From Cellulosimicrobium cellulans (GTDB lineage Bacteria; Actinomycetota; Actinomycetes; Actinomycetales; Cellulomonadaceae), in the NCBI RefSeq assembly GCF_006539945.1, contig NZ_BJNZ01000008.1, forward strand, positions 1 to 64,000: a DNA stretch of 64,000 nucleotides, given 5' to 3'. Numbering within the stretch: position 1 is the stretch's first letter; the number at the start of each line of letters is the position of its first letter. Below the pieces are notes generated by a model that worked only from the letters and a program-made list of their open reading frames with translations, made no database searches and was not told the DNA's origin. The position numbers were made by a program, and so were the translations under genes. Below are positions 1-64,000 of the stretch, in pieces.

Positions 1-316
1 AAGGGGCGTCAGAGCGGCGCTCCTCGAACCCACGGCCGACAGACCAGGGCGACGGCGCCGCAGCCCCGAGCACCGAGACCACCCCCGCCGCGGACCCAAC
101 CACGGCTCTACCTCGCGCGACCACGGCTCTACCTCGCGCGACCACGGCTCTACCTCGCGCGACCACGGCTCTACCTCGCGCGACCACGGCTCTACCTCGC
201 GCGACCACGGCTCTACCTCGCGGGACCACGGTTCTACCTCGGCAGAAGGGGCCGCTCGTGTCAGGGCCGGGCGGTAGGGTCGTGCGGGTATTTTCCACCG
301 ACCTCAGGAGAACCCC
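1..316. other. non-coding leader with tandem array
   Basis: No credible gene is visible in this stretch. It holds the 21-bp tandem array at 99-245. It also has two TAnnnT boxes that could be the -10 of the small gene at 317: TAGGGT at 275-280 and TATTTT at 289-294. The first 98 bases show nothing recognisable and may be the end of an intergenic region that begins outside the window. Confidence 0.6.
99..245. repeat. 21-bp tandem repeat array, 7 copies
   Basis: Seven head-to-tail copies of a 21-base unit that begins ACCACGGCTCTACC. Copies 1 to 5 (99-203) are identical. Copy 6 (204-224) ends CGGG instead of CGCG. Copy 7 (225-245) has GGTTC for GGCTC and a diverged end, so the array decays at its right edge. 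The unit is a multiple of three, but no start codon with a ribosome site precedes it, so coding is unlikely. There are no spacers, so this is not a CRISPR array. Confidence 0.9.
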
Positions 317-439
317 GTGGCCTGGCAGCCGACCGATCCCCGACAGCGTGCACGGCGCAACCGTCGCGTCGCGATGATCGTCGTGGCGGCGCTCCTCGCG
401 ACGTTCCTCATCCCCGCGCTCGCGATCGTGCTGTCCTGA
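317..439 (+). CDS. small single-pass membrane peptide (40 aa)
   Basis: Short open frame of 40 codons from GTG, with AGGAG six bases upstream (306-310). The first 18 residues are rich in Arg and Gln (RQRARRNRR). They are followed by one hydrophobic helix of about 20 residues to the C-terminus, so it reads as a tail-anchored or single-span inner-membrane peptide with a positive cytoplasmic N-terminus. It ends 7 bases before the winged-helix gene and is probably co-transcribed with it. I do not recognise the family. The good ribosome site and clean topology support it, but the length makes it uncertain. Confidence 0.55.
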   Translation: MAWQPTDPRQRARRNRRVAMIVVAALLATFLIPALAIVLS

Positions 440-446
440 CCAGCCG

Positions 447-1757
447 ATGGGCGACGGGCGGTTCGGGCCGCGGCTGAGCCACGACGACCTCAACCGCGCG
501 CTGCTCGCGCGCCAGCACCTCGATGCCCCGCGCGCGGCATCGGTGCTGGACGAGGTACGGCACCTCGTCGGGCTCCAGTCGCAGGTGCCGTCGTCGCCGT
601 ACCCCGCCCTGTGGTCGCGGCTCGCGGCGTTCGCGCCCGACGACCTGGGCTCGCTCCTCACCGACCGCGAGGTCGTGCGCGTGGGCGCGCTGCGCGGCAC
701 GGTGCACCTGGTCGCCGCGGACGACGCGCTGGCACTCACGGCGCTGGTGCGGCCAACGCTCGCCGCGTACCTGCGGGCGAAGAACCAGCACGGCGCGGCC
801 CTCGCGGACGTGGACCTCGACGATCTCGAGGAGGTCGCGCGCGGCCTGCTCGACGAGCCGCTCACCTCGGTCGAGCTCGGCAGGCGGCTCGCGGAGCGGT
901 GGCCGGACGTCGACCCCAAGCACCTCGCGTACGGGGCGCGCTGCCTGCTGCCGCTGGTCCAGGTGCCGCCGCGCGGGCTCTGGGGAGCGAGCGGGCCGGG
1001 CACCACGACCACGTGGACGACGGCGCAGGCGTGGCTCGGCGGGTCGGACCCGGTCCTCGACGCGGTCGCGCACGAGACGGACCCCGACGCCGTCCTCGCG
1101 ACCCGCGTCGGGCTCGTGCGGCGCTACCTGGCGGCGTTCGGCCCGGCCTCCGTGGTCGACGCGCAGCGGTGGGCGGGGCTGACCCGGCTCAAGGCCGCGT
1201 TCGACGTGCTGCGTCCCGAGCTCGTGACGTTCACGGGCCCGGACGGCAAGGAGCTCTTCGACCTCCCCGGCGCGCCCCGCCCACCGGGCGACGCGCCCGT
1301 GCCGGTGATCATGGCCGGCGACTTCGACAACCTCGTCCTCTCCCACGACGACCGGACGCGGATCCTCGGCGACGTGCCGGTCAAGAGCGTCGTGAGCATC
1401 AACGGCCAGGTCGCGGCGACGGTGCTCGTCGACGGGCGCGTGGCCGGGGCGTGGACGGCGCGGCCCACCGCCACGACCACCCCGTCCGCCCCCGCCCGGG
1501 CGACGACGGGAGCGACGTCGCCCGACGAGCCTGCGGACGACGTCGTGCACGTCGAGGTGCGCCCGCTGCGCGGCCCCGCGGGTGAGGTGACCCCGGACGG
1601 CACGGCTGCCGGCGGAGCGGGCGACGCCGACGTCCGCCGCTCCCCCGCGGACCGGCTCCACGAGCCCGGCGTGCGCGACGCGGTCGTCGCGCGAGCCGAG
1701 GACTGGGTCCGGTGCGCGTGGCCGGGCGCGCGGGCGCGCGTCGTCGTGCACGACTGA
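447..1757 (+). CDS. winged-helix DNA-binding domain protein (AlkZ-like family)
   Basis: 436 aa soluble protein. The N-terminal third has the pattern of the HTH_42/AlkZ-like family: a leading helix with LSHDDLNRALLARQHL, then HLVGLQSQVPSSPY, a glycine-arginine turn (VGALRGTVHLV), and later sections with GLVRRYLAAFGPAS and GDFDNLVLSHDDR. Known members include YcaQ/AlkZ DNA glycosylases that unhook crosslinks, but most actinobacterial homologues are uncharacterised and glycosylase activity is not shown here. The C-terminal 100 residues are Ala/Thr/Pro-rich around residues 345-375, probably a linker, before a final helical part. The ATG start is 7 bases after the small upstream peptide. Confidence 0.8.
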   Translation: MGDGRFGPRLSHDDLNRALLARQHLDAPRAASVLDEVRHLVGLQSQVPSSPYPALWSRLAAFAPDDLGSLLTDREVVRVGALRGTVHLVAADDALALTALVRPTLAAYLRAKNQHGAALADVDLDDLEEVARGLLDEPLTSVELGRRLAERWPDVDPKHLAYGARCLLPLVQVPPRGLWGASGPGTTTTWTTAQAWLGGSDPVLDAVAHETDPDAVLATRVGLVRRYLAAFGPASVVDAQRWAGLTRLKAAFDVLRPELVTFTGPDGKELFDLPGAPRPPGDAPVPVIMAGDFDNLVLSHDDRTRILGDVPVKSVVSINGQVAATVLVDGRVAGAWTARPTATTTPSAPARATTGATSPDEPADDVVHVEVRPLRGPAGEVTPDGTAAGGAGDADVRRSPADRLHEPGVRDAVVARAEDWVRCAWPGARARVVVHD

Positions 1758-1777
1758 GCGGGTCCCACGAGCCACGG

Positions 1778-1819
1778 CCGGGAGCCGGGAGCCGGGAGCC
1801 GGGAGCCGGGAGCCGGGAA
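1778..1819. repeat. 7-bp tandem repeat (CCGGGAG)
   Basis: Five perfect head-to-tail copies of the heptamer CCGGGAG (1778-1812) plus a partial sixth copy. They sit in the 68-base gap between the convergent winged-helix and SpoIIM-type genes. The array looks like a slippage-prone microsatellite and has no obvious function. Confidence 0.85.
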
Positions 1820-1825
1820 GAAGCG

Positions 1826-2815
1826 TCAGGCCGCGACCGGGGCGACGTCGCCCGCGTGGTCGGCGGTGAGGTCACCGGTCTCGCCGGCCGCCACGGCGCG
1901 ACGGCCGAGCACGATCGTGTAGACCCAGAACCCGGCGAGCGCGATCGCGCCGATGACGATCTTGAGCCACCAGGGCATGGTCGAGCCCGTGACGAAGCCC
2001 TCGATGACGCCGGAGACCGCGAGCGCGATGACGAGCCCGATCGCGACCGTGACGAGCGCGCGGGCCTCCTGCGCAAGGGCACGCGAGCGCGGCAGCGGGC
2101 CGGGGTCGACCCAGGCCCAGAAGATCCGCAGGCCCGCGGCGCCGGCGACGAACACGGACATGAGCTCGAGCAGGCCGTGCGGCGCGATGAGCTGGAGGAA
2201 GAGCCCGAGCTCGCCGTGCGCGGCCATCATCCCGCCGGTCGACCCGATGGCTACGGCGTTGGAGAACAGCACGTAGGCGGGGAAGATCCCCGTGATGCCC
2301 AGGCCGATGCACTGGGCCGCGATCCAGGCGTTGTTGGTCCAGACGACGGTGGCGAAGTCGAGGCCGGGATCGTAGTACGACGCGAACGCCTCGTTCACGT
2401 AGTTCTCCTGGACGCTCGGCGGCCCCATGGACGCGAGGCCCTCGGGCGTCGTCGCGACCCAGATCCCCGCGACGAGCGCCACGACGAGGCACGCGACCGT
2501 CACGCCGACCGACCACCACCGGATCCGGTAGAGGGCCGCGGGCAGGGACACCGTGAGGAACCGCACGACGTCGCGCCACGCAGGCTCGTGCGCCCCGGCG
2601 ATGCGAGTCCGGGCCTTGCCCAGGAGCACGGACAGTCGCGAGATGAGCACGGGATCCGGCGCGACGGACCGGACGGTCGACAGGTGCGTCGCGACGGCCT
2701 GGTACAGCCGAACCAGCTCGTCCGCCTCGGCGCCGTCGAGCGTGCGCCGCGAGGTGAGGGTCTCCAGGCGGTCCCACTGCGCGCGGTGCACGTCGGTGAA
2801 GGCGTCGAGGTCCAC
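1826..2815 (-). CDS. SpoIIM-family (stage II sporulation M / DUF95) membrane protein
   Basis: 329 aa. A cytoplasmic N-terminal helical region (residues 1-85; DLDAFTDVHRAQW, then EADELVRLYQAVATHL) precedes several membrane spans. A conserved loop (PPSVQENYVNEAFASYY, NNAWIAAQCIGLGITG) and an HGLLE motif follow; these are hallmarks of actinobacterial SpoIIM-like proteins. Function is unknown outside sporulation, and this organism type does not sporulate. The GTG start at 2815 gives the usual family N-terminus; upstream codons are extra. It is divergent from the RDD gene, a pairing common in actinobacteria. A CAGGGT box lies 7 bases before the start. Confidence 0.85.
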   Translation of the reverse strand: MDLDAFTDVHRAQWDRLETLTSRRTLDGAEADELVRLYQAVATHLSTVRSVAPDPVLISRLSVLLGKARTRIAGAHEPAWRDVVRFLTVSLPAALYRIRWWSVGVTVACLVVALVAGIWVATTPEGLASMGPPSVQENYVNEAFASYYDPGLDFATVVWTNNAWIAAQCIGLGITGIFPAYVLFSNAVAIGSTGGMMAAHGELGLFLQLIAPHGLLELMSVFVAGAAGLRIFWAWVDPGPLPRSRALAQEARALVTVAIGLVIALAVSGVIEGFVTGSTMPWWLKIVIGAIALAGFWVYTIVLGRRAVAAGETGDLTADHAGDVAPVAA

Positions 2816-2904
2816 GACCGATACCCTGCCACACGGGGCGTGCCGCCGGTGCGCCGACCGGTGCGCGGGCACGGGCCCGTGACGGAACGAGGGTGAGGAG
2901 CAGC

Positions 2905-3723
2905 GTGCGGGACGGCATCCTGATCGGCGAGGGCGTGGTCCTCGACGCGCGACCGGCGTCGTTCGTCACGCGCGGCCTCGCGCTCTTCCTCGACATGCTG
3001 ACGCTCTTCGTCGCGCTGTTCGCGCTGCTCTTCGCGACGTCGGGCTCGCTCGAGCTGGTCGACCCGGACTTCGCCCCGGCCATCGGCATCGCGCTCGCCG
3101 CCCTCGTCATGGTCGTGATCCCCACGACCGTCGAGACGCTCTCGCGCGGCCGCTCGCTCGGCAAGCTGGCGCTGGGCATCCGGGTCGTGCGCGACGACGG
3201 CGGCCCGGTCCGCTTCCGGCACGCCTTCCTGCGCGCCCTGGTCGGCATCGGCGAGATCTGGCTGACGCTCGGCTCCGTCGCGCTCGTCGCGTCGCTGACG
3301 AACGACAAGGGCAAGCGCCTCGGCGACATGGCGGCGGGGACGTACGCGATCCGGGTGCGGGGCGGGCGGCCGACGCTCGCGCCGCTCGTCATGCCTCCGT
3401 ACCTCGCCGCGTGGGCGTCCCACGCCGACATGCGGCGCCTGCCCGACGGCCTCGCGCTCGCGGCGCGGCAGTTCCTGGCGCGTGCGAACAAGCTCCACCC
3501 GGCGTCGCGGGCCCGGCTGGGCCAGGAGCTCGCTGGGCAGGTCGAGCGATACGTCGCGCCCGGACCGCCGCCCGGCACGCACCCGGAGACGTTCCTCCTG
3601 GCGGTGCTCGCCGAGCGGCGCGACCGGGACTGGGCGACGGCGCAGCGCGCGCAGGCGCTCGCCGGGGAGCAGGCCGAGCTGCTGCACCGGCTCCCCTACT
3701 CGATCCCTGACCCCACGCGCTGA
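2905..3723 (+). CDS. RDD-family integral membrane protein
   Basis: 272 aa. The RDD domain occupies about residues 10-150. It has an Arg near the first span (DARPASFVTRGLALFLDML), a second hydrophobic segment, and the signature GRSLGKLALGIRVVRDDGGPV with a later RLGDMAAGTYAIRV. The remaining 120 residues are soluble and helical. RDD proteins are small transporter-like or accessory membrane proteins; some work in Na+/H+ exchange, but no substrate can be read from the sequence. I chose GTG 2905 because AGGAG lies four bases upstream; GTG 2893 would add four residues. Its last 28 bases overlap the convergent acyltransferase gene. Confidence 0.85.
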   Translation: MRDGILIGEGVVLDARPASFVTRGLALFLDMLTLFVALFALLFATSGSLELVDPDFAPAIGIALAALVMVVIPTTVETLSRGRSLGKLALGIRVVRDDGGPVRFRHAFLRALVGIGEIWLTLGSVALVASLTNDKGKRLGDMAAGTYAIRVRGGRPTLAPLVMPPYLAAWASHADMRRLPDGLALAARQFLARANKLHPASRARLGQELAGQVERYVAPGPPPGTHPETFLLAVLAERRDRDWATAQRAQALAGEQAELLHRLPYSIPDPTR

Positions 3724-5096
3724 CGCCGCGACGCGCGCCGCACGGGACGCGCGTCCTCGAACCGGCCGACGACGCGGGAGATGCCCAGGAGCACGAGCGC
3801 GAAGGCGCCGAACCAGACCGGGCGGCTCGCCCACCAGTCGGCGCTGCCCGGTACCGGGAGCTGCTGACCGAGCACCACGAGCACCGTCCCGACGACGACG
3901 ATCATCGCCGTGAGGTGCCACAGGTAGACGGTCATCGACCGTCGGGCGAGACCCGCGACGACCGCCCGGCCGCGCCCGTCCGCCCAGCGCACGAGCGGCC
4001 CGCGGGCGGCGAGCGCGAGCGCGACGAGCGCGACCGCGTGCAGGACGACCGGCGCCGTCGGCGGGCCGAGGTTCGACATCGCGTCTCCCGGCATGCCGAT
4101 GAGCGAGACCGGGTACGGCCCGACGACGACGAGCAGGGCCGCGAGCGCCGCCGCCGCGAGCCCGATCCCGATGAGCGCGAGCGGCCGCGGGAGGACGGCG
4201 ACGGGCACCACGCGTCCCCGCCGCACGACCCGCGTCCCCGAGCGCGCGTCGGCGTACAGGAGCCCGATCGCGTAGGGGACGGCCCACACGAGCACGACGT
4301 CGACCAGCGCGAGGCGTTCCAGCCCGGCGCCGAAGCGCAGCGCCTCGACGGCGAGCGGCGCGGCGGCGAGCGCCCCCACGGTCCACCAGCCCGCGGCGTG
4401 CAGCGCGCGGCGCAGGAGCGGCGTGAGCACGACGAGGCCGAGGTACACCGCGAGGAACCACAGGAGCTGCGGCGCGAGCGTCGCGAGCGAGCGCACCGCG
4501 TCCCCGGGCAGCCCGACCGCGAGCAGCACCCCGATCGCGACGGCCCACGCCCCGACGAACACCCCGACGGGCCGCAGCAGCCGGGGCACGCGCCGTCCGG
4601 CGAGCCGTGCACCGGCCGCGAGGTCGGCGAGGACGCTCGGGCGCGCCACCACCCGCCCGGCACCCGCCGGCCCGGGCGAGCGACCGCCGTCGGGCCCACG
4701 CCGCAGCCCGTACGTGGCCGAGGCGCCGGCGGCGAAGAACAGGAGCGCGAGGACCTGGAGCACCCAGGTGACGGTCCAGCCGGCGCCGTGCGCGAGGGCG
4801 TTGCCGATGCGCAGGTGCTCGCCGTCCCACGTCGCGTCCGCCATGAGCCAGTGCACCGTCAGGACGCTGAGCGTCGCGAGGGCCCGCACGGCGTCGACGA
4901 ACACGTCGCGCCGCGGTCGGCGAAGGTCGTCCGCGGCGCTGAGGCGGACCGGTGCGGTGCCCGGCGTCCGCGCGGTGCCCGACGACGGTCGGTCCCGGTG
5001 GGGCTGCACACCGCCCGGGGGCGACGGTCGGGCGGGGGCGGGTCGCGCGCGGGACGGCGAGCGGGTCGGGGACGGCGGCGGCGACAGGACGGCCAC
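3696..5096 (-). CDS. acyltransferase 3 family membrane protein
   Basis: 466 aa with a disordered Pro/Arg/Ser-rich N-terminus (about 65 residues) and roughly ten membrane helices. The first helix carries the acyltransferase-3 pattern: an Arg in FVDAVRALATLSVLTVHW and the His of VHW, expected at the active site. A late segment (RRSMTVYLWHLTAMI) also fits the family. Such enzymes move acyl groups from cytoplasmic donors to extracytoplasmic glycans or lipids; the acceptor cannot be told. GTG 5096 is preferred over the TTG at 5108 because GGAG sits seven bases before it. The gene overlaps the RDD gene tail-to-tail by 28 bp. Confidence 0.8.
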   Translation of the reverse strand: MAVLSPPPSPTRSPSRARPAPARPSPPGGVQPHRDRPSSGTARTPGTAPVRLSAADDLRRPRRDVFVDAVRALATLSVLTVHWLMADATWDGEHLRIGNALAHGAGWTVTWVLQVLALLFFAAGASATYGLRRGPDGGRSPGPAGAGRVVARPSVLADLAAGARLAGRRVPRLLRPVGVFVGAWAVAIGVLLAVGLPGDAVRSLATLAPQLLWFLAVYLGLVVLTPLLRRALHAAGWWTVGALAAAPLAVEALRFGAGLERLALVDVVLVWAVPYAIGLLYADARSGTRVVRRGRVVPVAVLPRPLALIGIGLAAAALAALLVVVGPYPVSLIGMPGDAMSNLGPPTAPVVLHAVALVALALAARGPLVRWADGRGRAVVAGLARRSMTVYLWHLTAMIVVVGTVLVVLGQQLPVPGSADWWASRPVWFGAFALVLLGISRVVGRFEDARPVRRASRRQRVGSGIE

Positions 5097-5238
5097 GGGA
5101 TGCTCCAAGGTCGGCGAGCCCGGGGGGATCCCCGGTGCTCACCAGTCTCGAAACATCCCGTTCGTCCCGGTACGGGACGGTCCCCCGAGCCGTTCGCGGC
5201 GGACCACCTGGTCCGACGGGGGTTGTCCCCCGCCCCGC

Positions 5239-5898
5239 TCAGACCTTGAGGTAGCGCAGCACGGCGAGCACGCGGCGGTGGTCGCCCGCGTCCTGGGGCA
5301 GGCCGAGCTTGCCGAAGATCGACGTGACGTTCTTCTCGACCGCGCCGTAGGAGAGGAACAGCGCCTCAGCGATCGCGGAGTTCGACCGCCCCTGCGCCAT
5401 GAGCTCCAGGACCTCGGTCTCGCGGGGCGTGAGGCGCGCCAGCCCGTCGTCGGAGCGTGACGCGCCCATGAGCTGGCTCACGACCTCGGGGTCGAGGACG
5501 GTCTGCCCGGCCGCGATGCGCGTGAGCGCGTCCACGAACTCGGCGACGTCCGCGACGCGGTCCTTGAGCAGGTACCCGACGCCGCGCGCGCCTCCGGTGA
5601 GCAGCTCGCTCGCGAACCGCGTCTCGACGTACTGGGAGAACAGGAGCACGCCGAGGTCGGGGTGCGCGGCGCGCAGCGCGAGGGCGGCGCGCAGGCCCTC
5701 GTCGGTGAACGTCGGGGGCATGCGGATGTCGACGACGGCGACGTCGGGCAGGGCGTCCTCGGCCGCGAGCCGGGAGACCCGCGCGACGAGCTCGTCGCCG
5801 TCCGCGACCGCCGCCACGACCTCGTGGCCGCGGCGCGTGACGAGCGCGACGAGCCCGTCGCGCAGGATGGCGGAGTCCTCGGCGATGGCGAGCCGCAT
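5239..5898 (-). CDS. LuxR/NarL-family response regulator
   Basis: 219 aa. The receiver domain (residues 1-125) has the acidic pair at E7-D8, the phosphoacceptor Asp near residue 57 (VVDIRMP) and the conserved Lys of LLKD. The C-terminal LuxR helix-turn-helix has LTPRETEVLELMAQGRSN and the recognition-helix region GAVEKNVTSIFGKLGL. It lies 115 bases downstream of the histidine kinase on the same strand, so the two form a two-component system. The start codon is ATG, with GGAAGGA five bases upstream. The target genes are not evident. The stop is followed by about 140 bases that contain short GC hairpins. Confidence 0.92.
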   Translation of the reverse strand: MRLAIAEDSAILRDGLVALVTRRGHEVVAAVADGDELVARVSRLAAEDALPDVAVVDIRMPPTFTDEGLRAALALRAAHPDLGVLLFSQYVETRFASELLTGGARGVGYLLKDRVADVAEFVDALTRIAAGQTVLDPEVVSQLMGASRSDDGLARLTPRETEVLELMAQGRSNSAIAEALFLSYGAVEKNVTSIFGKLGLPQDAGDHRRVLAVLRYLKV

Positions 5899-6013
5899 GG
5901 TGTCCTTCCGGTCGGGCGGGCCGTGCGACGGCCCCGGCGGGCGGGATGCCCCGGGGACATCGTGCCCGACGCCGTCCGCGCGGACCGGCAGGACACGGTC
6001 GTCCGTGCGCACG

Positions 6014-7525
6014 TCAGACCCGGACGGGGAGGAGGACCGTGACGACCGTCGGGCCGCCGACCGGGCTCGTGAGCTCGAACGTGCCGTCCACGGAGCGCAC
6101 GCGCTCCGCGAGGCCCGCGAGGCCGGACCGCTGGCCGTCGGACCCGGGCTGCACGACGCGCGCGCCACCCTGGCCGTCGTCGCGCACCCGCAGGCGCAGC
6201 CGCGCGCCGCGACCGCTCCCCTGCCGCTCGACGAGCACGTACACGCCCGTCGCCCGCGCGTGCTTGACCGCGTTCGTCACGAGCTCGGCGACGCAGAAGT
6301 ACGCGATCGACTCCACGGCCGGCGCGAGCCGACCGGACGCCTCGACGGCGGGGTCGACGTCGACCGTGACCGGGAGCGGCGAGCGCGCCGCGAGCGTCTC
6401 GAGCGCGACGGCGAGCCCGTTGTCGAGCGCCGGCGGGTGGATGCCGCGGGCGAGCTCTCGGAGCTCGACGAGCGCCTCCTTGGTCGACGAGTGGGCGAGG
6501 TCGACCAGCTCGAGCGCCTCGTCGGGGTCGCCGCCCGACGCGAGCTGCTCCTTGGCCTCGCCGAGCTGCATCGCGACGGCGACCAGACGCGCCTGGGTGC
6601 CGTCGTGCAGGTCGCGCTCGATGCGCCGCAGCTTCGCGTCGGCGTCCTCGACGGTGCGGCCGCGCGACTCCTCGAGGTCGGCGACGCGCAGGCTCGAGAG
6701 CGTCGGGCCGAGCAGCGCGACGGTGAGCGCCCGGAAGAGCTGGGCGAATCCGCGCGTGACCTGCGCCCAGAGCCAGAGGAAGAGCAGGCCGACCAGGACG
6801 AGGCCGAGCTGGCGCACGGGGGTGTCCACGTACCAGTCCACCCCGAACGACGCTCCGCGGTGCCACGACCCGTCGCTCGCCTGCTGGAGGGGGAGCCAGC
6901 GCGACCAGATCCAGTGCGTCGTCCCGCCGAGCCCGACGGCGAGGAAGACGGTGCTCACCACGAACGACACGATCGCGAGGGGGAAGGTGACGAGGAGGAA
7001 GAGCACGGCACGCCACCCGGTCCCGTCGCCGATGCCGCTCCACAGCGTGCTCCAGAACCCGCGGCGCCGGACGTACGGCGCGGGGGCGGCGACGTCGATG
7101 CCGAGCGCCGAGCGCGCCAGGGAGCGGTACATCGAGCCCCACCCCCGCCCGCCGACCACGACCCAGCCCGCGACGACGAGGCCGATGACCGGCACCAGCA
7201 TCGCCACGAGGAAGACGACCGCGAACAGCCCGTAGGTGAACGCGAACGGGGCGAGGAGGATCGCGAGCCACAGGTACCCGTACGCGCGCCACGTCTGCCG
7301 GTGGAACGGCGCGCTCGCGAACGCCACCCGCTCACGGTGGTCGACATACCGCGGGTCGGGCTGCGTGCCGGCGAACGTCGTCGGGTCCCCCGCCGTCGCG
7401 GCCGTCGCGGCCGTCGCGGCGACGCTCGTCGGAGGTGCGGTCGGCGCCGGTCCCGGGGTCAGGGTGCCCGACGTCGGGTCGCCCGCGGGCACGACGCTCG
7501 GCTGGTCAGGGGTCACGGCAGTCAT
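6014..7525 (-). CDS. sensor histidine kinase (HisKA_3 type)
   Basis: 503 aa. It begins with a low-complexity Ala/Thr/Pro tail (residues 1-55, including a 9-base coding repeat for Ala-Ala-Thr). A membrane sensor region with about five or six spans follows (80-260), resembling the PF13796-type putative sensor. The dimerisation box has ERDLHDGTQARL with the phospho-His near residue 307. The HATPase domain has FCVAELVTNAVKHARA and VRDDGQGGA. It is the partner of the response regulator downstream. The signal sensed is unknown; homologues often answer cell-envelope stress. A GAGACT box lies six bases before the ATG, so the mRNA may be leaderless. Confidence 0.9.
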   Translation of the reverse strand: MTAVTPDQPSVVPAGDPTSGTLTPGPAPTAPPTSVAATAATAATAGDPTTFAGTQPDPRYVDHRERVAFASAPFHRQTWRAYGYLWLAILLAPFAFTYGLFAVVFLVAMLVPVIGLVVAGWVVVGGRGWGSMYRSLARSALGIDVAAPAPYVRRRGFWSTLWSGIGDGTGWRAVLFLLVTFPLAIVSFVVSTVFLAVGLGGTTHWIWSRWLPLQQASDGSWHRGASFGVDWYVDTPVRQLGLVLVGLLFLWLWAQVTRGFAQLFRALTVALLGPTLSSLRVADLEESRGRTVEDADAKLRRIERDLHDGTQARLVAVAMQLGEAKEQLASGGDPDEALELVDLAHSSTKEALVELRELARGIHPPALDNGLAVALETLAARSPLPVTVDVDPAVEASGRLAPAVESIAYFCVAELVTNAVKHARATGVYVLVERQGSGRGARLRLRVRDDGQGGARVVQPGSDGQRSGLAGLAERVRSVDGTFELTSPVGGPTVVTVLLPVRV

Positions 7526-7618
7526 GGTGCCAGTCTCGGCGAGCCGCGGTCACGACGACAGGGTGGCCGCCGCCGCGCCGGGGTGGGGACAACCCCCGTG
7601 TCACCCGGCGCGGCCGGG

Positions 7619-8236
7619 TCAGTGCAGGAGGTACTTGACGGCGATGACCACGCCCGCGAACGCCGCGGCGAGCAGCGTCTCCCCGGCGAGCCGTGCGCCC
7701 CGGGCACCCGCCCGGTACGCGGCGAGGAAGCCGACGACGCCGAGGAGGAGCACGGTGAACCACACCGCGACGAGCGCGGCGTTCTCCACGTCGAGCCCGA
7801 ACGCGTACGCGAGCAGGTAGACCCCGATCCCGGGGACCGCACCGAGCAGCACGCCGACGTTGAGCCGGAGAGCCGTGAGGGTGCGGTCCCACAGGGAGTG
7901 CCCGCTGTCGTGGAAGCGCCCGCTGACCGCGTCCACGTAGCAGTGCGCGAGCCAGTACCCGACGGCGACGAGGCCCGTCGCGACGACCACCCGGTCTCCC
8001 GTCGGGGCGTGCACGCTCGACACCGCCATGACGAACCCCGCGACGATCGCGCCGTAGAGCAGGTCGTGCGGGGGCTCGCGCTCCCACCGGTCGCCCACCC
8101 GGTGCCACAACGGCCGGACGCCCGGAGGCGGTCCCTCCGGCTCGCCGTCGACCGGCGGACCGGCCTGTCCCGCCGCGCCCCCGCCCGCGGGGGGCGAGGG
8201 CACGGCGGAGCGACGCTCGTCGGGCGACAGGTCCAT
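7619..8236 (-). CDS. hypothetical membrane protein
   Basis: 205 aa. A charged, Pro/Gly-rich cytoplasmic N-terminus of about 60 residues is followed by roughly five hydrophobic helices. The loop HCYVDAVSGRFHDSGHSLWDR, rich in His and Asp, lies between the second and third spans and could bind metal. I do not recognise a named family. ATG 8236 is chosen because GAGGAGG sits three to four bases upstream. It follows ahcY by 35 bases on the same strand and precedes the kinase gene by 93, so it may be read through from ahcY. Confidence 0.7.
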   Translation of the reverse strand: MDLSPDERRSAVPSPPAGGGAAGQAGPPVDGEPEGPPPGVRPLWHRVGDRWEREPPHDLLYGAIVAGFVMAVSSVHAPTGDRVVVATGLVAVGYWLAHCYVDAVSGRFHDSGHSLWDRTLTALRLNVGVLLGAVPGIGVYLLAYAFGLDVENAALVAVWFTVLLLGVVGFLAAYRAGARGARLAGETLLAAAFAGVVIAVKYLLH

Positions 8237-8271
8237 GCGGCCTCCTCGTGGCACGACCGGGTGGTCGACGC

Positions 8272-9834
8272 TCAGTAGCGGTAGTGCTCAGGCTTGTACG
8301 GGCCCTCGACCGGGACGCCGAGGTAGTCGGCCTGGGACGGCGAGAGCTCGGTGAGGCGCACGCCGAGCGCGTCGAGGTGCAGGCGGGCCACCTTCTCGTC
8401 GAGCACCTTGGGCAGGCGGTAGACCTGGCGCGCGTACGAGCGCTCGCGGCCCTCCCGCTCGGCGGCGGTCGCGTCCTGGAACAGCTCGATCTGGCCGATC
8501 ACCTGGTTGGAGAACGAGTTGCTCATGACGAACGACGGGTGGCCGGTCGCGTTGCCGAGGTTGAGCAGGCGCCCCTCGGACAGCACGACGATCGAGCGGC
8601 CCGCGGGCTGCCCGCCCGGGCCGGGCTCCGCGAACGTCCACTCGTGGACCTGGGCCTTGATCTCGGTGCGCGACACCCCGGGCACCTCGGCGAGGCCGGC
8701 CATGTCGATCTCGTTGTCGAAGTGCCCGATGTTCCCGACGACGGCCTTGTCCTTCATCGCGACGAGGTGCTCGGCGCGGATCACGTCCTTGTTGCCCGTG
8801 GTCGTGATGAAGAAGTCCGCCTCGCCGAGCACGTCCTCGATCCGGGCGACCTGGTAGCCGTCCATCGCGGCCTGGAGCGCGCAGATCGGGTCGACCTCGG
8901 ACACGATGACGCGCGCGCCCTGGCCGCGGAACGCCTCCGCAGCGCCCTTGCCCACGTCGCCGTACCCCGCGACGAACGCGACCTTGCCACCCATGAGGAC
9001 GTCGGTCGCGCGGTTGATGCCGTCGGGCAGCGAGTGGCGGATGCCGTACTTGTTGTCGAACTTCGACTTGGTGACCGAGTCGTTGACGTTGATCGCCGGG
9101 AAGAGCAGCTCGCCCGCCTCGGCGAGCTGGTAGAGACGGTGCACGCCCGTCGTCGTCTCCTCGGTGACGCCCTGGATCGCCTGGGCGATCGTCGTCCAGC
9201 GCAGGGGGTCCGCCTCGAGCGCGCGACGCAGCACGGCGCGGACCACGTTCATCTCGTGCGTGTGGTCGGGCTCGCCCGGCAGCGTGTCCGGCGGGACGAC
9301 GCCCGCGCGCTCGTACTGCAGGCCGAGGTGGACGAGCATCGTGGCGTCGCCGCCGTCGTCGAGGACGAGGTTCGGCGACTCGTCACCGGGCCACACCAGG
9401 ATCTGCTCGGTGCAGTCCCAGTACTCCTCGAGGCTCTCGCCCTTCCACGCGAAGACGGGCACGCCCTGCGGGTCCTCGGGCGTCCCGTGCGGCCCGACCA
9501 CGACGGCGGCCGCGGCCTCGTCCTGCGTGGAGAAGATGTTGCAGCTCGCCCAGCGCACCTGCGCCCCGAGCGCGACGAGCGTCTCGATGAGGACCGCGGT
9601 CTGGACGGTCATGTGGAGCGAGCCGGCGATCCGCGCGCCGGCGAGGGGCTGGGACGCGCCGTACTCGGCGCGCAGCGCCATGAGGCCGGGCATCTCGTGC
9701 TCCGCGAGGCGGAGCTGGTGACGGCCCGCCTCGGCGAGGGACAGGTCGCGGACCTTGTAGCGGCCGGGGACCTCGTCGAAGCCGGGAGCGGCTCCCGAGG
9801 TTCCGGTCGTCGGGGCTGGCGCTGTGGTGGACAT
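8272..9834 (-). CDS. ahcY: S-adenosylhomocysteinase
   Basis: 520 aa cytosolic enzyme that reversibly splits S-adenosyl-L-homocysteine into adenosine and homocysteine, removing the product inhibitor of methyltransferases. Visible family features are the [16 protein letters not shown] segment, CNIFSTQD, the NAD-binding GYGDVGKG near residue 291, [10 protein letters not shown], and the conserved C-terminal PEHYRY. Length fits the long class of the family. The start is ATG with GGAG six bases upstream; the longer frame to 9951 has no such site. The N-terminus carries about 20 extra Ala/Thr/Pro residues. It may be co-transcribed with the membrane protein gene below it. Confidence 0.97.
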
Positions 9835-9939
9835 GGTTCTCCTGTGCGTACTCGGTGCCGGTCGGGCCGGTGGTGCCGGCCCTGCGGGTGGCTGGCCGAT
9901 GGCCGGCCGGTGGCTGCGCTGGGGGCTCCCGTCCGCGCC

Positions 9940-9961
9940 GGGCGGGACCACGGTCCCGCCC
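9940..9961. promoter_or_regulatory. perfect palindrome in ahcY leader
   Basis: Ten-base arms GGGCGGGACC and GGTCCCGCCC around a two-base centre. On the ahcY strand it starts about seven bases after the TAGGCT box at 9968-9973, so it would form a hairpin at the very 5' end of the transcript or act as an operator. No regulator is identified. Confidence 0.55.
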
Positions 9962-9967
9962 GGGTCC

Positions 9968-9973
9968 AGCCTA
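9968..9973 (-). promoter_or_regulatory. putative -10 box of ahcY (TAGGCT)
   Basis: TAGGCT on the minus strand fits the TAnnnT pattern of actinobacterial housekeeping promoters. A start near 9961 would give a leader of about 125 bases. No convincing -35 is visible. Confidence 0.4.
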
Positions 9974-10071
9974 CCGACGACGGCGCCGCCCGGCCCCGGC
10001 GAGCGGGACGCCCGGCCGGGCTACACCGTTCGTCCGGCGCGCGCGCCCGGGCGCGCGCGTAACACGAATGC

Positions 10072-10101
10072 TTGACCATCTCAAGGTCACAAAGGGATAA
10101 C
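10072..10101 (+). promoter_or_regulatory. putative promoter of the betaine ABC operon
   Basis: TTGACC (10072-10077) and GATAAC (10096-10101) are separated by 18 bases. The inverted repeat TGACC-N7-GGTCA (10073-10089) overlaps the -35 and spacer, and a further GGTCAAG lies at 10144-10150, so a repressor or activator could bind here. The implied 5' leader is about 300 bases. Confidence 0.45.
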
Positions 10102-10415
10102 GATCCGAGATCGCCCATCATCCGCGCCATTGCAACGATGATCGGTCAAGAAACGTCCTGGAACAGTCCCTGATCCACGGGCCCTAGGTAGAAGTTGAAC
10201 CTCGAATCAGGCAGGGTGCTGGAGTACCGATTGACGTCGGACCAGCATGTGGCCCGCTGCGCGCAGAGCGCGGAGGTCGCCCCCCGGGCGCCCGACCGCG
10301 ACGCGTTCACCGGCCGCGTGCCACGCTCCCGAGACGCCGCCGCCGGACCCCTCTGGCGCCGTCCTCGCGCGGGGCGTGCCGGTCCCCCGCACGGAAGGTG
10401 GCGAGACCCGCCCGC

Positions 10416-11774
10416 ATGACTGCCCCCAGCATCACCCCGCCAGACAGCACCACAGCGGTACCCGAGCAGACCGGGCCGGGCACGACAGCGGCCGACGTCG
10501 CCGTCTCCGTCCGCGACGTCTACAAGGTCTTCGGCCGCCGACCCGTCGAGGCCATCCGCCGTCTCGAGCAGGGCGCGTCCCGCGACGACGTCAAGTCGCT
10601 CGGCACCGCCGCGGTCATCGACGCGAGCTTCGACGTCCGGCGCGGCGAGATCTTCGTCGTCATGGGCCTCTCCGGCTCCGGCAAGTCCACGCTCATCCGC
10701 ATGCTCAACGGCCTGTGGAAGCCGACGGCCGGCCACGTGGTGGTCGGCGGGACCGACCTCGCGGCCACCGACGCCAAGCAGCTGCGCGCCCTGCGCCGCA
10801 GCAGCGTGAGCATGGTCTTCCAGCACTTCGCGCTGCTCCCCCACCGCACCGTGCTCGACAACGCCGCCTACCCGCTCGAGATCCAGGGCGTCGGCAAGGC
10901 GGAGCGTCGCGAGAAGGCGCGCACCGCGCTCGAGCTCACGGGCCTCGGCGGCTGGGAGGACTCGCTCCCGTCGCAGCTCTCGGGCGGCATGCGCCAGCGC
11001 GTCGGGCTCGCCCGCGCGCTCGCCGCCGACACCGACGTCCTGCTCATGGACGAGGCGTTCAGCGCGCTCGACCCGCTCATCCGCCGCGAGATGCAGGAGC
11101 AGCTCCTCGACCTCCAGCAGCGCCTCGGCAAGACGATCGTGTTCATCACGCACGACCTCAACGAGGCCATGCACCTCGGCGACCGCATCGCCGTCATGCG
11201 GGACGGCCGGATCGTGCAGATCGGCACGGCCGAGCAGATCCTGTCCGACCCCGCGAACGACTACGTCGCCCAGTTCGTCGCCGACGTCGACCGCACCCGC
11301 GTGCTCACGGCCTCGTCCGTCATGGTGCGTCCGGCGGTCGTCGTGCCCGTGAGCGGCGGGCCGCGCCAGGCGAGCCGCGCCATGCGCGATGCGCAGGTGT
11401 CGGCCGCGTACGTCGTCGACCGCCAGCGCGTGCTGCACGGCGTCGTGCGCGACGACGACGCCGTCGCCGCGCTCAAGGCCGGCAAGGAGTCCATCGGGGA
11501 CCTCGTGCACGACGGCGTCGCGCCCGTCTCCCCGGACACGCCGCTGGCGGAGATCTTCGCCCCCGCGGCCGAGTCCTCGCTCCCGGTGCCCGTGACCGAC
11601 GCCGAGGGCCGCCTCGTGGGCGTCGTCCCGCGCGTCACCCTGCTCGAGGCCATGGTCCCGCCGGACCAGCCGCGCACCGGCGAGATCGAGCTCGGCGCGC
11701 CCGTCCGGGAGGACGAGACGGTGACGGACGCCGCCGTGGACTCCGACCTGACGACCGAGGGAGGTGCCGCGTGA
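10416..11774 (+). CDS. proV: glycine betaine/proline-type ABC transporter ATP-binding protein
   Basis: 452 aa ATPase that powers uptake of compatible solutes. The ABC domain has Walker A GLSGSGKST near residue 82, a Q-loop (VFQHFALLPHRTV), the signature LSGGMRQR near residue 188, Walker B (VLLMDEAFSALDP) and the switch His (FITHDLNEAMHL). The C-terminal 150 residues look like tandem CBS domains, which in OpuA/ProV proteins sense ionic strength or nucleotides. ATG 10416 was chosen; GTG 10398 is possible. It is the first gene of a three-gene operon and overlaps the permease by 4 bp (GTGA). Substrate is inferred from family; carnitine or choline are alternatives. Confidence 0.9.
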   Translation: MTAPSITPPDSTTAVPEQTGPGTTAADVAVSVRDVYKVFGRRPVEAIRRLEQGASRDDVKSLGTAAVIDASFDVRRGEIFVVMGLSGSGKSTLIRMLNGLWKPTAGHVVVGGTDLAATDAKQLRALRRSSVSMVFQHFALLPHRTVLDNAAYPLEIQGVGKAERREKARTALELTGLGGWEDSLPSQLSGGMRQRVGLARALAADTDVLLMDEAFSALDPLIRREMQEQLLDLQQRLGKTIVFITHDLNEAMHLGDRIAVMRDGRIVQIGTAEQILSDPANDYVAQFVADVDRTRVLTASSVMVRPAVVVPVSGGPRQASRAMRDAQVSAAYVVDRQRVLHGVVRDDDAVAALKAGKESIGDLVHDGVAPVSPDTPLAEIFAPAAESSLPVPVTDAEGRLVGVVPRVTLLEAMVPPDQPRTGEIELGAPVREDETVTDAAVDSDLTTEGGAA

Positions 11775-12640
11775 ACGACACCTTCGTCCCCCGCATCCCG
11801 CTCGGCGAGTGGGTCGACACGTTCGTCGACTGGATGACGACGACGTTCCGACCGCTCTTCCGCTTCGTCAAGGACGTCCTCGTCGGCGTCTACGACGGTC
11901 TCGACACCGTCCTGTCGAGCCCGCCGTTCTGGGTCGTCGCGCTCGTGCTGGCCCTGCTCGCGCTCCTCGCCAAGGGCTGGAAGCTCGCGCTCGGGTCGCT
12001 CGTCGGGTTCGTCGTCATCGCCGGCGTCGACCAGTGGGACAACGCGATGGACACCCTCGCGCTCGTCCTGCTGTCGGCCGTCCTGGCGCTCGTCGTCGCG
12101 ATCCCGCTCGGCATCTGGGCCGCGCGCAACGACCGCGTCTCCGCCGTCGTGCGGCCGGTCCTCGACTTCATGCAGACCATGCCGGCGTTCGTCTACCTCA
12201 TCCCGACCGTCGTCATCTTCCTCACCGGCCCCGTCCCCGGGATCATCGCGACGATCATCTTCGCCATGGCCCCTGGCGTGCGGTTCACCGAGCTCGGCAT
12301 CCGGCAGGTGGACAAGGAGGTCGTCGAGGCGGGCCAGGCGTTCGGCTCGACCCCGGGGCGCATCCTGCGCCAGATCCAGCTCCCGCTCGCTCTCCCGACC
12401 ATCATGGCCGGCGTCAACCAGGTCATCATGCTGTCGCTCTCCATGGTCGTCATCGCGGGCATGGTCGGCGCCGGCGGCCTCGGCAACGACGTCGTCGCCG
12501 CGCTCCAGCGCGTCAACGTCGCCCTCGGCTTCGAGGCCGGCCTCGCCGTCGTCATCCTCGCGATGTTCCTCGACCGCGTGACCTCCGCCCTCGGCGACCG
12601 CGCGCCCGTCTCGCGCGCCCTCGCCGCAGCGCGCGTCTGA
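11771..12640 (+). CDS. proW: glycine betaine/proline-type ABC transporter permease
   Basis: 289 aa. An N-terminal cytoplasmic or amphipathic stretch is followed by about six or seven membrane helices of the binding-protein-dependent transport fold. The EAA-type loop is visible (EVVEAGQAFGSTPGRILRQIQLPLALPTIM), as are the ProW-typical motifs FMQTMPAFVYLIP and SLSMVVIAGMVGAGGLG. GTG overlaps the stop of the ATPase gene, so the two are translationally coupled. It forms the membrane channel with ProV and receives solute from the lipoprotein encoded downstream. Confidence 0.92.
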   Translation: MNDTFVPRIPLGEWVDTFVDWMTTTFRPLFRFVKDVLVGVYDGLDTVLSSPPFWVVALVLALLALLAKGWKLALGSLVGFVVIAGVDQWDNAMDTLALVLLSAVLALVVAIPLGIWAARNDRVSAVVRPVLDFMQTMPAFVYLIPTVVIFLTGPVPGIIATIIFAMAPGVRFTELGIRQVDKEVVEAGQAFGSTPGRILRQIQLPLALPTIMAGVNQVIMLSLSMVVIAGMVGAGGLGNDVVAALQRVNVALGFEAGLAVVILAMFLDRVTSALGDRAPVSRALAAARV

Positions 12641-12744
12641 GGCGCGCCCCCCACCGTGCCCGGCCGCAGCGCCGGGAAGCCGCCCGCCGCACCCCCGGCG
12701 TCGGGCACACCGACCGGGTCCGCCCGGACCCAGGGAAGGACAGC

Positions 12745-13689
12745 ATGACCCCCGCACGCACCCGCACCACCCACCGCACGGCCCGCCGCTCCGCCGCCGT
12801 CGCCGCGACCGCCGTCCTCGGCCTCGCCCTCACCGCCTGCGCCTCCGACTCCGGGTCGGGCGGCTCGGACGGCGGCTCCACCGGGGAGGACGAGACCTCC
12901 ATCTCCATCGGCATCCCCTCCGGCTGGGACGAGGGCATCGCCGTCTCCCACCTGTGGACGGCGATCCTCGAGGAGGAGGGCTACGACGTCTCCTCCCAGA
13001 CCGCCGACGTGGGCGTCATCTACACCGGCCTCGCCGGCGGCGACTTCGACGTCACGCTCGACGTGTGGCTGCCCTACACCCACGCCTCCTACGAGGAGGA
13101 GTACGGCGACCAGGTCACCGACCTCGGCTACTGGTACGACGACGCCAAGCTCACCATCGCGGTGAACGAGGACTCGCCCGCGCAGTCGCTCGAGGACCTC
13201 GCCGGCATGGCGGACGAGTACGGCAACAAGCTCGTGGGCATCGAGGCGGGCGCCGGCCTCACCAAGATCACCCAGGAGCAGGTCATCCCGACCTACGGGC
13301 TCGAGGGCATGGACTACTCCATCTCCTCGACCCCCGCGATGCTCGCCGAGCTCAAGGGCGCGACCGACGCCGGCGAGAACATCGCCGTCACCCTGTGGCG
13401 CCCGCACTGGGCCTACGACGAGTTCCCCGTCCGCGACCTCGAGGACCCCGAGGGCGCGCTCGGCGAGGCCGAGAAGGTCCACATGTGGGGCTCGTCCGAC
13501 TTCGAGGAGCGCTACCCGACGCTCACCAAGCTGTTCGGCGCCTTCACGCTGGACGACGAGCAGCTCTTCTCGCTCGAGAACATGATGTTCAACTCCGACG
13601 AGTACGCCGACGAGGCCGAGGCCGTCCAGGCGTGGCTCGAGGCGAACCCGACGTTCGTCGACGACCTCAAGGAGGCCGCGGGCGTCTGA
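12745..13689 (+). CDS. proX: glycine betaine-type ABC transporter substrate-binding lipoprotein
   Basis: 314 aa. It has a lipoprotein signal: Arg-rich start, hydrophobic core and lipobox LTAC near residue 32, then a Ser/Gly/Asp linker. The mature domain has the OpuAC fold pattern: GIPSGWDEGIAVSHLW, a hinge region, and aromatic residues (DVWLPYTHASY, WRPHWAYDEF) of the kind that form the cation-pi box for quaternary amines. It sits outside the membrane and delivers solute to ProW. ATG has GGAAGGA five bases upstream. It lies 104 bases after proW and ends before a strong hairpin terminator. Confidence 0.9.
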   Translation: MTPARTRTTHRTARRSAAVAATAVLGLALTACASDSGSGGSDGGSTGEDETSISIGIPSGWDEGIAVSHLWTAILEEEGYDVSSQTADVGVIYTGLAGGDFDVTLDVWLPYTHASYEEEYGDQVTDLGYWYDDAKLTIAVNEDSPAQSLEDLAGMADEYGNKLVGIEAGAGLTKITQEQVIPTYGLEGMDYSISSTPAMLAELKGATDAGENIAVTLWRPHWAYDEFPVRDLEDPEGALGEAEKVHMWGSSDFEERYPTLTKLFGAFTLDDEQLFSLENMMFNSDEYADEAEAVQAWLEANPTFVDDLKEAAGV

Positions 13690-13710
13690 CGTCCGGACCG
13701 GAGCACGAGC

Positions 13711-13746
13711 GCGGCGGCCGCCTCCCGTACGGGGGACGGCCGCCGC
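13711..13746 (+). terminator. hairpin terminator of the betaine ABC operon
   Basis: Ten-base perfect arms GCGGCGGCCG / CGGCCGCCGC, with a loop that itself contains the palindrome CCCGTACGGG, follow proX by 21 bases. The run after it (CTCTCTAT) is only weakly T-rich. Confidence 0.75.
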
Positions 13747-13763
13747 CTCTCTATCATCGTGCG

Positions 13764-15923
13764 GTGACCTCTCCCCAGACCGAGCTCCGCACGCACCCCC
13801 CGCGGCACGCCGCGCCCCGTGCGTCCGGCGGCACGCCGGCAGCGCCCCGGACGGACGTCCAGGCGCTCCGCGCGATCGCGGTCGGGGCGGTCGTCCTCAA
13901 CCACCTGTGGCCGAACCGGCTCCCGGGCGGCTACGTCGGCGTGGACGTCTTCTTCGTCATCTCCGGCTTCCTCATCACGTCGCACCTGCTCAAGGAGCTG
14001 CTCTCGACGGGGCGCGTCCGGCTCGCGACGTTCTACGCGCGCCGCGTCCGCCGCCTCCTCCCGGCGGCGCTCCTCGTCCTGGCGGTCTCCGCCGTCGCCG
14101 TCTGGGCCTTCCTGCCGTACACGGCGTGGTCACGCAGCGCGCAGGAGATCGCGGCGTCCGCGTTCTACGTCGAGAACTGGGCGCTCGCCGCGCGCTCCGT
14201 GAACTACTCCGCGCTCAACGACGACGCCACGGTCGCGCAGCACTACTGGTCGCTGTCGGTCGAGGAGCAGTTCTACCTGCTGTGGCCGCTCCTGCTGCTC
14301 GGCCTCTACCTCCTCGCCGTCCGAGGGGCGCGCGGGGCCTCCCGGCCGCGGCGCGTCGTCGCGACGGGGGTCCTCGTCGTCGGCGCGCTCTCGCTCGTGC
14401 TGAGCATCGTCATGACGACGCGCTCGCCGAGCGAGGCGTACTTCGTCACCCCGGTCCGGTTCTGGGAGTTCGCGCTCGGTGGCCTCCTCGCGCTCGGCGC
14501 GACCCGGGTGCGGCTCAACGGCGCCGCGGCGAACGTGCTCGCCCTGGTCGGCTTCGCGACCATCGCCGCCACCGCGCTCGTCTACGACCACGCCACGCCG
14601 TTCCCCGGCTGGCTCGCCGCGGTCCCCGCGCTCGGCACGGCCGCCGTGATCCTGGCCGGGACCGAGCGTCGCCCGCTGCTCCACGACCGGGTCACGGCGC
14701 TGCGCCCGGTCCAGGTCCTCGGCGACGTCTCCTACTCCGTCTACCTGTGGCACTGGCCCCTGATCGTCGTGGCTCCGTTCGCGCTGAGCCGGTCGCTCAC
14801 GACCGTGGACAAGCTCGGCATCGCCGTCGCGTCCGTCGCGCTCGCGTGGGTCACCAAGGTCCTGGTCGAGGACAAGGGACGGACGTGGCGCTGGGCGTCC
14901 GTCCGGCCACGCCGGTCGTTCGTGCTCATGCTGGCGGGCATGGCGATCATCGGCGCGCTCGCCCTGGGGCTGCACGCCGCCGCGGGACGCTCCGCGGCCG
15001 AGGCGGAGCGCGCGGCGCAGGAGGCGGCGGCTGCCGACGCCGCGTGCTACGGACCGGCCGCGCTCGCCCCCGGGGCGCCGTGCGACGACCCGTTCGGCCC
15101 CGCCGCCAACCCCGTCCTGGGCGAGGACAGCAAGTACTACGTCCTCGACCACCCGGACGCGTGCGGGCAGGCCGGGTCCTGGCTGGAGATCGACGGGACC
15201 AAGACGACCGTGCGGTGCGACTTCGGCGGCGGGCCCGACGCACCCCGGGTGTGGGTCATGGGCGACTCCCACGCACAGCAGTGGCAGGCGCCGCTGCTGG
15301 AGATCGCCGACGAGCGGGGATGGCAGGTGACCCTCAGCTTCCTCGGCGCGTGCCCGCCGGCCGACGTCGAGTACGTCGGGTACCGAGGGAACCCCGCGAC
15401 CGCGGAGAAGCGCGCGCAGTGCGACGAGTGGCGCGACGCCGTGCACGACGAGATCTCCGCCGAGAAGCCGGCCATGGTGTTCACGTCGAGCTTCGCCCGC
15501 GCGGAGCAGGTCGACGACGGCACGGGCCGGAGCGCGACCGAGCAGTACGTCGAGGGGTTCCGCTCGTTCTGGCAGCCGTGGCTCGAGGCCGGGACCGACG
15601 TCTACGTGCTCGGCGACCCGCCGATGAACGGCATGGTCCGCGACAAGGACTGCGCGATCCTCAACCCGCAGTCACCGGTCGAGTGCGCGGTCGACCGGGG
15701 GGTCGCCCAGCCCGCCGACCCCATGCTCGAGGCGGCGAGCACGCCGAGCGACGGGCCCGGGCGGCTCGTACCCGTCGACCTCAGCGACCGCTTCTGCGAC
15801 GCCGACCGGTGCTACGCCGTCGTCGGAGGGCTGCCGGTCTACGCGGACCGGGACCACCTCAACAAGCAGTACGCCCTGGGCCTCGTCCCCGAGATCACGG
15901 CACGGGCCGGACTGGACCGGTGA
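13764..15923 (+). CDS. OafA/YrhL-type membrane acyltransferase with C-terminal SGNH domain
   Basis: 719 aa. The N-terminal half is an acyltransferase-3 domain of about ten helices plus one linking helix: it starts DVQALRAIAVGAVVLNHLWPNRLPGG with GYVGVDVFFVISGFLIT, and has YYWSLSVEEQFYLLWPLL. The C-terminal half is an extracytoplasmic SGNH hydrolase-like domain with GDSH near residue 498 and the late DRDHLNKQYA, which carries the expected Asp and His. Such fusions O-acetylate surface polysaccharides or peptidoglycan. GTG 13764 matches the family N-terminus; the upstream extension is read-through of the proX region. It ends 59 bases before the convergent export genes and may decorate their polymer. 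Confidence 0.9.
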   Translation: MTSPQTELRTHPPRHAAPRASGGTPAAPRTDVQALRAIAVGAVVLNHLWPNRLPGGYVGVDVFFVISGFLITSHLLKELLSTGRVRLATFYARRVRRLLPAALLVLAVSAVAVWAFLPYTAWSRSAQEIAASAFYVENWALAARSVNYSALNDDATVAQHYWSLSVEEQFYLLWPLLLLGLYLLAVRGARGASRPRRVVATGVLVVGALSLVLSIVMTTRSPSEAYFVTPVRFWEFALGGLLALGATRVRLNGAAANVLALVGFATIAATALVYDHATPFPGWLAAVPALGTAAVILAGTERRPLLHDRVTALRPVQVLGDVSYSVYLWHWPLIVVAPFALSRSLTTVDKLGIAVASVALAWVTKVLVEDKGRTWRWASVRPRRSFVLMLAGMAIIGALALGLHAAAGRSAAEAERAAQEAAAADAACYGPAALAPGAPCDDPFGPAANPVLGEDSKYYVLDHPDACGQAGSWLEIDGTKTTVRCDFGGGPDAPRVWVMGDSHAQQWQAPLLEIADERGWQVTLSFLGACPPADVEYVGYRGNPATAEKRAQCDEWRDAVHDEISAEKPAMVFTSSFARAEQVDDGTGRSATEQYVEGFRSFWQPWLEAGTDVYVLGDPPMNGMVRDKDCAILNPQSPVECAVDRGVAQPADPMLEAASTPSDGPGRLVPVDLSDRFCDADRCYAVVGGLPVYADRDHLNKQYALGLVPEITARAGLDR

Positions 15924-15982
15924 CGGCGACCGCCCCCTGACGACGACGAGGTCCCCGCCGAGACGGAGAGGTGGCGCCGGCG

Positions 15983-16735
15983 TCACCGCTCCTTCGCGTA
16001 CTGCTCCAGGACGTCGTCGAGCGGTCCGTCGGCGCGCAGCTCACCACCGCGCAGGTAGAGCCCGCGCGTGCAGAACCGCCGCAGGTCGTCGTTGTTGTGC
16101 GAGACGAGGAACAGGGTGCGCCCGGCGGAGAGCAGCTCGCCGATCCGCTGGTAGCACTTGTCGCGGAACGCCTTGTCCCCGACCGCGAGGACCTCGTCGA
16201 CGAGCAGGATGGGACCGTCGAGCTGCGAGACCACGGAGAAGGCGAGACGGACCTGCATGCCCGAGGAGTAGTGCCGGTACGGCGAGTCGAGGAACTTGTG
16301 GATCTCGGCGAAGTCGACGATCTCGTCGAAGCGCTCCTCGATCTCCTTCTTCGACATCCCATGCAGGCCCGCGGCGAGGTAGATGTTCTCCCGGCCCGTG
16401 AGGTCGGGGACGAACCCTCCCGTGATCTCGATGAGCGGGGACACGTCGGCCTTCACCGTGGCCCGGCCCTCGTCCGGCAGGAGGACGCCCGTGACGACCT
16501 TGAGGAGCGTCGACTTGCCCTGCCCGTTCCGCCCGATCACCCCGATCGCCTCGCCCGGCGAGACGTCGAACGAGACGTTGCGCAGCGCCCAGAACGAGTC
16601 GCGGGCCGGGCCCTTGTCACGACGCAGGATCATCTGCCGCAGGCCCGCGCTGCGGCGCCCGCGGTCGAACTGCACGCCGACGTCCTTCACCGAGATGATG
16701 GGGTCGGGCAGCCCGGTGAACGTGGTCGCCGCCAT
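15983..16735 (-). CDS. wzt: polysaccharide ABC exporter ATP-binding protein (Wzt/RfbE type)
   Basis: 250 aa. ABC domain of the polysaccharide or teichoic acid export class: Walker A GRNGQGKST near residue 67, a typical loop GGFVPDLTGRENIYLAAGLHGM, signature YSSGMQVRLAFSV, Walker B ILLVDEVLAVGD and switch LVSHNNDDLRRFC. It lacks the C-terminal carbohydrate-binding extension found in some Wzt proteins, so it resembles mycobacterial Rv3781-type ATPases. ATG lies within the stop of the permease gene (TGATG), with AAGGAG just upstream, so it is coupled to it. With Wzm it would flip a lipid-linked galactan across the membrane. Confidence 0.92.
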   Translation of the reverse strand: MAATTFTGLPDPIISVKDVGVQFDRGRRSAGLRQMILRRDKGPARDSFWALRNVSFDVSPGEAIGVIGRNGQGKSTLLKVVTGVLLPDEGRATVKADVSPLIEITGGFVPDLTGRENIYLAAGLHGMSKKEIEERFDEIVDFAEIHKFLDSPYRHYSSGMQVRLAFSVVSQLDGPILLVDEVLAVGDKAFRDKCYQRIGELLSAGRTLFLVSHNNDDLRRFCTRGLYLRGGELRADGPLDDVLEQYAKER

Positions 16736-17553
16736 CACAGCTCCTTCAGCATGGAACGCTCGGTCCGCGCGAAGACGATCCAGCCGAGCACGAGGGTGAA
16801 CACCGAGACCCCGCCGGCGATCGCGATCGCGTCCCAGTGCACGGCGTCGGGGAAGAACCCCGCCCGGAACGCCGTGATGATCCCGCTCATGGGGTTGAGC
16901 AGGTACAGCGTCTTGAGGACCTGCGGGATGTTCGCGTTGTACACGTCCTGGATCCCGTACAGCACGGGCGACGCGTAGAAGAGCACGCGCATCGCGACCC
17001 GGATGAGCGGCTCGATGTCGCGCAGGAGCACCTGGAGCGGCGCCAGGAGCAGACCGACCCCGGCGAGCAGGACGAGCTGCATGAGGATCGCCACCGGGAA
17101 GAGCCAGATGTGGCCGTTGATCTCCGGCTGGAAGATGAGGAGGAACACCGCGAGCACCGGCATCGAGAACCCGAACTCCACGGTCTTCGACATGACCACG
17201 CGCAACGGCCACACCTCGCGGGGCAGCCGCGTCGACCGCACGAGGCGGGAGTCGTGCTGGAGCGAGTTGGCGCTGTCGCCCACGCAGTTCTGGAACCACG
17301 TCCAGGGCAGCAGCGCGGCCAGCAGGAAGATGATGTAGGGCTCTTCCCCGACCGAGCGCGGGAAGATCTTGGTGAAGACGAACCAGTAGACGGCCGCCAT
17401 GAGCAACGGGTCGAGGATCGACCAGAAGTACCCGAGCAGCGAGTCCGCGTACCGGACCTTGAGGTCACGCCGGACCAGAAGACCCAGGACCGAACGGGCC
17501 CTCCACAGCGCCATCGGCCTGTTCACGGCCGCGACGACGCCTGTATCACTCAC
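16735..17553 (-). CDS. wzm: polysaccharide ABC exporter permease (Wzm/ABC-2 type)
   Basis: 272 aa with six predicted spans. ABC-2 features are visible: RRDLKVRYADSLLGYFWSILDPLLMAAVYWFVF near the N-terminus and LYGIQDVY, LNPMSGIITAFRAGFF near the C-terminus. It exports undecaprenyl-linked polysaccharide with Wzt. GTG 17553 is preceded by GGAGG with five bases spacing, better than the upstream in-frame start at 17598. It is 78 bases downstream of glfT2 on the same strand; the three genes look like one operon, as in the mycobacterial galactan locus. Confidence 0.92.
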   Translation of the reverse strand: MSDTGVVAAVNRPMALWRARSVLGLLVRRDLKVRYADSLLGYFWSILDPLLMAAVYWFVFTKIFPRSVGEEPYIIFLLAALLPWTWFQNCVGDSANSLQHDSRLVRSTRLPREVWPLRVVMSKTVEFGFSMPVLAVFLLIFQPEINGHIWLFPVAILMQLVLLAGVGLLLAPLQVLLRDIEPLIRVAMRVLFYASPVLYGIQDVYNANIPQVLKTLYLLNPMSGIITAFRAGFFPDAVHWDAIAIAGGVSVFTLVLGWIVFARTERSMLKEL

Positions 17554-17631
17554 TTGTTCCTCCACGCGCTGGACGCCTCGCACCCGAGGCCGTCGCACAC
17601 CCTACCGTCGCGGGAACCCGCGGACGGACGG

Positions 17632-19485
17632 TCAGTCGTCGCCATCGGTGATCCCGATCGTCGCGCGCCAGGCCGAGGGGGCGACGAGCGCGGACGCCTG
17701 GTCACGGTACGCCTTCTGCACCTCGGGCCAGCGCCGCTTGAGCTCGCGGTGCAGCGCGAGCGACTCCCGCCAGAGCGCGACGAACGCCTTGCGGTCTCGC
17801 ACGTACCAGTTCCCCGTGCGGTCCTCGCCGGCCAGGACGAGCACGCTGTCGTACCGCGGCAGCTCCCACCAGACCCCCTGGCCCCGCTCGAGCTGGGCGT
17901 CAGGGCGGCTCCGCTTCTCGGGGCGCACGGGGACGAGGAGCTGACGCGCGACGGAGCGCAGCGTGAAGACCGCGAGCGCCGCACCTCGGGGACCGTGCTT
18001 CCGGGCGGTGGGCGGCACGTCCCTGCGGGCCGGCACCGGGGCCGGGGCGTCGACGGTGTAGCTCCGGGCCTCGCCGAACTCCTTGGCCAGCGCCCGCAGC
18101 TCGCCGAGCCGCGTCCCCATCGTCGCGTGGAGCTCGCCCGGACCCTTCAGCACGTCGCGGAGAGCCGCGTTGCGGAGCGTCACGGCGTAGTACTGCATCG
18201 AGAGGAGGTGCTTGAGGTTGAGCCGGCTGCTGTCCGCGAGCAGCGCGCCGCCGTGCTCCTCTCCCGAGTGGATCAGGCCCGAGACCACGCGGTTGCGGGC
18301 GTGGAAGTACGCCTGCCAGTCGATCGCGTCGTCCTTGTCCTGCCACGTGATGTGCCACAGCGCGACGCCGGGGAGCGAGACCGTCGGGACGCCGGCCGCC
18401 TTGGCGCGCAGCCCGTACTCCGCGTCGTCCCACTTGATGAAGTACGGCATCGACAGCCCGATCTCACGGACGACCGCCGTCGGGACCAGGCACATCCACC
18501 AGCCGTTGTAGTCGGCGCGCGGCCTGCGGTGCAGCCAGCGCGTCGCGCGCAGGGACTCGTCCGAGAAGTCGACGAGACGGTGGTCGGGGTCCGCGGGGCC
18601 CCACATGAAGTTGGACTGCTGCACGATCTCGCTCACCGCGTGCAGGTTGGTGGGGCGGTACATGTCGAACATGTGGCCGCCGACGATGGTGGGCCGCGAG
18701 CAGGCGTCCGCGAAGCGCACGGCACGAAAGATGCTCTCCGGCTCGACCGCGACGTCGTCGTCGAGGAGCATGACGTGCGTGGAACCGAGCGCGACCGCCT
18801 CGAGCATGCCGCGCGAGAAGCCGCCCGAGCCGCCGAGGTTGGGCTGGTCCACGATCTTCAGGCGGTCCCCGAGGCCCTCGCGTGCCTCCTCGAAGCCCGG
18901 CTCCGCCGCGACCTTCTGGGTGCCCTGGTCCACGACGACGACCCGGTCGAGCACCTGGCGCACGTCGTCGTCCGTGCCCAGGGCCCGTAGCGTCCGCACG
19001 CAGTAGTCGGGCTTGTTGAAGGTCGTCACGGCCACGGTCACCGTGCCGTCCGCCGCGGGCCCGTCCACCTCCCAGCGGCCGGGGCCGATCTCGACGTCGG
19101 TCGACGCGGTGATCTCGAACCAGCACCAGCCACCGTCGGCCGCGCCCGCCGTGGCCACGTCGAGCCGGACGGTCTCCTCGCCGTCGAACCGGACCGCCTC
19201 GAGCCGCGTGGCGTGCCCGCGGGCGTCCGTGCGCACGAGGCGGACCTGCCCGCGTCCGGCCAGCTCGATCTCCAGCGTCACGGACGTCACCGTGGTGTTC
19301 GCCGCCCAGTGCATCAGGGGGAAGGCGTTGAAGTAGGAGGCGAACGAGACGTCGCTCCCGGCGACGAGACGGGCCGTGCGGCGCGAGACGACGTCGATCG
19401 ACGACGTCGCCCCACGAGGGCTCTCGACGTACAACGGGAGCTTGTCCAGATCCGTGGGGTAGACGACGTGCTGGACGGTGATCAC
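17632..19485 (-). CDS. glfT2: galactofuranosyltransferase GlfT2 family
   Basis: 617 aa, close to mycobacterial GlfT2 (about 637). It uses UDP-galactofuranose to extend a galactan chain on a lipid carrier at the inner face of the membrane. The order of parts matches: N-terminal beta domain (DVSFASYFNAFPLMHW), GT-A domain with TFNKPDYCV, NLGGSGGFSRGM and a DDD metal site near residue 238, then YNGWWMCLVP, FIKWDDAEYGLRAKAAG and WQDKDDAIDWQAYFH, and the helical C-terminal domain (ALWRESLALHRELKRRW). These motifs are nearly identical to what I recall of the mycobacterial enzyme. The start GTG 19485 aligns with its N-terminus; a longer frame to 19542 exists. Confidence 0.93.
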   Translation of the reverse strand: MITVQHVVYPTDLDKLPLYVESPRGATSSIDVVSRRTARLVAGSDVSFASYFNAFPLMHWAANTTVTSVTLEIELAGRGQVRLVRTDARGHATRLEAVRFDGEETVRLDVATAGAADGGWCWFEITASTDVEIGPGRWEVDGPAADGTVTVAVTTFNKPDYCVRTLRALGTDDDVRQVLDRVVVVDQGTQKVAAEPGFEEAREGLGDRLKIVDQPNLGGSGGFSRGMLEAVALGSTHVMLLDDDVAVEPESIFRAVRFADACSRPTIVGGHMFDMYRPTNLHAVSEIVQQSNFMWGPADPDHRLVDFSDESLRATRWLHRRPRADYNGWWMCLVPTAVVREIGLSMPYFIKWDDAEYGLRAKAAGVPTVSLPGVALWHITWQDKDDAIDWQAYFHARNRVVSGLIHSGEEHGGALLADSSRLNLKHLLSMQYYAVTLRNAALRDVLKGPGELHATMGTRLGELRALAKEFGEARSYTVDAPAPVPARRDVPPTARKHGPRGAALAVFTLRSVARQLLVPVRPEKRSRPDAQLERGQGVWWELPRYDSVLVLAGEDRTGNWYVRDRKAFVALWRESLALHRELKRRWPEVQKAYRDQASALVAPSAWRATIGITDGDD

Positions 19486-19754
19486 GGTGGGCGCCTCGCA
19501 GGATGGGTCGAAGATCCGGACGGCCGAAGACGTGCGCAGCACCCGCTGAGGCGGCGCGTCGGCTCGATGCCACAGGCTACCGGGCAGACCGTTCGGGACG
19601 GGCGAAATCGGCGCGGTTCACAGAATGTGCAGATCGCGTTCACGAACACGTCGGTGGCGGGTCCGTCGCACGACGCTGACGTAAACTCGGGTCGGCCCGG
19701 GGCGGTTCTGCCGTACCCGCGGCACTCGTCGAGACCCCGATCCGAAGGGCACCC

Positions 19755-21329
19755 ATGCCGCGTCGTCCTGCCACGACGTCCCGCGAGCTGCGAGCGAGCC
19801 GCACCCTCCTCCGTCTGCCCGCGCGCGTCCCGGACCACGTCTCCTCCCTGGACGTCCTCGTCAACGGCCACCGGGTGTGGTCGATCGACCTCGTGTCCGA
19901 CGAGTCGCTCCACGAGGCCCTCGACCACCGGTGGCCCGCGCCGATCACGCCGTTCCTCGAGGGGACGGCCCGCATCGACGTCGCCGACTCCACGACGGGT
20001 GACGTCCTGTGGAGCACGTCCGTCCGGTTCGGCCGGAGCGACCAGCCGGTGGAGGTCGTGGACGCCCTGGGACGCCACGTCGCGCTCAACAAGTGGGGCC
20101 GGCTCGGCAAGACGTTCGACGGCGCGGACGAGGGCTTGCAGCAGCGCCTGCTCGACCGGCTGGACGTGCTCGTCGAGCTCCTGCACGAGCTCGGTCTGCG
20201 GCCGTTCGTGGTCGGCGGCACGTTGCTCGGCGCCGTCCGCTCGGGCCACATCCTCCCGCACGACGACGACGCCGATCTCGCCTACCTGTCGGAGCTGAGC
20301 CACCCCGCGGACCTCTCCCTGGAGAACGCCCGGATCGCGACCGACCTCACGTCGCGCGGGTACGAGGTCGTCCGCCACAGCAACGCGCACCTGCAGATCA
20401 CGTTCCGCCGCGACGACGGGCTCGTCGACGGCTACATCGACATTTTCACGGCGTTCTTCACGCCGGACGGCCAGATCAATCAGCCGTTCCACGTGCGCGG
20501 GCCGATGCGTCAGGACTCGATGCTGCCGTTCTCCACCGTCACGCTCGAGGGGCGCGACTATCCGGCGCCTGCCGTCCCGGAGGACTGGCTCGTCGTCAAC
20601 TACGACGAGAACTGGCGCACGCCCCTCCCGGGCTACAAGCTCCGGACCCCGCGCGCGACCGCCCGACGCTTCCGCAACTGGTTCGGCTCGTACAACTTCC
20701 AGCGCGACTTCTGGGAGGACCGCTACCTCTACGACCCGACGAGCGCGAGCGGCACGGACCTACGCGGTGCGGACGCCCTGCTCGCCCGCACGGACGACGG
20801 CGACATGGTGGTCGACCTGGGGTGCGGGGCCGGCGCGGCGGCACGGCACCTGGCCGCGCACGGTCGTCGGGTCGTCGGCGTCGACTACGCCGAGTCCGCG
20901 CTGCTGCGCGCCCGCGGCCTCACCGAGGGCGCCGCGGCGGAACGGGTCACGTGGCTGCGCCGCAACCTCATCGACTTCCGCGAGGCCGCGGACGTGATCG
21001 CCCTCCTCGCCGAGGAGGAGGGGCGTGTCCACGTGCTCGCCAACCACCTGCTGGAACGCCTCGGCCACCACGGCCGGGCCACCGTCTGGCGTACCCTGCG
21101 TCAGTACGCCCAGGCCGGGAGCGTCGTGGCCCTCGTCGTCGACACGGTGCCCGACCCCGAGGTGACGTTCCGCGACCCGACGACGTGGCACCTCACGCTC
21201 GACGAGATCGAGCAGGAGCTCGCGCCCCTGGGCCTGTCCCTCCACGGCACCACACCCCTGCGCGGGACCGCACGTGACAGCGTCCGGCAGCCCGTGCTCA
21301 CGTACCTGACCACCGCAGCCCAGAGCTGA
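19755..21329 (+). CDS. LicD-family transferase fused to SAM methyltransferase
   Basis: 524 aa with three parts. Residues 1-110 form an unassigned beta-rich domain. Residues about 125-310 are LicD-like: VVGGTLLGAVRSGHILPHDDDADL (from about residue 154) has the nucleotidyltransferase-fold GG and acidic DDDAD signature, followed by GYIDIFTAFF and NWRTPLPGY. Residues about 330-520 are a class I SAM methyltransferase with DLGCGAGAAARHLA near 353 and VGVDYAESAL. LicD proteins move phosphocholine or similar phospho-groups from CDP carriers to glycans; a methyltransferase tail is unusual. It is divergent from glfT2 and leads two downstream genes. AAGG lies six bases before the ATG. Substrate unknown. 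Confidence 0.82.
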   Translation: MPRRPATTSRELRASRTLLRLPARVPDHVSSLDVLVNGHRVWSIDLVSDESLHEALDHRWPAPITPFLEGTARIDVADSTTGDVLWSTSVRFGRSDQPVEVVDALGRHVALNKWGRLGKTFDGADEGLQQRLLDRLDVLVELLHELGLRPFVVGGTLLGAVRSGHILPHDDDADLAYLSELSHPADLSLENARIATDLTSRGYEVVRHSNAHLQITFRRDDGLVDGYIDIFTAFFTPDGQINQPFHVRGPMRQDSMLPFSTVTLEGRDYPAPAVPEDWLVVNYDENWRTPLPGYKLRTPRATARRFRNWFGSYNFQRDFWEDRYLYDPTSASGTDLRGADALLARTDDGDMVVDLGCGAGAAARHLAAHGRRVVGVDYAESALLRARGLTEGAAAERVTWLRRNLIDFREAADVIALLAEEEGRVHVLANHLLERLGHHGRATVWRTLRQYAQAGSVVALVVDTVPDPEVTFRDPTTWHLTLDEIEQELAPLGLSLHGTTPLRGTARDSVRQPVLTYLTTAAQS

Positions 21330-21341
21330 GACGAGGACGAC

Positions 21342-21575
21342 ATGAAGCAGAAGATCATCGCCGTCGGCGACCGTGTGGCGCCTTCCCTCATGGCACGGCT
21401 GCGCGGCAAGCCTCGGCCGAACCACGCGCAGGTGCTCGAGGAGCTGGCCCAGCTGCGCGAGGACGTGCGCGACCTGCGCGCGGAGATCGACGAGTGCCGC
21501 CGGGACAACGTCCGCATCGCCGAGCTGACCGACATCGTCGAGACGCGGCTCGCCGCACCTCGGTCGGTGGACTGA
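21342..21575 (+). CDS. short coiled-coil protein (DUF6752-like)
   Basis: 77 aa. A basic N-terminus (KQKIIAVGDRVAPSLMARLRGK) is followed by a heptad-like helix (VLEELAQLREDVRDLRAEIDECR) and the tail NVRIAELTDIVETRL. The ECRR-N-RIAELTD pattern resembles small actinobacterial DUF6752 proteins from memory; no function is known for these. It lies 12 bases after the LicD-methyltransferase gene and 50 before a glycosyltransferase, with GAGGA upstream of ATG, so it is translated as part of that operon. It may be a scaffold or oligomerisation partner; this is a guess from position and shape. Confidence 0.7.
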   Translation: MKQKIIAVGDRVAPSLMARLRGKPRPNHAQVLEELAQLREDVRDLRAEIDECRRDNVRIAELTDIVETRLAAPRSVD

Positions 21576-21625
21576 CCGACCCGCGCCGCCCCGGCCCCGA
21601 CCTCGACGGAACAGCGAGCACCCCC

Positions 21626-22555
21626 ATGACCCAGACCCCCCACGTGGCAGCCGTCGTCGTGACGTTCAACCGTCTCGAGAAGCTCAAGAAGGGCATCGCC
21701 GCGATCCGCGCGTCGAGCGTCCCCCCGCAGACGATCCTGCTCGTCGACAACGACTCCACGGACGGCACGGGCGACTACCTGCGCACCATCGCGGACGACG
21801 ACGACATCCACGTCCTGTCGCTGCCGAAGAACGTCGGAGGCGCCGGCGGGTTCGCCGCCGGCCTGCGCCGCGCCCACGAGCTCGGGGCGGACTTCTTCTG
21901 GATCATGGACGACGACTGCTACCCGGAGCCGGACGCGCTCGAGCGGCTCCTCGACGAGCACCGCGCGGTCGAGGAGCACGTCCACGACCGCGTGCCCTTC
22001 GCGTGCTCCGTCGTCAAGTTCGTCGACGGTCAGCTGTGCGAGATGAACGAGGCCGTGACCACGTGGGACTGGCCGCGCTACCTCGTCCAGGGCCTGAACG
22101 CGGTCAAGGTCCGCGAGTGCACGTTCGTCTCCGTCCTGCTGCCCCGGTGGACGGTCGAGGAGCACGGGCTGCCCCTGGCCGAGTACTTCATCTGGTACGA
22201 CGACAAGGAGTACACGAAGCGCCTGTCGGGGCGCACGCGTCCCGGCATCCAGGTGCTCGACAGCTACGTCGTGCACGACATGGGTGACAACAAGGGCGTC
22301 AACTACGGCCAGATCACCGCGCAGAACGTCTGGAAGTTCAAGTACGGCGCCCGCAACCAGTCGTCGTACCGCTGGCACTACGAGGGCAAGCTCTCGTGGA
22401 TCACCTACGTGAAGAACGTGGTCGGCAAGATGCGCCAGGGCGGGGTCTCCCGCAGCCTCCAGCTCCAGATGGTCCGGCAGCTCCTCGCCGGCATCCGGTT
22501 CAACCCGCAGCCCCAGTTCCCCCGGACGTCGCCGAAGGCGCCGAGCGCGGGCTGA
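21626..22555 (+). CDS. GT2 glycosyltransferase (GlfT1-like)
   Basis: 309 aa GT-A enzyme. It begins VAAVVVTFNRLEKLKKGI, has LLVDNDSTDGTGDYL, the glycine-rich NVGGAGGFAAGL, the metal-binding FWIMDDDCYPEPDAL, an acceptor-side segment (YFIWYDDKEYTKRL) and a C-terminal helical part with membrane-associating basic and aromatic residues. The overall pattern is that of mycobacterial GlfT1 (first galactofuranosyl additions) and WcaA-like rhamnosyl enzymes; which sugar it moves is not certain. Third gene of the LicD operon, ended by a 17-bp hairpin. Its ribosome site is weak. Confidence 0.85.
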   Translation: MTQTPHVAAVVVTFNRLEKLKKGIAAIRASSVPPQTILLVDNDSTDGTGDYLRTIADDDDIHVLSLPKNVGGAGGFAAGLRRAHELGADFFWIMDDDCYPEPDALERLLDEHRAVEEHVHDRVPFACSVVKFVDGQLCEMNEAVTTWDWPRYLVQGLNAVKVRECTFVSVLLPRWTVEEHGLPLAEYFIWYDDKEYTKRLSGRTRPGIQVLDSYVVHDMGDNKGVNYGQITAQNVWKFKYGARNQSSYRWHYEGKLSWITYVKNVVGKMRQGGVSRSLQLQMVRQLLAGIRFNPQPQFPRTSPKAPSAG

Positions 22556-22565
22556 CGCCGAGCGG

Positions 22566-22604
22566 ACGAAGGGCCGGTCTCCCGTGCGGAGACCGGCCCT
22601 TCGT
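22566..22604. terminator. bidirectional hairpin terminator
   Basis: Perfect 17-base arms (left arm 22566-22582, starting ACGAAGGGCC; right arm 22588-22604, ending CCCTTCGT) with the five-base loop CGTGC. It lies between the convergent GlfT1-like and LicC-like genes and can serve both. Confidence 0.88.
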
Positions 22605-22634
22605 GCGTCCTGGGACGGACCTCGCAGACGGTCC

Positions 22635-23333
22635 TCAGAGGAACTCGTTCGCCCGCTCGAGGTCCTCGGCGAAGTCCACCTCGACGGCGTACAGGTCGGA
22701 GACGTCGACGGGGACCACCTGGAGCCCGTCCTTCTCGATCGCGACCTCGATGCCGCGCTCGAAGTAGTCCTGGTCGCCGACCTCGGCGAGCCGCGTCACG
22801 AGCGCAGGCTTGTCGGCAGGGGCGACGAAGTTGATACCGACCGCCTCGCCGAGCGCCCCCTGGACGGTCTTCGAGAGCTCGTCGATCCGGCCGTCGGCGT
22901 CGACGGTGTACTTGACCTCCTCGTCGCCGACCGCCGCGGTGTTGACGCTGACGAACGACTGCCCGGACTCGATGTACGGCTTGAGCCGCTCGAGGACGCG
23001 CGGGTCGAAGACGACGTCGCCGTTCATCCACAGGACGCCCCGGTCCCCGGTGGCTCGCAGCGCCTTGAGCAGGCTCTTGGACGTGTTCGTCTGGTCGTAG
23101 ATCTCGTTGTACGCGAACGTCACGTCGGGCGCGGCCTCGAGGATCTGCTCGAGCTTGAACCCGACCACGACGAGCACCTGGACGTCGCGGCCGAAGGCGC
23201 CGCGGACGTTGCCCAGCTGCTGGGCGAGGATCGTGCGCCCGTCCTTCAGCTCGGTCAGCGGCTTGGGGAACGGCCGTCCGAGGCGGGTCCCCATCCCGGC
23301 GGCCAGGATGACGACCTGGGGCGCGTTGCTCAC
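22635..23333 (-). CDS. LicC-like sugar/choline-phosphate nucleotidyltransferase
   Basis: 232 aa Rossmann-like NTP transferase. The N-terminal signature is VVILAAGMGTRLGRPFPKPL; further on are FAYNEIYDQTNTSKSLLKAL and GDVVFDPRVL, then EVDFAEDLERA at the C-terminus. This set (ND/NE-Y, TN-SL, EVD-DLE) is typical of the phosphocholine cytidylyltransferase-like family rather than of RmlA. It probably makes a CDP- or NDP-activated alcohol or sugar. Its place next to the LicD fusion suggests that it makes the donor. No choline kinase or transporter (licA, licB) is in the window, so choline itself is not shown. GTG start, AAAGGA upstream. Confidence 0.78.
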   Translation of the reverse strand: MSNAPQVVILAAGMGTRLGRPFPKPLTELKDGRTILAQQLGNVRGAFGRDVQVLVVVGFKLEQILEAAPDVTFAYNEIYDQTNTSKSLLKALRATGDRGVLWMNGDVVFDPRVLERLKPYIESGQSFVSVNTAAVGDEEVKYTVDADGRIDELSKTVQGALGEAVGINFVAPADKPALVTRLAEVGDQDYFERGIEVAIEKDGLQVVPVDVSDLYAVEVDFAEDLERANEFL

Positions 23334-23421
23334 GGTGTGTCCTTTCGTCTCTCGCTCCGGCTCGCCGACGAGCGGAGCACCGGACAGACTCTACCGACTG
23401 CGACGCTGCTGTCCTGCCGGG

Positions 23422-23610
23422 TCAGAGCTCGCGCGCGTCGTCCTCCAGCAGGACCGGGATGCCGTCGCGCACCGGGTACGCGAGCGGGCGGTCGGGGTCG
23501 GTGGAGTGCAGCTCCGGCTCCCCGGACGGGCCGGTGCCGTCCACGAGGCGGGCGCCGGTCACGGGGCAGCGCAGGGCCTCGCGCACCCAGGGGTCGATCT
23601 GCAGGCTCAT
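23422..23610 (-). CDS. Trm112-family small protein
   Basis: 62 aa. Trm112p-like pattern: LQIDPWVREALRCPVTGARL at the start and LAYPVRDGIPVLLEDDARE at the end. Eukaryotic Trm112 is an activator of methyltransferases; the bacterial version is found beside many genes and its role is unknown. Only one Cys of the usual zinc site is visible (RCPVTG). It overlaps the phosphomannomutase stop by 4 bp (ATGA), an arrangement seen in other actinobacteria. Confidence 0.9.
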   Translation of the reverse strand: MSLQIDPWVREALRCPVTGARLVDGTGPSGEPELHSTDPDRPLAYPVRDGIPVLLEDDAREL

Positions 23611-25079
23611 GCTCGCTCCTCGTCGTCGTGCGCGCGCACGAGCGACAGGACGTCGTCGCGCACCTTCTCCATGATGTCCTCGTCGGCCGCCTCGACGTTG
23701 AGCCGCAGCAGCGGCTCCGTGTTCGAGGCCCGGAGGTTGAACCACCACTGCGGGTGGGAGTCCCAGTGCGAGACGGTCAGCCCGTCGAGCTCGTCGACCT
23801 CGACCGGTCCGCCACCCTGCTGCGTCACGTAGGCCTCGACGACGCGCGCACGGGCCGCGGGCACGTCGGCCACGGTCGAGTTGATCTCGCCCGAGGCGAC
23901 GTACGGCTCGTACATCTCCCCCAGCGCCGAGAGTGGGTGCGGCTGCGACCCGAGCGCGGCGAGCACGTGCATCGCCGCGAGCATCCCCGTGTCCGCGAAG
24001 AAGAAGTCGCGGAAGTAGTAGTGCGCGCTGTGCTCGCCGCCGAACACGGCGTCGTTGTCGGCCATCTGCGCCTTGATGAACGAGTGCCCGACGCGCGTGC
24101 GCACGGTCCGTGCTCCCGCGGCACCGAGGAAGTCGGGCACGGCACGCGAGGTGATGAGGTTGTGGATCACGGTCGGCGTGCGTCCCGCCTCGACCTCCTT
24201 GGCGACCTCGCGCAGCCCGACGAGCGCCGTGATCGCCGACGGCGACACCGGGTCGCCGTGCTCGTCGACGACGAAGCAGCGGTCGGCGTCGCCGTCGAAC
24301 GCCAGCCCGAGGTCGGCGTCGTGCTCCACGACGGCGGCCTGCAGGTCGAGCAGGTTCTGCGGGTCGAGCGGGTTCGCCTCGTGGTTCGGGAACGTGCCGT
24401 CGAGCTCGAAGTACAGGGGCACGACGTCGAGCGGCAGCGCGGGCAGGCCGGCGCCGGTGCCCAGGACGGCCGGCACGGTGTAGCCACCCATGCCGTTCCC
24501 GGCGTCGACCACGACCTTGAGCGGCCGGATCCCGGACAGGTCGACGAGCGAGCGCAGGAACGCCGCGTAGTCCGCGAGCATGTCGCGGTCCGCGACCGAA
24601 CCCGGCGCGTCCGCGGCGGCCGGGAGGCCGTCGCCGAGGTAGCCCTCTGCGAGCCTGCGGACCTCCGCGAGCCCTGAGTCCTGACCCACCGGGCGCGCCC
24701 CCGCGCGGCACAGCTTGATCCCGTTGTAGACGGCCGGGTTGTGGCTCGCCGTGAACATGGCGCCCGGCATGCCCAGCGCGCCGGATGCGTGGTAGAGCCC
24801 GTCCGTGGAGCACAGCCCGATCCGCACGACGTCGACCCCGGCCTCCGTGAGGCCGGCGGCGAACGCCTCGACGAGCTCGGGCCCGGAGTCGCGCATGTCG
24901 TGCCCGACGACGACGCTCGCCCGGGCCGGCGCGTCGTCGGCCGCGACGGGCGCCTCCGGCAGGGCCACCGCGCGGGCGAACGCGGCGCCGATGGCCTTCG
25001 CCACCCGGGGGTTCAGCTGGTCCGGGACGGTGCCGCGGACGTCGTACGCCTTGATGAGGTGGGAGAGGTCGGTCGTCAC
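23607..25079 (-). CDS. manB: phosphomannomutase/phosphoglucomutase
   Basis: 490 aa cytosolic enzyme that interconverts hexose 6-phosphate and 1-phosphate, the entry to GDP-mannose and, with glucose, to dTDP-rhamnose. The opening is LIKAYDVRGTVPDQL, the phosphoserine loop is TASHNPAVYNGIK near residue 110, the metal loop is DGDADRC near 263, and the C-terminal phosphate-binding region has LRASNTEPLLRLN. GTG 25079 gives the conserved N-terminus and lies 7 bases after TAGGCT, with little room for a ribosome site, so the mRNA may be leaderless. Coupled to Trm112. Confidence 0.95.
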   Translation of the reverse strand: MTTDLSHLIKAYDVRGTVPDQLNPRVAKAIGAAFARAVALPEAPVAADDAPARASVVVGHDMRDSGPELVEAFAAGLTEAGVDVVRIGLCSTDGLYHASGALGMPGAMFTASHNPAVYNGIKLCRAGARPVGQDSGLAEVRRLAEGYLGDGLPAAADAPGSVADRDMLADYAAFLRSLVDLSGIRPLKVVVDAGNGMGGYTVPAVLGTGAGLPALPLDVVPLYFELDGTFPNHEANPLDPQNLLDLQAAVVEHDADLGLAFDGDADRCFVVDEHGDPVSPSAITALVGLREVAKEVEAGRTPTVIHNLITSRAVPDFLGAAGARTVRTRVGHSFIKAQMADNDAVFGGEHSAHYYFRDFFFADTGMLAAMHVLAALGSQPHPLSALGEMYEPYVASGEINSTVADVPAARARVVEAYVTQQGGGPVEVDELDGLTVSHWDSHPQWWFNLRASNTEPLLRLNVEAADEDIMEKVRDDVLSLVRAHDDEERA

Positions 25080-25086
25080 GCGCCCC

Positions 25087-25092
25087 AGCCTA
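25087..25092 (-). promoter_or_regulatory. -10 box of manB, leaderless type
   Basis: TAGGCT on the minus strand, then seven bases (GGGGCGC), then the GTG start. Transcription would begin at or beside the start codon. Confidence 0.55.
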
Positions 25093-25128
25093 TCGGCGCC
25101 CACGGCGGCCGCCGGTCGGCGGCGCCCG

Positions 25129-26163
<1,035 letters not shown>

Positions 26164-26245
26164 CTAGCGACGGGGCGGCGGGAACCGGCGCGGTGCACGG
26201 CATTTCACCCTCCCCCGGCCCTCCTGCTCGTGAGAGCCTGCCGGG

Positions 26246-27109
26246 ATGAAGGGGATCGTCCTGGCAGGTGGCGCGGGCACGCGTCTGCACCCGATCACGC
26301 TCGGGGTGAGCAAGCAGCTGCTGCCCGTCTACGACAAGCCGATGGTCTACTACCCGCTCTCGACGCTCCTGCTCGCCGGGGTCCGTGACGTGCTGGTCAT
26401 CACGACGCCGCACGACGCGGCGGCGTTCCACCGGCTGCTGGGGGACGGGTCGCAGCTCGGCGTCTCGATCTCCTACGCCGTGCAGGCCGAGCCGAACGGC
26501 CTCGCCCAGGCCTTCGTGCTCGGGGCCGACTTCCTCGACGGCGACTCGGCGGCGCTCGTCCTCGGCGACAACATCTTCTACGGGCCGGGTCTCGGCGACC
26601 GGCTCCAACGCTTCGCGGGGATCGACGGCGGCGCCGTCTTCGCCTACCGCGTCGCCGACCCGACGGCGTACGGCGTGGTCGAGTTCGACGAGTCCGGGCG
26701 CGCGCTGAGCATCGAGGAGAAGCCGGCCCGGCCCCGGAGCAGCTACGCGGTCCCCGGCCTCTACTTCTACTCGGCGGACGTGGTCGACGTCGCGCGCTCG
26801 CTCCGGCCGTCGGCGCGCGGCGAGTACGAGATCACCGACGTCAACCTGCACTACCTGCGCGAGGGGCGGCTCCAGGTCGAGGTCCTGCCGCGCGGGACGG
26901 CCTGGCTCGACACCGGGACGGTCGACTCGCTGCTCGACGCGAGCGACTTCGTCCGCACGATCGAGAACCGCCAGGGGCTGAAGATCGGGGCGCCGGAGGA
27001 GGTCGCCTGGCGACGCGGGTTCCTCACGGACGAGGAGCTCCGCGAGCGCGCGACCGCGCTCGCGCCGTCGCGCTACGGCACCTACCTGCTGTCGCTGCTC
27101 GACACGTGA
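26246..27109 (+). CDS. rmlA: glucose-1-phosphate thymidylyltransferase
   Basis: 287 aa enzyme that makes dTDP-glucose from dTTP and glucose 1-phosphate. Signature parts are the [28 protein letters not shown] opening, [34 protein letters not shown], and [15 protein letters not shown]. Normal family length. A GAGCCT box lies six bases before the ATG and no clear ribosome site is present, so it may be leaderless. The end overlaps the convergent rmlD by 28 bp. Confidence 0.96.
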
Positions 27110-27987
27110 GGCCCCGGACCGTCCTCGAGGCCGGCGAGCACCAGCGGGGCGGCGGCACGCCACCGCTCGCGCCAGTCCCCGACCGGCTCCACCCCGTGGC
27201 GACGCAGCGCGTCGTGCCCCAGCACGGACCACGCGGGGCGGGGCGCGGGACGGGCGAAGGCCGCGCTCGACGTCGGCCGGACGCTCTCCGGGTCGATCCC
27301 CACGGTCGCGACCACCTCCCGGGCGAGCTCCCACCAGGACGCCTGGCCCTGGGCCGTCCCGTGGTAGGCACCGCCGGGTGCTCCGGCGCCGACGAGGCGC
27401 ACCACGAGGTCGGCGAGGTCCACGGTCCACGTCGGCTGACCGACCTGGTCGTCGACGACGTCGACCGACCCGCGTTCGCGTGCGAGACGGGCGATCGTGC
27501 GGGGGAAGCACGTGCCGTGAGCGCCGTAGAGCCAGGCCGTGCGGACGACCAGCGCACCGGGGTGCTCGGACCGCACCGCCCACTCGCCCGCAGCCTTGGA
27601 GCGCCCGTACGCCGAGCGTGGTGCGAGCGGGGCGTCCTCCGCGTACGGCGACCCGGGCCCGGCGGGCGCGACGCCGTCGAAGACGTAGTCCGTCGACACG
27701 TGGACCAGCCGGGCGCCGCGGGCCGCGGCGGCCCGTGCCACGTGCTGCGCGCCGACCGCGTTGACGGCGAACGCCCCGGGCTCGTCCCCCTCCGCCGCGT
27801 CGACGGCCGTGTACGCGGCCGCGTTCACGACGACGTCCGCCCCGCGCACCGCGGCGTCGACCGCCGCGGCGTCCGTGACGTCGAGGCCCGCACGGTCGAG
27901 CGCTCGGACCTCCTCCCCGCGGGAGCGCAGCAGGGCGACGAGGTCCGTGCCGAGCATCCCGCCGGCACCCGTGACCGTCCATCGCAC
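27082..27987 (-). CDS. rmlD: dTDP-4-dehydrorhamnose reductase
   Basis: 301 aa NADPH-dependent last enzyme of dTDP-L-rhamnose synthesis. It begins with [13 protein letters not shown], has [22 protein letters not shown], and [10 protein letters not shown] with the Tyr-Lys pair, then VRTAWLYG and [17 protein letters not shown] 27987 is preceded by GGAGG. The longer frame to 28116 runs into the rmlC gene and is not real. It is divergent from rmlC, only 37 bases apart. Confidence 0.94.
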
Positions 27988-28024
27988 CGCGACCACCTCC
28001 GCACGCACCCTATCGAGGAGCAGC

Positions 28025-28642
28025 ATGAACGCCCGTGAGCTGACCGTCCCCGGCGCGTGGGAGCTCACGCCGCGCCAGCACGCCGACGAGCGCGGCGTCT
28101 TCCTCGAGTGGTTCACGGCCTCGGCCCTGCGCGAGGCGACCGGACGCGACCTCGACCTGGCGCAGGCGAACGCGTCGGTGTCGGCCGCCGGAGTGGTCCG
28201 CGGCGTGCACTACGCCGACGTCCCGCCCGGTCAGGCGAAGTACGTGACGTGCGTCGCGGGGTCCGTCCTCGACGTCGTCGTCGACCTGCGGGTCGGTTCC
28301 CCCACGTTCGGACGCTGGGACGCGGTGACCCTCGACGCGCACGAGCGCCGCGCCGTCTTCCTCCCGGAGGGCGTGGGGCACGCGTTCATGGCGCTCGAGG
28401 ACGGGTCGACCGTCGTCTACCTGTGCTCGAGCGGCTACGCGCCCGAGCGTGAGCACGGCGTGGACCCGACCGACCCGGACCTGGCGATCGACTGGCCGAC
28501 GACCGGGCCGCACGGTCAGGTGCTCGTCCCGTCGTTCTCCGCGAAGGACGCCGCGGCCCCGTCGCTGCGGGCCGCGCTCGAGGCCGGTGCGCTCCCCCGC
28601 GCCGACGAGGTCGACGCGTTCGTGCGCACGCTCAGGGCCTGA
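28025..28642 (+). CDS. rmlC: dTDP-4-dehydrorhamnose 3,5-epimerase
   Basis: 205 aa cupin enzyme, third step of the dTDP-L-rhamnose pathway. Family motifs are DERGVFLEWF, QANASVSAAGVVRGVHY with the catalytic His, GQAKYVTCVAGSVLDVVVDLRVGSPTFG, LPEGVGHAFMAL, and YLCSSGYAPEREHGVDPTDPDL. ATG with GAGGAG four bases upstream. The four rml genes are complete in the window, although they lie in alternating orientation instead of in one operon. Confidence 0.95.
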   Translation: MNARELTVPGAWELTPRQHADERGVFLEWFTASALREATGRDLDLAQANASVSAAGVVRGVHYADVPPGQAKYVTCVAGSVLDVVVDLRVGSPTFGRWDAVTLDAHERRAVFLPEGVGHAFMALEDGSTVVYLCSSGYAPEREHGVDPTDPDLAIDWPTTGPHGQVLVPSFSAKDAAAPSLRAALEAGALPRADEVDAFVRTLRA

Positions 28643-28646
28643 CGGG

Positions 28647-29000
28647 TCAGTCGCCCTCGGCGCGCAGCACGCGCAGGTGGCCGCGCCGTCCGACCTCGGT
28701 GACGTCCGGCGGTTCGGGCTCCGTCCGGACCTTGCCCGCCTCGCGCACCGCGTCCGCGAGCGCCGACAGGTCGTCGTCGCTCGGGCCGGTCTCGACGAAC
28801 TGCGGCGAGAGCCGCACGACCTCCCAGCCGCGCGGCGCGGTGAGGCGCTCCGCGTGCTCGGCGCACAGGTCGTAGCTGTGCGGCTCGGCGAGGTGCGCGA
28901 GCGGGCCCAGGACCGCCGTGGAGTCGGCGTAGACGTAGGTGAGGGTCGCGACGGCGGCACGGACGCACGCCGTGCGCGAGCACTGCCTGACGGATCTCAC
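28647..29000 (-). CDS. DUF3499 family protein
   Basis: 117 aa actinobacterial protein of unknown function. The N-terminus is diagnostic: RSVRQCSRTACVRAAVATLTYVYADSTAVLGPL, then CAEHAERLTAPRGWEVVRL. The Cys pair in CSRTAC and the later C-x2-H suggest a small zinc site. It is divergent from the metallopeptidase-like gene, a neighbour pair conserved in actinobacteria. GTG start, AAGG upstream. It ends four bases after the convergent rmlC. Confidence 0.92.
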   Translation of the reverse strand: MRSVRQCSRTACVRAAVATLTYVYADSTAVLGPLAHLAEPHSYDLCAEHAERLTAPRGWEVVRLSPQFVETGPSDDDLSALADAVREAGKVRTEPEPPDVTEVGRRGHLRVLRAEGD

Positions 29001-29099
29001 GCGCTGACCTTACGCCCTCCGAGCGTGTCGTGGGGCCGGCACACGCCGTCCGGACCGCGCGCCGCCGCAGGTGGCACGCTGCGCCGGGCGTCGGCGGGC

Positions 29100-29105
29100 T
29101 ACAGT
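29100..29105 (+). promoter_or_regulatory. -10 box, leaderless type (TACAGT)
   Basis: TACAGT is followed by six bases and then the GTG of the metallopeptidase-like gene at 29112. No ribosome site is visible. Confidence 0.55.
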
Positions 29106-29111
29106 CGTCGT

Positions 29112-29690
29112 GTGCGTGGCAACTCTCCCTCCCCCGGCTCGCGACCAGAGCCCGCGGGCGCAGGGCGCCGAGCCCGCGACCGCTGGTCGCGGCGCGGCGC
29201 CGCCACCCCGCCCCCGGTCTCGTTCGACGAGCTCGTCATCCCTCCCCGTGCGCCCGGCCCGGGCGGCCAGGGCCCGGTGCCGCGGCGCCGCGACCGCCGC
29301 GGTCGCGGGATCCGCGGACCGCTCCTGCCGCCCACCGCACCCGCGAGCCGCACGCGGGCGGAGAAGTTCGACGACGTCGTCGTCGACGTCGTCGAGCGGG
29401 TCGAGCGCTCGTGGGCCAAGCAGCTGCGCGGGACGGAGTTCGCGGTCGAGGACGTCCCACCCTCCGACCCGGCGCCCTGGGAGGACGGCGGTGTGCCGCT
29501 CGGCCGGTGCTTCCCCGCGGAGTCGGGACAACCCGCACGCATCGTCGTCTACCGGCGCCCGGTCGAAGCGCGCGCGTTCGACGCCGAGGACCTGGAGGAC
29601 CTCGTCCGCGACGTGCTCGTCGAGCAGGTCGCGCACCTGCTCGCGCGGACCCCGGAGGAGATCGACCCCCGGTACACCGGCGACCGCTGA
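29112..29690 (+). CDS. metallopeptidase-like protein with degenerate HExxH
   Basis: 192 aa. After a disordered Pro/Arg/Gly-rich N-terminus (about 75 residues) the body matches the small zincin family (PF06262, COG3824) usually found beside DUF3499 in actinobacteria: KFDDVVVDVVERVERSW, VYRRPVEARAFDAEDLEDLVRDVLVEQVAHLL. Where active members have H-E-x-x-H, this one has E-Q-V-A-H at residues 171-175, so the first zinc His and the catalytic Glu are both replaced. It is probably not an active protease. GTG 29112 follows TACAGT by six bases, so the mRNA is likely leaderless. Confidence 0.85.
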   Translation: MRGNSPSPGSRPEPAGAGRRARDRWSRRGAATPPPVSFDELVIPPRAPGPGGQGPVPRRRDRRGRGIRGPLLPPTAPASRTRAEKFDDVVVDVVERVERSWAKQLRGTEFAVEDVPPSDPAPWEDGGVPLGRCFPAESGQPARIVVYRRPVEARAFDAEDLEDLVRDVLVEQVAHLLARTPEEIDPRYTGDR

Positions 29691-29704
29691 GCCGGCGCCG
29701 TTCC

Positions 29705-31471
29705 CTAGTACCCCAGCCCCGCGGTGTCCGACGCGCGGACCGCGACCTCGCCGGGCGCGGGCGCGTCGACGACGGGCAGCAGGACCGAGAGCAGGCTCGG
29801 TGTCTCGTCGCCGTCGTCGCCGCTCGGCGGACCCGCGCTCGCCATGACCGACCAGACCGGGTCCAGGTCCTCGCGCGCACCGACGACGTCGACCGTCACG
29901 GCCGCGACCACCGCCTCCGAGCCCTCGGCCCGCAGCGTGGACGGGTCAAGGGTCTGGGCCGTGCCGGCGGCGAGCGTCACGGTCGTCGTCCCGGCCTCGG
30001 CGCCGTCCTCGTCGTAGGCGCGGACCCGGAGCTCGAGGCGTCCGACCGCGTCGTCGCCGTCCTCCGCCGCGTCCGTCGTCGGGACCGCCGCGAGCGTCAG
30101 CGCCGACGTCGTCCCGGGGACGAGCGCGACCTGACCGGCGCGCCCGCCGTCCTCGTCGACCGGGGCGTCCCCGCTCGCGGGGGCGCTCGTGGCGGGCGTC
30201 AGCGCGCGGGCCGCGATCCACGCCCGGTCGTACTGACGCTCCTCGTGCAGCAGGTCGGGGTCCGGCTCGCCGCGCCGGTCGACCGACGCCCCCGCGACGA
30301 CGGGGACGTCCGCGTGCACGGCCACGGCGTACGACCCTGCGGGGAGACCGCCGAGCGAGACGTCGGTGACGACCCCCGGCGTGAGGGCGACGTCCTCCAC
30401 GCCGCGCAGCGGCACGGGCCCGTCCGCGCCGTAGACGGTCACGCGCGCGGTCCCGGGTGCGTCGCCCGGTGCGAGGAGGCGCAGCTGAGGGGCGTGCGGG
30501 TCGTCGACCGCCTCGCCGACGCTCGCGACCCCGGCGAGGGCCAGGTCGTGCGCCGGCTCCGCGCCCGGCACGACGTGGTCGACGCCGAGCGGGACCAGCC
30601 CGTCGAGCGTGGAGTGCTGCAGGTACGCGGAGAGGAGCCCGCCCGTCGCCGAGACGTGCACGACGAGGCGCCGCTGCTCGGGGGCGGCGGCCTCGACGAG
30701 CGTCACGACCTCCTCGCCCGGGCCCACGAGCTGCTGCCCGCCCCCGGAGAGCACCGCCGCGCCGCCCTGGCCCCAGACGTCCACCTGCACGACCGCCGGC
30801 GTGAGCCCCGGGTTCTGGAGCACGAGCTGGGTGCTGCTGCCGATCTGGGTGCTCCCGCCCACGAGCCACTGGCTGATGCCGGGCCGTGAGCAGCTCGCCG
30901 CGGCGAGGCCGCGCAGGTCGCCGGCGGTCGTCACGGATCCCACCGACGCCGCGACCCGCGGCTCGGCACCCTCGCCCGGGCGGACGGTCAGGACGGTGCC
31001 CGTGGCGGGGTCCTCGACGGTGCTCACCGTCGCGTCCGCGTCGGGGGCGCGCTCGAGCGTCCGGGCGTCGGCGCGCGCGGTCGTGCCGTCGAACGCGCCG
31101 AGGTCGGCCGACCCGTCGCCCTCCACGACGGCGCGCAGGCTGCTCTCGGTGCCCACCGGTGCGGGGCCGAACTGCGCGTCGCCGACCGTCTCCGGGTCGG
31201 TGAGCCGCGCAGGGCCCGGGCAGACCGTGACCTCCGGGCCCGGCTCGACGGCGACCTGCTCGACCGCGTCGAGCGGGGCTGGCGCGGCGGGGACGAGCGT
31301 CGCGCCCGTGCTCCCGAACGCGGCCACGGCGCCCGCCGCGAGCATCCCGACCAGGCCGGCGCCGGTCGTCGTGACGCGTCGCACCACCCCGCGCCGCCTG
31401 CCGCGGGACGTCCCGGCACCCGCCTCGTCGGGGGCCGACTCGCCCTGACCCGTCTCGTTCTGCGTCGTCAC
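29705..31471 (-). CDS. DUF5719 family envelope protein
   Basis: 588 aa. Cytoplasmic Gly/Arg-rich start, one N-terminal membrane anchor (residues about 35-60, TGAGLVGMLAAGAVAAFG), then a large extracytoplasmic beta-rich body rich in Val, Ala and Gly. The stretch GISQWLVGGSTQIGSSTQLVLQNPGLTPAVVQVDVWG is characteristic of DUF5719. It follows the giant glycosyltransferase by four bases, the usual actinobacterial order, and so probably works with it in envelope assembly. The function is unknown. Confidence 0.85.
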   Translation of the reverse strand: MTTQNETGQGESAPDEAGAGTSRGRRRGVVRRVTTTGAGLVGMLAAGAVAAFGSTGATLVPAAPAPLDAVEQVAVEPGPEVTVCPGPARLTDPETVGDAQFGPAPVGTESSLRAVVEGDGSADLGAFDGTTARADARTLERAPDADATVSTVEDPATGTVLTVRPGEGAEPRVAASVGSVTTAGDLRGLAAASCSRPGISQWLVGGSTQIGSSTQLVLQNPGLTPAVVQVDVWGQGGAAVLSGGGQQLVGPGEEVVTLVEAAAPEQRRLVVHVSATGGLLSAYLQHSTLDGLVPLGVDHVVPGAEPAHDLALAGVASVGEAVDDPHAPQLRLLAPGDAPGTARVTVYGADGPVPLRGVEDVALTPGVVTDVSLGGLPAGSYAVAVHADVPVVAGASVDRRGEPDPDLLHEERQYDRAWIAARALTPATSAPASGDAPVDEDGGRAGQVALVPGTTSALTLAAVPTTDAAEDGDDAVGRLELRVRAYDEDGAEAGTTTVTLAAGTAQTLDPSTLRAEGSEAVVAAVTVDVVGAREDLDPVWSVMASAGPPSGDDGDETPSLLSVLLPVVDAPAPGEVAVRASDTAGLGY

Positions 31472-31475
31472 CGCG

Positions 31476-34400
31476 CTACCTCGTCCCCGCCCGCCGGCGC
31501 CGTACCGGCACCGCGAGCAGCACGTACACGAGCAGGGTCACCCCTGCCACCGTCATCCAGCCCGACCGGTGGTCCGCCGCGTGGAACACCTCGAGGTGCC
31601 CGTCGGCGGCACCGAGGGCGAACGCCTGGAGCCCGCCGGTGGTCGACGGGTCGACGACCTCCAGGGGGCGGCCGTCGAGCGTCGCCCGCCACCCGGAGGA
31701 GGCTTCCTCCGCGAGCACGACGACACGGTCCTCGGACCCCGCCGGCACGGCCGTGTCGACCGGTCGGAGCGCCTCACGATCGGCGTCGAGCGGCTGCGTC
31801 CCCGCGGCCGACTCGACCCGCGCCCAGGAGGGGTCGACCCCCTCGGGCGCCACGCGCCACACCAGTCCCGCCTGGCCCTCCGTCATGCGCTCGAGCCCGG
31901 GCACCGTGTCGAGGCGCGCCACGAGCTCCGCGCGCGCCTGGTCCTGCTCGGCCGACGCCGGCAGGAGCACCGCGCCCACGCCGAGGCGCCCGAGGCCGTC
32001 GGCCACGTCAGCGGACGTCCCGGAGACGAGGTCGGCGACGAGCCGGGGCAGCTCGCCCTCCGTCGCGCCAGGGTCTGCGGCGCGCCACGCCTCCACGACG
32101 ACCGAGGAGTCCACGGCCTGCGGCCCGTCCGAGCGCAGGGCCGCGTACTCGACCACGTTGCCCGGAGCGAGCTCGAGGCTGAGGACCCGGGCCTGGCGCG
32201 GGGAGGACTGCATCTGTCGACCGACCGGCGGGACGACGGGCTGGGTCGTCGCGCGGACCGCGCCGACCCGCGCGTCGTCCCGGTCGAGCACGCCCGCGGT
32301 CCACGACGCCGCGGCGCCCAGCGGGAGCAGCGTCACGACGAGACCGAGGGCGACGACGGCACCCGACCGCCACGGCGGGGCGCCGCCGTCGGGCAGCCGC
32401 GGCGCCCCGACGAGCGCGGCACCGAGAAGCGCGAGCAGCGCGAGCGAGATGCCCGCCCCGGGCCAGCCGGTCACCGGGGCGTCCGGCGTCGTCCCGGCGG
32501 CGACGACGGTCGAGCCGGCGAGGATCGCCGTCGCGAGGCCGATCGCCGCGACGAACCACGCGCCGACGGCGAGGCGACGGCCGCGGAGCACGGCCACGAC
32601 GGCGAGCGCCACGACCACGAACCCGGCCGCGAACGGCGCCCACCGCGCGAGCAGGTCGACGGCGCCCGAGCCGTCGAGGCCGAACCATGCGTCCGGCGTC
32701 ACCGGCAGGCCGAGGAGCTGCTGCCACGGCGCCGCGGCCGTGGCAGCGACGGGCGCGCCGGGGTCGGCGAGCAGGAGGCGCCACCCGCCTTCGCCCGCGG
32801 TCCTCGCCACGTGGACGAGGAACGGCGCGAAGAGCACGACGGCGGGGACGGGCACGAGCGCGAGGTACCGGCGGTGCGCGGGCACCCCGACCGCGGCCAC
32901 CACGAGCACGAGGACGCCGACCGGGAGGAGCACGGGCGAGCCGGCGACGACGACGGCGAAGAGCAGGCCGGCCGTCGCGGCCGCGGCGAGCGACCCCGGC
33001 TCGCGCCGAGGGGCTGGACGCGCGGCGTCGGGCGCGGCCGGCGCGACCGCGTCGACGCGCTGGAGCCCGAGCGCACGGACGACCGCGAGCGCGAGCCACG
33101 GCAAGGTGGCGTGCACGAGCACGGCACCCACGCGGCCCGCGCCGACGGCGGAGAGCAGCGCCGGCGCGGCCACCCACACGAGCGTGGCCCACGCACGCGC
33201 CGGGACCGAGCGGACGAGGGCGCCCGCGGCGAACCAGGCGCCCAACCCCGCCGTGACGAAGCACGCCGGCACCAGCAGGTTCACCGCGGTCTGCGTCGCA
33301 CCGCCCGCGAGCAGGGAGGCGGGGACGAGCGCCGTCACGTAGGGGTCGGCCGGCGCCGGCGCGCCGAGACCCGTCGTCACCCACCCGGTCGTGGCGGCGC
33401 GCCACACGTCGCCGAGCGTGCCCGTCGCGGGGAGCAGCGAGCCGCCGACGAGGCGCCCGCCGGCGAGCAGCGTCCCCGCGAGCGGGCCGAACACGACGGC
33501 CGTGTACGCCCCGAGTGCCACGACCGTGGCGGCGAGCCCCGCCCGCCGCCGCAGGGCGAGCGCGCGCAGCTCCCGCCGCTCGATGTCGGTGGGAGCCCAC
33601 GCCGTGCGCCGCTGCTCCGCCCGGGCCAGACGACGGTCACGGCGCTCGGCGAGGACCTCGCGCCACGTGCCGCGCAGCGGGCGCAGGGCGCGACGCGGGA
33701 GCCTGCGGGTGCGCCGGGCGGCGCGGCGCGCGCGCCACACGGGCCCGACCCGGACGAGCGCCCACAGCGGGGCGAGCAGCTCGTCCCGCGCGTGGCCGGG
33801 CTGCTTGACGAGCAGCCGGTACGCGGCGTGGAACGGCGCGCCCAGCACCATCGCCAGCGCGACGAACGGCAGCCACGGCGCCGCGACCCCGACGAGCCGC
33901 GCATGGAGCTGCGAGCGTCGCCGCGCGGCCGAGGACGAGTCGGGGTCGGGTGCGGGGAGCGTGGTCGCGCCGCGCCGGCGGTCCCGCAGCCCGAGGAGCG
34001 ACGCCTGCGCGTGCCGCACCACCGCCGACGGCACGACGATCACGCGGTGCCCGGCGAGGCGTGCCCGGCGGCACAGGTCGAGGCCGTCGCCGAACGGCCC
34101 GTACTCGGGGTCGGTCCCGCCGAGCTCCTGCCACACCGTGCGGCGCACGAGCGCGCCCGCGAGCCCGACGGCGAGCACGTCGTCACGCGCGTCGTGCTGG
34201 CCCTGGTCGATCTCGTCGTCGTCGATCCCCGTCATGCGCCGCCCCAGCGGCGTCGTCGTGACGCCGACCTCGACGAGGCGGCTCGCCGTGCCCGGCTCGA
34301 ACGGCGCGGCGGGACCGGTCCCCGTGCCCACCGTCCACCGCTCCTGCTTGGGCCCCGCCACCGCGACCGCGGTCGAGTGCTCGACCGCGCGCAGGAGCTC

Positions 34401-34841
34401 GGCGAGCGCGTCCGGCGCGGGCGCCGAGTCGTCGTGGAGCAACCAGAGCCACGTGCCCGGCTCGACGTGCGCGAGCGCGGCGTCGACGGCGTCGCCGAAC
34501 GAGCGGGCCCGCGGGGCCGCGACGAACCGCGCGTCCCCCAGCTGGAGGCCCTGGTGCTCGCGCGTCGCGTCGGAGGTCGTGGCGTCCACGACGACAACCG
34601 CGTGCGGGCTCGTCGTCTGGGCGCGCAGCGCTGCCATCGTGTGCGCGAGGAACGGTGTGCTCCCGCGCGTGACGACCACGGCCGTGACGGTCGTGACGAC
34701 GGGCAGCGCCCCGGTGACGGCGGCGACGATCTCGGGTGCCGCGACGACGCCCGGCACAGCGGCGGCACGCGCGGCCGCCCCCGGCGTGAGGGCGCCGGGG
34801 CGTGCACTGCGCGCGGAGGTGGTGAGGTCGGAGGAAGTCAT
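31476..34841 (-). CDS. large GT2 glycosyltransferase with polytopic membrane domain
   Basis: 1121 aa. The N-terminal GT-A domain (residues about 45-330) has TAVVVTRGSTPFLAHTMAAL, a short metal motif LLHDDSAPAPDAL, and YGPFGDGLDLCRRARLAGH. A basic linker (RARRAARRTRRLPRRALRPLRG) leads to about 12 to 14 membrane helices and a C-terminal extracytoplasmic domain. The last part ends with a single span and an RRRRAG tail. This architecture is common beside whiB and DUF5719 in actinobacteria, but the sugar and acceptor are not known to me. ATG 34841 chosen, GACGGG upstream. Confidence 0.85.
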   Translation of the reverse strand: MTSSDLTTSARSARPGALTPGAAARAAAVPGVVAAPEIVAAVTGALPVVTTVTAVVVTRGSTPFLAHTMAALRAQTTSPHAVVVVDATTSDATREHQGLQLGDARFVAAPRARSFGDAVDAALAHVEPGTWLWLLHDDSAPAPDALAELLRAVEHSTAVAVAGPKQERWTVGTGTGPAAPFEPGTASRLVEVGVTTTPLGRRMTGIDDDEIDQGQHDARDDVLAVGLAGALVRRTVWQELGGTDPEYGPFGDGLDLCRRARLAGHRVIVVPSAVVRHAQASLLGLRDRRRGATTLPAPDPDSSSAARRRSQLHARLVGVAAPWLPFVALAMVLGAPFHAAYRLLVKQPGHARDELLAPLWALVRVGPVWRARRAARRTRRLPRRALRPLRGTWREVLAERRDRRLARAEQRRTAWAPTDIERRELRALALRRRAGLAATVVALGAYTAVVFGPLAGTLLAGGRLVGGSLLPATGTLGDVWRAATTGWVTTGLGAPAPADPYVTALVPASLLAGGATQTAVNLLVPACFVTAGLGAWFAAGALVRSVPARAWATLVWVAAPALLSAVGAGRVGAVLVHATLPWLALAVVRALGLQRVDAVAPAAPDAARPAPRREPGSLAAAATAGLLFAVVVAGSPVLLPVGVLVLVVAAVGVPAHRRYLALVPVPAVVLFAPFLVHVARTAGEGGWRLLLADPGAPVAATAAAPWQQLLGLPVTPDAWFGLDGSGAVDLLARWAPFAAGFVVVALAVVAVLRGRRLAVGAWFVAAIGLATAILAGSTVVAAGTTPDAPVTGWPGAGISLALLALLGAALVGAPRLPDGGAPPWRSGAVVALGLVVTLLPLGAAASWTAGVLDRDDARVGAVRATTQPVVPPVGRQMQSSPRQARVLSLELAPGNVVEYAALRSDGPQAVDSSVVVEAWRAADPGATEGELPRLVADLVSGTSADVADGLGRLGVGAVLLPASAEQDQARAELVARLDTVPGLERMTEGQAGLVWRVAPEGVDPSWARVESAAGTQPLDADREALRPVDTAVPAGSEDRVVVLAEEASSGWRATLDGRPLEVVDPSTTGGLQAFALGAADGHLEVFHAADHRSGWMTVAGVTLLVYVLLAVPVRRRRAGTR

Positions 34842-34972
34842 GTCCCGTCGATCATGCGACGGACACGGCTCCAGGCGTGGCATTTGCGCGCCCCGGTGTG
34901 GCGGGGTGTCGTGGCCCCGTCACGGCGCGGCTCGGCGCCCCGTACGAGGACCCGCCCGCGGTGCGCTCGTCG

Positions 34973-35302
34973 TCAGACGACGCGGCGCTTGAGCTTGCGG
35001 CGCTCTCGCTCCGAGAGACCGCCCCAGATGCCGAACCGCTCGTCGTTCTCGAGCGCGTACTCCAGGCACTCCGCGCGGACCTCGCAGCCCGTGCAGACCT
35101 TCTTGGCCTCGCGCGTGGACCCGCCCTTCTCCGGGAAGAAGGCCTCCGGGTCCGTCTGGGCGCAGAGCGCCCGCTCCTGCCACCCCATGAGCGAGTCGTC
35201 GACCGGCTCACCGAAGAGCGGCAGCACCGGTGCCACGCGCTCCACCTCTCGTTCAGCGTCGGAGGGGAAGACCCCTCCCGTCCCGTCCAGCATGTTCCAC
35301 AT
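34973..35302 (-). CDS. whiB2: WhiB-family transcriptional regulator (WhiB2/WhmD type)
   Basis: 109 aa iron-sulfur regulator tied to cell division and septation in actinobacteria. Four Cys are present: one in ALCAQTDPEAFFPEKGGS and three in CTGCEVRAEC, which hold the [4Fe-4S] cluster. After them come the GIWGG turn and the basic tail ERRKLKRR for DNA binding. The N-terminus MWNMLDGTGG with VERVAPVLPLFGEPVDDSLMGWQ fits the WhiB2 branch. I chose ATG 35302 because AAGGGG lies five bases before it; longer starts at 35317 and 35398 exist. A strong promoter lies 70 to 95 bases upstream. Confidence 0.93.
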   Translation of the reverse strand: MWNMLDGTGGVFPSDAEREVERVAPVLPLFGEPVDDSLMGWQERALCAQTDPEAFFPEKGGSTREAKKVCTGCEVRAECLEYALENDERFGIWGGLSERERRKLKRRVV

Positions 35303-35369
35303 CGTGCGCCCCTTCATGCCGTTCGCCGGGCCTCGTGGCGAGAACCCCGCCGGAAACTGCATTGAAGAA

Positions 35370-35398
35370 ATTACACGCGTGTCGTCCTCAGGCGTCAA
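35370..35398 (-). promoter_or_regulatory. whiB promoter (TTGACG-N17-TGTAAT)
   Basis: On the minus strand, -35 TTGACG (35393-35398) and -10 TGTAAT (35370-35375) have ideal 17-base spacing. It is the best consensus promoter I see in the window, in an A+T-richer patch between divergent whiB and the TIGR03089 gene. Confidence 0.7.
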
Positions 35399-35468
35399 GC
35401 CGAAATGTGATAGCGAGGAGGAGGCGAGGGGTGAAATTCCGACATGTCGGGAGCCGGTACCAGCACTC

Positions 35469-35474
35469 TAGGGT
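35469..35474 (+). promoter_or_regulatory. -10 box, leaderless type (TAGGGT)
   Basis: TAGGGT is followed by seven bases and the ATG of the TIGR03089 gene at 35482. No separate ribosome site fits. Confidence 0.5.
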
Positions 35475-35481
35475 GGTGTCC

Positions 35482-36279
35482 ATGGTGACTTCTCCCCATC
35501 CGCCCGCCCCCCGCGCCGAGCGCCCAGCGCACGTCTCTGACCTGCTACGTCTCGTCACCCGGGACCCCGGCCGGCCGCGGCTCACGTGGTACGGCGACGA
35601 CGGCGAACGCGTCGAGCTCTCCGGCGCCGTGCTCGAGAACTGGGTCAACAAGACGACCAACCTTCTCGTCGAAGAATTCGACGCCGGCCCCGGCACACGC
35701 GTGGTTCTCGACCTTCCCGTGCATTGGCGCACGGTCGTCTGGGCGTTCGCCGCATGGCGCGTCGGGACCACGGTCGTGCTCACGCCCGCCGGAGACGACG
35801 GTACGACGGGTGCGGGCGCCACGCGACCGGACGTCGTCGTGACGACCCGCCCCGACCTCTGGGCCGGCACACGCGCCGAGCTCGTGGCCGTGACCCTGCC
35901 CGCGCTGGCACGGCGCTTCGACGGCGACCTCCCGGGCGGCGCCGTCGACGCCGCCTCCGCCGTGATGACGTACGGGGACCAGGTCGGCTGGGCTCCGGAG
36001 CCGGACCGCGCGGGAGCCGCGATCGAGAGCGCCGCCGGAACCGTCGTCTCGCACGCCGACCTCGTCCCGGGCTCTCCGTCCCCCGCGGGCGCGCCCGCAG
36101 GCGCACGCGTCCTGGCACGGGGCGGAACGACCGTCGAGGAGGCGCTCCGTACGGTGCTCGCCGTCCTGGCCGACGACGGGTCCGTCGTGCAGCTCTCCCC
36201 CGACCGCGCTCGGGCGCTGGCCGAGGACCAGGGCGCGCTGGCACGGCTGGTCACCACCGAGCGGATCACGGTCTCCTGA
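35482..36279 (+). CDS. TIGR03089 family protein
   Basis: 265 aa actinobacterial protein that looks like a shortened N-terminal half of an AMP-forming ligase: DPGRPRLTWYGDDGERVELSG, VLENWVNKTTNLLVEEFDAGPGTRVVLDLPVHWRTVVWAFAAWRVG. It lacks the C-terminal catalytic part and the usual phosphate-binding loop, so ligase activity is unlikely. Its place next to whiB and upstream of the LCP genes is conserved in actinobacteria. ATG 35482 agrees with the family start. The role is unknown. Confidence 0.9.
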   Translation: MVTSPHPPAPRAERPAHVSDLLRLVTRDPGRPRLTWYGDDGERVELSGAVLENWVNKTTNLLVEEFDAGPGTRVVLDLPVHWRTVVWAFAAWRVGTTVVLTPAGDDGTTGAGATRPDVVVTTRPDLWAGTRAELVAVTLPALARRFDGDLPGGAVDAASAVMTYGDQVGWAPEPDRAGAAIESAAGTVVSHADLVPGSPSPAGAPAGARVLARGGTTVEEALRTVLAVLADDGSVVQLSPDRARALAEDQGALARLVTTERITVS

Positions 36280-36284
36280 CGCCG

Positions 36285-36314
36285 GTGGCGCGCACCCCTG
36301 CGGGTGCGCGCCAC
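36285..36314. terminator. bidirectional hairpin terminator
   Basis: Perfect 13-base arms (GTGGCGCGCACCC / GGGTGCGCGCCAC) with a CTGC loop, six bases after the TIGR03089 stop and 45 bases past the glf stop on the other strand. Confidence 0.8.
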
Positions 36315-36358
36315 GGGACGCGGGCGTCGCGCGACGACCGCGCGGACGGCATGGCCGA

Positions 36359-37567
<1,209 letters not shown>

Positions 37568-37607
37568 TCAACGCCGCACAGCGTATCCCGGTCACGGTGC
37601 CCGGTCG

Positions 37608-39614
37608 TCAGCCCTCGGTGCCCGCGCACGCCGTGATCCGCAGGAGCCGCGAGTCCTCCACGCGCGCAACCTCCTCGGCGACCCCCGCCGCGACGAGGCC
37701 GTCCAACCCGGCGTACCGCGCGCCGTCGTCGCCCCAGAAGTTCTCGCCGCCCAGGTCGAGGACGTACTCGAGCCCGAGCCGCGTGACGGCCTCGCAGACC
37801 TCCGGGTCCTCGCCGGCCTGGTTGAGGCGGTCGGCCACGACGGCCCGGTCGCCCTCGAGTGGCATGCGCAGGTGCGGGTAGAGCGTCTCCCGGTCCGTGA
37901 GCGCCCACACGAGCACGCTCCCGTCCCAGGGCTGCCCGGCGACGACCGCGTCCTCGGGGACGATCCTGTCGACCTCGTCGAGGATCCGCATCTCCGACTC
38001 GTCGACGAGGGTGCCCGTCGTCGACTCCGGCGAGAGCTCGTAGCGGTGAGCGACATAGTCGTACGAGTTCTTGAAGAGGGTCGTGCGCGGCAGGACCACC
38101 ACGAGCACCAGAGCGGCGAGCACCGCCAGCACGGGTACCGAGAAGACAGCTCGAGCGACCTTGCCGACGCCCGCCGAACCCTGCACCAGGCTGGCGACGC
38201 CTGCGACGACGACCGTCAGCCCGATCGTGGCCAGCGGCACGGCGAGCAGCGGAAGCTGCGAGGCAAGGCGCTGCACGTCGCCGTACCAGTAGCCCGTCAG
38301 CAGTGCACGCGTCTCGCCGTCAGCGCTCGCCGCGACGACGAACAGCCACGCGAGCACCACGTAGGCGATCGGGAGCCACCGCCAGCGCGCGACGAAGGCG
38401 GAGACGAGTACACCCACGAGGACGAGACCGGCGACGAGCATGTTGCTCTCGCCCGAGGGGTGCATGGCGGCGAGCGTCACCGCGTCGTTGACGGCCTCGC
38501 CCGTCGACATGCGCGCGGGCCAGGAGACCTGGGTCCGGAACTCCTCGACGAGCGAGACCTGGCCGGCGGCCCAGTACGCGACCACGCAGAGCACGACGAG
38601 CACCACGCCGGGCACCACCGCGCCGGGGAGGCTGCGGCGCAGCCGCCAGGCGCGCACGCTCGCGTGCGCGACGTAGTGCGCCAGGAGCGGGACGGCGACG
38701 TATCCCAGCGTGAAGAGCCCGTTGGGCTGCGCGAGCGCCACGGCCACCGCGCCGACCCCCACGAACGCGAGCGGCGCGAGTCGCGCGCGTCCACGCGCGC
38801 GCCACAGCGCGAGCCAGGCGAGGCCGAGGAGCGCGGGGAGCACCGCATAGGCCAGGAGATTGGGGTAGAGGACACCGAACCCCGTGAGCTGGTTCGGGAA
38901 CTGGGTCATCGCGAACGAGACCGCGACGGTCAGCCCGAGCATGACCGGGCGCGGCCCGAAGAGTCCGCGCGCGAGCACGAGCATCGACGCCGGCCAGACG
39001 AGGCACGCGATGACGAGCGTGGTCCAGTTCGCCGGCGCCACGACGTCGGTCCCGCCGGACAGCTGGACCAGGAGCGACACGAGGTCGTGCCAGAGCGCCG
39101 GGTAGAAGGACGTGGTGGCTTCCGGGGCGGTCAACGTCATGTGGAGCGACGACGCGTCGCCGGACTCGAGGATGAGCCGGACCGAGTTGAGGTGGTACGG
39201 GGCGTCGAACGTCTGCGAGAAGTGGTCGGGCCCTCCGATCGCGGCCATGAGCCGACGGGCCTGCAGGGCGCCCGCCACCACCAGGCTCACGACGACCGTG
39301 ACCAGCACCTGGCGCCAGACCGCACGGCCCCGGTCGACGCGGGGGGACCGCCACCCTCCCGCGGCCGCGCGGACGCCCCACGCCACCCCGACGGCGAGGA
39401 CCGTCGCACCGAGCACGACGAGGACGGACCAGGAGAGTCCGACGGCTCCCGCCACGATCGCCGACGCTCCGATCAGAGCGGACGACACGAGCGGAGCAGA
39501 GCCCCAGGCGAAGAGCCCCCTCAGCCCACCTGCGTAGCCGACCGCGAGTCCGGGGAGCCACAGCAACAGCACCGCCAGGAGCCCGATCCAGGCCGTCGGG
39601 AGCCACTCGAGCAC
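37608..39614 (-). CDS. DUF6541-type polytopic membrane protein
   Basis: 668 aa with about 12 to 14 membrane helices over the first 530 residues and an extracytoplasmic C-terminal domain (TLFKNSYDYVAHRYELSPES onward). The layout is that of GT-C-type glycosyltransferases, and the N-terminus (AVLLLWLPGLAVGYAGGLRGL) resembles actinobacterial DUF6541 proteins from memory. No catalytic motif can be named with confidence; an Asp-rich early loop (GGPDHFSQTFDAPYH) could be an active-site candidate. GTG start with GGAGG six bases upstream. It precedes glf by 61 bases on the same strand, so the pair may work on the same polymer. Confidence 0.78.
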   Translation of the reverse strand: MLEWLPTAWIGLLAVLLLWLPGLAVGYAGGLRGLFAWGSAPLVSSALIGASAIVAGAVGLSWSVLVVLGATVLAVGVAWGVRAAAGGWRSPRVDRGRAVWRQVLVTVVVSLVVAGALQARRLMAAIGGPDHFSQTFDAPYHLNSVRLILESGDASSLHMTLTAPEATTSFYPALWHDLVSLLVQLSGGTDVVAPANWTTLVIACLVWPASMLVLARGLFGPRPVMLGLTVAVSFAMTQFPNQLTGFGVLYPNLLAYAVLPALLGLAWLALWRARGRARLAPLAFVGVGAVAVALAQPNGLFTLGYVAVPLLAHYVAHASVRAWRLRRSLPGAVVPGVVLVVLCVVAYWAAGQVSLVEEFRTQVSWPARMSTGEAVNDAVTLAAMHPSGESNMLVAGLVLVGVLVSAFVARWRWLPIAYVVLAWLFVVAASADGETRALLTGYWYGDVQRLASQLPLLAVPLATIGLTVVVAGVASLVQGSAGVGKVARAVFSVPVLAVLAALVLVVVLPRTTLFKNSYDYVAHRYELSPESTTGTLVDESEMRILDEVDRIVPEDAVVAGQPWDGSVLVWALTDRETLYPHLRMPLEGDRAVVADRLNQAGEDPEVCEAVTRLGLEYVLDLGGENFWGDDGARYAGLDGLVAAGVAEEVARVEDSRLLRITACAGTEG

Positions 39615-39825
39615 AACGCCTCCTGCAGTCGTCCGGACGTGTACCCGTCCGGGTGGGGTCCCTCGAGCCGCTCGCTCCGGGCAAACTCGCGCAGCGTACC
39701 AACCGACTGTGGCCGTCCGGTGGACGGGTTGCGTCCGTCGGAGGTCGCGGCGTGAACACCTCGAGGGTCGTGCCGTGCGAGCGCATGCTGGCGATAGAGC
39801 CCTCGGAACGGCCCGGGCGCTCGGA

Positions 39826-39831
39826 TAGAGT
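39826..39831 (+). promoter_or_regulatory. -10 box of pseI, leaderless type (TAGAGT)
   Basis: TAGAGT is followed by seven bases and the ATG at 39839. There is no purine-rich ribosome site between them. Confidence 0.55.
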
Positions 39832-39838
39832 CTGCCCC

Positions 39839-40903
39839 ATGCCCACCACGCCTTCGCGGAGCCTCACCGTCGCCCAGCACCAGATCGGGGAGGAGCACCG
39901 TCCGTTCGTCGTCGCCGAGATGTCGGGAAACCACAACGGCGACCTCGGGCGCGCCCTCGCCATCGTCGACATGATCGCCGAGAGCGGCGCCCAGTCCGTC
40001 AAGCTGCAGACGTACCGCGCCGACACCATCACGATCGACGCGGACGGTCCGTCGTTCCGCGTGAGCGAGGGTCACGAGCTGTGGGGTGGGAAGAACCTCT
40101 ACCAGCTGTACGAGGAGGCGCACACCCCGTGGGAGTGGCACGCACCGATCTTCGAGCGTGCGCGCGAGCACGGCCTCGTGCCGTTCTCCAGCCCGTTCGA
40201 CGACACGGCGGTCGACCTTCTCGAGGACCTGGACGCGCCCCTGTACAAGATCGCCTCGCTGGAGATCGGTGACATCCCCCTCCTGCGCCGCGTGGCCCGG
40301 ACCGGCAAGCCGGTCGTCCTGTCGACCGGCGCGGCGAACATCTCCGACGTCGACCTCGCCGTGCGCACGATCCGCGGCGAGGGCAACGACCAGATCGTCG
40401 TGCTGGGTTGCACGTCGTCCTACCCGGCGTCGCCCGCCGAGTCGAACCTGCGCACGATTCCCGTCCTGCGCGACACGTTCGACGTCGTCGCGGGCCTGTC
40501 CGACCACACGATGGGGATCGGGGTGGCTGTCGCGTCGGTCGCGCTCGGCGCGGCCGTCATCGAGAAGCACGTCACGCTCTCCCGGGCCGACGGCGGCGTG
40601 GACTCGGACTTCTCGCTCGAGCCTCATGAGCTCGCTGCGCTCGCCGCGGAGACGGAGCGTGCCTGGCTCGCCCTCGGCTCCGTCCACGTGGGCCCGACGG
40701 CCGGCGAGGCAGAGAGCCGCCGTCTGCGCCGCTCCCTCTTCGTGGTCGAGGACGTGCGTGCCGGCGACGAGGTCACTCCGGCGAACGTCCGGTCCATCCG
40801 CCCGGCGGGCGGCCTCGAGCCGGTGCACCTCGACACGGTCCTGGGCCGGACGTTCAGCACGGACGTCGTACGCGGGACGCCGCTCACGTGGGACCTCGTC
40901 TGA
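39839..40903 (+). CDS. pseI: pseudaminic acid synthase (NeuB family)
   Basis: 354 aa enzyme that condenses a 6-deoxy-diacetamido hexose with phosphoenolpyruvate to make a nine-carbon nonulosonic acid. NeuB-type motifs are PFVVAEMSGNHNGDLGRA, SVKLQTYRADT, KIASLEIGDIPLL, GCTSSYPASPAESNL, GLSDHTMGIG and EKHVTLSR. The C-terminal 65 residues form an SAF (antifreeze-like) domain with VVEDVRAGDEVT. Assignment to the Pse branch rests on the neighbours PseB, PseC, PseG and PseH; legionaminic acid synthase is the alternative. It converges on the pseG-pseH gene across a hairpin. Confidence 0.88.
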   Translation: MPTTPSRSLTVAQHQIGEEHRPFVVAEMSGNHNGDLGRALAIVDMIAESGAQSVKLQTYRADTITIDADGPSFRVSEGHELWGGKNLYQLYEEAHTPWEWHAPIFERAREHGLVPFSSPFDDTAVDLLEDLDAPLYKIASLEIGDIPLLRRVARTGKPVVLSTGAANISDVDLAVRTIRGEGNDQIVVLGCTSSYPASPAESNLRTIPVLRDTFDVVAGLSDHTMGIGVAVASVALGAAVIEKHVTLSRADGGVDSDFSLEPHELAALAAETERAWLALGSVHVGPTAGEAESRRLRRSLFVVEDVRAGDEVTPANVRSIRPAGGLEPVHLDTVLGRTFSTDVVRGTPLTWDLV

Positions 40904-40924
40904 GCAGACCCGTCAACCCCTGCC

Positions 40925-40962
40925 GAGAGCGGGCGCCGTCCAGCCGGACGACGCCCGCTCTC
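40925..40962. terminator. hairpin terminator between pseI and pseGH
   Basis: Eleven-base arms GAGAGCGGGCG / CGCCCGCTCTC with an inner CGTC/GACG stem. The right arm runs into the stop codon of the convergent pseG-pseH gene. Confidence 0.75.
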
Positions 40963-42442
40963 AGCGTCTCCGGTCCTTGACGAGCACGTCGAAGTCACCG
41001 TCCCTGCGGTCCGGGACGTGCGCGTAGCCGGCCCGCACGAACAGGCGCTGCGACGGCGCGTTGTCGGGCAGGATCGCGGCGACGAGCGTCGCGGCGGGCT
41101 CCTCGGCGGCGAACACGTCCTCCGCCACCGCGAGCACCCCTCCCGCCAACCCATGCCCCCGGGCCTCCGGGGACAGGGTGATGGAGACCTCCCACTCCCC
41201 CTCCTCCCGCCGGTCGAATCGCACGGTCCCCACCCGGACGTCGCCGTGCTCGACGACGTAGAGCCGACGGCCCGGATCGTCGAGCACCTGGGCCAGCCAC
41301 TCCCGGTGGGAGCGCCACGGGACGGGTTCCGAGGAACGGGACACCGCCCGCACCGAGGGGTCGTTGCGCCAGCGCAGGAGCACCAGCGCGTCGTCGCCCG
41401 TGGCACGCCTGGCGACCAGCCCGCCCGGCGAGAGTCCCTCGGTGCGCGACCGGAAGGCGTCGTCCCATGCGACGACGATCCTCGCGGCACCACCACCGTC
41501 GACGCCGTCGGGGCGCTCGAAGCTCCGGAGGTCGTCGAGCATGCGCTCGAGGCGCTCCGCCCCGTCCGCGACGTCCTTGCGCAGCTCGGCGAGCGTGCCG
41601 AGTCCCAGCGCGAACCCCCTCGCGACGGCCGCCTCGTAGCCCGGGACCTGGTTGTCCACGACTGCGACCAGGACGGTGGGGACGCCGACGCACGCGAGCT
41701 CCCACGCCGTCGTGCCCGCTGCGCTCAGGACCAGGTCCATGTCTCCGGCGAGATCCAGGACTCCGGGGAACGGCTCACGGAGGTCGACGTCGTCGCCCGC
41801 CGCTGCCCGCACGTCGGCCCATCGACCGTGGGGCGCGACCACGACGAGCTCGCCGACACCCCGCGTCGCTCGCGCGACCCCGGCGAGGACCGCGGCTGCG
41901 CCGACCGCGTCCGTGCCGCCCGCCACGACCAGGCAGCGCAGCGGCTCGGCCGGGTCGCGGGGGGCCCGGTCCGCCCGCCGTCCGCGCGCGCGCAGCACCG
42001 CGTCGCGCATCGGCGCGAAGTCGATCCCGCGCAGGACGCGGCCGGAACCGTCGTCGGGTCGTGCCGAGTCCTCCGCGCCGAGCGTCGAGTCCACGACGAC
42101 GTCCGCCGGTCGACGACCGAAGGTCCCGTCCTCCATCGACGACAGCAGGGCGCCGGCCCGGCCGAGATCGACGCGCGCGCCCGGTCCGACCGCATAGTCG
42201 TCCACGTGGACGAGGACCGCCCCCTGCTCGGCGGCGAGGACCGCCAGGCCCTCGGCGGGGACGTCGACGCGCTCCACCCCCGCCTCTCGCACGAGGTCGT
42301 GCCCCAGCGGCGAGCTCACCTCGCCCGCGAGCGAGACGCTCCACCCGGCGCGCCGGGCCGCGCGCGCCACGGCGAGAGCGCGGACCAGGTGACCGACGCC
42401 GCCCTCGGGCGTGGCGTCGCACCGCAGCAGCGCGTGGCTCAT
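40961..42442 (-). CDS. pseG-pseH: PseG hydrolase fused to PseH acetyltransferase
   Basis: 493 aa bifunctional protein. Residues 1-340 match PseG/SpsG, the GT-B-like hydrolase that removes UDP from UDP-2,4-diacetamido-trideoxy-altrose: LRCDATPEGGVGHLVRALAVA, VHVDDYAVGP, CLVVAGGTDAVG and AAGTTAWELACVGVPTVLV. Residues about 347-493 are a GNAT N-acetyltransferase like PseH, which acetylates the 4-amino group: LVARRATGDDALVLLRWRN and LSPEARGHGLAGGVLA for acetyl-CoA binding. Fusions of these two are known elsewhere. ATG overlaps the stop of the cytidylyltransferase gene by 4 bp. Confidence 0.9.
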   Translation of the reverse strand: MSHALLRCDATPEGGVGHLVRALAVARAARRAGWSVSLAGEVSSPLGHDLVREAGVERVDVPAEGLAVLAAEQGAVLVHVDDYAVGPGARVDLGRAGALLSSMEDGTFGRRPADVVVDSTLGAEDSARPDDGSGRVLRGIDFAPMRDAVLRARGRRADRAPRDPAEPLRCLVVAGGTDAVGAAAVLAGVARATRGVGELVVVAPHGRWADVRAAAGDDVDLREPFPGVLDLAGDMDLVLSAAGTTAWELACVGVPTVLVAVVDNQVPGYEAAVARGFALGLGTLAELRKDVADGAERLERMLDDLRSFERPDGVDGGGAARIVVAWDDAFRSRTEGLSPGGLVARRATGDDALVLLRWRNDPSVRAVSRSSEPVPWRSHREWLAQVLDDPGRRLYVVEHGDVRVGTVRFDRREEGEWEVSITLSPEARGHGLAGGVLAVAEDVFAAEEPAATLVAAILPDNAPSQRLFVRAGYAHVPDRRDGDFDVLVKDRRR

Positions 42443-43182
42443 CCGTCCGTCAGCGCCTTCTGCCGGACCGACGCGTTCGTCGCCACGACGTCCGGGTTCG
42501 CACGCAGGACGTCGACGACCTCCTGCCACCGGGGCGGTGCGTCGCCGAGCCGGTCGACGACCGCCTCGATCGCTGCCGCGTCCTCCGGAGTGTCGAGCGT
42601 CACGCGCAGGTCGTTCGCGGCCGGCGCCACCACGATCCCCAACCGCCGGAACTCGCGGTCCGCGGCATAGAGGTAGGACGTCACGTGGACCCGGTGGTGG
42701 TCGCGCGCCTCGGCGTCCGCGGCTCGCAGGGCGTCGCGGGACGCCAGCTCGACGTCGAGACCGCGCGGCAGCGTGCGCTGGAGCGTGGTCGCCACGTAGT
42801 CGAGCGTCGGGTCGGCCCGCCACAGCGCGACGACCTGGGAGACGAGCACGGGGTCGGCGAGCGGGCAGTCGGCGGTCAGTCGGACGATCGCGTCGGCCCC
42901 CGTCTCCTCGAGCGCCAGGACGAAGCGCGAGAGCACGTCGTCCTCGCTCCCGCGGACCACCCGGACGCCCGACGATCCGGCGAGCTCGGCGACGGCGTCG
43001 TCCCCGGGCGCCGTGGAGGTGGCGACCACCACCTCGTCGACGCCTCGGGCGGCCGAGGCCGCCCGGATCATCCACGCGAGGACGGGCCGACCAGCGAGCG
43101 GCCGCAGGACCTTGCCGGGCAGACGGGACGACCCCGTCCGGGCCTGGATCACGGCGACTACCTTCAGAGGGGTCTCATGCAC
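42439..43182 (-). CDS. SpsF-type cytidylyltransferase (CMP-nonulosonate synthase role)
   Basis: 247 aa. Opening VVAVIQARTGSSRLPGKVLRPLAGRPVLAWMI, then VVATSTAPGDDAVAEL and RLTADCPLADPVLV are the pattern of SpsF/COG1861 nucleotidyltransferases. In this cluster it occupies the place of PseF, which activates pseudaminic acid with CTP, as SpsF does in the Bacillus spore-coat sps operon. GTG 43182 lies right before the conserved strand. Longer starts such as ATG 43200 are possible. A CATTAT box is six bases before this GTG. It overlaps pseG-pseH by 4 bp. Confidence 0.82.
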   Translation of the reverse strand: MHETPLKVVAVIQARTGSSRLPGKVLRPLAGRPVLAWMIRAASAARGVDEVVVATSTAPGDDAVAELAGSSGVRVVRGSEDDVLSRFVLALEETGADAIVRLTADCPLADPVLVSQVVALWRADPTLDYVATTLQRTLPRGLDVELASRDALRAADAEARDHHRVHVTSYLYAADREFRRLGIVVAPAANDLRVTLDTPEDAAAIEAVVDRLGDAPPRWQEVVDVLRANPDVVATNASVRQKALTDG

Positions 43183-43261
43183 CGTGCCATAATGCTCCAT
43201 GCGTTCGGCCGCGGCGAAGCCGGTCCGGCGAGAATCCTCCGACTGACGGGAAGAGTTCCGT

Positions 43262-44242
43262 ATGTCCATGCTCACTGGCGCATCGATCCTCGTGACGGGC
43301 GGCACCGGCTCGTTCGGCAAGGCGTTCCTGCGCGAGGTGCTCGACAATCACGATCCGCGCCGCATCGTCGTCTTCAGCCGCGACGAGCTCAAGCAGTTCG
43401 AGGTCCGGGCACAGTTCGGCGACGACCCTCGCCTGCGCTGGTTCATCGGCGACGTGCGCGACCGCCGCCGCCTCGAGCGGGCGATGCACGGTGTCGACTA
43501 CGTGGTCCACGCGGCGGCCCTCAAGCAGGTCGACACCGCGGAGTACAACCCGTTCGAGTACATCGCGACCAACGTCACCGGCTCCCAGAACGTGGTCGAG
43601 GCCGCGATCGACGCCGGCGTGAAGAAGGTCGTCGCGCTGTCGACCGACAAGGCGTCCAGCCCGATCAACCTCTACGGCGCGACCAAGCTCTGCGCGGACC
43701 GCCTGTTCGTCAGCGCGAACAACTACGCGGCCGCCTACGAGACCCGCTTCTGCGTGGTCCGGTACGGCAACGTCATGGGCTCCCGCGGGAGCGTCGTGCC
43801 GAAGTTCAAGGCCCTCGCCGAGGCGGGCGAGTCGCTGCCGATCACGGACAAGCGCATGACGCGCTTCTGGATCACGCTGCCCCAGGCCGTCAAGTTCGTG
43901 CTCGACTCCTTCGAGATGATGGAGGGCGGCGAGCTTTACGTCCCTCGTATCCCGAGCATGAAGGTCGTCGACCTCGCGGAGGCGATCGCGCCGGGCGCCG
44001 CGCAGCACGAGGTCGGGATCCGGCCCGGCGAGAAGCTCCACGAGGAGATGATCGCGCCGGACGACTCCCGACGGACCGTGCGTCTCGGCGACCGCTACGT
44101 GGTCATGCCGTACGTGGGCGGCTGGGGCTACGAGACACCGGCCGACGGCGAGCCGGTGGCCGACGGGTTCGCCTACCAGTCCGACACGAACGACCAGTGG
44201 CTCTCCGTGGAGGACATCCGCGAGCTCCTCGAGCTGTCGTGA
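43262..44242 (+). CDS. pseB: UDP-N-acetylglucosamine 4,6-dehydratase (inverting)
   Basis: 326 aa SDR enzyme, first step of pseudaminic acid synthesis from UDP-GlcNAc. It has ILVTGGTGSFGKAFLREVL for NADP binding, VVFSRDELKQFEV, GDVRDRRRLERAMHGVDYVVHAAALKQVDTAEYNPFE, STDKASSPINLYGATK with the active-site residues near 137, RYGNVMGSRGSVVPKF and MTRFWITLPQA. These are PseB/FlaA1 features with high similarity to the family. Divergent from the cytidylyltransferase gene, 79 bases apart. Coupled to pseC by a GTGA overlap. Confidence 0.95.
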   Translation: MSMLTGASILVTGGTGSFGKAFLREVLDNHDPRRIVVFSRDELKQFEVRAQFGDDPRLRWFIGDVRDRRRLERAMHGVDYVVHAAALKQVDTAEYNPFEYIATNVTGSQNVVEAAIDAGVKKVVALSTDKASSPINLYGATKLCADRLFVSANNYAAAYETRFCVVRYGNVMGSRGSVVPKFKALAEAGESLPITDKRMTRFWITLPQAVKFVLDSFEMMEGGELYVPRIPSMKVVDLAEAIAPGAAQHEVGIRPGEKLHEEMIAPDDSRRTVRLGDRYVVMPYVGGWGYETPADGEPVADGFAYQSDTNDQWLSVEDIRELLELS

Positions 44243-45387
44243 GCGCGGAGCCGATGCTGCCCTACGGTCGGCAGTCGATCGACGAGACCGACGTCGAGGC
44301 CGCGGTCGCCGCGCTGCGCAGCGAGTGGCTGACCACCGGGCCCGAGGTCGAGCGGTTCGAGGCCGCCGTCGCGGCCCGCGCCGGCGTCCCGCACGCGGTC
44401 TCCGTGACCTCGGGCACCGCCGCGCTGCACGTCGCGTACGCGGCCACGGAGGTCGGCCCGGGTGACGAGGTCGTGACGACGCCGCTGACCTTCGTCGCGA
44501 CGGCGGCCGCGGCCGCGCTGCAGGGCGCGACGGTCGTCTTCGCGGACGTCGACCCCGGGACGGGCAACCTCGACCCCCGCGCGGCCGAAGCCGCGGTGAC
44601 GGAGCGCACGCGCGTCGTCACGGGCGTCGACTACGCGGGCGTACCGGTGGACGCGGCCGCGTTCCGCGACCTCGCCGACCGCAAGGGCCTGCTGTTCCTC
44701 GAGGACGCGGCCCACTCGATCGGATCGACGCTCGACGGCCACCCGGTGGGCTCTCTCGCCGACCTCACGACGTACTCGTTCTTCCCGACGAAGAACCTCA
44801 CGACGGCCGAGGGCGGTGCCGTCGTGACGGCGGACGACGGGCTCGCCGCACGGGCGCGATCCTTCAAGAACCATGGTCTGGTGCGCGACCGCGCAGCCCA
44901 GCGATACCCCGACGAAGGCCCGTGGCACCAGGAGGTGCACGCGTTCGGCCTCAACTACCGGCTGCCCGACGTGCTCGCCGCGGTGGGCACGAGCCAGCTC
45001 GCGCGCCTCGACGCGTTCGTCGCGCGCCGCGCCGAGGTCAAGGCCGCGTACGACGAGGCGTTCCGCGACCTCGACGAGGTGGAGCTCCCGGTCCGACCGG
45101 AGGGCGCCGCGCCCGCGTGGCACCTGTACCCGCTGCGCGTTCCCGCCGACCGTCGCCGGGCGATCTTCGAGTCGCTGCGTGCGCAGGGCGTCGGGGTCCA
45201 GGTCAACTACATCCCCGCCTACTGGCACCCGGTGTTCGAGGACCTCGGCTACCGGCGCGGCCAGTGCCCCGTCGCCGAGGACTACTACCGGCGCGAGATC
45301 TCGCTCCCGATGTTCCCGGGCCTGACGGACGCCGACGTCGAGCGTGTCGTCCACGCCACGCGGCACGCACTCGCCACCGCGCGGTGA
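44239..45387 (+). CDS. pseC: UDP-4-amino-4,6-dideoxy-AltNAc transaminase
   Basis: 382 aa PLP enzyme of the DegT/DnrJ/EryC1/StrS family; it aminates the 4-keto sugar made by PseB. Visible are MLPYGRQSIDETDVEAAVAALRSEWLTTGP, SGTAALHVAY, TTPLTFVATAAAAALQGA, FLEDAAHSIGS with the cofactor Asp, and FFPTKNLTTAEGG with the Lys near residue 186. The opening YGRQSI-E-D and late VQVNYIPAYWHPVF agree with PseC. GTG start overlaps the pseB stop, and the gene in turn overlaps wzx by 4 bp. Confidence 0.93.
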   Translation: MSAEPMLPYGRQSIDETDVEAAVAALRSEWLTTGPEVERFEAAVAARAGVPHAVSVTSGTAALHVAYAATEVGPGDEVVTTPLTFVATAAAAALQGATVVFADVDPGTGNLDPRAAEAAVTERTRVVTGVDYAGVPVDAAAFRDLADRKGLLFLEDAAHSIGSTLDGHPVGSLADLTTYSFFPTKNLTTAEGGAVVTADDGLAARARSFKNHGLVRDRAAQRYPDEGPWHQEVHAFGLNYRLPDVLAAVGTSQLARLDAFVARRAEVKAAYDEAFRDLDEVELPVRPEGAAPAWHLYPLRVPADRRRAIFESLRAQGVGVQVNYIPAYWHPVFEDLGYRRGQCPVAEDYYRREISLPMFPGLTDADVERVVHATRHALATAR

Positions 45388-46826
45388 CCACGGGGCACGA
45401 CGGCACGGGCGTCGAGCCCGCGGCCGGGCCGACGGGCGACAGCCCTCGCCGAGTCGCGTCGCGCGCGGCGATCTACACCGCCGGGAGCGCGGCCCCGGCC
45501 CTCGCCTCGCTGGTCGTCATCCCCCTCATCACGCGTCTGCTCTCGCAGCGCGAGTACGACGTCGTCGCGCTCGGGACGGTCGTCGTGCAGGTGGGCGTCA
45601 TCCTCGTCGCCCTCGGGATGGGGGCCGCGATCACCCGCGAGTACATCCTCGGTGAGGCGGGTGCCCGCGGTGCCCGGGGACTGGTCGTCCAGTCCTCGCT
45701 CATCAGCGTCCTCATCGCGGGGCTCGCGCTCGCGCTCGGTCCCGTGTGGGGTCCGGCCCTGCTGGGCCGGCCCTGGGACGCCGCGCTCGCCCTCGCCGTC
45801 GTCGCGTCGCTCGGTGGCGGCATCGTGATCGTCGTCCAGGCCTACCTGCGCGGCGCGGAGCGCCCGGTGCCCTTCGTGCTCCTCGCCGCCGGGGGGACAC
45901 TCGTCGGCCCGGCCGTGGGCCTCGTGATCGTCCTCCTGGGACAGCGCACGGGCACGGCGTACCTTGCCGCGCTCGCCGCGGGCTACGTGCTCTCGGCGCT
46001 GGCCGGCGTGTGGGTGACGCTGCGGTCGGGCCCCCGCGACACGAGCTGGGCCGGCCTGCGGCGCGCGCTACGCCTCGGAGCCCCGACGGTGCCGCACCAG
46101 ATCGCCATCTACGTCGCGATCGCGGGCCTGGTGGTCGTCGCGGACCGCCTGCTCGACGCGGGCGGCACGGCCAACATCGTCCTCACGCTCGGTGCGGGGG
46201 CGACGGTGCTCACGGGTGCGCTGAACAACGCCTGGGCCCCGCTCATCTACAAGGAGCCGCCCGCGACGCGCCACGCGCGCCTCACGAGCACCACGCGCGT
46301 GATCCTCCGCGTCGTCGGCGCCCTCGTCGCCGCGGTCTGCCTCGCGGCGCCCCTGCTCGTCCAGATCGCGTCACCGCCGACGTACGACCACGAGGCGATG
46401 GTGCCCGCCGTGGTCCTCGCGTCGTTCTCCGCCGTCGCCTCCGTCTACTACCTCGCGAGCAGCCACCTCATCCTCGTGCGCGGACGGACAGGCGTGCTGT
46501 CGGTCTCCACGCCGGCCGCCGTCGGGCTCGGCATCGTCGCGGCGGTGCTCACCGCGCCGGTGTGGGGGCTCGTGGCGATCGGGGCGTCGTATGCCGTGAT
46601 GTACGTGCTCCTCGCGCTGTTCACGACCGTCGCGCAGGCCGTCCTCGTGGACCGCCCGTGGCGACCGCCGCTCGCTCCGATCACGCTCGTCGTCGTGCTC
46701 GCGTGCGCCGCGGCGGCGATCCTGCTGCCGACGACGACCGGGTGGTGGACCGTGCTCCGCGCGGCGGTCGCGCTGCTCGCCGCAGCGGTCCTCCTCGCAC
46801 CGCTGCGCACCGCACTCCGACGATAG
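45384..46826 (+). CDS. wzx: Wzx-type oligosaccharide flippase
   Basis: 480 aa MOP-superfamily membrane protein with about 12 to 14 helices after a 35-residue polar N-terminus. Family features include an early AAIYTAGSAAPALASLVVIPLITRLLSQREYDVVAL segment and mid-protein RLGAPTVPHQIAIYVA, where lineage-specific charged residues line the channel. It would move an undecaprenyl-linked unit, probably one that carries pseudaminic acid, to the outside. GTG overlaps the pseC stop. Its stop codon directly abuts the stop of the convergent next gene. Confidence 0.9.
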   Translation: MTTGHDGTGVEPAAGPTGDSPRRVASRAAIYTAGSAAPALASLVVIPLITRLLSQREYDVVALGTVVVQVGVILVALGMGAAITREYILGEAGARGARGLVVQSSLISVLIAGLALALGPVWGPALLGRPWDAALALAVVASLGGGIVIVVQAYLRGAERPVPFVLLAAGGTLVGPAVGLVIVLLGQRTGTAYLAALAAGYVLSALAGVWVTLRSGPRDTSWAGLRRALRLGAPTVPHQIAIYVAIAGLVVVADRLLDAGGTANIVLTLGAGATVLTGALNNAWAPLIYKEPPATRHARLTSTTRVILRVVGALVAAVCLAAPLLVQIASPPTYDHEAMVPAVVLASFSAVASVYYLASSHLILVRGRTGVLSVSTPAAVGLGIVAAVLTAPVWGLVAIGASYAVMYVLLALFTTVAQAVLVDRPWRPPLAPITLVVVLACAAAAILLPTTTGWWTVLRAAVALLAAAVLLAPLRTALRR

Positions 46827-47888
46827 TCAGGCCGCGGGGGCGGACCCGTCGAGCTCGATGGGCTGCGACGACGACGCCCTCGCGCCGCCGAGGGGCCGGG
46901 GCAGGTACGACGTGGCGGCGCGCAGCCACGCGAGGTCGATCCCGGACGAGTCCGGGGCCGGCTTCTGCTCTCCGCCGACAGGCTTCGGGGCTGCGGGAGC
47001 GGGAGCGCTCCGTCGGCGTACGTTGACCAGGGCCCGCTCGACCGGGGACGTGGTCCAGTGTCGCGCGAACGGCGCGACGCGGCGGCGCTCCCAGCCGAGC
47101 GCGCGACGCAGCGCGTCCGGCGCGAGGAGGTCTCCCGCCCCGAGCTCGTCGGTCGCGACGGCGCGGGCTGCGTCGTCGTCGGTCTCGTACCCGTAGAGCT
47201 CGGGCCAGGTCCGCTCGAGGCGCTCGAGGGCGCTCTGGTCCTCCGAGTCGAGCAGCATCGGGTCGCCGTACACGCCGACCGAGCGCCCGAGCCACGCCGC
47301 GTACACCACGGGCGTCGAGAGGCGATTCGACACGACGCGGGCGCTGCTCGCGATCAGGCCGACGAGCCGCGCGAGAAAGTCGGGGTCGGTGCGGGCGCCG
47401 AGCGTCACGCACCGGTGGCCCGCCTCGCGGTAGGCGTCGACGAGCCGCTCGTCGCGCGCGTCGCTCCAGTAGATGGAGACGGTGGACGGCCCCTCGGAAT
47501 CGAACCACCGCCGTGCTGCTGCGCGGTGGTCGCCGGAGATGGCCTGCGTCTCGATCCCGTGGACCGGGAGGATCACGGTGCCCTCACCTCGCGGCCCGTT
47601 CTCGAGGCCGCGGCTCACTGCCTCGTACGCGAAGGGGGCACCGACCGCCGTCGTCGGTGCGCTCGAGGCCGGGTCCCACGCGCGCGACCGGTGGCTCCAC
47701 ACGAGGAGCCGGTTGGGTCCGCGGTACGTCGGGCTCGCGAGCCACGGGAAGTCCCGGAAGTGCGTGGTCACCGGCGAGAGCGCCGTCCAGCCGTGCTGGA
47801 CGAGCCCGGCGATGTGCCGCGGCCTGTCCTCGCCGAGGTAGTGCGCGAAGGCGCGACTGTGACCGTAGTAGTGGTTCTGGGACTCCAT
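46827..47888 (-). CDS. unrecognised protein, candidate nonulosonate transferase
   Basis: 353 aa soluble protein of no family I can name. The first part has HYYGHSRAFAHYLG, HIAGLVQHGWTALSPVTTHF, LLVWSHRSRAWD and VILPVHGIET; later ones are SIYWSDARDERLVDAYREAGHRCVTLGARTDPDFLARLVGLIASSARVVSNRLSTPVVYAAWLGRSVGVYGDP. The alternating strands and the QHG and SNRLSTPVVYAAWLG segments look like a GT-B-fold transferase, with the last segment like a donor-binding site in polysialyl- or CDP-glycerol-type enzymes. The C-terminal 70 residues are Pro/Ala/Lys-rich and low complexity. Its place beside Wzx and the pse genes suggests a transferase that adds the sugar; this is inference. ATG with GGAGAGG upstream. 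Confidence 0.6.
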   Translation of the reverse strand: MESQNHYYGHSRAFAHYLGEDRPRHIAGLVQHGWTALSPVTTHFRDFPWLASPTYRGPNRLLVWSHRSRAWDPASSAPTTAVGAPFAYEAVSRGLENGPRGEGTVILPVHGIETQAISGDHRAAARRWFDSEGPSTVSIYWSDARDERLVDAYREAGHRCVTLGARTDPDFLARLVGLIASSARVVSNRLSTPVVYAAWLGRSVGVYGDPMLLDSEDQSALERLERTWPELYGYETDDDAARAVATDELGAGDLLAPDALRRALGWERRRVAPFARHWTTSPVERALVNVRRRSAPAPAAPKPVGGEQKPAPDSSGIDLAWLRAATSYLPRPLGGARASSSQPIELDGSAPAA

Positions 47889-48058
47889 CCAGCCTCTCCG
47901 GTTCCGGGCACGCGTCGACGTACGCGCCGACGGACGGGGCGCGTCTCCCGAGCAGCTCCCGGACGACGCGCGCCCAGCATACCGACCGTCCTGCGTGCGG
48001 GGTGCGGCCCCCTGACGCCGTGCCTAGCCTGGCTGGAGGAAGAGGGAGGTCGGTGCAC

Positions 48059-50083
48059 ATGGACATGACCAGACTCCGGCGACGAGGATCCCGTCTCGTC
48101 GCCGTCCTGCTCGCGGCGCTGCTCGCGCCGCTGGCTGTGGTCGGCCCACCTGCACAGGCGTCGGTGACCACGACCGAGCGCGTGACGCTCACAGCGAGCA
48201 GCATCGTGACCGTCGCGGGCCGCGGCTACGGCCACGGCATCGGCATGTCCCAGTACGGGGCGCGCGCCGCGGCCGCCGGCGGCTCCACGTACCGGCAGAT
48301 CCTCGACTTCTACTACCCCGGCACCACGGCGACGACCGTCGCGAGCACCGAGCTCCGGGTGCTGCTCAAGTCCGACACCGATGACGACCTGCGCGTCGTG
48401 GCGACACCCGGCATGGTCATGTCCGACGCACGGGGCGTGCCGAGGAGCATCGGGTTCCCGGGGGCGACCGTCAGCCAGTGGCGCGTGCTGCGCAACGCCA
48501 ACGACACGGGCTTCGTGCTCTTCGGGCTCGTCGGGTCGACGTGGCGTCTGTGGTCCCAGAGCGCGTCCCCCGGCTTCATCTCGCTGTCGACGTCGCCCGC
48601 GTCCACCGTCCAGGTCGTCCTGCCCGACGGCTCGCGGCGCGAGTACCGCGGGTCCGCGCGCGCCGTGGCCGACGGCGCCGCCCCCGGCCTCGCCTCCGTC
48701 AACGCCGTGCGCATGGAGGACTACCTGCGGTCGGTCGTGCCTGCGGAGATGCCGTCGAGCTGGCCTGCGAACGCCCTGCGAGCCCAGACCGTCGCGGCCC
48801 GGACGTACGCCGCCCAGAACCGCGCCGCCCGACCCACGAGCGCGTGGCACACGTGCGACGACACCGCGTGCCAGGTGTACCGGGGCGTGCGCTCGCTCAG
48901 CGCGGCGGGGGCGGTCACCCCGCACGAGGCAGCCGCGACCGACGCGGCGATCTCCGCGACGTCGGGCGTCACGCTCTACTACGGGGGCGCACCGGCCTTC
49001 ACCCAGTTCAGCGCCTCGAACGGCGGATGGACCGCAGCCGGTAGCGCTCCGTACCTCGTGGCCAAGCGGGACCCGTGGGACGCACAGGGCAATCCCGTGC
49101 ACGCGTGGAGCGTGCGGGTCACGGCGGCGCAGATCCGCGCGGCATATCCGACGATCGGGACGCCGCGTTCCGTCACCGTGGTGAGCAGGACCGGTCCGGG
49201 TGAGTGGGGCGGGAGGGTCGAGAACGTCGTGCTCGCGGGTTCCGCAGGTTCCAGGACGGTCACTGGCGCAGCGTTCCGGACGGCTTTCGGCCTGCGGAGC
49301 GCGTGGTGGAAGGTCACCGGGACCTCTCGGCTCGAGCCGGACACGACGGCGGACGGCCGGCCCGACCTCACCGCGCGCACGCCCGCCGGCGAGCTCAGGA
49401 GCTACGAGGGCAACCGGTCCGGCGGCTTCGCGACCGCGGCGCGACGCATCGGCACCGGGTGGCAGGTCATGCGGCACGTCACGGACGGGGCCGACCTCGA
49501 CGGCGACGGGAACGGCGACGTCCTCGCGATCGACGGCGGCGGGGTGCTCTGGCTCTACCCGTCGAACCGCGCGGGCGGGCTCGCGGCACGACAGCAGGTG
49601 GGCACCGGGTGGCAGGTCATGGCGTTCCTGGCGTCTCCGGGCGACATGACGGGCGACGGGCGCGCCGACGTCCTCGCCGTGGACGGCGCGGGCACGCTCT
49701 GGCTCTACCCGGGCGACGGGACCGGCAAGGTCACGGCTCGCCGCGCGATCGGCAGCGGTTGGCAGATCATGACCGCGGTCGTGGGCGCCGGAGACATGGA
49801 CGGCGACGGCACGGCCGACGTCGTCGCGCGCGACTCCGCGGGCCGACTGCTCCTGTACCGCGGTCGCGGCGACGGGACGCTCCGGGGCGCGATCGTCATC
49901 GGCAACGGCTGGCAGACGATGCGCCTCCTGACCGTGCACGGTGACTGGTCGGGCGACGGCCGGCCCGACGTCCTGGCCTCCGACGGCTCGGGCGCGCTGT
50001 ACCTCTACCCGTGGAACGGGAACGCGTTCTCCCCGCGCCGCGCGATCGGCCAGGGCTGGACCGTGTACGACCGCCTGCTGTGA
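48059..50083 (+). CDS. secreted SpoIID/LytB-domain protein with FG-GAP/VCBS repeats
   Basis: 674 aa. Signal peptide (RLRRRGSRLVAVLLAALLAPLAVVGPPAQAS) with a cleavage site near residue 35. The SpoIID domain (about 50-420) opens GRGYGHGIGMSQYGARAAA and has VVPAEMPSSWPANALRAQTVAARTYA with the Glu near residue 229 that is catalytic in SpoIID lytic transglycosylases. Residues about 425-674 hold roughly five repeats of 46-50 residues of the type GDMDGDGTADVVARDSAGRLLLY...IGNGWQTM, probably a propeller with Asp-rich calcium loops. ATG 48059 has GGGAGG nine bases upstream. It is outside the cell and likely acts on peptidoglycan. Confidence 0.88.
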   Translation: MDMTRLRRRGSRLVAVLLAALLAPLAVVGPPAQASVTTTERVTLTASSIVTVAGRGYGHGIGMSQYGARAAAAGGSTYRQILDFYYPGTTATTVASTELRVLLKSDTDDDLRVVATPGMVMSDARGVPRSIGFPGATVSQWRVLRNANDTGFVLFGLVGSTWRLWSQSASPGFISLSTSPASTVQVVLPDGSRREYRGSARAVADGAAPGLASVNAVRMEDYLRSVVPAEMPSSWPANALRAQTVAARTYAAQNRAARPTSAWHTCDDTACQVYRGVRSLSAAGAVTPHEAAATDAAISATSGVTLYYGGAPAFTQFSASNGGWTAAGSAPYLVAKRDPWDAQGNPVHAWSVRVTAAQIRAAYPTIGTPRSVTVVSRTGPGEWGGRVENVVLAGSAGSRTVTGAAFRTAFGLRSAWWKVTGTSRLEPDTTADGRPDLTARTPAGELRSYEGNRSGGFATAARRIGTGWQVMRHVTDGADLDGDGNGDVLAIDGGGVLWLYPSNRAGGLAARQQVGTGWQVMAFLASPGDMTGDGRADVLAVDGAGTLWLYPGDGTGKVTARRAIGSGWQIMTAVVGAGDMDGDGTADVVARDSAGRLLLYRGRGDGTLRGAIVIGNGWQTMRLLTVHGDWSGDGRPDVLASDGSGALYLYPWNGNAFSPRRAIGQGWTVYDRLL

Positions 50084-50086
50084 CCA

Positions 50087-50124
50087 CCGGGCAGGGGACG
50101 CCGGCGACGGCGCCCCCTGCCCGG
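50087..50124. terminator. hairpin terminator between SpoIID-type and amidase genes
   Basis: Eleven-base arms CCGGGCAGGGG / CCCCTGCCCGG, with a GC-rich 16-base loop, fill most of the 44-base gap between the two convergent genes. Confidence 0.8.
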
Positions 50125-50127
50125 AGC

Positions 50128-53046
50128 TCAGGAGATCGGGGCCCTGGCCGACCCGTACGTGCGCCAGGGGTAGAAGCCGCCCGAGCCGTTCCCGGCATAG
50201 AGCACGAGCGTGCCGTCCGGCCGGCTCGCGACGAGATCGTGCTTGCCGTCACCGTCCACGTCGCCGACGCCCACGACGCGCGTCAGCCCGCCCCACCCCG
50301 TGCCGATCGTCGTGGGGTTGCCGAGGAGCGCAGCCCCGTTGCCGCGCCGCAGCTGGAGGTCGCCCGTACGGGAGTCGCGTGTGAGGAGGTCCGGGACCCG
50401 TCCGCCGGACCACATCCCCGCGGTGACGATCATGTCCACGTTCGACACGCCGGACGCGAGGAGGACCCGCGCGCCGAAGCGCGCCGTCCCCGTCGTGGGG
50501 TACAGCCAGATCCGGCCGCTCGTATCGAGCGTGATCAGGCTGGGGTTCCCGTCACCGAGGAAGTTCCCACCGTCGACGACCTGGCGCATGACCTGCCACC
50601 CCGTGCCGACGCGGGTACCTGATGCGGCGTACCGGCCGCCGCCGGTCCCGCGGTGCAGGTAGAGGTCGCCGTCGGTGCGGCGCACGACGAGGTCACGACG
50701 CCCGTCGCCGTCGAAGTCGCCCGTCGGGACGAGCTCCGCGACGCCGGAGCCACCGGCGACGCCCGTCGCCACGACGCGCTGGAAGTCGCCCTGACCCTGG
50801 TAGGAGTAGCGGAGGAGCTCGCCGTTCCCCGAGCGCACGGTGTACAGGTCCTGACCGCGGCCCGACCGGCTCGCCGAGACGATCCCCGAGAAGGACTGCC
50901 AGCCGGCACCGATCTGCGACCGGCCCCGTACCCCGCCCGTGCCCGTCCCCGGGTAGAGGAAGAGGCGCCCCGCGGTGTCGCGCGCGACGAGGTCGCCGCT
51001 CCGGCCGTCGTCGTTCATGTCGCCCACGCCGACGATGGCGGTCATGGTCTGCCAGCCGGTGCCGACCACGGTGCGCGAGCCGCTGAAACCGCCCCTCCCG
51101 TCACCGCGGTAGAGGTAGAGCGTGACCCCGCTGCGAGCGACCAGCGCGGGGCGGCCGTCGGCGAGGGTGCCCGTCATGGCGACGGCAGCCATGGACTGCC
51201 ACCCCGAGCCGACGCGGCGACGCGGCTCGAAGCCGCCCCTGCCGTCGGACGGGTACAGGTAGAGGCTGCCGTCCGTGTGCCGCGCGAGCAGGTCGGGTCG
51301 ACCGTCGCCGTCCCAGTCGTGCCCGCCGGTCACGAGGGTCATGACGTGCCAGCCGTTCCCGATCGCTCGCCGGGCCGCCCATCCCCCGTCGGAGCGGCCC
51401 GGGTAGAGCCAGAGCCGACCGCTCGCGTCGACCAGCATGAGGTCGGGCAGCCCGTCGCCCGTCCAGTCACCCGCGCCGATCGTCCGGGATCCCGTCCAGC
51501 CCATGCCGACGGACGTCGGAGGTCGCCAGCCTGCACCGGACGCTGCCGCGAGGTCTGCCGACGACGAGCCGCGGAGCGCGAGGTCCGCGAAGCCGTCGCC
51601 CGACAGGTCGCGCGGCGCGTAGGCCCGAGAGGCGGTGTCGCCCTCGAGCCCCTTGACCTTGGACCGCAGCTCGGGCATGCGCGCGAACAGATACCGCCCC
51701 GGGCAGGACGTCTGCCCGACCTCACGATGGCCGAACACCGTCTGCAGACGCTGCCCGTTGATGACCGTGGAGGCACCGGCGGTCACACCGTGGAGCGCGA
51801 ACTTCCACGCGATGACCCGAGCCGCGGCGTCGATCGCGACGGTCGGGACCGCCGTCGTGTCGTAGTTGCCCAGGAACGACACGCCGAACGCCGCGGAGTT
51901 CACGCCCGACGCGTGCGCGCCGATCACGGCGCGGTCGAGCCCACCCTTGCGGCCCTCCCAGAGCCGTCCGAACTTGTCGACGAGCACGTTGTAGCCGATG
52001 TCGCCCCAACCGCGCGACTGCGCGTGATACGTGTAGATGCCCCGGAGCAACGCCGGGACCTGGGCCGAGGTGTAGCTGTTCGTGCCCGCCGTGTGGTGCA
52101 CCGTGGCGGCGACCACCTTGCCGATCTGCGGGGTCCACGTCGAGATCGACTCGTCCGCGCCCCACTGCGCGCGGCTGAAGATCGTCGGTCGCGGCGACGA
52201 GGCCGCAGCGAGGGCCGCCCCGGCCACCCCCGCCCCCGTGGGCGCGGCCTCCGTCGAGGTCCCGACCGTCGAGGCGTCGGCGCCGAGCACGTCGAGGGAG
52301 ACCTGGCTCACCTCTCCGAGCGCCTCCGCGCCGAGGCTCGCATCGATCGGGGACTCGACGTCCGACGTGCCCGGCTCCGTCGTCCCGGGGTCTGCGCCGG
52401 TGTCGGTGCCCGCCGCCGCGTCGGGCGACGCGGTGCCCACCACCGAGAGGCGCGCGTCGACCGGACCGTCCCCCGCCGCGTGGCGCAGCGCGACCTCGAC
52501 CGCGTCGACCTCGCCGGCGAGGTACGGCTCCGTGCCGTCCCGGACGCCGGCGAGCGGGCTGCCGTCGCCCTCGCCCGCCTCCGCGTCGTCCGCCTCGAGC
52601 GCGGTCCACACGCCCCACCCGTCGGCGGACCGCGTGCGGATCTCGACCGCGAGGTCCGCCGGCGCGGAGCCCTGCTCCCACGTCACGCCGACGACGACCA
52701 CCCCGGCTGCCGTCGTCTCGGCGGCGAGGACGACGTCGGACGAGGCGGTGCCGTCACCGGCAGTGCCGCCCTCGAACGGGACCGCGTCCGGTGCCGTGGA
52801 CGCGTCCGGGCTGCCGAGCGCGGGGTCGGGCTCGAGCGGGACCTCCTCGAGGACGGGCTCGCCCTCGGTGTCCTGGGCGGCGACGAACGCGGAAGCTACC
52901 GTCGTGAGCGGCACCGACGCCGCTCCGCCCCCGGGCGACGCCGCCGCCTCCCCGCCGAGGACGGGCAGGCCGACCGAGCCCACCGCCATCGTCACCCATG
53001 CCGAGACCCCTGCGACGACCGATGTCGCCATGCGCACCCGGAACAC
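50128..53046 (-). CDS. secreted N-acetylmuramoyl-L-alanine amidase (PGRP) with FG-GAP/VCBS repeats
   Basis: 972 aa exported protein. Signal peptide at residues 1-36, then a long Ala/Asp/Thr/Gly-rich region to about 285. The amidase_2/PGRP domain (about 290-450) has FSRAQWGADESI, TVHHTAG with a zinc His, GDIGYNVLVDKFGRLWEGR, GAHASGVNSAAFGVSFLGNY and FGHREVGQTSCPGRYL with a second His and Cys ligand. About ten repeats of 46-50 residues follow (470-972), of the same GDxDGDGxxDLxxR...GWQxM type as in the neighbouring SpoIID protein. It would cleave the stem peptide from peptidoglycan outside the cell. GTG has GGAGG nine bases upstream. Confidence 0.9.
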   Translation of the reverse strand: MFRVRMATSVVAGVSAWVTMAVGSVGLPVLGGEAAASPGGGAASVPLTTVASAFVAAQDTEGEPVLEEVPLEPDPALGSPDASTAPDAVPFEGGTAGDGTASSDVVLAAETTAAGVVVVGVTWEQGSAPADLAVEIRTRSADGWGVWTALEADDAEAGEGDGSPLAGVRDGTEPYLAGEVDAVEVALRHAAGDGPVDARLSVVGTASPDAAAGTDTGADPGTTEPGTSDVESPIDASLGAEALGEVSQVSLDVLGADASTVGTSTEAAPTGAGVAGAALAAASSPRPTIFSRAQWGADESISTWTPQIGKVVAATVHHTAGTNSYTSAQVPALLRGIYTYHAQSRGWGDIGYNVLVDKFGRLWEGRKGGLDRAVIGAHASGVNSAAFGVSFLGNYDTTAVPTVAIDAAARVIAWKFALHGVTAGASTVINGQRLQTVFGHREVGQTSCPGRYLFARMPELRSKVKGLEGDTASRAYAPRDLSGDGFADLALRGSSSADLAAASGAGWRPPTSVGMGWTGSRTIGAGDWTGDGLPDLMLVDASGRLWLYPGRSDGGWAARRAIGNGWHVMTLVTGGHDWDGDGRPDLLARHTDGSLYLYPSDGRGGFEPRRRVGSGWQSMAAVAMTGTLADGRPALVARSGVTLYLYRGDGRGGFSGSRTVVGTGWQTMTAIVGVGDMNDDGRSGDLVARDTAGRLFLYPGTGTGGVRGRSQIGAGWQSFSGIVSASRSGRGQDLYTVRSGNGELLRYSYQGQGDFQRVVATGVAGGSGVAELVPTGDFDGDGRRDLVVRRTDGDLYLHRGTGGGRYAASGTRVGTGWQVMRQVVDGGNFLGDGNPSLITLDTSGRIWLYPTTGTARFGARVLLASGVSNVDMIVTAGMWSGGRVPDLLTRDSRTGDLQLRRGNGAALLGNPTTIGTGWGGLTRVVGVGDVDGDGKHDLVASRPDGTLVLYAGNGSGGFYPWRTYGSARAPIS

Positions 53047-53172
53047 CCTGCGTCACCTCCGACCGGGCGACGCCCCTGTGCTCGCCCACGGTCGCCAGTA
53101 TGGGCACGGCTTCGCCCGATCCGCGCGAGTTGCGCCTGCGCGCGGGCGTGCGTGCCGCGGTCCGGGAACTGT

Positions 53173-53178
53173 CACAAT
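53173..53178 (+). promoter_or_regulatory. possible leaderless -10 box (CACAAT)
   Basis: CACAAT followed by seven bases and the ATG at 53186. It departs from TAnnnT in its first base, so it is a weaker case. Confidence 0.35.
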
Positions 53179-53185
53179 GGGGGTC

Positions 53186-53917
53186 ATGCATCCGCCACAG
53201 ACGCGTGGGCACGCGGTTGCCCACGCCCCGGACGCCGTGGCTCCGGCTCCTGTCGACGACGCCTGGCTCGTCATCCCCCTCTTCAACGAAGGCTCGGTCA
53301 TCGGCGACGTCGTGCGCGACGCCCTGCCGACGTTCCCGCACATCGTGTGCGTCGACGACGGCAGCTCCGACGACTCGATCGAGCAGGCGCGCGCGGCGGG
53401 GGCGATCGTGCTGCGCCACGCCGTGAACCTCGGGCAGGGCGCGGCGCTGCAGACCGGCATCGAGTACGCGCGCGAGCAGCCCGGCGCGACGTACCTCGTG
53501 ACGTTCGACGCCGACGGACAGCACCAGGTCTCGGACGCCGTCGCCATGGTCGAGCTCGCACGCTCGGAGGACGTCGCGATCGTCTTCGGGTCACGATTCC
53601 TCGACGAGCGGACCAAGCCGGGGCTGATCAAGCGAGTGGTCCTGCGCGCGGCCGTGTGGTTCACGAACACGACGACCGGCCTCAAGCTCTCCGACGCGCA
53701 CAACGGGCTGCGCGTGCTGCGTCGCGACGCCGCCCTGGCCGTCAATATGACCCAGGACCGCATGGCGCACGCGAGCGAGATCGTCGACCAGCTCGCCAAG
53801 AGCAAGCTGCCGTGGCGCGAGGCGCCGGTGCACGTCCTGTACACGGACTACTCGCGAGGAAAGGGCCAGTCCGTGTGGAACTCGGTCAACATCCTCGTCG
53901 ACCTTATCTTCAAGTGA
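53186..53917 (+). CDS. GT2 glycosyltransferase, polyprenyl-phosphate glycosyltransferase type
   Basis: 243 aa. GT-A domain with LVIPLFNEGSVIGDVV, VCVDDGSSDDSIEQA, HAVNLGQGAALQTGIEYA, TFDADGQHQVSDAV and a C-terminal DYSRGKGQSVWNSVNI. This is the dolichyl- or undecaprenyl-phosphate sugar synthase (GtrB-like) pattern, without the two C-terminal membrane spans seen in GtrB. The DUF2304 gene that follows may supply the membrane anchor. ATG 53186 chosen; ATG 53177 would add three residues. Confidence 0.88.
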   Translation: MHPPQTRGHAVAHAPDAVAPAPVDDAWLVIPLFNEGSVIGDVVRDALPTFPHIVCVDDGSSDDSIEQARAAGAIVLRHAVNLGQGAALQTGIEYAREQPGATYLVTFDADGQHQVSDAVAMVELARSEDVAIVFGSRFLDERTKPGLIKRVVLRAAVWFTNTTTGLKLSDAHNGLRVLRRDAALAVNMTQDRMAHASEIVDQLAKSKLPWREAPVHVLYTDYSRGKGQSVWNSVNILVDLIFK

Positions 53918-53933
53918 GCGGGGAGCCAGAACA

Positions 53934-54329
53934 GTGCTGATCCAGGTCATCCTCATCCTGGCGGTCGTCGTCGTGACCGTCATGCTCACCCGCTCCACCG
54001 CGAACGCCCGGCACCAGGCGATCCGGCGGCTCCTGCTCGCCGGGTTCGTCGTGGCCGCCGTGCTCGCGATCATCTTCCCCGACGCTCTCTCGGTGCTGGC
54101 CAACGCGGTCGGCGTGGGCCGTGGCACCGACCTCCTGCTCTACGCGCTCGTCATCGCGTTCGTCAGCTACATCGCCACGAGCCACCGTCGCTCGAACCAG
54201 CTCAGCCGCAAGATCACGCTGCTGACGCGCGAGCTCAGCCTCGCGGAGGCGCGCCTCGCCGCTGTCGACGAGTCGGTCGACCGGCTCGAGGAGACGACCG
54301 TCGCCGAGGCCCGCACCGAGCCGTCCTGA
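53934..54329 (+). CDS. DUF2304 family membrane protein
   Basis: 131 aa. Three hydrophobic helices (residues 2-18, 34-52, 66-84), then a predicted coiled-coil tail (SRKITLLTRELSLAEARLAAVDESVDRLEE). DUF2304 proteins are commonly encoded directly after GT2 polyprenyl-phosphate glycosyltransferases, as here, 16 bases downstream with GGGGAG before the GTG. They are probably a membrane partner of that enzyme. The function is not established. Confidence 0.88.
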   Translation: MLIQVILILAVVVVTVMLTRSTANARHQAIRRLLLAGFVVAAVLAIIFPDALSVLANAVGVGRGTDLLLYALVIAFVSYIATSHRRSNQLSRKITLLTRELSLAEARLAAVDESVDRLEETTVAEARTEPS

Positions 54330-54345
54330 CCCGCGCGGGCGCCCG

Positions 54346-55176
54346 TCAGCGACGGCGGGCGTCCGCCCGGTACGCGCCGCGGCGCAGCACCTCCGGCACG
54401 AGGCGGTAGCCGCCGCGCAGGACGGAGTTGCGGATCTCCTGGAGCGTGGTGGTGAACCCGATGCCGTGCAGGCGGCGCTGGAGCTCCAGCTCGGACCGCA
54501 GGAGCTGCGACCCGCCTCGCCGCGCGTACGCGCCGGCGCCCACGCGGTACAGGACCAGGGGTTCGGGGACGTTGCAGGCCCGGGCCCCGTTCGCGAGCAT
54601 GCGCGCGAACAACCAGTAGTCCTCCATGAGCGGCAGGTCCTCGTACCCGCCGACGGCCGCGACGGCCGAGCGCCGGTACACCACCGACGGGTGGTTGAAC
54701 GGCGAGCGGAACCGCGCGGCTCGGTCGATCTCCTCGGCGCTCAGCGGCGGCACGCGGACGAGGCCGGCGCCGGCGCCCGATGCCGGCTCGTCGACCTCGA
54801 ACTCCTCGATGGCCGACCCGACGATGTCGAGACCGCCGTCGACCAGGGGCACCTGGACAGCGAACCGCTCGGGGCGGCTGACGTCGTCCGCGTCCTGACG
54901 CGCGACGATCTCGTGCGTGCACTGCGCCAGGCCCTCCTCGAGCGCGACGGCGAGCCCACGGTTCCGCGGGAGCCGGACACGGCGCACGGGGACCGGCGAC
55001 CCCGCCTCCAGCGCGTCGAGCGCGTGGTCCAGGGCCTCGCCGAGCGGGCCGTCCTCGACTACGACGACCTCCGTGGGGGCGAGCTCCTGCTCCGTCGTGA
55101 CCGACGCGAAGGAGCGGCGCAGGAACGCCACGTCGTCGCGGTGGTAGACCGGCAGGAGGACGGAGAAGGACGTCAC
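54346..55176 (-). CDS. GT2 glycosyltransferase
   Basis: 276 aa GT-A enzyme: FSVLLPVYHRDDVAFLRRSFASV, VVVVEDGPLGEALDHAL, RLPRNRGLAVALEEGL, the metal-binding ARQDADDVSRPERF, NHPSVVYRRSAVAAVGGYEDLPLMEDYWLFARML. The last segment is common in rhamnosyl- and galactosyltransferases of capsule and teichoic acid loci. The donor cannot be told. GTG overlaps the stop of the preceding glycosyltransferase gene by 4 bp, so the two are coupled. It ends 16 bases from the convergent DUF2304 gene. Confidence 0.88.
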   Translation of the reverse strand: MTSFSVLLPVYHRDDVAFLRRSFASVTTEQELAPTEVVVVEDGPLGEALDHALDALEAGSPVPVRRVRLPRNRGLAVALEEGLAQCTHEIVARQDADDVSRPERFAVQVPLVDGGLDIVGSAIEEFEVDEPASGAGAGLVRVPPLSAEEIDRAARFRSPFNHPSVVYRRSAVAAVGGYEDLPLMEDYWLFARMLANGARACNVPEPLVLYRVGAGAYARRGGSQLLRSELELQRRLHGIGFTTTLQEIRNSVLRGGYRLVPEVLRRGAYRADARRR

Positions 55177-56156
55177 CGTGCTCCCGCCGCTCCCGCGTCG
55201 ACCGCCGCGACGGAACGGGCCTCGGCCCCGGCCCCGTCGAGGACCTGTGCGGACGGGCGGGGGCCGCGCAGCACGCCGTCCCGCAGTCCTCGCGCCCCAG
55301 CGCGCAGCAGCACGTCACGGCGCTCGCTCCGCAGGAACGTGCGGGCCCAGCGACGCGCGCTCGCCCCGCTGTACAGGAGCCGTTCGACGGGGTCGAGCGA
55401 CGACGACCGGGTGATCATCCAGATCTTGTTGCGCACCTCGTAGTAGAAGCGTTCGCCGGGGTCGGCGTCGGTCGAGCCGAACGCCTTGGTGCGGTGCTCG
55501 ACGACGGAGGCCGGGACCGAGAGCCCCGTCCCGCGCCGCAGCAGCCTCGCCGAGTACTCGAAGTCGTCGTTCCAGATGAAGTAGTCCGCGACCGGGAGCC
55601 CGTGGTGCCGCACGGCGCGTGCGTCCACGAGCATCGAGACGAACGACGACGACCGCACCGGCACGGCGCGCGCCGCCCGCGCGGCGGCGATCTCGGCCCC
55701 GGACGCCCCGGGACGGACCCGGGGCGTGTTCATCGGGTGGTCGCGCCCGTCGTGCCACACGACGCGGCTGCCCAGGAGCGCGACCGGGCCGGGGTACTCG
55801 TCCCGCGCCTCGAGGAGCGCCCGCAGCGCGTCCGGGGTGGGGATCGTGTCGTCGTCCATGAGCCAGACGAGGTCCGCGTCGAGGACGTCGACGGCGTGCG
55901 CGAGACCCACGGCGAAGCCGCCGGCGCCCCCCGTGTTCCGGCTCAGCTCGACGACCTCGGCACCGACCGGGTGCTCCGCGGCGACGACGGCCGAGTCGTC
56001 GTCCGAGCGGTTGTCGACGACGACCACGCGGTCGACGGGGCGCGTCTGCGCGGCGAGGGCGTCGAGCGCCGCGACCAGCAGGTCACGGCGGTTGTACGCC
56101 ACGACGACCGCGACGACGCGGGGGGCTTCGGACGCGGCACTCGGATCTGCTGGCAC
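55173..56156 (-). CDS. GT2 glycosyltransferase (GlfT1/WcaA-like)
   Basis: 327 aa. VVAVVVAYNRRDLLVAALDALAAQ, VVVVDNRSDDDS, NTGGAGGFAVGLAHAV, WLMDDDTIPTPDAL and DYFIWNDDFEYSARLLRRG are the galactofuranosyl/rhamnosyl transferase pattern also seen in the gene at 21626-22555. With Glf in the same island a galactofuranosyltransferase role is plausible, but rhamnose is also available. GTG 56156 sits 7 bases after a TAGCCT box that overlaps the stop of the upstream gene, so its own leaderless promoter is likely. Confidence 0.87.
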   Translation of the reverse strand: MPADPSAASEAPRVVAVVVAYNRRDLLVAALDALAAQTRPVDRVVVVDNRSDDDSAVVAAEHPVGAEVVELSRNTGGAGGFAVGLAHAVDVLDADLVWLMDDDTIPTPDALRALLEARDEYPGPVALLGSRVVWHDGRDHPMNTPRVRPGASGAEIAAARAARAVPVRSSSFVSMLVDARAVRHHGLPVADYFIWNDDFEYSARLLRRGTGLSVPASVVEHRTKAFGSTDADPGERFYYEVRNKIWMITRSSSLDPVERLLYSGASARRWARTFLRSERRDVLLRAGARGLRDGVLRGPRPSAQVLDGAGAEARSVAAVDAGAAGAR

Positions 56157-56163
56157 GGCGAGC

Positions 56164-56169
56164 AGGCTA
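56164..56169 (-). promoter_or_regulatory. leaderless -10 box sharing the upstream TAG stop codon
   Basis: TAGCCT on the minus strand. Its first three bases are the stop codon of the CDP-glycerol-type gene (56167-56169). Seven bases later is the GTG start of the GT2 gene. Confidence 0.5.
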
Positions 56170-57639
56170 CCCGAGTTGCACGGGTACGACGTCTGCCCGA
56201 GCCGTGGCCGAGCGGCGCTCGGTCGCGATCTCGTCTCGCAGGACCTCGAGGATGCGGACCGCCGACCCGGGTGCCCCGAACAGCTCCGCGACGATCTCGC
56301 GCTGGCGGCCGAGGAGCGGGTCGCCGTCGCGCAGGAGGGACTCGACGCACGCACGCGCCGCCCCCGCGTGGCCGACCCGGTGGGTGCCCGCGACGACCTT
56401 CTCCCCGATGCCGGTGAACGGTCGGTGACCTTCGCGCTCGACGAAGACCACCGGTCGCTCGAAGACCTGGAACTCGATGAGCATGCTCAGGCCGTCGGTG
56501 ACCATCACGTCCGAGGCCGCGAGGAGCGGGGCGTAGTACCCGCTCGTGAAGACGGCGGTGTTGTCGAGCCGCTCCCAGCGCTCGAGCCAGTCCTCGAGCT
56601 GTTCTGGTCGGTACGGCGAGCGGGGCGTGGAGATGTACGGCACGAGAGCGGGGTGCGGCATCCACGTGATCTCAACCTCACCGGACTCCGCCCACCGGAG
56701 CATGTCCTCGGCCATCGCGGGGAACGTCCCGAACCGGGTCCAGCCGTCGCCGATCGAGTGGTGCGAGGACCAGACGACGCGGGGGCGGCCCGCCGAGGTC
56801 CCCACCACCGGCCACGCGGGCTCCGCCCGGCGCAGCTGGTCCGCCTTGGGGTGGCCGACGACGCGGAACCGGGCACCCCCGAGGAGGTTGTCGCGACGTG
56901 CCGCCTCCAGCATGTCGGCGTTCGCGCAGAACGCGAGCCACGCCGTCCGGTGCAGCTCGCTGTCGACCGCCGTGTTGCGCGTCGTCGCCGCCGGCACGTT
57001 CTCCACGAGGTTCATGGTGTCGTAGGAGACGATGCACTGGCGCGCATGGCTCAGAGCCGGCGTCGACAGCGCGGGGTCGATGTCCTCGTCCCACTGGGAC
57101 TGGCGGAAGATGACGTCCGGCGCGAGGGTCTTCACGAGCCGGCCCACGTCGTCGACGTTCTCGACGGCGGCGCGGACGTGGCTGACGCCCCGCTCGGCGA
57201 GCCCTCGATGGACGACGTCCTCGTCGCGGAGGGTCCCGCTGTCGGCGAAGTCGCGCGGCAACGAGACGACGACAGGGTCGAAGTCGGGCGCCTCGCTCAT
57301 GAGCCGGTAGAGCTCGTGATAGCTGTCCCACGCCTCGATGTGGTGCACGAGGAAGACGACCCTGGTCGTGGGGCGCTCCAGCGTCCCTCGGCGCGCGACC
57401 AGATGGACGGAGTCGCGGACCTCGGCGAGCGCCGAGGTGAGCACCTTCTCGCGCGCCGCCCTGTCCTTCTCGGCGCGGGACAGGCTCTCGGAGAGGCGGG
57501 CCACCTCGCGGACGAGTCCGGCGAGCTCTGCCTCGTGCCGTTCGGAACGCGTGTACGCCGCCGACGTCGTCTCGTCGATGTGGACGATGCGGTGCGCGAG
57601 CGATCGCACGGTCCGCAGGTAGTTCCATGGCGCAGGCAT
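56167..57639 (-). CDS. CDP-glycerol glycerophosphotransferase-like protein
   Basis: 490 aa. An N-terminal helical, coiled-coil-like stretch (residues 18-80, SERHEAELAGLVREVARLSESL) precedes a GT-B-type domain: VVFLVHHIEAWDSYHELY, DVIFRQSQWDEDI, FRVVGHPKADQL, WSSHHSIGDGWTRFGTF, TWMPHPAL, and ASDVMVTDGLSMLIEFQVFERPVVFVE. The last motif matches the CDP-glycerol:polyglycerophosphate transferase family used in teichoic acid synthesis. Length and motifs suggest one catalytic domain. The actual alditol phosphate or sugar is unknown. ATG with AGGACGG just upstream. Confidence 0.82.
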   Translation of the reverse strand: MPAPWNYLRTVRSLAHRIVHIDETTSAAYTRSERHEAELAGLVREVARLSESLSRAEKDRAAREKVLTSALAEVRDSVHLVARRGTLERPTTRVVFLVHHIEAWDSYHELYRLMSEAPDFDPVVVSLPRDFADSGTLRDEDVVHRGLAERGVSHVRAAVENVDDVGRLVKTLAPDVIFRQSQWDEDIDPALSTPALSHARQCIVSYDTMNLVENVPAATTRNTAVDSELHRTAWLAFCANADMLEAARRDNLLGGARFRVVGHPKADQLRRAEPAWPVVGTSAGRPRVVWSSHHSIGDGWTRFGTFPAMAEDMLRWAESGEVEITWMPHPALVPYISTPRSPYRPEQLEDWLERWERLDNTAVFTSGYYAPLLAASDVMVTDGLSMLIEFQVFERPVVFVEREGHRPFTGIGEKVVAGTHRVGHAGAARACVESLLRDGDPLLGRQREIVAELFGAPGSAVRILEVLRDEIATERRSATARADVVPVQLG

Positions 57640-57770
57640 ACCGTCCTGACCTCACTCTCCGTCGAACTGGCCAGCATCGACAGCGTCCGATGTCGTGGAC
57701 GCACAGTAGCCCACACAACTCCTCCACCCCGCACGCCCCCGGCCCGCGCCGTGGCCTCGCACACGCGGCC

Positions 57771-57776
57771 TATGCT
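57771..57776 (+). promoter_or_regulatory. leaderless -10 box of first LCP gene (TATGCT)
   Basis: TATGCT lies eight bases before GTG 57785 and only two before ATG 57779. This favours the GTG as the translated start. Confidence 0.5.
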
Positions 57777-57784
57777 CGATGCCC

Positions 57785-59074
57785 GTGACGTCTCGTTCCC
57801 GTGCCCAGGCTCGCGCCGCGGCTGCCGACCGGCAGTCGCGCGGGCCGTCGCACGCGCGGGCGCTCCGCACGCACGGCGCCGTCCGGACGGTCGGCCTCGT
57901 CGCGACCGCCGTGCTCGCGTTCGGCGTGGTGGGCGGTGCGGCCGCGGTGTCGAGCATCGTGGGGAACATCTCAGGGTCGAGCGCTCTCGACCTGGTCGAG
58001 GACCGTCCTGCGCCGTCGACGCCCGACCCGGACGACCCCAACGCCGGGAAGCCGCTCAACATCCTCGTGATGGGTTCCGACGAGCGCGGGGGCGAGAACG
58101 GCCACGAGGTCGAGGGCGTCGAGGGCATGCGCTCGGACACGACGATCCTCGTGCACGTCTCCGCGGACCGCTCGCGCGTCGAGATGGTCTCGATCCCGCG
58201 CGACTCGCGCGTCGACGTGCCGGCGTGCAACACGACGAGCGGCAGGACGACCGCACCCGCGAACACCCGGTTCAACGCGGCGTTCGCCAACGGCGCGACC
58301 GTCGGCGGCGACGTCGACTCTGCCGCCGCCTGCACGATCACGACCGTCGAGAGCCTCACCGACGTGTTCGTCGACGGGTTCGTCGTGGTGGACTTCGCAG
58401 GCTTCCAGAACATGGTCACGGCGATCGGCGGCGTCCCCATCTGCATCCCCGAGGCGATCGACTCGCCCAAGGCGGACCTCAAGCTCGAGGCGGGGATGCA
58501 GACGCTCGACGGCGCCCAGGCGCTCGGGTTCGCGCGGGCCCGCTACGGCGTGGGCGACGGGTCGGACCTCAGCCGCATCGGCCGTCAGCAGCAGCTCCTC
58601 GCCGCGACGGTGAACCAGGTGCTCTCGAAGAACGTGCTCTCGGACCTCGGTCAGATCTACGGGTTCGTCGACGCGGGCACCAAGTCGCTCACCATGAGCG
58701 ACAACCTCTCGTCGATCCCGAGCCTCGCCGGGCTCGCCTTCAGCCTCAAGGGCGCGACCAGTGGCAACATCACCTTCATGACCGTTCCGAACGCGCCGGA
58801 CCCGCAGGACCCCGACGCGAAGGTCGTCTGGACCTCAGAGGCCGACGAGCTGTGGGCGAAGGTGCGCGCCGACGAGCCGATCGTCACGCCCGCACCCGCC
58901 GCCGACGGGACCGCAGACGGGTCCGGCGACGCCGTCGAGGCCACCGAGCCGCCGTCCCGGGCCGGCGCGGACGCGCCGACGGACGACGCCTCCTCGGAGC
59001 CCGCCCCCGTGCAGACGAAGGACGCCGGCAAGGAGGCGTTCTCCGCCGCCGACGAGACCGCGCAGTGCGGGTGA
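57785..59074 (+). CDS. LCP-family (LytR-CpsA-Psr) wall glycopolymer ligase
   Basis: 429 aa. Basic cytoplasmic N-terminus, one membrane span (about residues 33-57), then an extracytoplasmic LCP domain: LNILVMGSDERGGENG, RSDTTILVHVSADRSRVEMVSIPRDSRVDV with the Arg/Asp residues that hold the pyrophosphate, FVVVDFAGFQNMVTAIGGVPICIPEA, and ALGFARARYGVGDGSDLSRIGRQQQ. The tail is Pro/Ala/Asp-rich. LCP enzymes transfer lipid-linked polymers to peptidoglycan, so this fits the glycan genes around it. GTG 57785 is preferred; ATG 57779 would add two residues. Confidence 0.92.
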   Translation: MTSRSRAQARAAAADRQSRGPSHARALRTHGAVRTVGLVATAVLAFGVVGGAAAVSSIVGNISGSSALDLVEDRPAPSTPDPDDPNAGKPLNILVMGSDERGGENGHEVEGVEGMRSDTTILVHVSADRSRVEMVSIPRDSRVDVPACNTTSGRTTAPANTRFNAAFANGATVGGDVDSAAACTITTVESLTDVFVDGFVVVDFAGFQNMVTAIGGVPICIPEAIDSPKADLKLEAGMQTLDGAQALGFARARYGVGDGSDLSRIGRQQQLLAATVNQVLSKNVLSDLGQIYGFVDAGTKSLTMSDNLSSIPSLAGLAFSLKGATSGNITFMTVPNAPDPQDPDAKVVWTSEADELWAKVRADEPIVTPAPAADGTADGSGDAVEATEPPSRAGADAPTDDASSEPAPVQTKDAGKEAFSAADETAQCG

Positions 59075-59078
59075 CGCC

Positions 59079-60527
59079 ATGACCGACCCGTCGCGCGACC
59101 CCCGGTCGCTCCCCCCGAGCTTCACACCCCAGGGTGGTCGTGCGCCACGACCGTCGTCCGTCGACGACGCGATCGCGGTGGGCAACAGCGGACGCGCCCC
59201 GTCGCGGCCTCGGCCCGCCGTGCCCGACGACGCCGTGCGCCTCGAGCCGCGCATCAAGCGCCAGTCGTCCCGCGAGATCCCCGTGACCCCCGCACGCAAG
59301 GGCACTCCCCCGCCGGCACCTCCCGCGCGCGGCACCCGCCCGCGGGCGGACGCCGCGGCGTCGGCGCTCCCTCCGTCGGTCGCGCCGTCCCGCCACCCCC
59401 GCCAGGCGACGGCGACGCCTCAGCGCGTCTCGTCGTCGCCCCACGCGGGCGCCCAGGCCGTGCCGGCGACGACGCGGAGCCGTCCGGGCGCCGCGCCCCG
59501 CCCGAGCAGCGGCCGAGCCGGAGATGGGAGCGGGCGACCGCCGTCGGGCGCGGGTGCGCCCCGGACCGGCGGCGGCGGTTTCCGCGTCCGCAAGGGCCGC
59601 GTCGTCGGGCTCGTCGCGTGCGTCGTGATCGTCGCGCTCCTCGCGTGGCCCGTGGGTCTGCTCATCTGGGCCAACGGCAAGATCCAGCACGTCGAGGCTC
59701 TCTCCGGCGCGCCCAGCACCCCGGGGAACACCTACCTCCTCGCCGGCTCGGACGCGCGCGGCGAGGGCATCAGCGAGGACGGCACCGAGGGCGCGCGCAC
59801 GGACACGATCATGGTCCTGCACGCCCCGACCAGCGGCCCGGTCGCGCTCATCAGCCTCCCGCGCGACACCTACGCGGAGATCCCCGGCAACGGCGCGAGC
59901 AAGCTCAACTCGGCGTACTCGTGGGGCGGCCCGCCGCTGCTCGTGCAGACCGTCGAGCAGCTCACCGGACTCACGGTCGACCACTACGTCGAGGTCGGGT
60001 TCGGCGGGGTCGAGGGCATCGTCGACGCCGTCGGCGGCGTCGAGCTGTGCCTCGACTACGACGTGGACGACCCGAAGAGCGAGCTCGTCTGGACGGCTGG
60101 CTGCCACGTCGCGGACGGCCACACGGCGCTCGCCTTCTCGCGGATGCGCTACTCGGACCCCCAGGGCGACATCGGGCGTGCCGAGCGCCAGCGCCAGGTG
60201 ATCGGCGCGATCAGCTCGAAGGCGGCGAACCCGAGCATCCTGTTCCGCCCCGGCGACCAGGTCTCGCTGCTGGACTCCGGCCTCGGTTCGCTCACGGTCG
60301 ACCAGAGCACCGGCATCATCGACCTGGGCAAGCTCGCCCTCGCGTTCCGCAAGGCCAACGGACCTGAGGGCATCACCGGCACGCCGCCGATCTCGAACCC
60401 CGACTTCCGCCCGGGCGGCAACGTCGGGTCGACCGTGCAGCTGGACCCCGAGACCGTCGGCACGTTCTGGGTCGACATCCGGGACGGCAACCTGCCCGCG
60501 GGGCAGGTCGGCGGGCTCCCGCAGTAG
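59079..60527 (+). CDS. LCP-family wall glycopolymer ligase with long disordered N-terminus
   Basis: 482 aa. About 170 residues of Pro/Arg/Ser/Ala-rich low-complexity cytoplasmic sequence precede a single span (GRVVGLVACVVIVALLAWPVGLLIW). The LCP domain follows: NTYLLAGSDARGEG, ARTDTIMVLHAPTSGPVALISLPRDTYAEIPG, HYVEVGFGGVEGIVDAVGGVELCLD, and ALAFSRMRYSDPQGDIGRAERQRQ. It is four bases after the first LCP gene and is co-transcribed. The two may serve different polymers. A 14-bp hairpin follows. Confidence 0.92.
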   Translation: MTDPSRDPRSLPPSFTPQGGRAPRPSSVDDAIAVGNSGRAPSRPRPAVPDDAVRLEPRIKRQSSREIPVTPARKGTPPPAPPARGTRPRADAAASALPPSVAPSRHPRQATATPQRVSSSPHAGAQAVPATTRSRPGAAPRPSSGRAGDGSGRPPSGAGAPRTGGGGFRVRKGRVVGLVACVVIVALLAWPVGLLIWANGKIQHVEALSGAPSTPGNTYLLAGSDARGEGISEDGTEGARTDTIMVLHAPTSGPVALISLPRDTYAEIPGNGASKLNSAYSWGGPPLLVQTVEQLTGLTVDHYVEVGFGGVEGIVDAVGGVELCLDYDVDDPKSELVWTAGCHVADGHTALAFSRMRYSDPQGDIGRAERQRQVIGAISSKAANPSILFRPGDQVSLLDSGLGSLTVDQSTGIIDLGKLALAFRKANGPEGITGTPPISNPDFRPGGNVGSTVQLDPETVGTFWVDIRDGNLPAGQVGGLPQ

Positions 60528-60552
60528 CGTCAGCGACGACTCGGCGCGCAGG

Positions 60553-60587
60553 ACGTCCGCATCGACGGCCGGTGTCGATGCGGACGT
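60553..60587. terminator. hairpin terminator after the LCP pair
   Basis: Perfect 14-base arms (ACGTCCGCATCGAC / GTCGATGCGGACGT) with a seven-base loop. It stands between the convergent second LCP gene and purE. Confidence 0.82.
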
Positions 60588-60619
60588 ACGGGCCGATCTC
60601 GCCGGACGCGCGCGGGCTC

Positions 60620-61138
60620 CTAGACGCCCGAGCGCGACGCGCGCAGGCGGGCACCCTTGGCGCGCGCCTGGTCACCGAGGTCCGCCTGGAAGGCGACCAT
60701 CCGGTCCCGCAGGCGCGCGGCGTCGTCGTCCGTGCCGGCCGCGAGGATGCGCGCGGCGAGCAGGCCCGCGTTGCGCGCCCCGCCGACGGAGACCGTGGCG
60801 ACGGGGACGCCCGCGGGCATCTGGACGATCGACAGGAGCGAGTCCATGCCGTCGAGGTGACGCAGGGGCACGGGGACGCCGATCACCGGCAGCGGCGTCA
60901 CGGCGGCGAGCATGCCCGGCAGGTGGGCCGCTCCCCCGGCGCCCGCGACGATCACGCGCAGGCCGCGCTCGGCCGCGGTGCGGCCGTACTCGATCATCTC
61001 GACGGGCATGCGGTGCGCGGAGACGACGTCGACCTCGACGGGCACGCCGAACTCGGCGAGCGCGTCGGCCGCGGCCTCCATGACGGGCCAGTCGGAGTCC
61101 GACCCCATGACGATGCCGACGACAGGGTTCTCGCTCAT
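60620..61138 (-). CDS. purE: N5-carboxyaminoimidazole ribonucleotide mutase
   Basis: 172 aa. Class I PurE of purine synthesis: converts N5-CAIR to CAIR. Motifs are [32 protein letters not shown] with the catalytic Ser-Ala-His, [28 protein letters not shown] and [20 protein letters not shown] overlaps the purK stop by 4 bp (ATGA), and the two work in sequence. Confidence 0.97.
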
Positions 61139-62376
61139 GCTCGCTCCTCGTTCGGGGTGCCCTCGGGGTCCTCGCCCCGCAGGATCGCGGCCGCGGCCAG
61201 GGCCCGGCGCCGGGCCTCGTCCAGGTCGTCGCCGCTCACGTTCACGTGCCCGAGCTTGCGCCCGGGGCGCACGCCCTTGCCGTACAGGTTGACCTTCGCG
61301 TCGGGGAAGGCGGCGAGGACGGCAGGCAGCGCGTCGGTGAGCTCGGCGAGCGTCGACCCGAGCACGTTCGCCATCACGGTCCAGGGCGCCTTGGCCGTCG
61401 TGCCGCCGAGCGGCAGGTCCAGCACCGCGCGCAGGTGCTGCTCGAACTGGCTCGTCACCGCGCCGTCGATGGTCCAGTGCCCGGAGTTGTGGGGGCGCAT
61501 CGCGAGCTCGTTGACCAGCACGCGCGGCCCGTCCTCGCCCGCGACCTCGAACATCTCGACGGCGAGCACGCCCGTGACGCCGAGACCCTCGGCGATCCGG
61601 ACCGCCGCGTCGCGTGCGCGCTCCGCCTCGGCGACGGTGAGCCCGGGCGCGGGCGCGATCACCTCGGCGCACACGCCGTCGCGCTGGATCGACTCGACCA
61701 CGGGCCAGGTCCGGACCTCGCCGCGACCGTCGATCCCCCCGGAAGGGCGGCGCGCCACGAGGACGGCCAGCTCGCGCGTGAAGGGCACCTTCTCCTCGAC
61801 GAGCAGCTCGGGGCCACCCGCGGCGGCCGCCTCGATCCACTCTGCGACCTGCTCGGCGCCGCCCTCGGCGACCGACACGACACGCACGCCCTTGCCGTCG
61901 TACCCGCCGCGCGCCGTCTTCACCACGGCCTCGCCCCCGACCTCGGCGAGGAAGTCCGCGAGAGCCGTACGCGCGGCGTCGGGCGCGGTGGGGAGCGCGG
62001 CCCAGCGCGGGCACGGCACACCGAGCTCGGTGAGCCGCCCCCGCATGACGATCTTGTCCTGCGCGTGCACGAGCGCGTCGGGTCCGGGACGCACGGGCGT
62101 GCCGTGCTCGAGGAGGTCGGTGAGCAGCGCGTTCGGGACGTGCTCGTGCTCGAAGGTCAGCACGTCCGCCGGGGTCGCACCCGCGGGGGCGATGAGGGAG
62201 CGGATCGCGGCCTCGTCGGACGCGACGCCCACGGGGGCGTCGACCACGACCTGGGCCGCGGACGAGTCCGGGGCCTCCACGAGCACGCGCAGGTGCACGC
62301 CGAGCTCTCCGGCCGCCGGTGCCATCATGCGTGCGAGCTGTCCTCCGCCGACCACGGCGATCACTGGGGCTGCCAC
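61135..62376 (-). CDS. purK: 5-(carboxyamino)imidazole ribonucleotide synthase
   Basis: 413 aa ATP-grasp enzyme that carboxylates AIR with bicarbonate and ATP, feeding PurE. It opens [22 protein letters not shown], has [62 protein letters not shown] and [21 protein letters not shown] 62376 starts the conserved region and lies eight bases after TAGGGT; GTG 62382 would add two residues but leaves only two bases after the box. Confidence 0.96.
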
Positions 62377-62384
62377 GTGCACCC

Positions 62385-62390
62385 ACCCTA
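62385..62390 (-). promoter_or_regulatory. -10 box of purK, leaderless type (TAGGGT)
   Basis: TAGGGT on the minus strand with eight bases to GTG 62376 and no ribosome site between. Confidence 0.5.
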
Positions 62391-62501
62391 GTGCCTGGGC
62401 GCCACGGGTCCACGCGACGACCGCGTGCCGGACGCCTCGGCCGTCGGCCGGCCCACCCCGGGGCGGGCGGCGGCACCCGGGCGACGCTCAGGAGCGCCCG
62501 G

Positions 62502-62507
62502 TAGCCT
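62502..62507 (+). promoter_or_regulatory. -10 box of gtrA-like gene, leaderless type (TAGCCT)
   Basis: TAGCCT is followed by six bases and the GTG at 62514. Confidence 0.55.
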
Positions 62508-62513
62508 CGTGGG

Positions 62514-63038
62514 GTGACGAGCGACCTGGACCGCCGAGCGGAGGCGGACGCGGCGGCCCTGCCGCGCCGCGAGCGCGTCCTCGCCCGCGTGCGGGAGCTC
62601 GCGAAGTTCGGGTCCGTCGGCGCGGTCGCCTACGTGGTCGACCTGGGCCTGTTCAACCTGCTCAGCTTCGGACCGGGCGAGCTCCTCGGGCACAAGCCGC
62701 TCACCGCCAAGATCGTGTCCGTCACGGTCGCGACGCTCGTCGCGTGGGTCGGCAACCGGTACTGGACCTTTTCCGCACGCCGCACCCAGGCGCGCGGTCG
62801 CGAGCTCGCGGCCTTCGTCGTCGTCAACGTCGGCGGGATGCTCATCGCGGTCGGCTGCCTCGCGATCTCCACGTACGCGCTCGGCCTCACGTCCCCGCTC
62901 GCCAAGAACGTCTCGGCGAACGTCGTGGGGCTCGCGCTCGGCACCGCGTTCCGCTACGTCGCGTACCGACGCCTCGTGTTCACGGGCGACCGTGCGGAGG
63001 ACGCCCCCGCCGCGCCCCAGGACGTCGCGGCACGCTGA
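62514..63038 (+). CDS. GtrA-family membrane protein
   Basis: 174 aa with four membrane helices and a GtrA signature: [24 protein letters not shown] at the first span, [24 protein letters not shown] between spans two and three, and [26 protein letters not shown] at the end. GtrA proteins flip polyprenyl-phosphate sugars across the membrane for glycan decoration. It could serve the GtrB-like enzyme at 53186-53917, though they are 8.6 kb apart. Divergent from purK, an order I also recall from mycobacteria. Confidence 0.92.
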
Positions 63039-63068
63039 CGGGCCCGTCGCAGCGCGAGCAGCGGGGCG

Positions 63069-64000
63069 TCAGCCGCGGCGGCGACGGCGACGCCGACCGT
63101 GCGCGGAGACCGCGACCCCCGTCGGCAGGACGATGCGCGGGTCCAGGCGCCGCGGCACACCCGCGAGGAAGAGCGCGAACACGGCAGGACGGCGCTGCGC
63201 GAGCTCGAGCCGACCGCCGTCGGACGCCGCGAGGTCGCGCGCGAGCGCGAGCCCCAGGCCGGTCCCGGCACCGGAGGTCACCTCGCGCTCGAAGATGCGC
63301 GGCGCCAGCTCGTCGGGGACGCCGGCGCCCTCGTCCGAGACCTCCGTGACGATCGCCCCGCTCGTGCCGGACGGGCGCGCGCGGACCGTCGTCGTCCCGC
63401 CGCCGTGCTTGAGCGAGTTCTCGATGAGCGTCGCCAGGACCTGCGCGAGCGCCCCGGGCGTCGCGAGCACCTGGTACTCCGCGGGGACGTCGACGACGAG
63501 CTCGCGCCCCGCCTTGGTGAACGTCGGGACCCACTCCTCCTCCTGCTGGTGCACGACGTCGAGCAGGTTCACGGCCTCCGTCGTGCCGCCCTGGGCGCGA
63601 CGCGAGGACGCCAGGAGGTCGTCGACGACGCCGACCAGGCGCTCGACCTGCTCGAGCGAGATCCGGGCCTCCTCCTGCACGGCCGGGTCGTCCGAGGCCA
63701 TCGAGATCTCCTCGAGCCGCATGCTGAGCGCCGTGAGCGGCGTGCGGAGCTGGTGGGAGGCGTCCGCCGCGAACTGGCGCTCCGCGGCGAGGCGCCCCGC
63801 GAGGCGGTCGGAGCTGCGGGCGAGCTCGGCGGCGACGAGGTCGATCTCCTCGACCCCTGACGGCTCGAGCCGCGGGCGCACCTGCCCCGAGCCGAGCTGC
63901 TCGGCGGAGGCCGCGAGGTAGACCAGGGGCGCGGCGATGCGGTTGGCCTGCCACACCGCCATGCCGATGCCCGCCGCGAACGCGACGATGGCGGCGGCCA
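63069..64000 (-). CDS. sensor histidine kinase (partial, N-terminus beyond window)
   Basis: At least 310 residues; the frame is open to the window end. The first visible part is the end of a membrane helix (AAAIVAFAAGIGMAVWQANR), then a HAMP-like linker (PLVYLAASAEQLGSG). The phospho-His box is FAADASHQLRTPLTALSMRL, then the HATPase N-box LIENSLKHGG, DEGAGVP and GTGLGLALARDLA. The C-terminus is strongly basic (RRRRRRR). It is the EnvZ/PhoR-like HisKA class, different from the kinase at 6014-7525. Its response regulator is expected upstream, outside the window. Confidence 0.93.
   Translation of the reverse strand, partial: AAAIVAFAAGIGMAVWQANRIAAPLVYLAASAEQLGSGQVRPRLEPSGVEEIDLVAAELARSSDRLAGRLAAERQFAADASHQLRTPLTALSMRLEEISMASDDPAVQEEARISLEQVERLVGVVDDLLASSRRAQGGTTEAVNLLDVVHQQEEEWVPTFTKAGRELVVDVPAEYQVLATPGALAQVLATLIENSLKHGGGTTTVRARPSGTSGAIVTEVSDEGAGVPDELAPRIFEREVTSGAGTGLGLALARDLAASDGGRLELAQRRPAVFALFLAGVPRRLDPRIVLPTGVAVSAHGRRRRRRRG

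Follow-up and report, generated by a model that had tools for sequence, protein, structure and literature searches.

Gene content of the locus

The window, i.e. the whole stretch of 64,000 nucleotides of Cellulosimicrobium cellulans DNA that was analysed, contains an open reading frame joining a LicD domain to a methyltransferase domain (hereafter LicD-MT). The following features were assigned to the surrounding region.

15983–16759, minus strand: Wzt-like ABC ATPase, approximately 258 aa, start uncertain (galactan ATPase model 172.6 bits, cut-off 400)
16735–17598, minus strand: Wzm-like ABC-2 permease (galactan permease model 72 bits, cut-off 380)
17632–19494, minus strand: GlfT2-like polymerising galactofuranosyltransferase, start uncertain (the ORF opens at 19542)
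19755–21329, plus strand: LicD-MT, 524 aa, ATG start (basis: ORF, Pfam, AlphaFold/Foldseek and alignment)
LicD-MT, residues ~12–110: N-terminal beta-rich domain, weakly Fn3-like
LicD-MT, residues ~128–300: LicD domain
LicD-MT, residues ~336–524: class I SAM methyltransferase domain
21342–21575, plus strand: predicted coiled-coil partner, 77 aa, with 12 bases between the LicD-MT stop codon and its ATG
21626–22555, plus strand: GT2 glycosyltransferase, GlfT1-like (74.7 bits; equivalog cut-off 330)
22571–22599, between convergent genes: perfect 12-bp inverted repeat with a loop of 5, likely a terminator
22635–23333, minus strand: nucleotidyltransferase (NTase) of the LicC/IPCT superfamily (MobA-like NTP_transf_3), proposed CTP:polyol-phosphate cytidylyltransferase
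36359–37552, minus strand: UDP-galactopyranose mutase (Glf), which presumably supplies UDP-Galf

A reading made from the sequence only had placed a galactofuranosyltransferase and an exporter nearby, and indeed the genes for GlfT2, the ABC-2 permease and the ABC ATPase lie just upstream of LicD-MT. The GlfT2-like protein matched GlfT2_domain3 (PF19320, 1.9e-35) and Glft2_N (PF17994, 9.5e-25), both above the cut-offs, and the window Glf, used as a query, matched proteins of loci L028 and L030 that Pfam calls GLF. With its GlfT2-like polymerase, GlfT1-like GT2, Wzm/Wzt pair and Glf the window resembles the mycobacterial galactan pathway, although its GT2, Wzm and Wzt score under the NCBI equivalog cut-offs. 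LicD-MT, the coiled-coil protein and the NTase have no counterpart in the excerpted account of that pathway (PMC10951656). In the Wzt-like protein ABC_tran was located at 59–190, the protein ends soon after, and no other domain was found after the ABC domain. Since it comprises only about 258 aa, with nothing recognised past this domain, it has no room for a C-terminal carbohydrate-binding module.

The NTase gene had been described as lying two genes after LicD-MT, across a terminator. It is in fact three genes away, because the 77-aa ORF at 21342–21575, which had been overlooked, intervenes between LicD-MT and the glycosyltransferase. The inverted repeat expected of the terminator is present, but it lacks a T-run and is missing from the output of the terminator scan. 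A GlfT1-like GT2 gene occupies the same place after LicD-MT and the small ORF in five other loci (L026, L029, L027, L030 and L083).

LicD-MT and its predicted coiled-coil partner

LicD-MT is one chain with two intact domains, LicD and class I SAM methyltransferase. LicD (PF04991) matched residues 145–176 with 26.4 bits in the Pfam search (cut-off 22.6) and 28.2 bits in the genome search, and Methyltransf_25 (PF13649) matched residues 352–411 with 35.6 bits (Pfam, cut-off 27), which bears out the fusion proposed earlier. The motifs GGTLLGAVR, HDDDAD and DLGCGAG are each found in the window protein. In an alignment with five named relatives (from Cellulosimicrobium funkei, C. cellulans, Aeromicrobium and two Leucobacter), the active-site residues of both domains, which the sequence-only reading had singled out for checking, are present: GGTLLGxxR and HDDDAD are invariant and DLGxGxG is kept, the cysteine of motif I being replaced in one Leucobacter. 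A class search yielded full-length relatives in 23 of 394 cases, and the wider-class proteins carry the variants YGTLLGAVR and HDSDAD-like motifs.

The AlphaFold models are of middling quality (pLDDT 68.7 and 66.3, residues 273–322 unreliable in both); with the full model, Foldseek placed class I methyltransferases at the top (lowest E 6.9e-9), and with the modelled N-terminal/LicD half, FKRP chains came first at E 0.012, no match falling below 0.001. In a profile search, too, FKRP was the best match of known structure for the LicD half (E 0.0013). LicD-MT shares with FKRP/fukutin and bacterial LicD transferases the order GGxLLGxxR then DDD.D or D.D, and in many loci, as in those systems, a cytidylyltransferase gene adjoins. 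Unlike them, it carries a SAM methyltransferase and a beta-rich N-terminal domain in the same chain and is paired with a coiled-coil protein.

The strongest clue to the role of LicD-MT is this small partner. The block containing the 77-aa ORF recurs in C. funkei and C. cellulans, so the ORF is not fortuitous. For each of the 44 LicD-MT ORFs, which occupy 41 loci including that of the window, a homologue is present in the same locus, a count obtained with alignment-based models, the coiled-coil model having been built from part of the loci on which it was later run; in some other searches the window query carried one residue beyond the stop. The partner gene is directly downstream in 32 cases, fused in frame in 3, about 1 kb downstream in 4, about 1 kb upstream in 3 and convergent in 1, and in L083 a second LicD-MT copy shares the partner of its neighbour. 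Among the 10,144 six-frame ORFs of these 41 loci no further match was obtained at E < 1e-4, and all six strong matches in a search of 309 genomes were LicD-MT carriers. The observed heptad periodicity of the alignment was reached in 153 of 20,000 column shuffles, in a test that took in 36 aligned residues of a short coiled coil; scores of single sequences were mostly weak. The 77-aa protein is predicted to form a coiled coil. An N-terminal amphipathic helix, considered for the same protein, is not claimed because hydrophobic-moment tests were inconsistent.

Locus survey and comparison with WbdD

The survey comprised a nearer set of 17 loci (the window, the five named ones and 11 of the order) and a wider class set of 24. 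Gene calls in the neighbourhood maps are crude (GC-frame greedy picks), and the counts rest on tblastn or HMM matches. The galactofuranan context read from the window (GlfT2, Glf or GlfT1-like GT2) recurs in 11 of the 17 nearer loci but in only 2 of the 24 wider-class loci, and Wzm and Wzt were both present in 7 of the nearer set. Galactan genes were absent from 22 of the 24 wider-class loci, a complete Wzm/Wzt pair from 23, and both the NTase and the CDP-ribitol-synthase-like IspD-SDR fusion from 23; at the thresholds used, galactan, exporter and cytidylyltransferase neighbours were all absent from 21. In L098 a Wzm is accompanied by a Wzt that runs off the end of the stretch, and L098, L100 and L114 gave weak NTP-transferase matches only. 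The wider-class module might act on another acceptor, or its acceptor might be encoded elsewhere. Some neighbours in the wider class had been named sulfotransferase-like on account of an LPKTGTT motif; four scanned members gave zero Pfam matches and the family profile no PDB match at E 0.01, and with no support from either source the label was set aside.

WbdD, which combines methyltransferase, kinase and coiled coil, provides the terminator precedent, as far as the excerpted accounts go (PMC3482155, PMC11231755). Like WbdD of Escherichia coli O9a and Klebsiella O3, and like ORF6 of Klebsiella O7, LicD-MT would add both a phosphate-containing and a methyl group with one chain. As for WbdD, a coiled coil is associated, and the window is an ABC-exporter polysaccharide locus with the polymerase gene close by. 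LicD-MT is not classed as WbdD because it has a LicD domain in place of the kinase; in addition, the host is Gram-positive, and the coiled coil is short and usually a separate protein. No kinase was among the 10 Pfam families or the best 25 of 39 NCBIfam families listed as matches at E 0.1.

Capping of a methylated polymer end had been offered earlier as one of two alternatives, and it is now favoured because a coiled-coil partner accompanies LicD-MT. With its coiled-coil partner, LicD-MT may cap a wall polymer of the galactofuranan type in the manner of WbdD, LicD standing in for the kinase; we favour this reading tentatively and place it somewhat short of an even chance. Against it stands the Wzt, which lacks the C-terminal module by which capped ends are recognised with WbdD. 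Furthermore, mycobacterial galactan is exported without any known cap. The word stem 'terminat' is absent from the main text of the work on mycobacterial galactan (PMC10951656).

Alternatively, LicD-MT might decorate the galactan at internal positions or on branches with a methylated phospho-alcohol, the coiled coil being a partner for oligomerisation or stability without a role in length; we consider this possible but rather doubtful. The LicD enzymes described in the excerpted text of PMC4873967 decorate glycans with phosphocholine or ribitol phosphate, the window Wzt ends shortly past its ABC domain, and the LicD-MT/coiled-coil pair is also found apart from the tested export genes. However, a methyltransferase linked to a phosphate-adding module, and a coiled coil alongside that is sometimes part of the same reading frame, are traits of terminators and not of decorating LicD enzymes, as these are portrayed in the same excerpted literature.

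Cytidylyltransferase genes and the putative cap

The LicC-class assignment of the NTase agrees with its match to PF12804 (67.4 bits, cut-off 27), and GxGTRLG, PKPL, NGD and VDF..DL are invariant in six aligned sequences, window included. It resembles LicC, PntC, IPCT and CpgD (COG1213 type) in NTP_transf_3, in GxGxR, PK and GD, and in having a phosphotransferase as neighbour; unlike with those, no ppm, lic or inositol genes were noticed at the window locus, and its substrate is proposed. The parallel to phosphocholine decoration by LicD and LicC was weakened: membership of the LicC superfamily stands, but LicC (1jyk) ranked only twelfth in the PDB with the NTase profile (E 0.01, profile positions 3–86 only). 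Above it were glucose-1-phosphate cytidylyltransferase, a nucleotidyltransferase-aminotransferase, which we take to be PntC, inositol-1-phosphate cytidylyltransferase and several GlmU chains. A pathway in which the NTase acts as a genuine LicC, an aminoalcohol phosphate is transferred by LicD and the methyltransferase N-methylates it on the glycan would account for the gene row in G680 (EamA-type transporter, NTase, LicD-MT, small ORF), which recalls licB-licC-licD, and for MtfA and like N-methyltransferases among the best Foldseek matches of the full model. Nevertheless, no licA or licB was noticed at the window locus, other genomes have the NTase amid polyol-phosphate transferases of PF04464, and in most LicD-MT carriers of the order IspD-SDR is the neighbour, so that we regard this pathway as improbable.

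Co-occurrence of LicD-MT and the NTase in other genomes, which had been put forward for checking, was found. In three genera the NTase belongs to the LicD-MT locus, and in G239 and G680 NTase, LicD-MT and small ORF form a same-strand run. Within the genus it was detected in 3 of 3 LicD-MT genomes versus 1 of 14 others, and across the order somewhere in the genome in 7 of the 12 carriers and in 64 of 384 non-carriers; IspD-SDR occurs in 8 of the 12 carriers versus 33 of the 384, and both enrichments are confounded by phylogeny (12 carriers in 7 genera, IspD-SDR carriers in 3). The specific tie between LicD-MT and a LicC-like NTase was not upheld: the two share a locus in 2 of the 12 carriers, whereas IspD-SDR adjoins LicD-MT or its small partner in 8, i.e. 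in all eight genomes that possess it. That the NTase is independent of LicD-MT and serves a teichoic-type polymer of the convergent PMM/rhamnose side, the LicD-MT donor coming from elsewhere, would suit the convergent arrangement across the inverted repeat, the non-carriers with an NTase and the distant location in five of the seven carriers having one, but is unlikely in view of the contiguous runs and the distribution within the genus.

Cytidylyltransferase-type neighbours (NTase, IspD-SDR) in many LicD-MT loci support the CDP-type donor suggested before, although neither an IspD- nor an NTase-type gene was found near LicD-MT in L028, L030 and L085, L030 being cut short by the contig end. 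The IspD-SDR fusion resembles the CDP-ribitol synthases Bcs1/TarIJ, and FKRP is a CDP-ribitol-dependent LicD enzyme. Bacterial ISPD-LicD fusions are mentioned in the excerpted PMC4873967. A CDP-ribitol donor fits most other LicD-MT carriers of the order. As a simple donor in the window's organism it was rejected because that genome gave no IspD-SDR match at E <= 1e-60 and no second full-length IspD, one full-length IspD being accompanied by partial and weak matches; unlike in Bcs1/TarIJ settings, the NTase stands there instead. CDP-glycerol formation via TagD was likewise discarded, with no TIGR01518 match above the cut-off in 17 genomes (sub-threshold matches in 10, none whatever in G000 or G001), as was a partner CDP-glycerol polymerase, for which the window's own genome gave one sub-threshold PF04464 match only. 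For a phosphonate donor, the PEP-mutase-family matches (PF13714 superfamily) show no tie to the NTase: all 17 genomes of the genus have them, whether or not the NTase is present, none lies within the window, and the three of the own genome are on other contigs. In other genomes the NTase adjoins CDP-glycerol-type (PF04464) transferases; in G001, a genome of the same genus, it lies between two of them, with one full-length IspD only and no TagD match. Taken together, a CDP-polyol is a likelier donor for LicD-MT than CDP-choline.

The domains and motifs, the coiled-coil pairing with its in-frame fusions, the cytidylyltransferase neighbours of many loci and the galactan locus are read directly from the sequence; donor, acceptor position, methylated atom and a role in chain length are inferred. 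The NTase would use CTP to activate a small phosphorylated alcohol, of which a polyol phosphate, for example glycerol phosphate or something closely related, is the likeliest candidate. LicD-MT would be a cytoplasmic, two-step enzyme, whose LicD domain moves the phospho-alcohol from the CDP donor onto the galactan while this grows on its lipid carrier, probably at the non-reducing end or close to it, and whose methyltransferase then methylates either that group or the sugar bearing it. The coiled-coil protein might keep LicD-MT oligomeric, position it by the polymerase and the membrane, or both; this would restrict capping to chains of sufficient length, before export by Wzm/Wzt. More speculatively, and in our view rather less likely than not to hold in full, the module could be a Gram-positive terminator and convergent counterpart of WbdD, in which LicD-MT and a dedicated coiled-coil ruler or scaffold close galactofuranan with a methylated phospho-polyol cap prior to ABC export.

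No description of the LicD-MT fusion or its coiled-coil partner was found among the matches listed from the openly licensed PMC literature. How the length of wall galactan is controlled is an open question, and the authors of the mycobacterial work propose contacts between GlfT2 and the exporter, which they are still exploring (PMC10951656, in excerpt). If a capping enzyme and a coiled-coil partner set the length in other actinobacteria, the question could be tested directly by deleting two genes. The terminator concept would then reach beyond the O antigens of Gram-negative bacteria to the wall polymers of Gram-positive ones, and the LicD phosphotransferase would join the chemistries known to end a chain.

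LicD-MT in the window and in other genomes

The genome that holds the window is actinobacterial (4.6 Mb in 62 contigs). Its locus around LicD-MT, the LicD–methyltransferase protein, contains the following features:

19755–21329, plus strand: LicD-MT, 524 aa, with a LicD and a class I SAM methyltransferase domain, each over its Pfam cut-off
5′ of LicD-MT, opposite strand to it: GlfT2, ABC-2 permease and ABC ATPase
21342–21575, 3′ of LicD-MT: small ORF, 77 aa
21626–22555, after the small ORF: GT2, GlfT1-like
between GT2 and the convergent NTase: perfect inverted repeat
22635–23333, minus strand, beyond the repeat and convergent with GT2: NTase, a nucleotidyltransferase of the LicC/IPCT superfamily
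beyond the NTase: PMM/PGM (domain scan)
beyond the NTase, with PMM/PGM: dTDP-rhamnose genes (similarity judged by eye)
36359–37552: Glf

The two domains and the adjoining GlfT2 and ABC genes confirm the sequence-only reading of a LicD–methyltransferase fusion in a galactan locus. Residues 1–130 of LicD-MT gave no match in the Pfam scan; this region forms a beta-rich domain in the models, with weak Fn3-like matches (3pe9, E 0.017). Confidence was modest in both structure models. For the modelled N-terminal/LicD half, chains of FKRP, a CDP-ribitol-dependent LicD enzyme, ranked first among the fold matches with weak E-values (0.012–0.05), and this ranking agrees with the profile search. Elsewhere in the window, positions 39653–46826 hold a nonulosonic-acid-like gene set judged by eye (NeuB/PseI-like, PseB-like dehydratase, aminotransferase, cytidylyltransferase, flippase). 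Positions 47513–53046 encode two large proteins with 'DGDG' repeat segments, one with a SpoIID-like and the other with an amidase-like stretch by eye.

Strong LicD-MT matches were found in 3 of 17 genomes of the genus; the remaining matches span the methyltransferase part only and were not counted as carriers. The NTase was present in four of the 17, among them all three LicD-MT genomes. GlfT2, Wzm, Wzt, LicD-MT, small ORF, GT2, NTase and PMM form a block common to the window, C. funkei and C. cellulans. For the wider family, profile A2 was built on the N-terminal and LicD parts, and full-length relatives were defined by E < 1e-50. Among 396 order genomes, 12 carry them (22 have a match at E ≤ 1e-8); among 394 class genomes the figures are 23 and 28, and three of these 23 belong to the order set as well. 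Of 40 retrieved stretches, 35 were pooled with five named loci and the window, giving 44 LicD-MT ORFs in 41 loci; an NTase locus (L093) and weak LicD matches (L118–L121) were excluded from the locus counts. The LicD motif diverges in the wider class (e.g. YGTLLGAVR...HDSDAD), and the pattern of methyltransferase motif I fits 40 of the 44 ORFs (exceptions L098, L100, L115 and L117). One locus (L083:5103–13656) combines GlfT2, two LicD-MT copies, two GlfT1-like GT2 matches and a single coiled-coil ORF.

A predicted coiled-coil partner of LicD-MT

The main new finding is that LicD-MT has a partner, the small ORF, predicted to form a coiled coil. A model started with 11 small-ORF sequences and then rebuilt on 32 adjacent copies found a homologue in the locus for all 44 LicD-MT ORFs. 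In 32 cases the partner lies directly downstream on the same strand, and in three it is fused in frame to LicD-MT (L091 and L092, from one genus, and L102). Of the others, it lies about 1 kb downstream in four, about 1 kb upstream in three and is convergent in one, and the second LicD-MT copy of L083 shares the partner of the first. Six-frame translation of the loci gave 10,144 ORFs, and none of the remaining ones matched the model at E < 1e-4. Because the model came partly from the tested loci, the independent genome screen weighs more. Among 309 genomes of the order it yielded six strong matches, all in LicD-MT carriers (some or all of the other six carriers may be outside the 309), and one weak match (7.7e-5) within a 678-aa frame. 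Hydrophobic periodicity at the heptad angle was 0.369 for the aligned 36-residue core compared with a shuffle mean of 0.156, a value matched by 153 of 20,000 shuffles; in individual sequences the signal was mostly below significance. Neither the fusion nor its partner was described in the titles and abstract openings listed by searches of openly licensed PMC papers.

Candidate genes for a CDP-activated donor

In one locus (L084:11295–12713) the gene adjoining LicD-MT encodes IspD plus a short-chain dehydrogenase (IspD-SDR). Bcs1 is itself an IspD-SDR. It produces CDP-ribitol (PMC10299916), and ISPD homologues joined to reductases are mentioned in PMC4873967. The relatives of the L084 protein, likewise termed IspD-SDR, are built like bacterial CDP-ribitol synthases. 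They occur in 8 of 12 LicD-MT carriers compared with 33 of 384 other order genomes (Fisher p 2.5e-6, phylogeny ignored; the carrier statistics treat the 396 genomes of the LicD-MT, NTase and IspD-SDR searches as one draw), and in all eight they adjoin LicD-MT or its small partner. In Aeromicrobium a stand-alone IspD adjoins LicD-MT and is closer to the IspD-SDR type, at 45%, than to the window genome's own core IspD, at 35%. L083 also has an IspD gene, of ambiguous type, and the neighbourhoods of L028, L030 and L085 had no detected IspD- or NTase-type gene.

A specific tie of the fusion to this NTase, as read from the sequence, is not supported. The NTase is enriched in carriers (7 of 12 compared with 64 of 384 other order genomes, p 0.0017), but among order carriers both genes share a locus only in G000 and G239. 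In G239, LicD-MT, small ORF and NTase form a single same-strand run. In a genome of the class set (G680, L101:5352–8635) an EamA-type transporter, NTase, LicD-MT and the coiled-coil ORF are consecutive on one strand, and the row from transporter to LicD-MT recalls the licB–licC–licD order.

The NTase was found in 71 of 396 order genomes at E ≤ 1e-20, with recurrent Wzm-like and PF04464-like genes around it (20 retrieved stretches). In a genome of the same genus that has the NTase and lacks LicD-MT (G001), it is flanked by two proteins of PF04464, the CDP-glycerol glycerophosphotransferase family, alongside GlfT2 and Wzm/Wzt; the arrangement of PF04464 proteins with NTase recurs in G090 and G132. 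A TagD search of G001 gave no match and only one full-length IspD was found there. Two further genomes with PF04464 proteins (G011, G016) carry an additional IspD, with an SDR behind it, at a locus that encodes GlfT2, Wzm and Wzt too, and the genus genome search found no NTase in them. From the PF04464 neighbours and the alternation with IspD and SDR genes, the NTase seems to occupy the place of a CDP-polyol synthase. It retains R17, K24 and D106 in the alignment, which we read as probable counterparts of the IMPCT residues R16, K26 and D112 named in PMC12275187. Since COG1213-type substrates vary (phosphocholine, inositol phosphate, phosphoglutamine or phosphoglycerate; PMC12275187), its exact alcohol is not readable from the sequence. 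Loci of a single genus that hold GlfT2 and Wzm/Wzt (L093, L184, L185 and the window) differ in their cassettes: LicD-MT with NTase, PF04464 proteins with NTase, or PF04464 proteins with IspD and SDR.

Possible capping of wall galactan

Terminators of the type of WbdD, a Gram-negative methyltransferase–kinase, combine a methyltransferase, a phosphate-adding module and a coiled coil, and are encoded in loci with an ABC exporter (PMC3482155, PMC11231755); the authors of PMC11231755 regard the extended coiled coil as a characteristic marker of this assembly strategy. LicD-MT likewise joins a methyltransferase to a presumed phosphate-adding module; it is accompanied by a predicted coiled coil, and its locus in the window encodes an ABC exporter. 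However, the coiled coil of its partner is short, and LicD takes the position of the kinase. LicD-MT as WbdD proper is ruled out because a kinase was not detected among the Pfam families and the 25 of 39 NCBIfam families listed, and Wzt has no C-terminal module. The WbdD-like anatomy led us to the proposal of a capping module that would put a methylated phospho-alcohol on wall galactan. That it works like a WbdD-type chain terminator is the most likely of the readings weighed, yet a tentative one, held at somewhat less than even odds.

The sparse galactan, exporter and donor genes in the 24 loci of the wider class count against galactan capping, as do the modest structure models and the weak E-values of the FKRP fold matches. 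GlfT2 or Glf was present in only two, a complete Wzm and Wzt pair in one (L098 has Wzm and a Wzt truncated by the end of the stretch), the NTase in one and IspD-SDR in none; 21 of 24 had none of these at the thresholds applied. Weak NTP-transferase matches were seen in L098, L100 and L114. In the wider class, either the acceptor is encoded elsewhere or the LicD-MT module has a broader role. The scanned neighbours include phospholipase-D-like, Mrp-like, TatA/B-like, MgtE-like and sulfotransferase-like proteins and unrelated enzymes. Proteins of 350–470 aa carry an LPKTGTT-like motif, which we take to mark them as sulfotransferase-like; four of them were scanned and had no Pfam match. They cluster near LicD-MT, with 25 members in 12 loci, among them L094, L098, L100, L103, L106, L107, L110 and L112.
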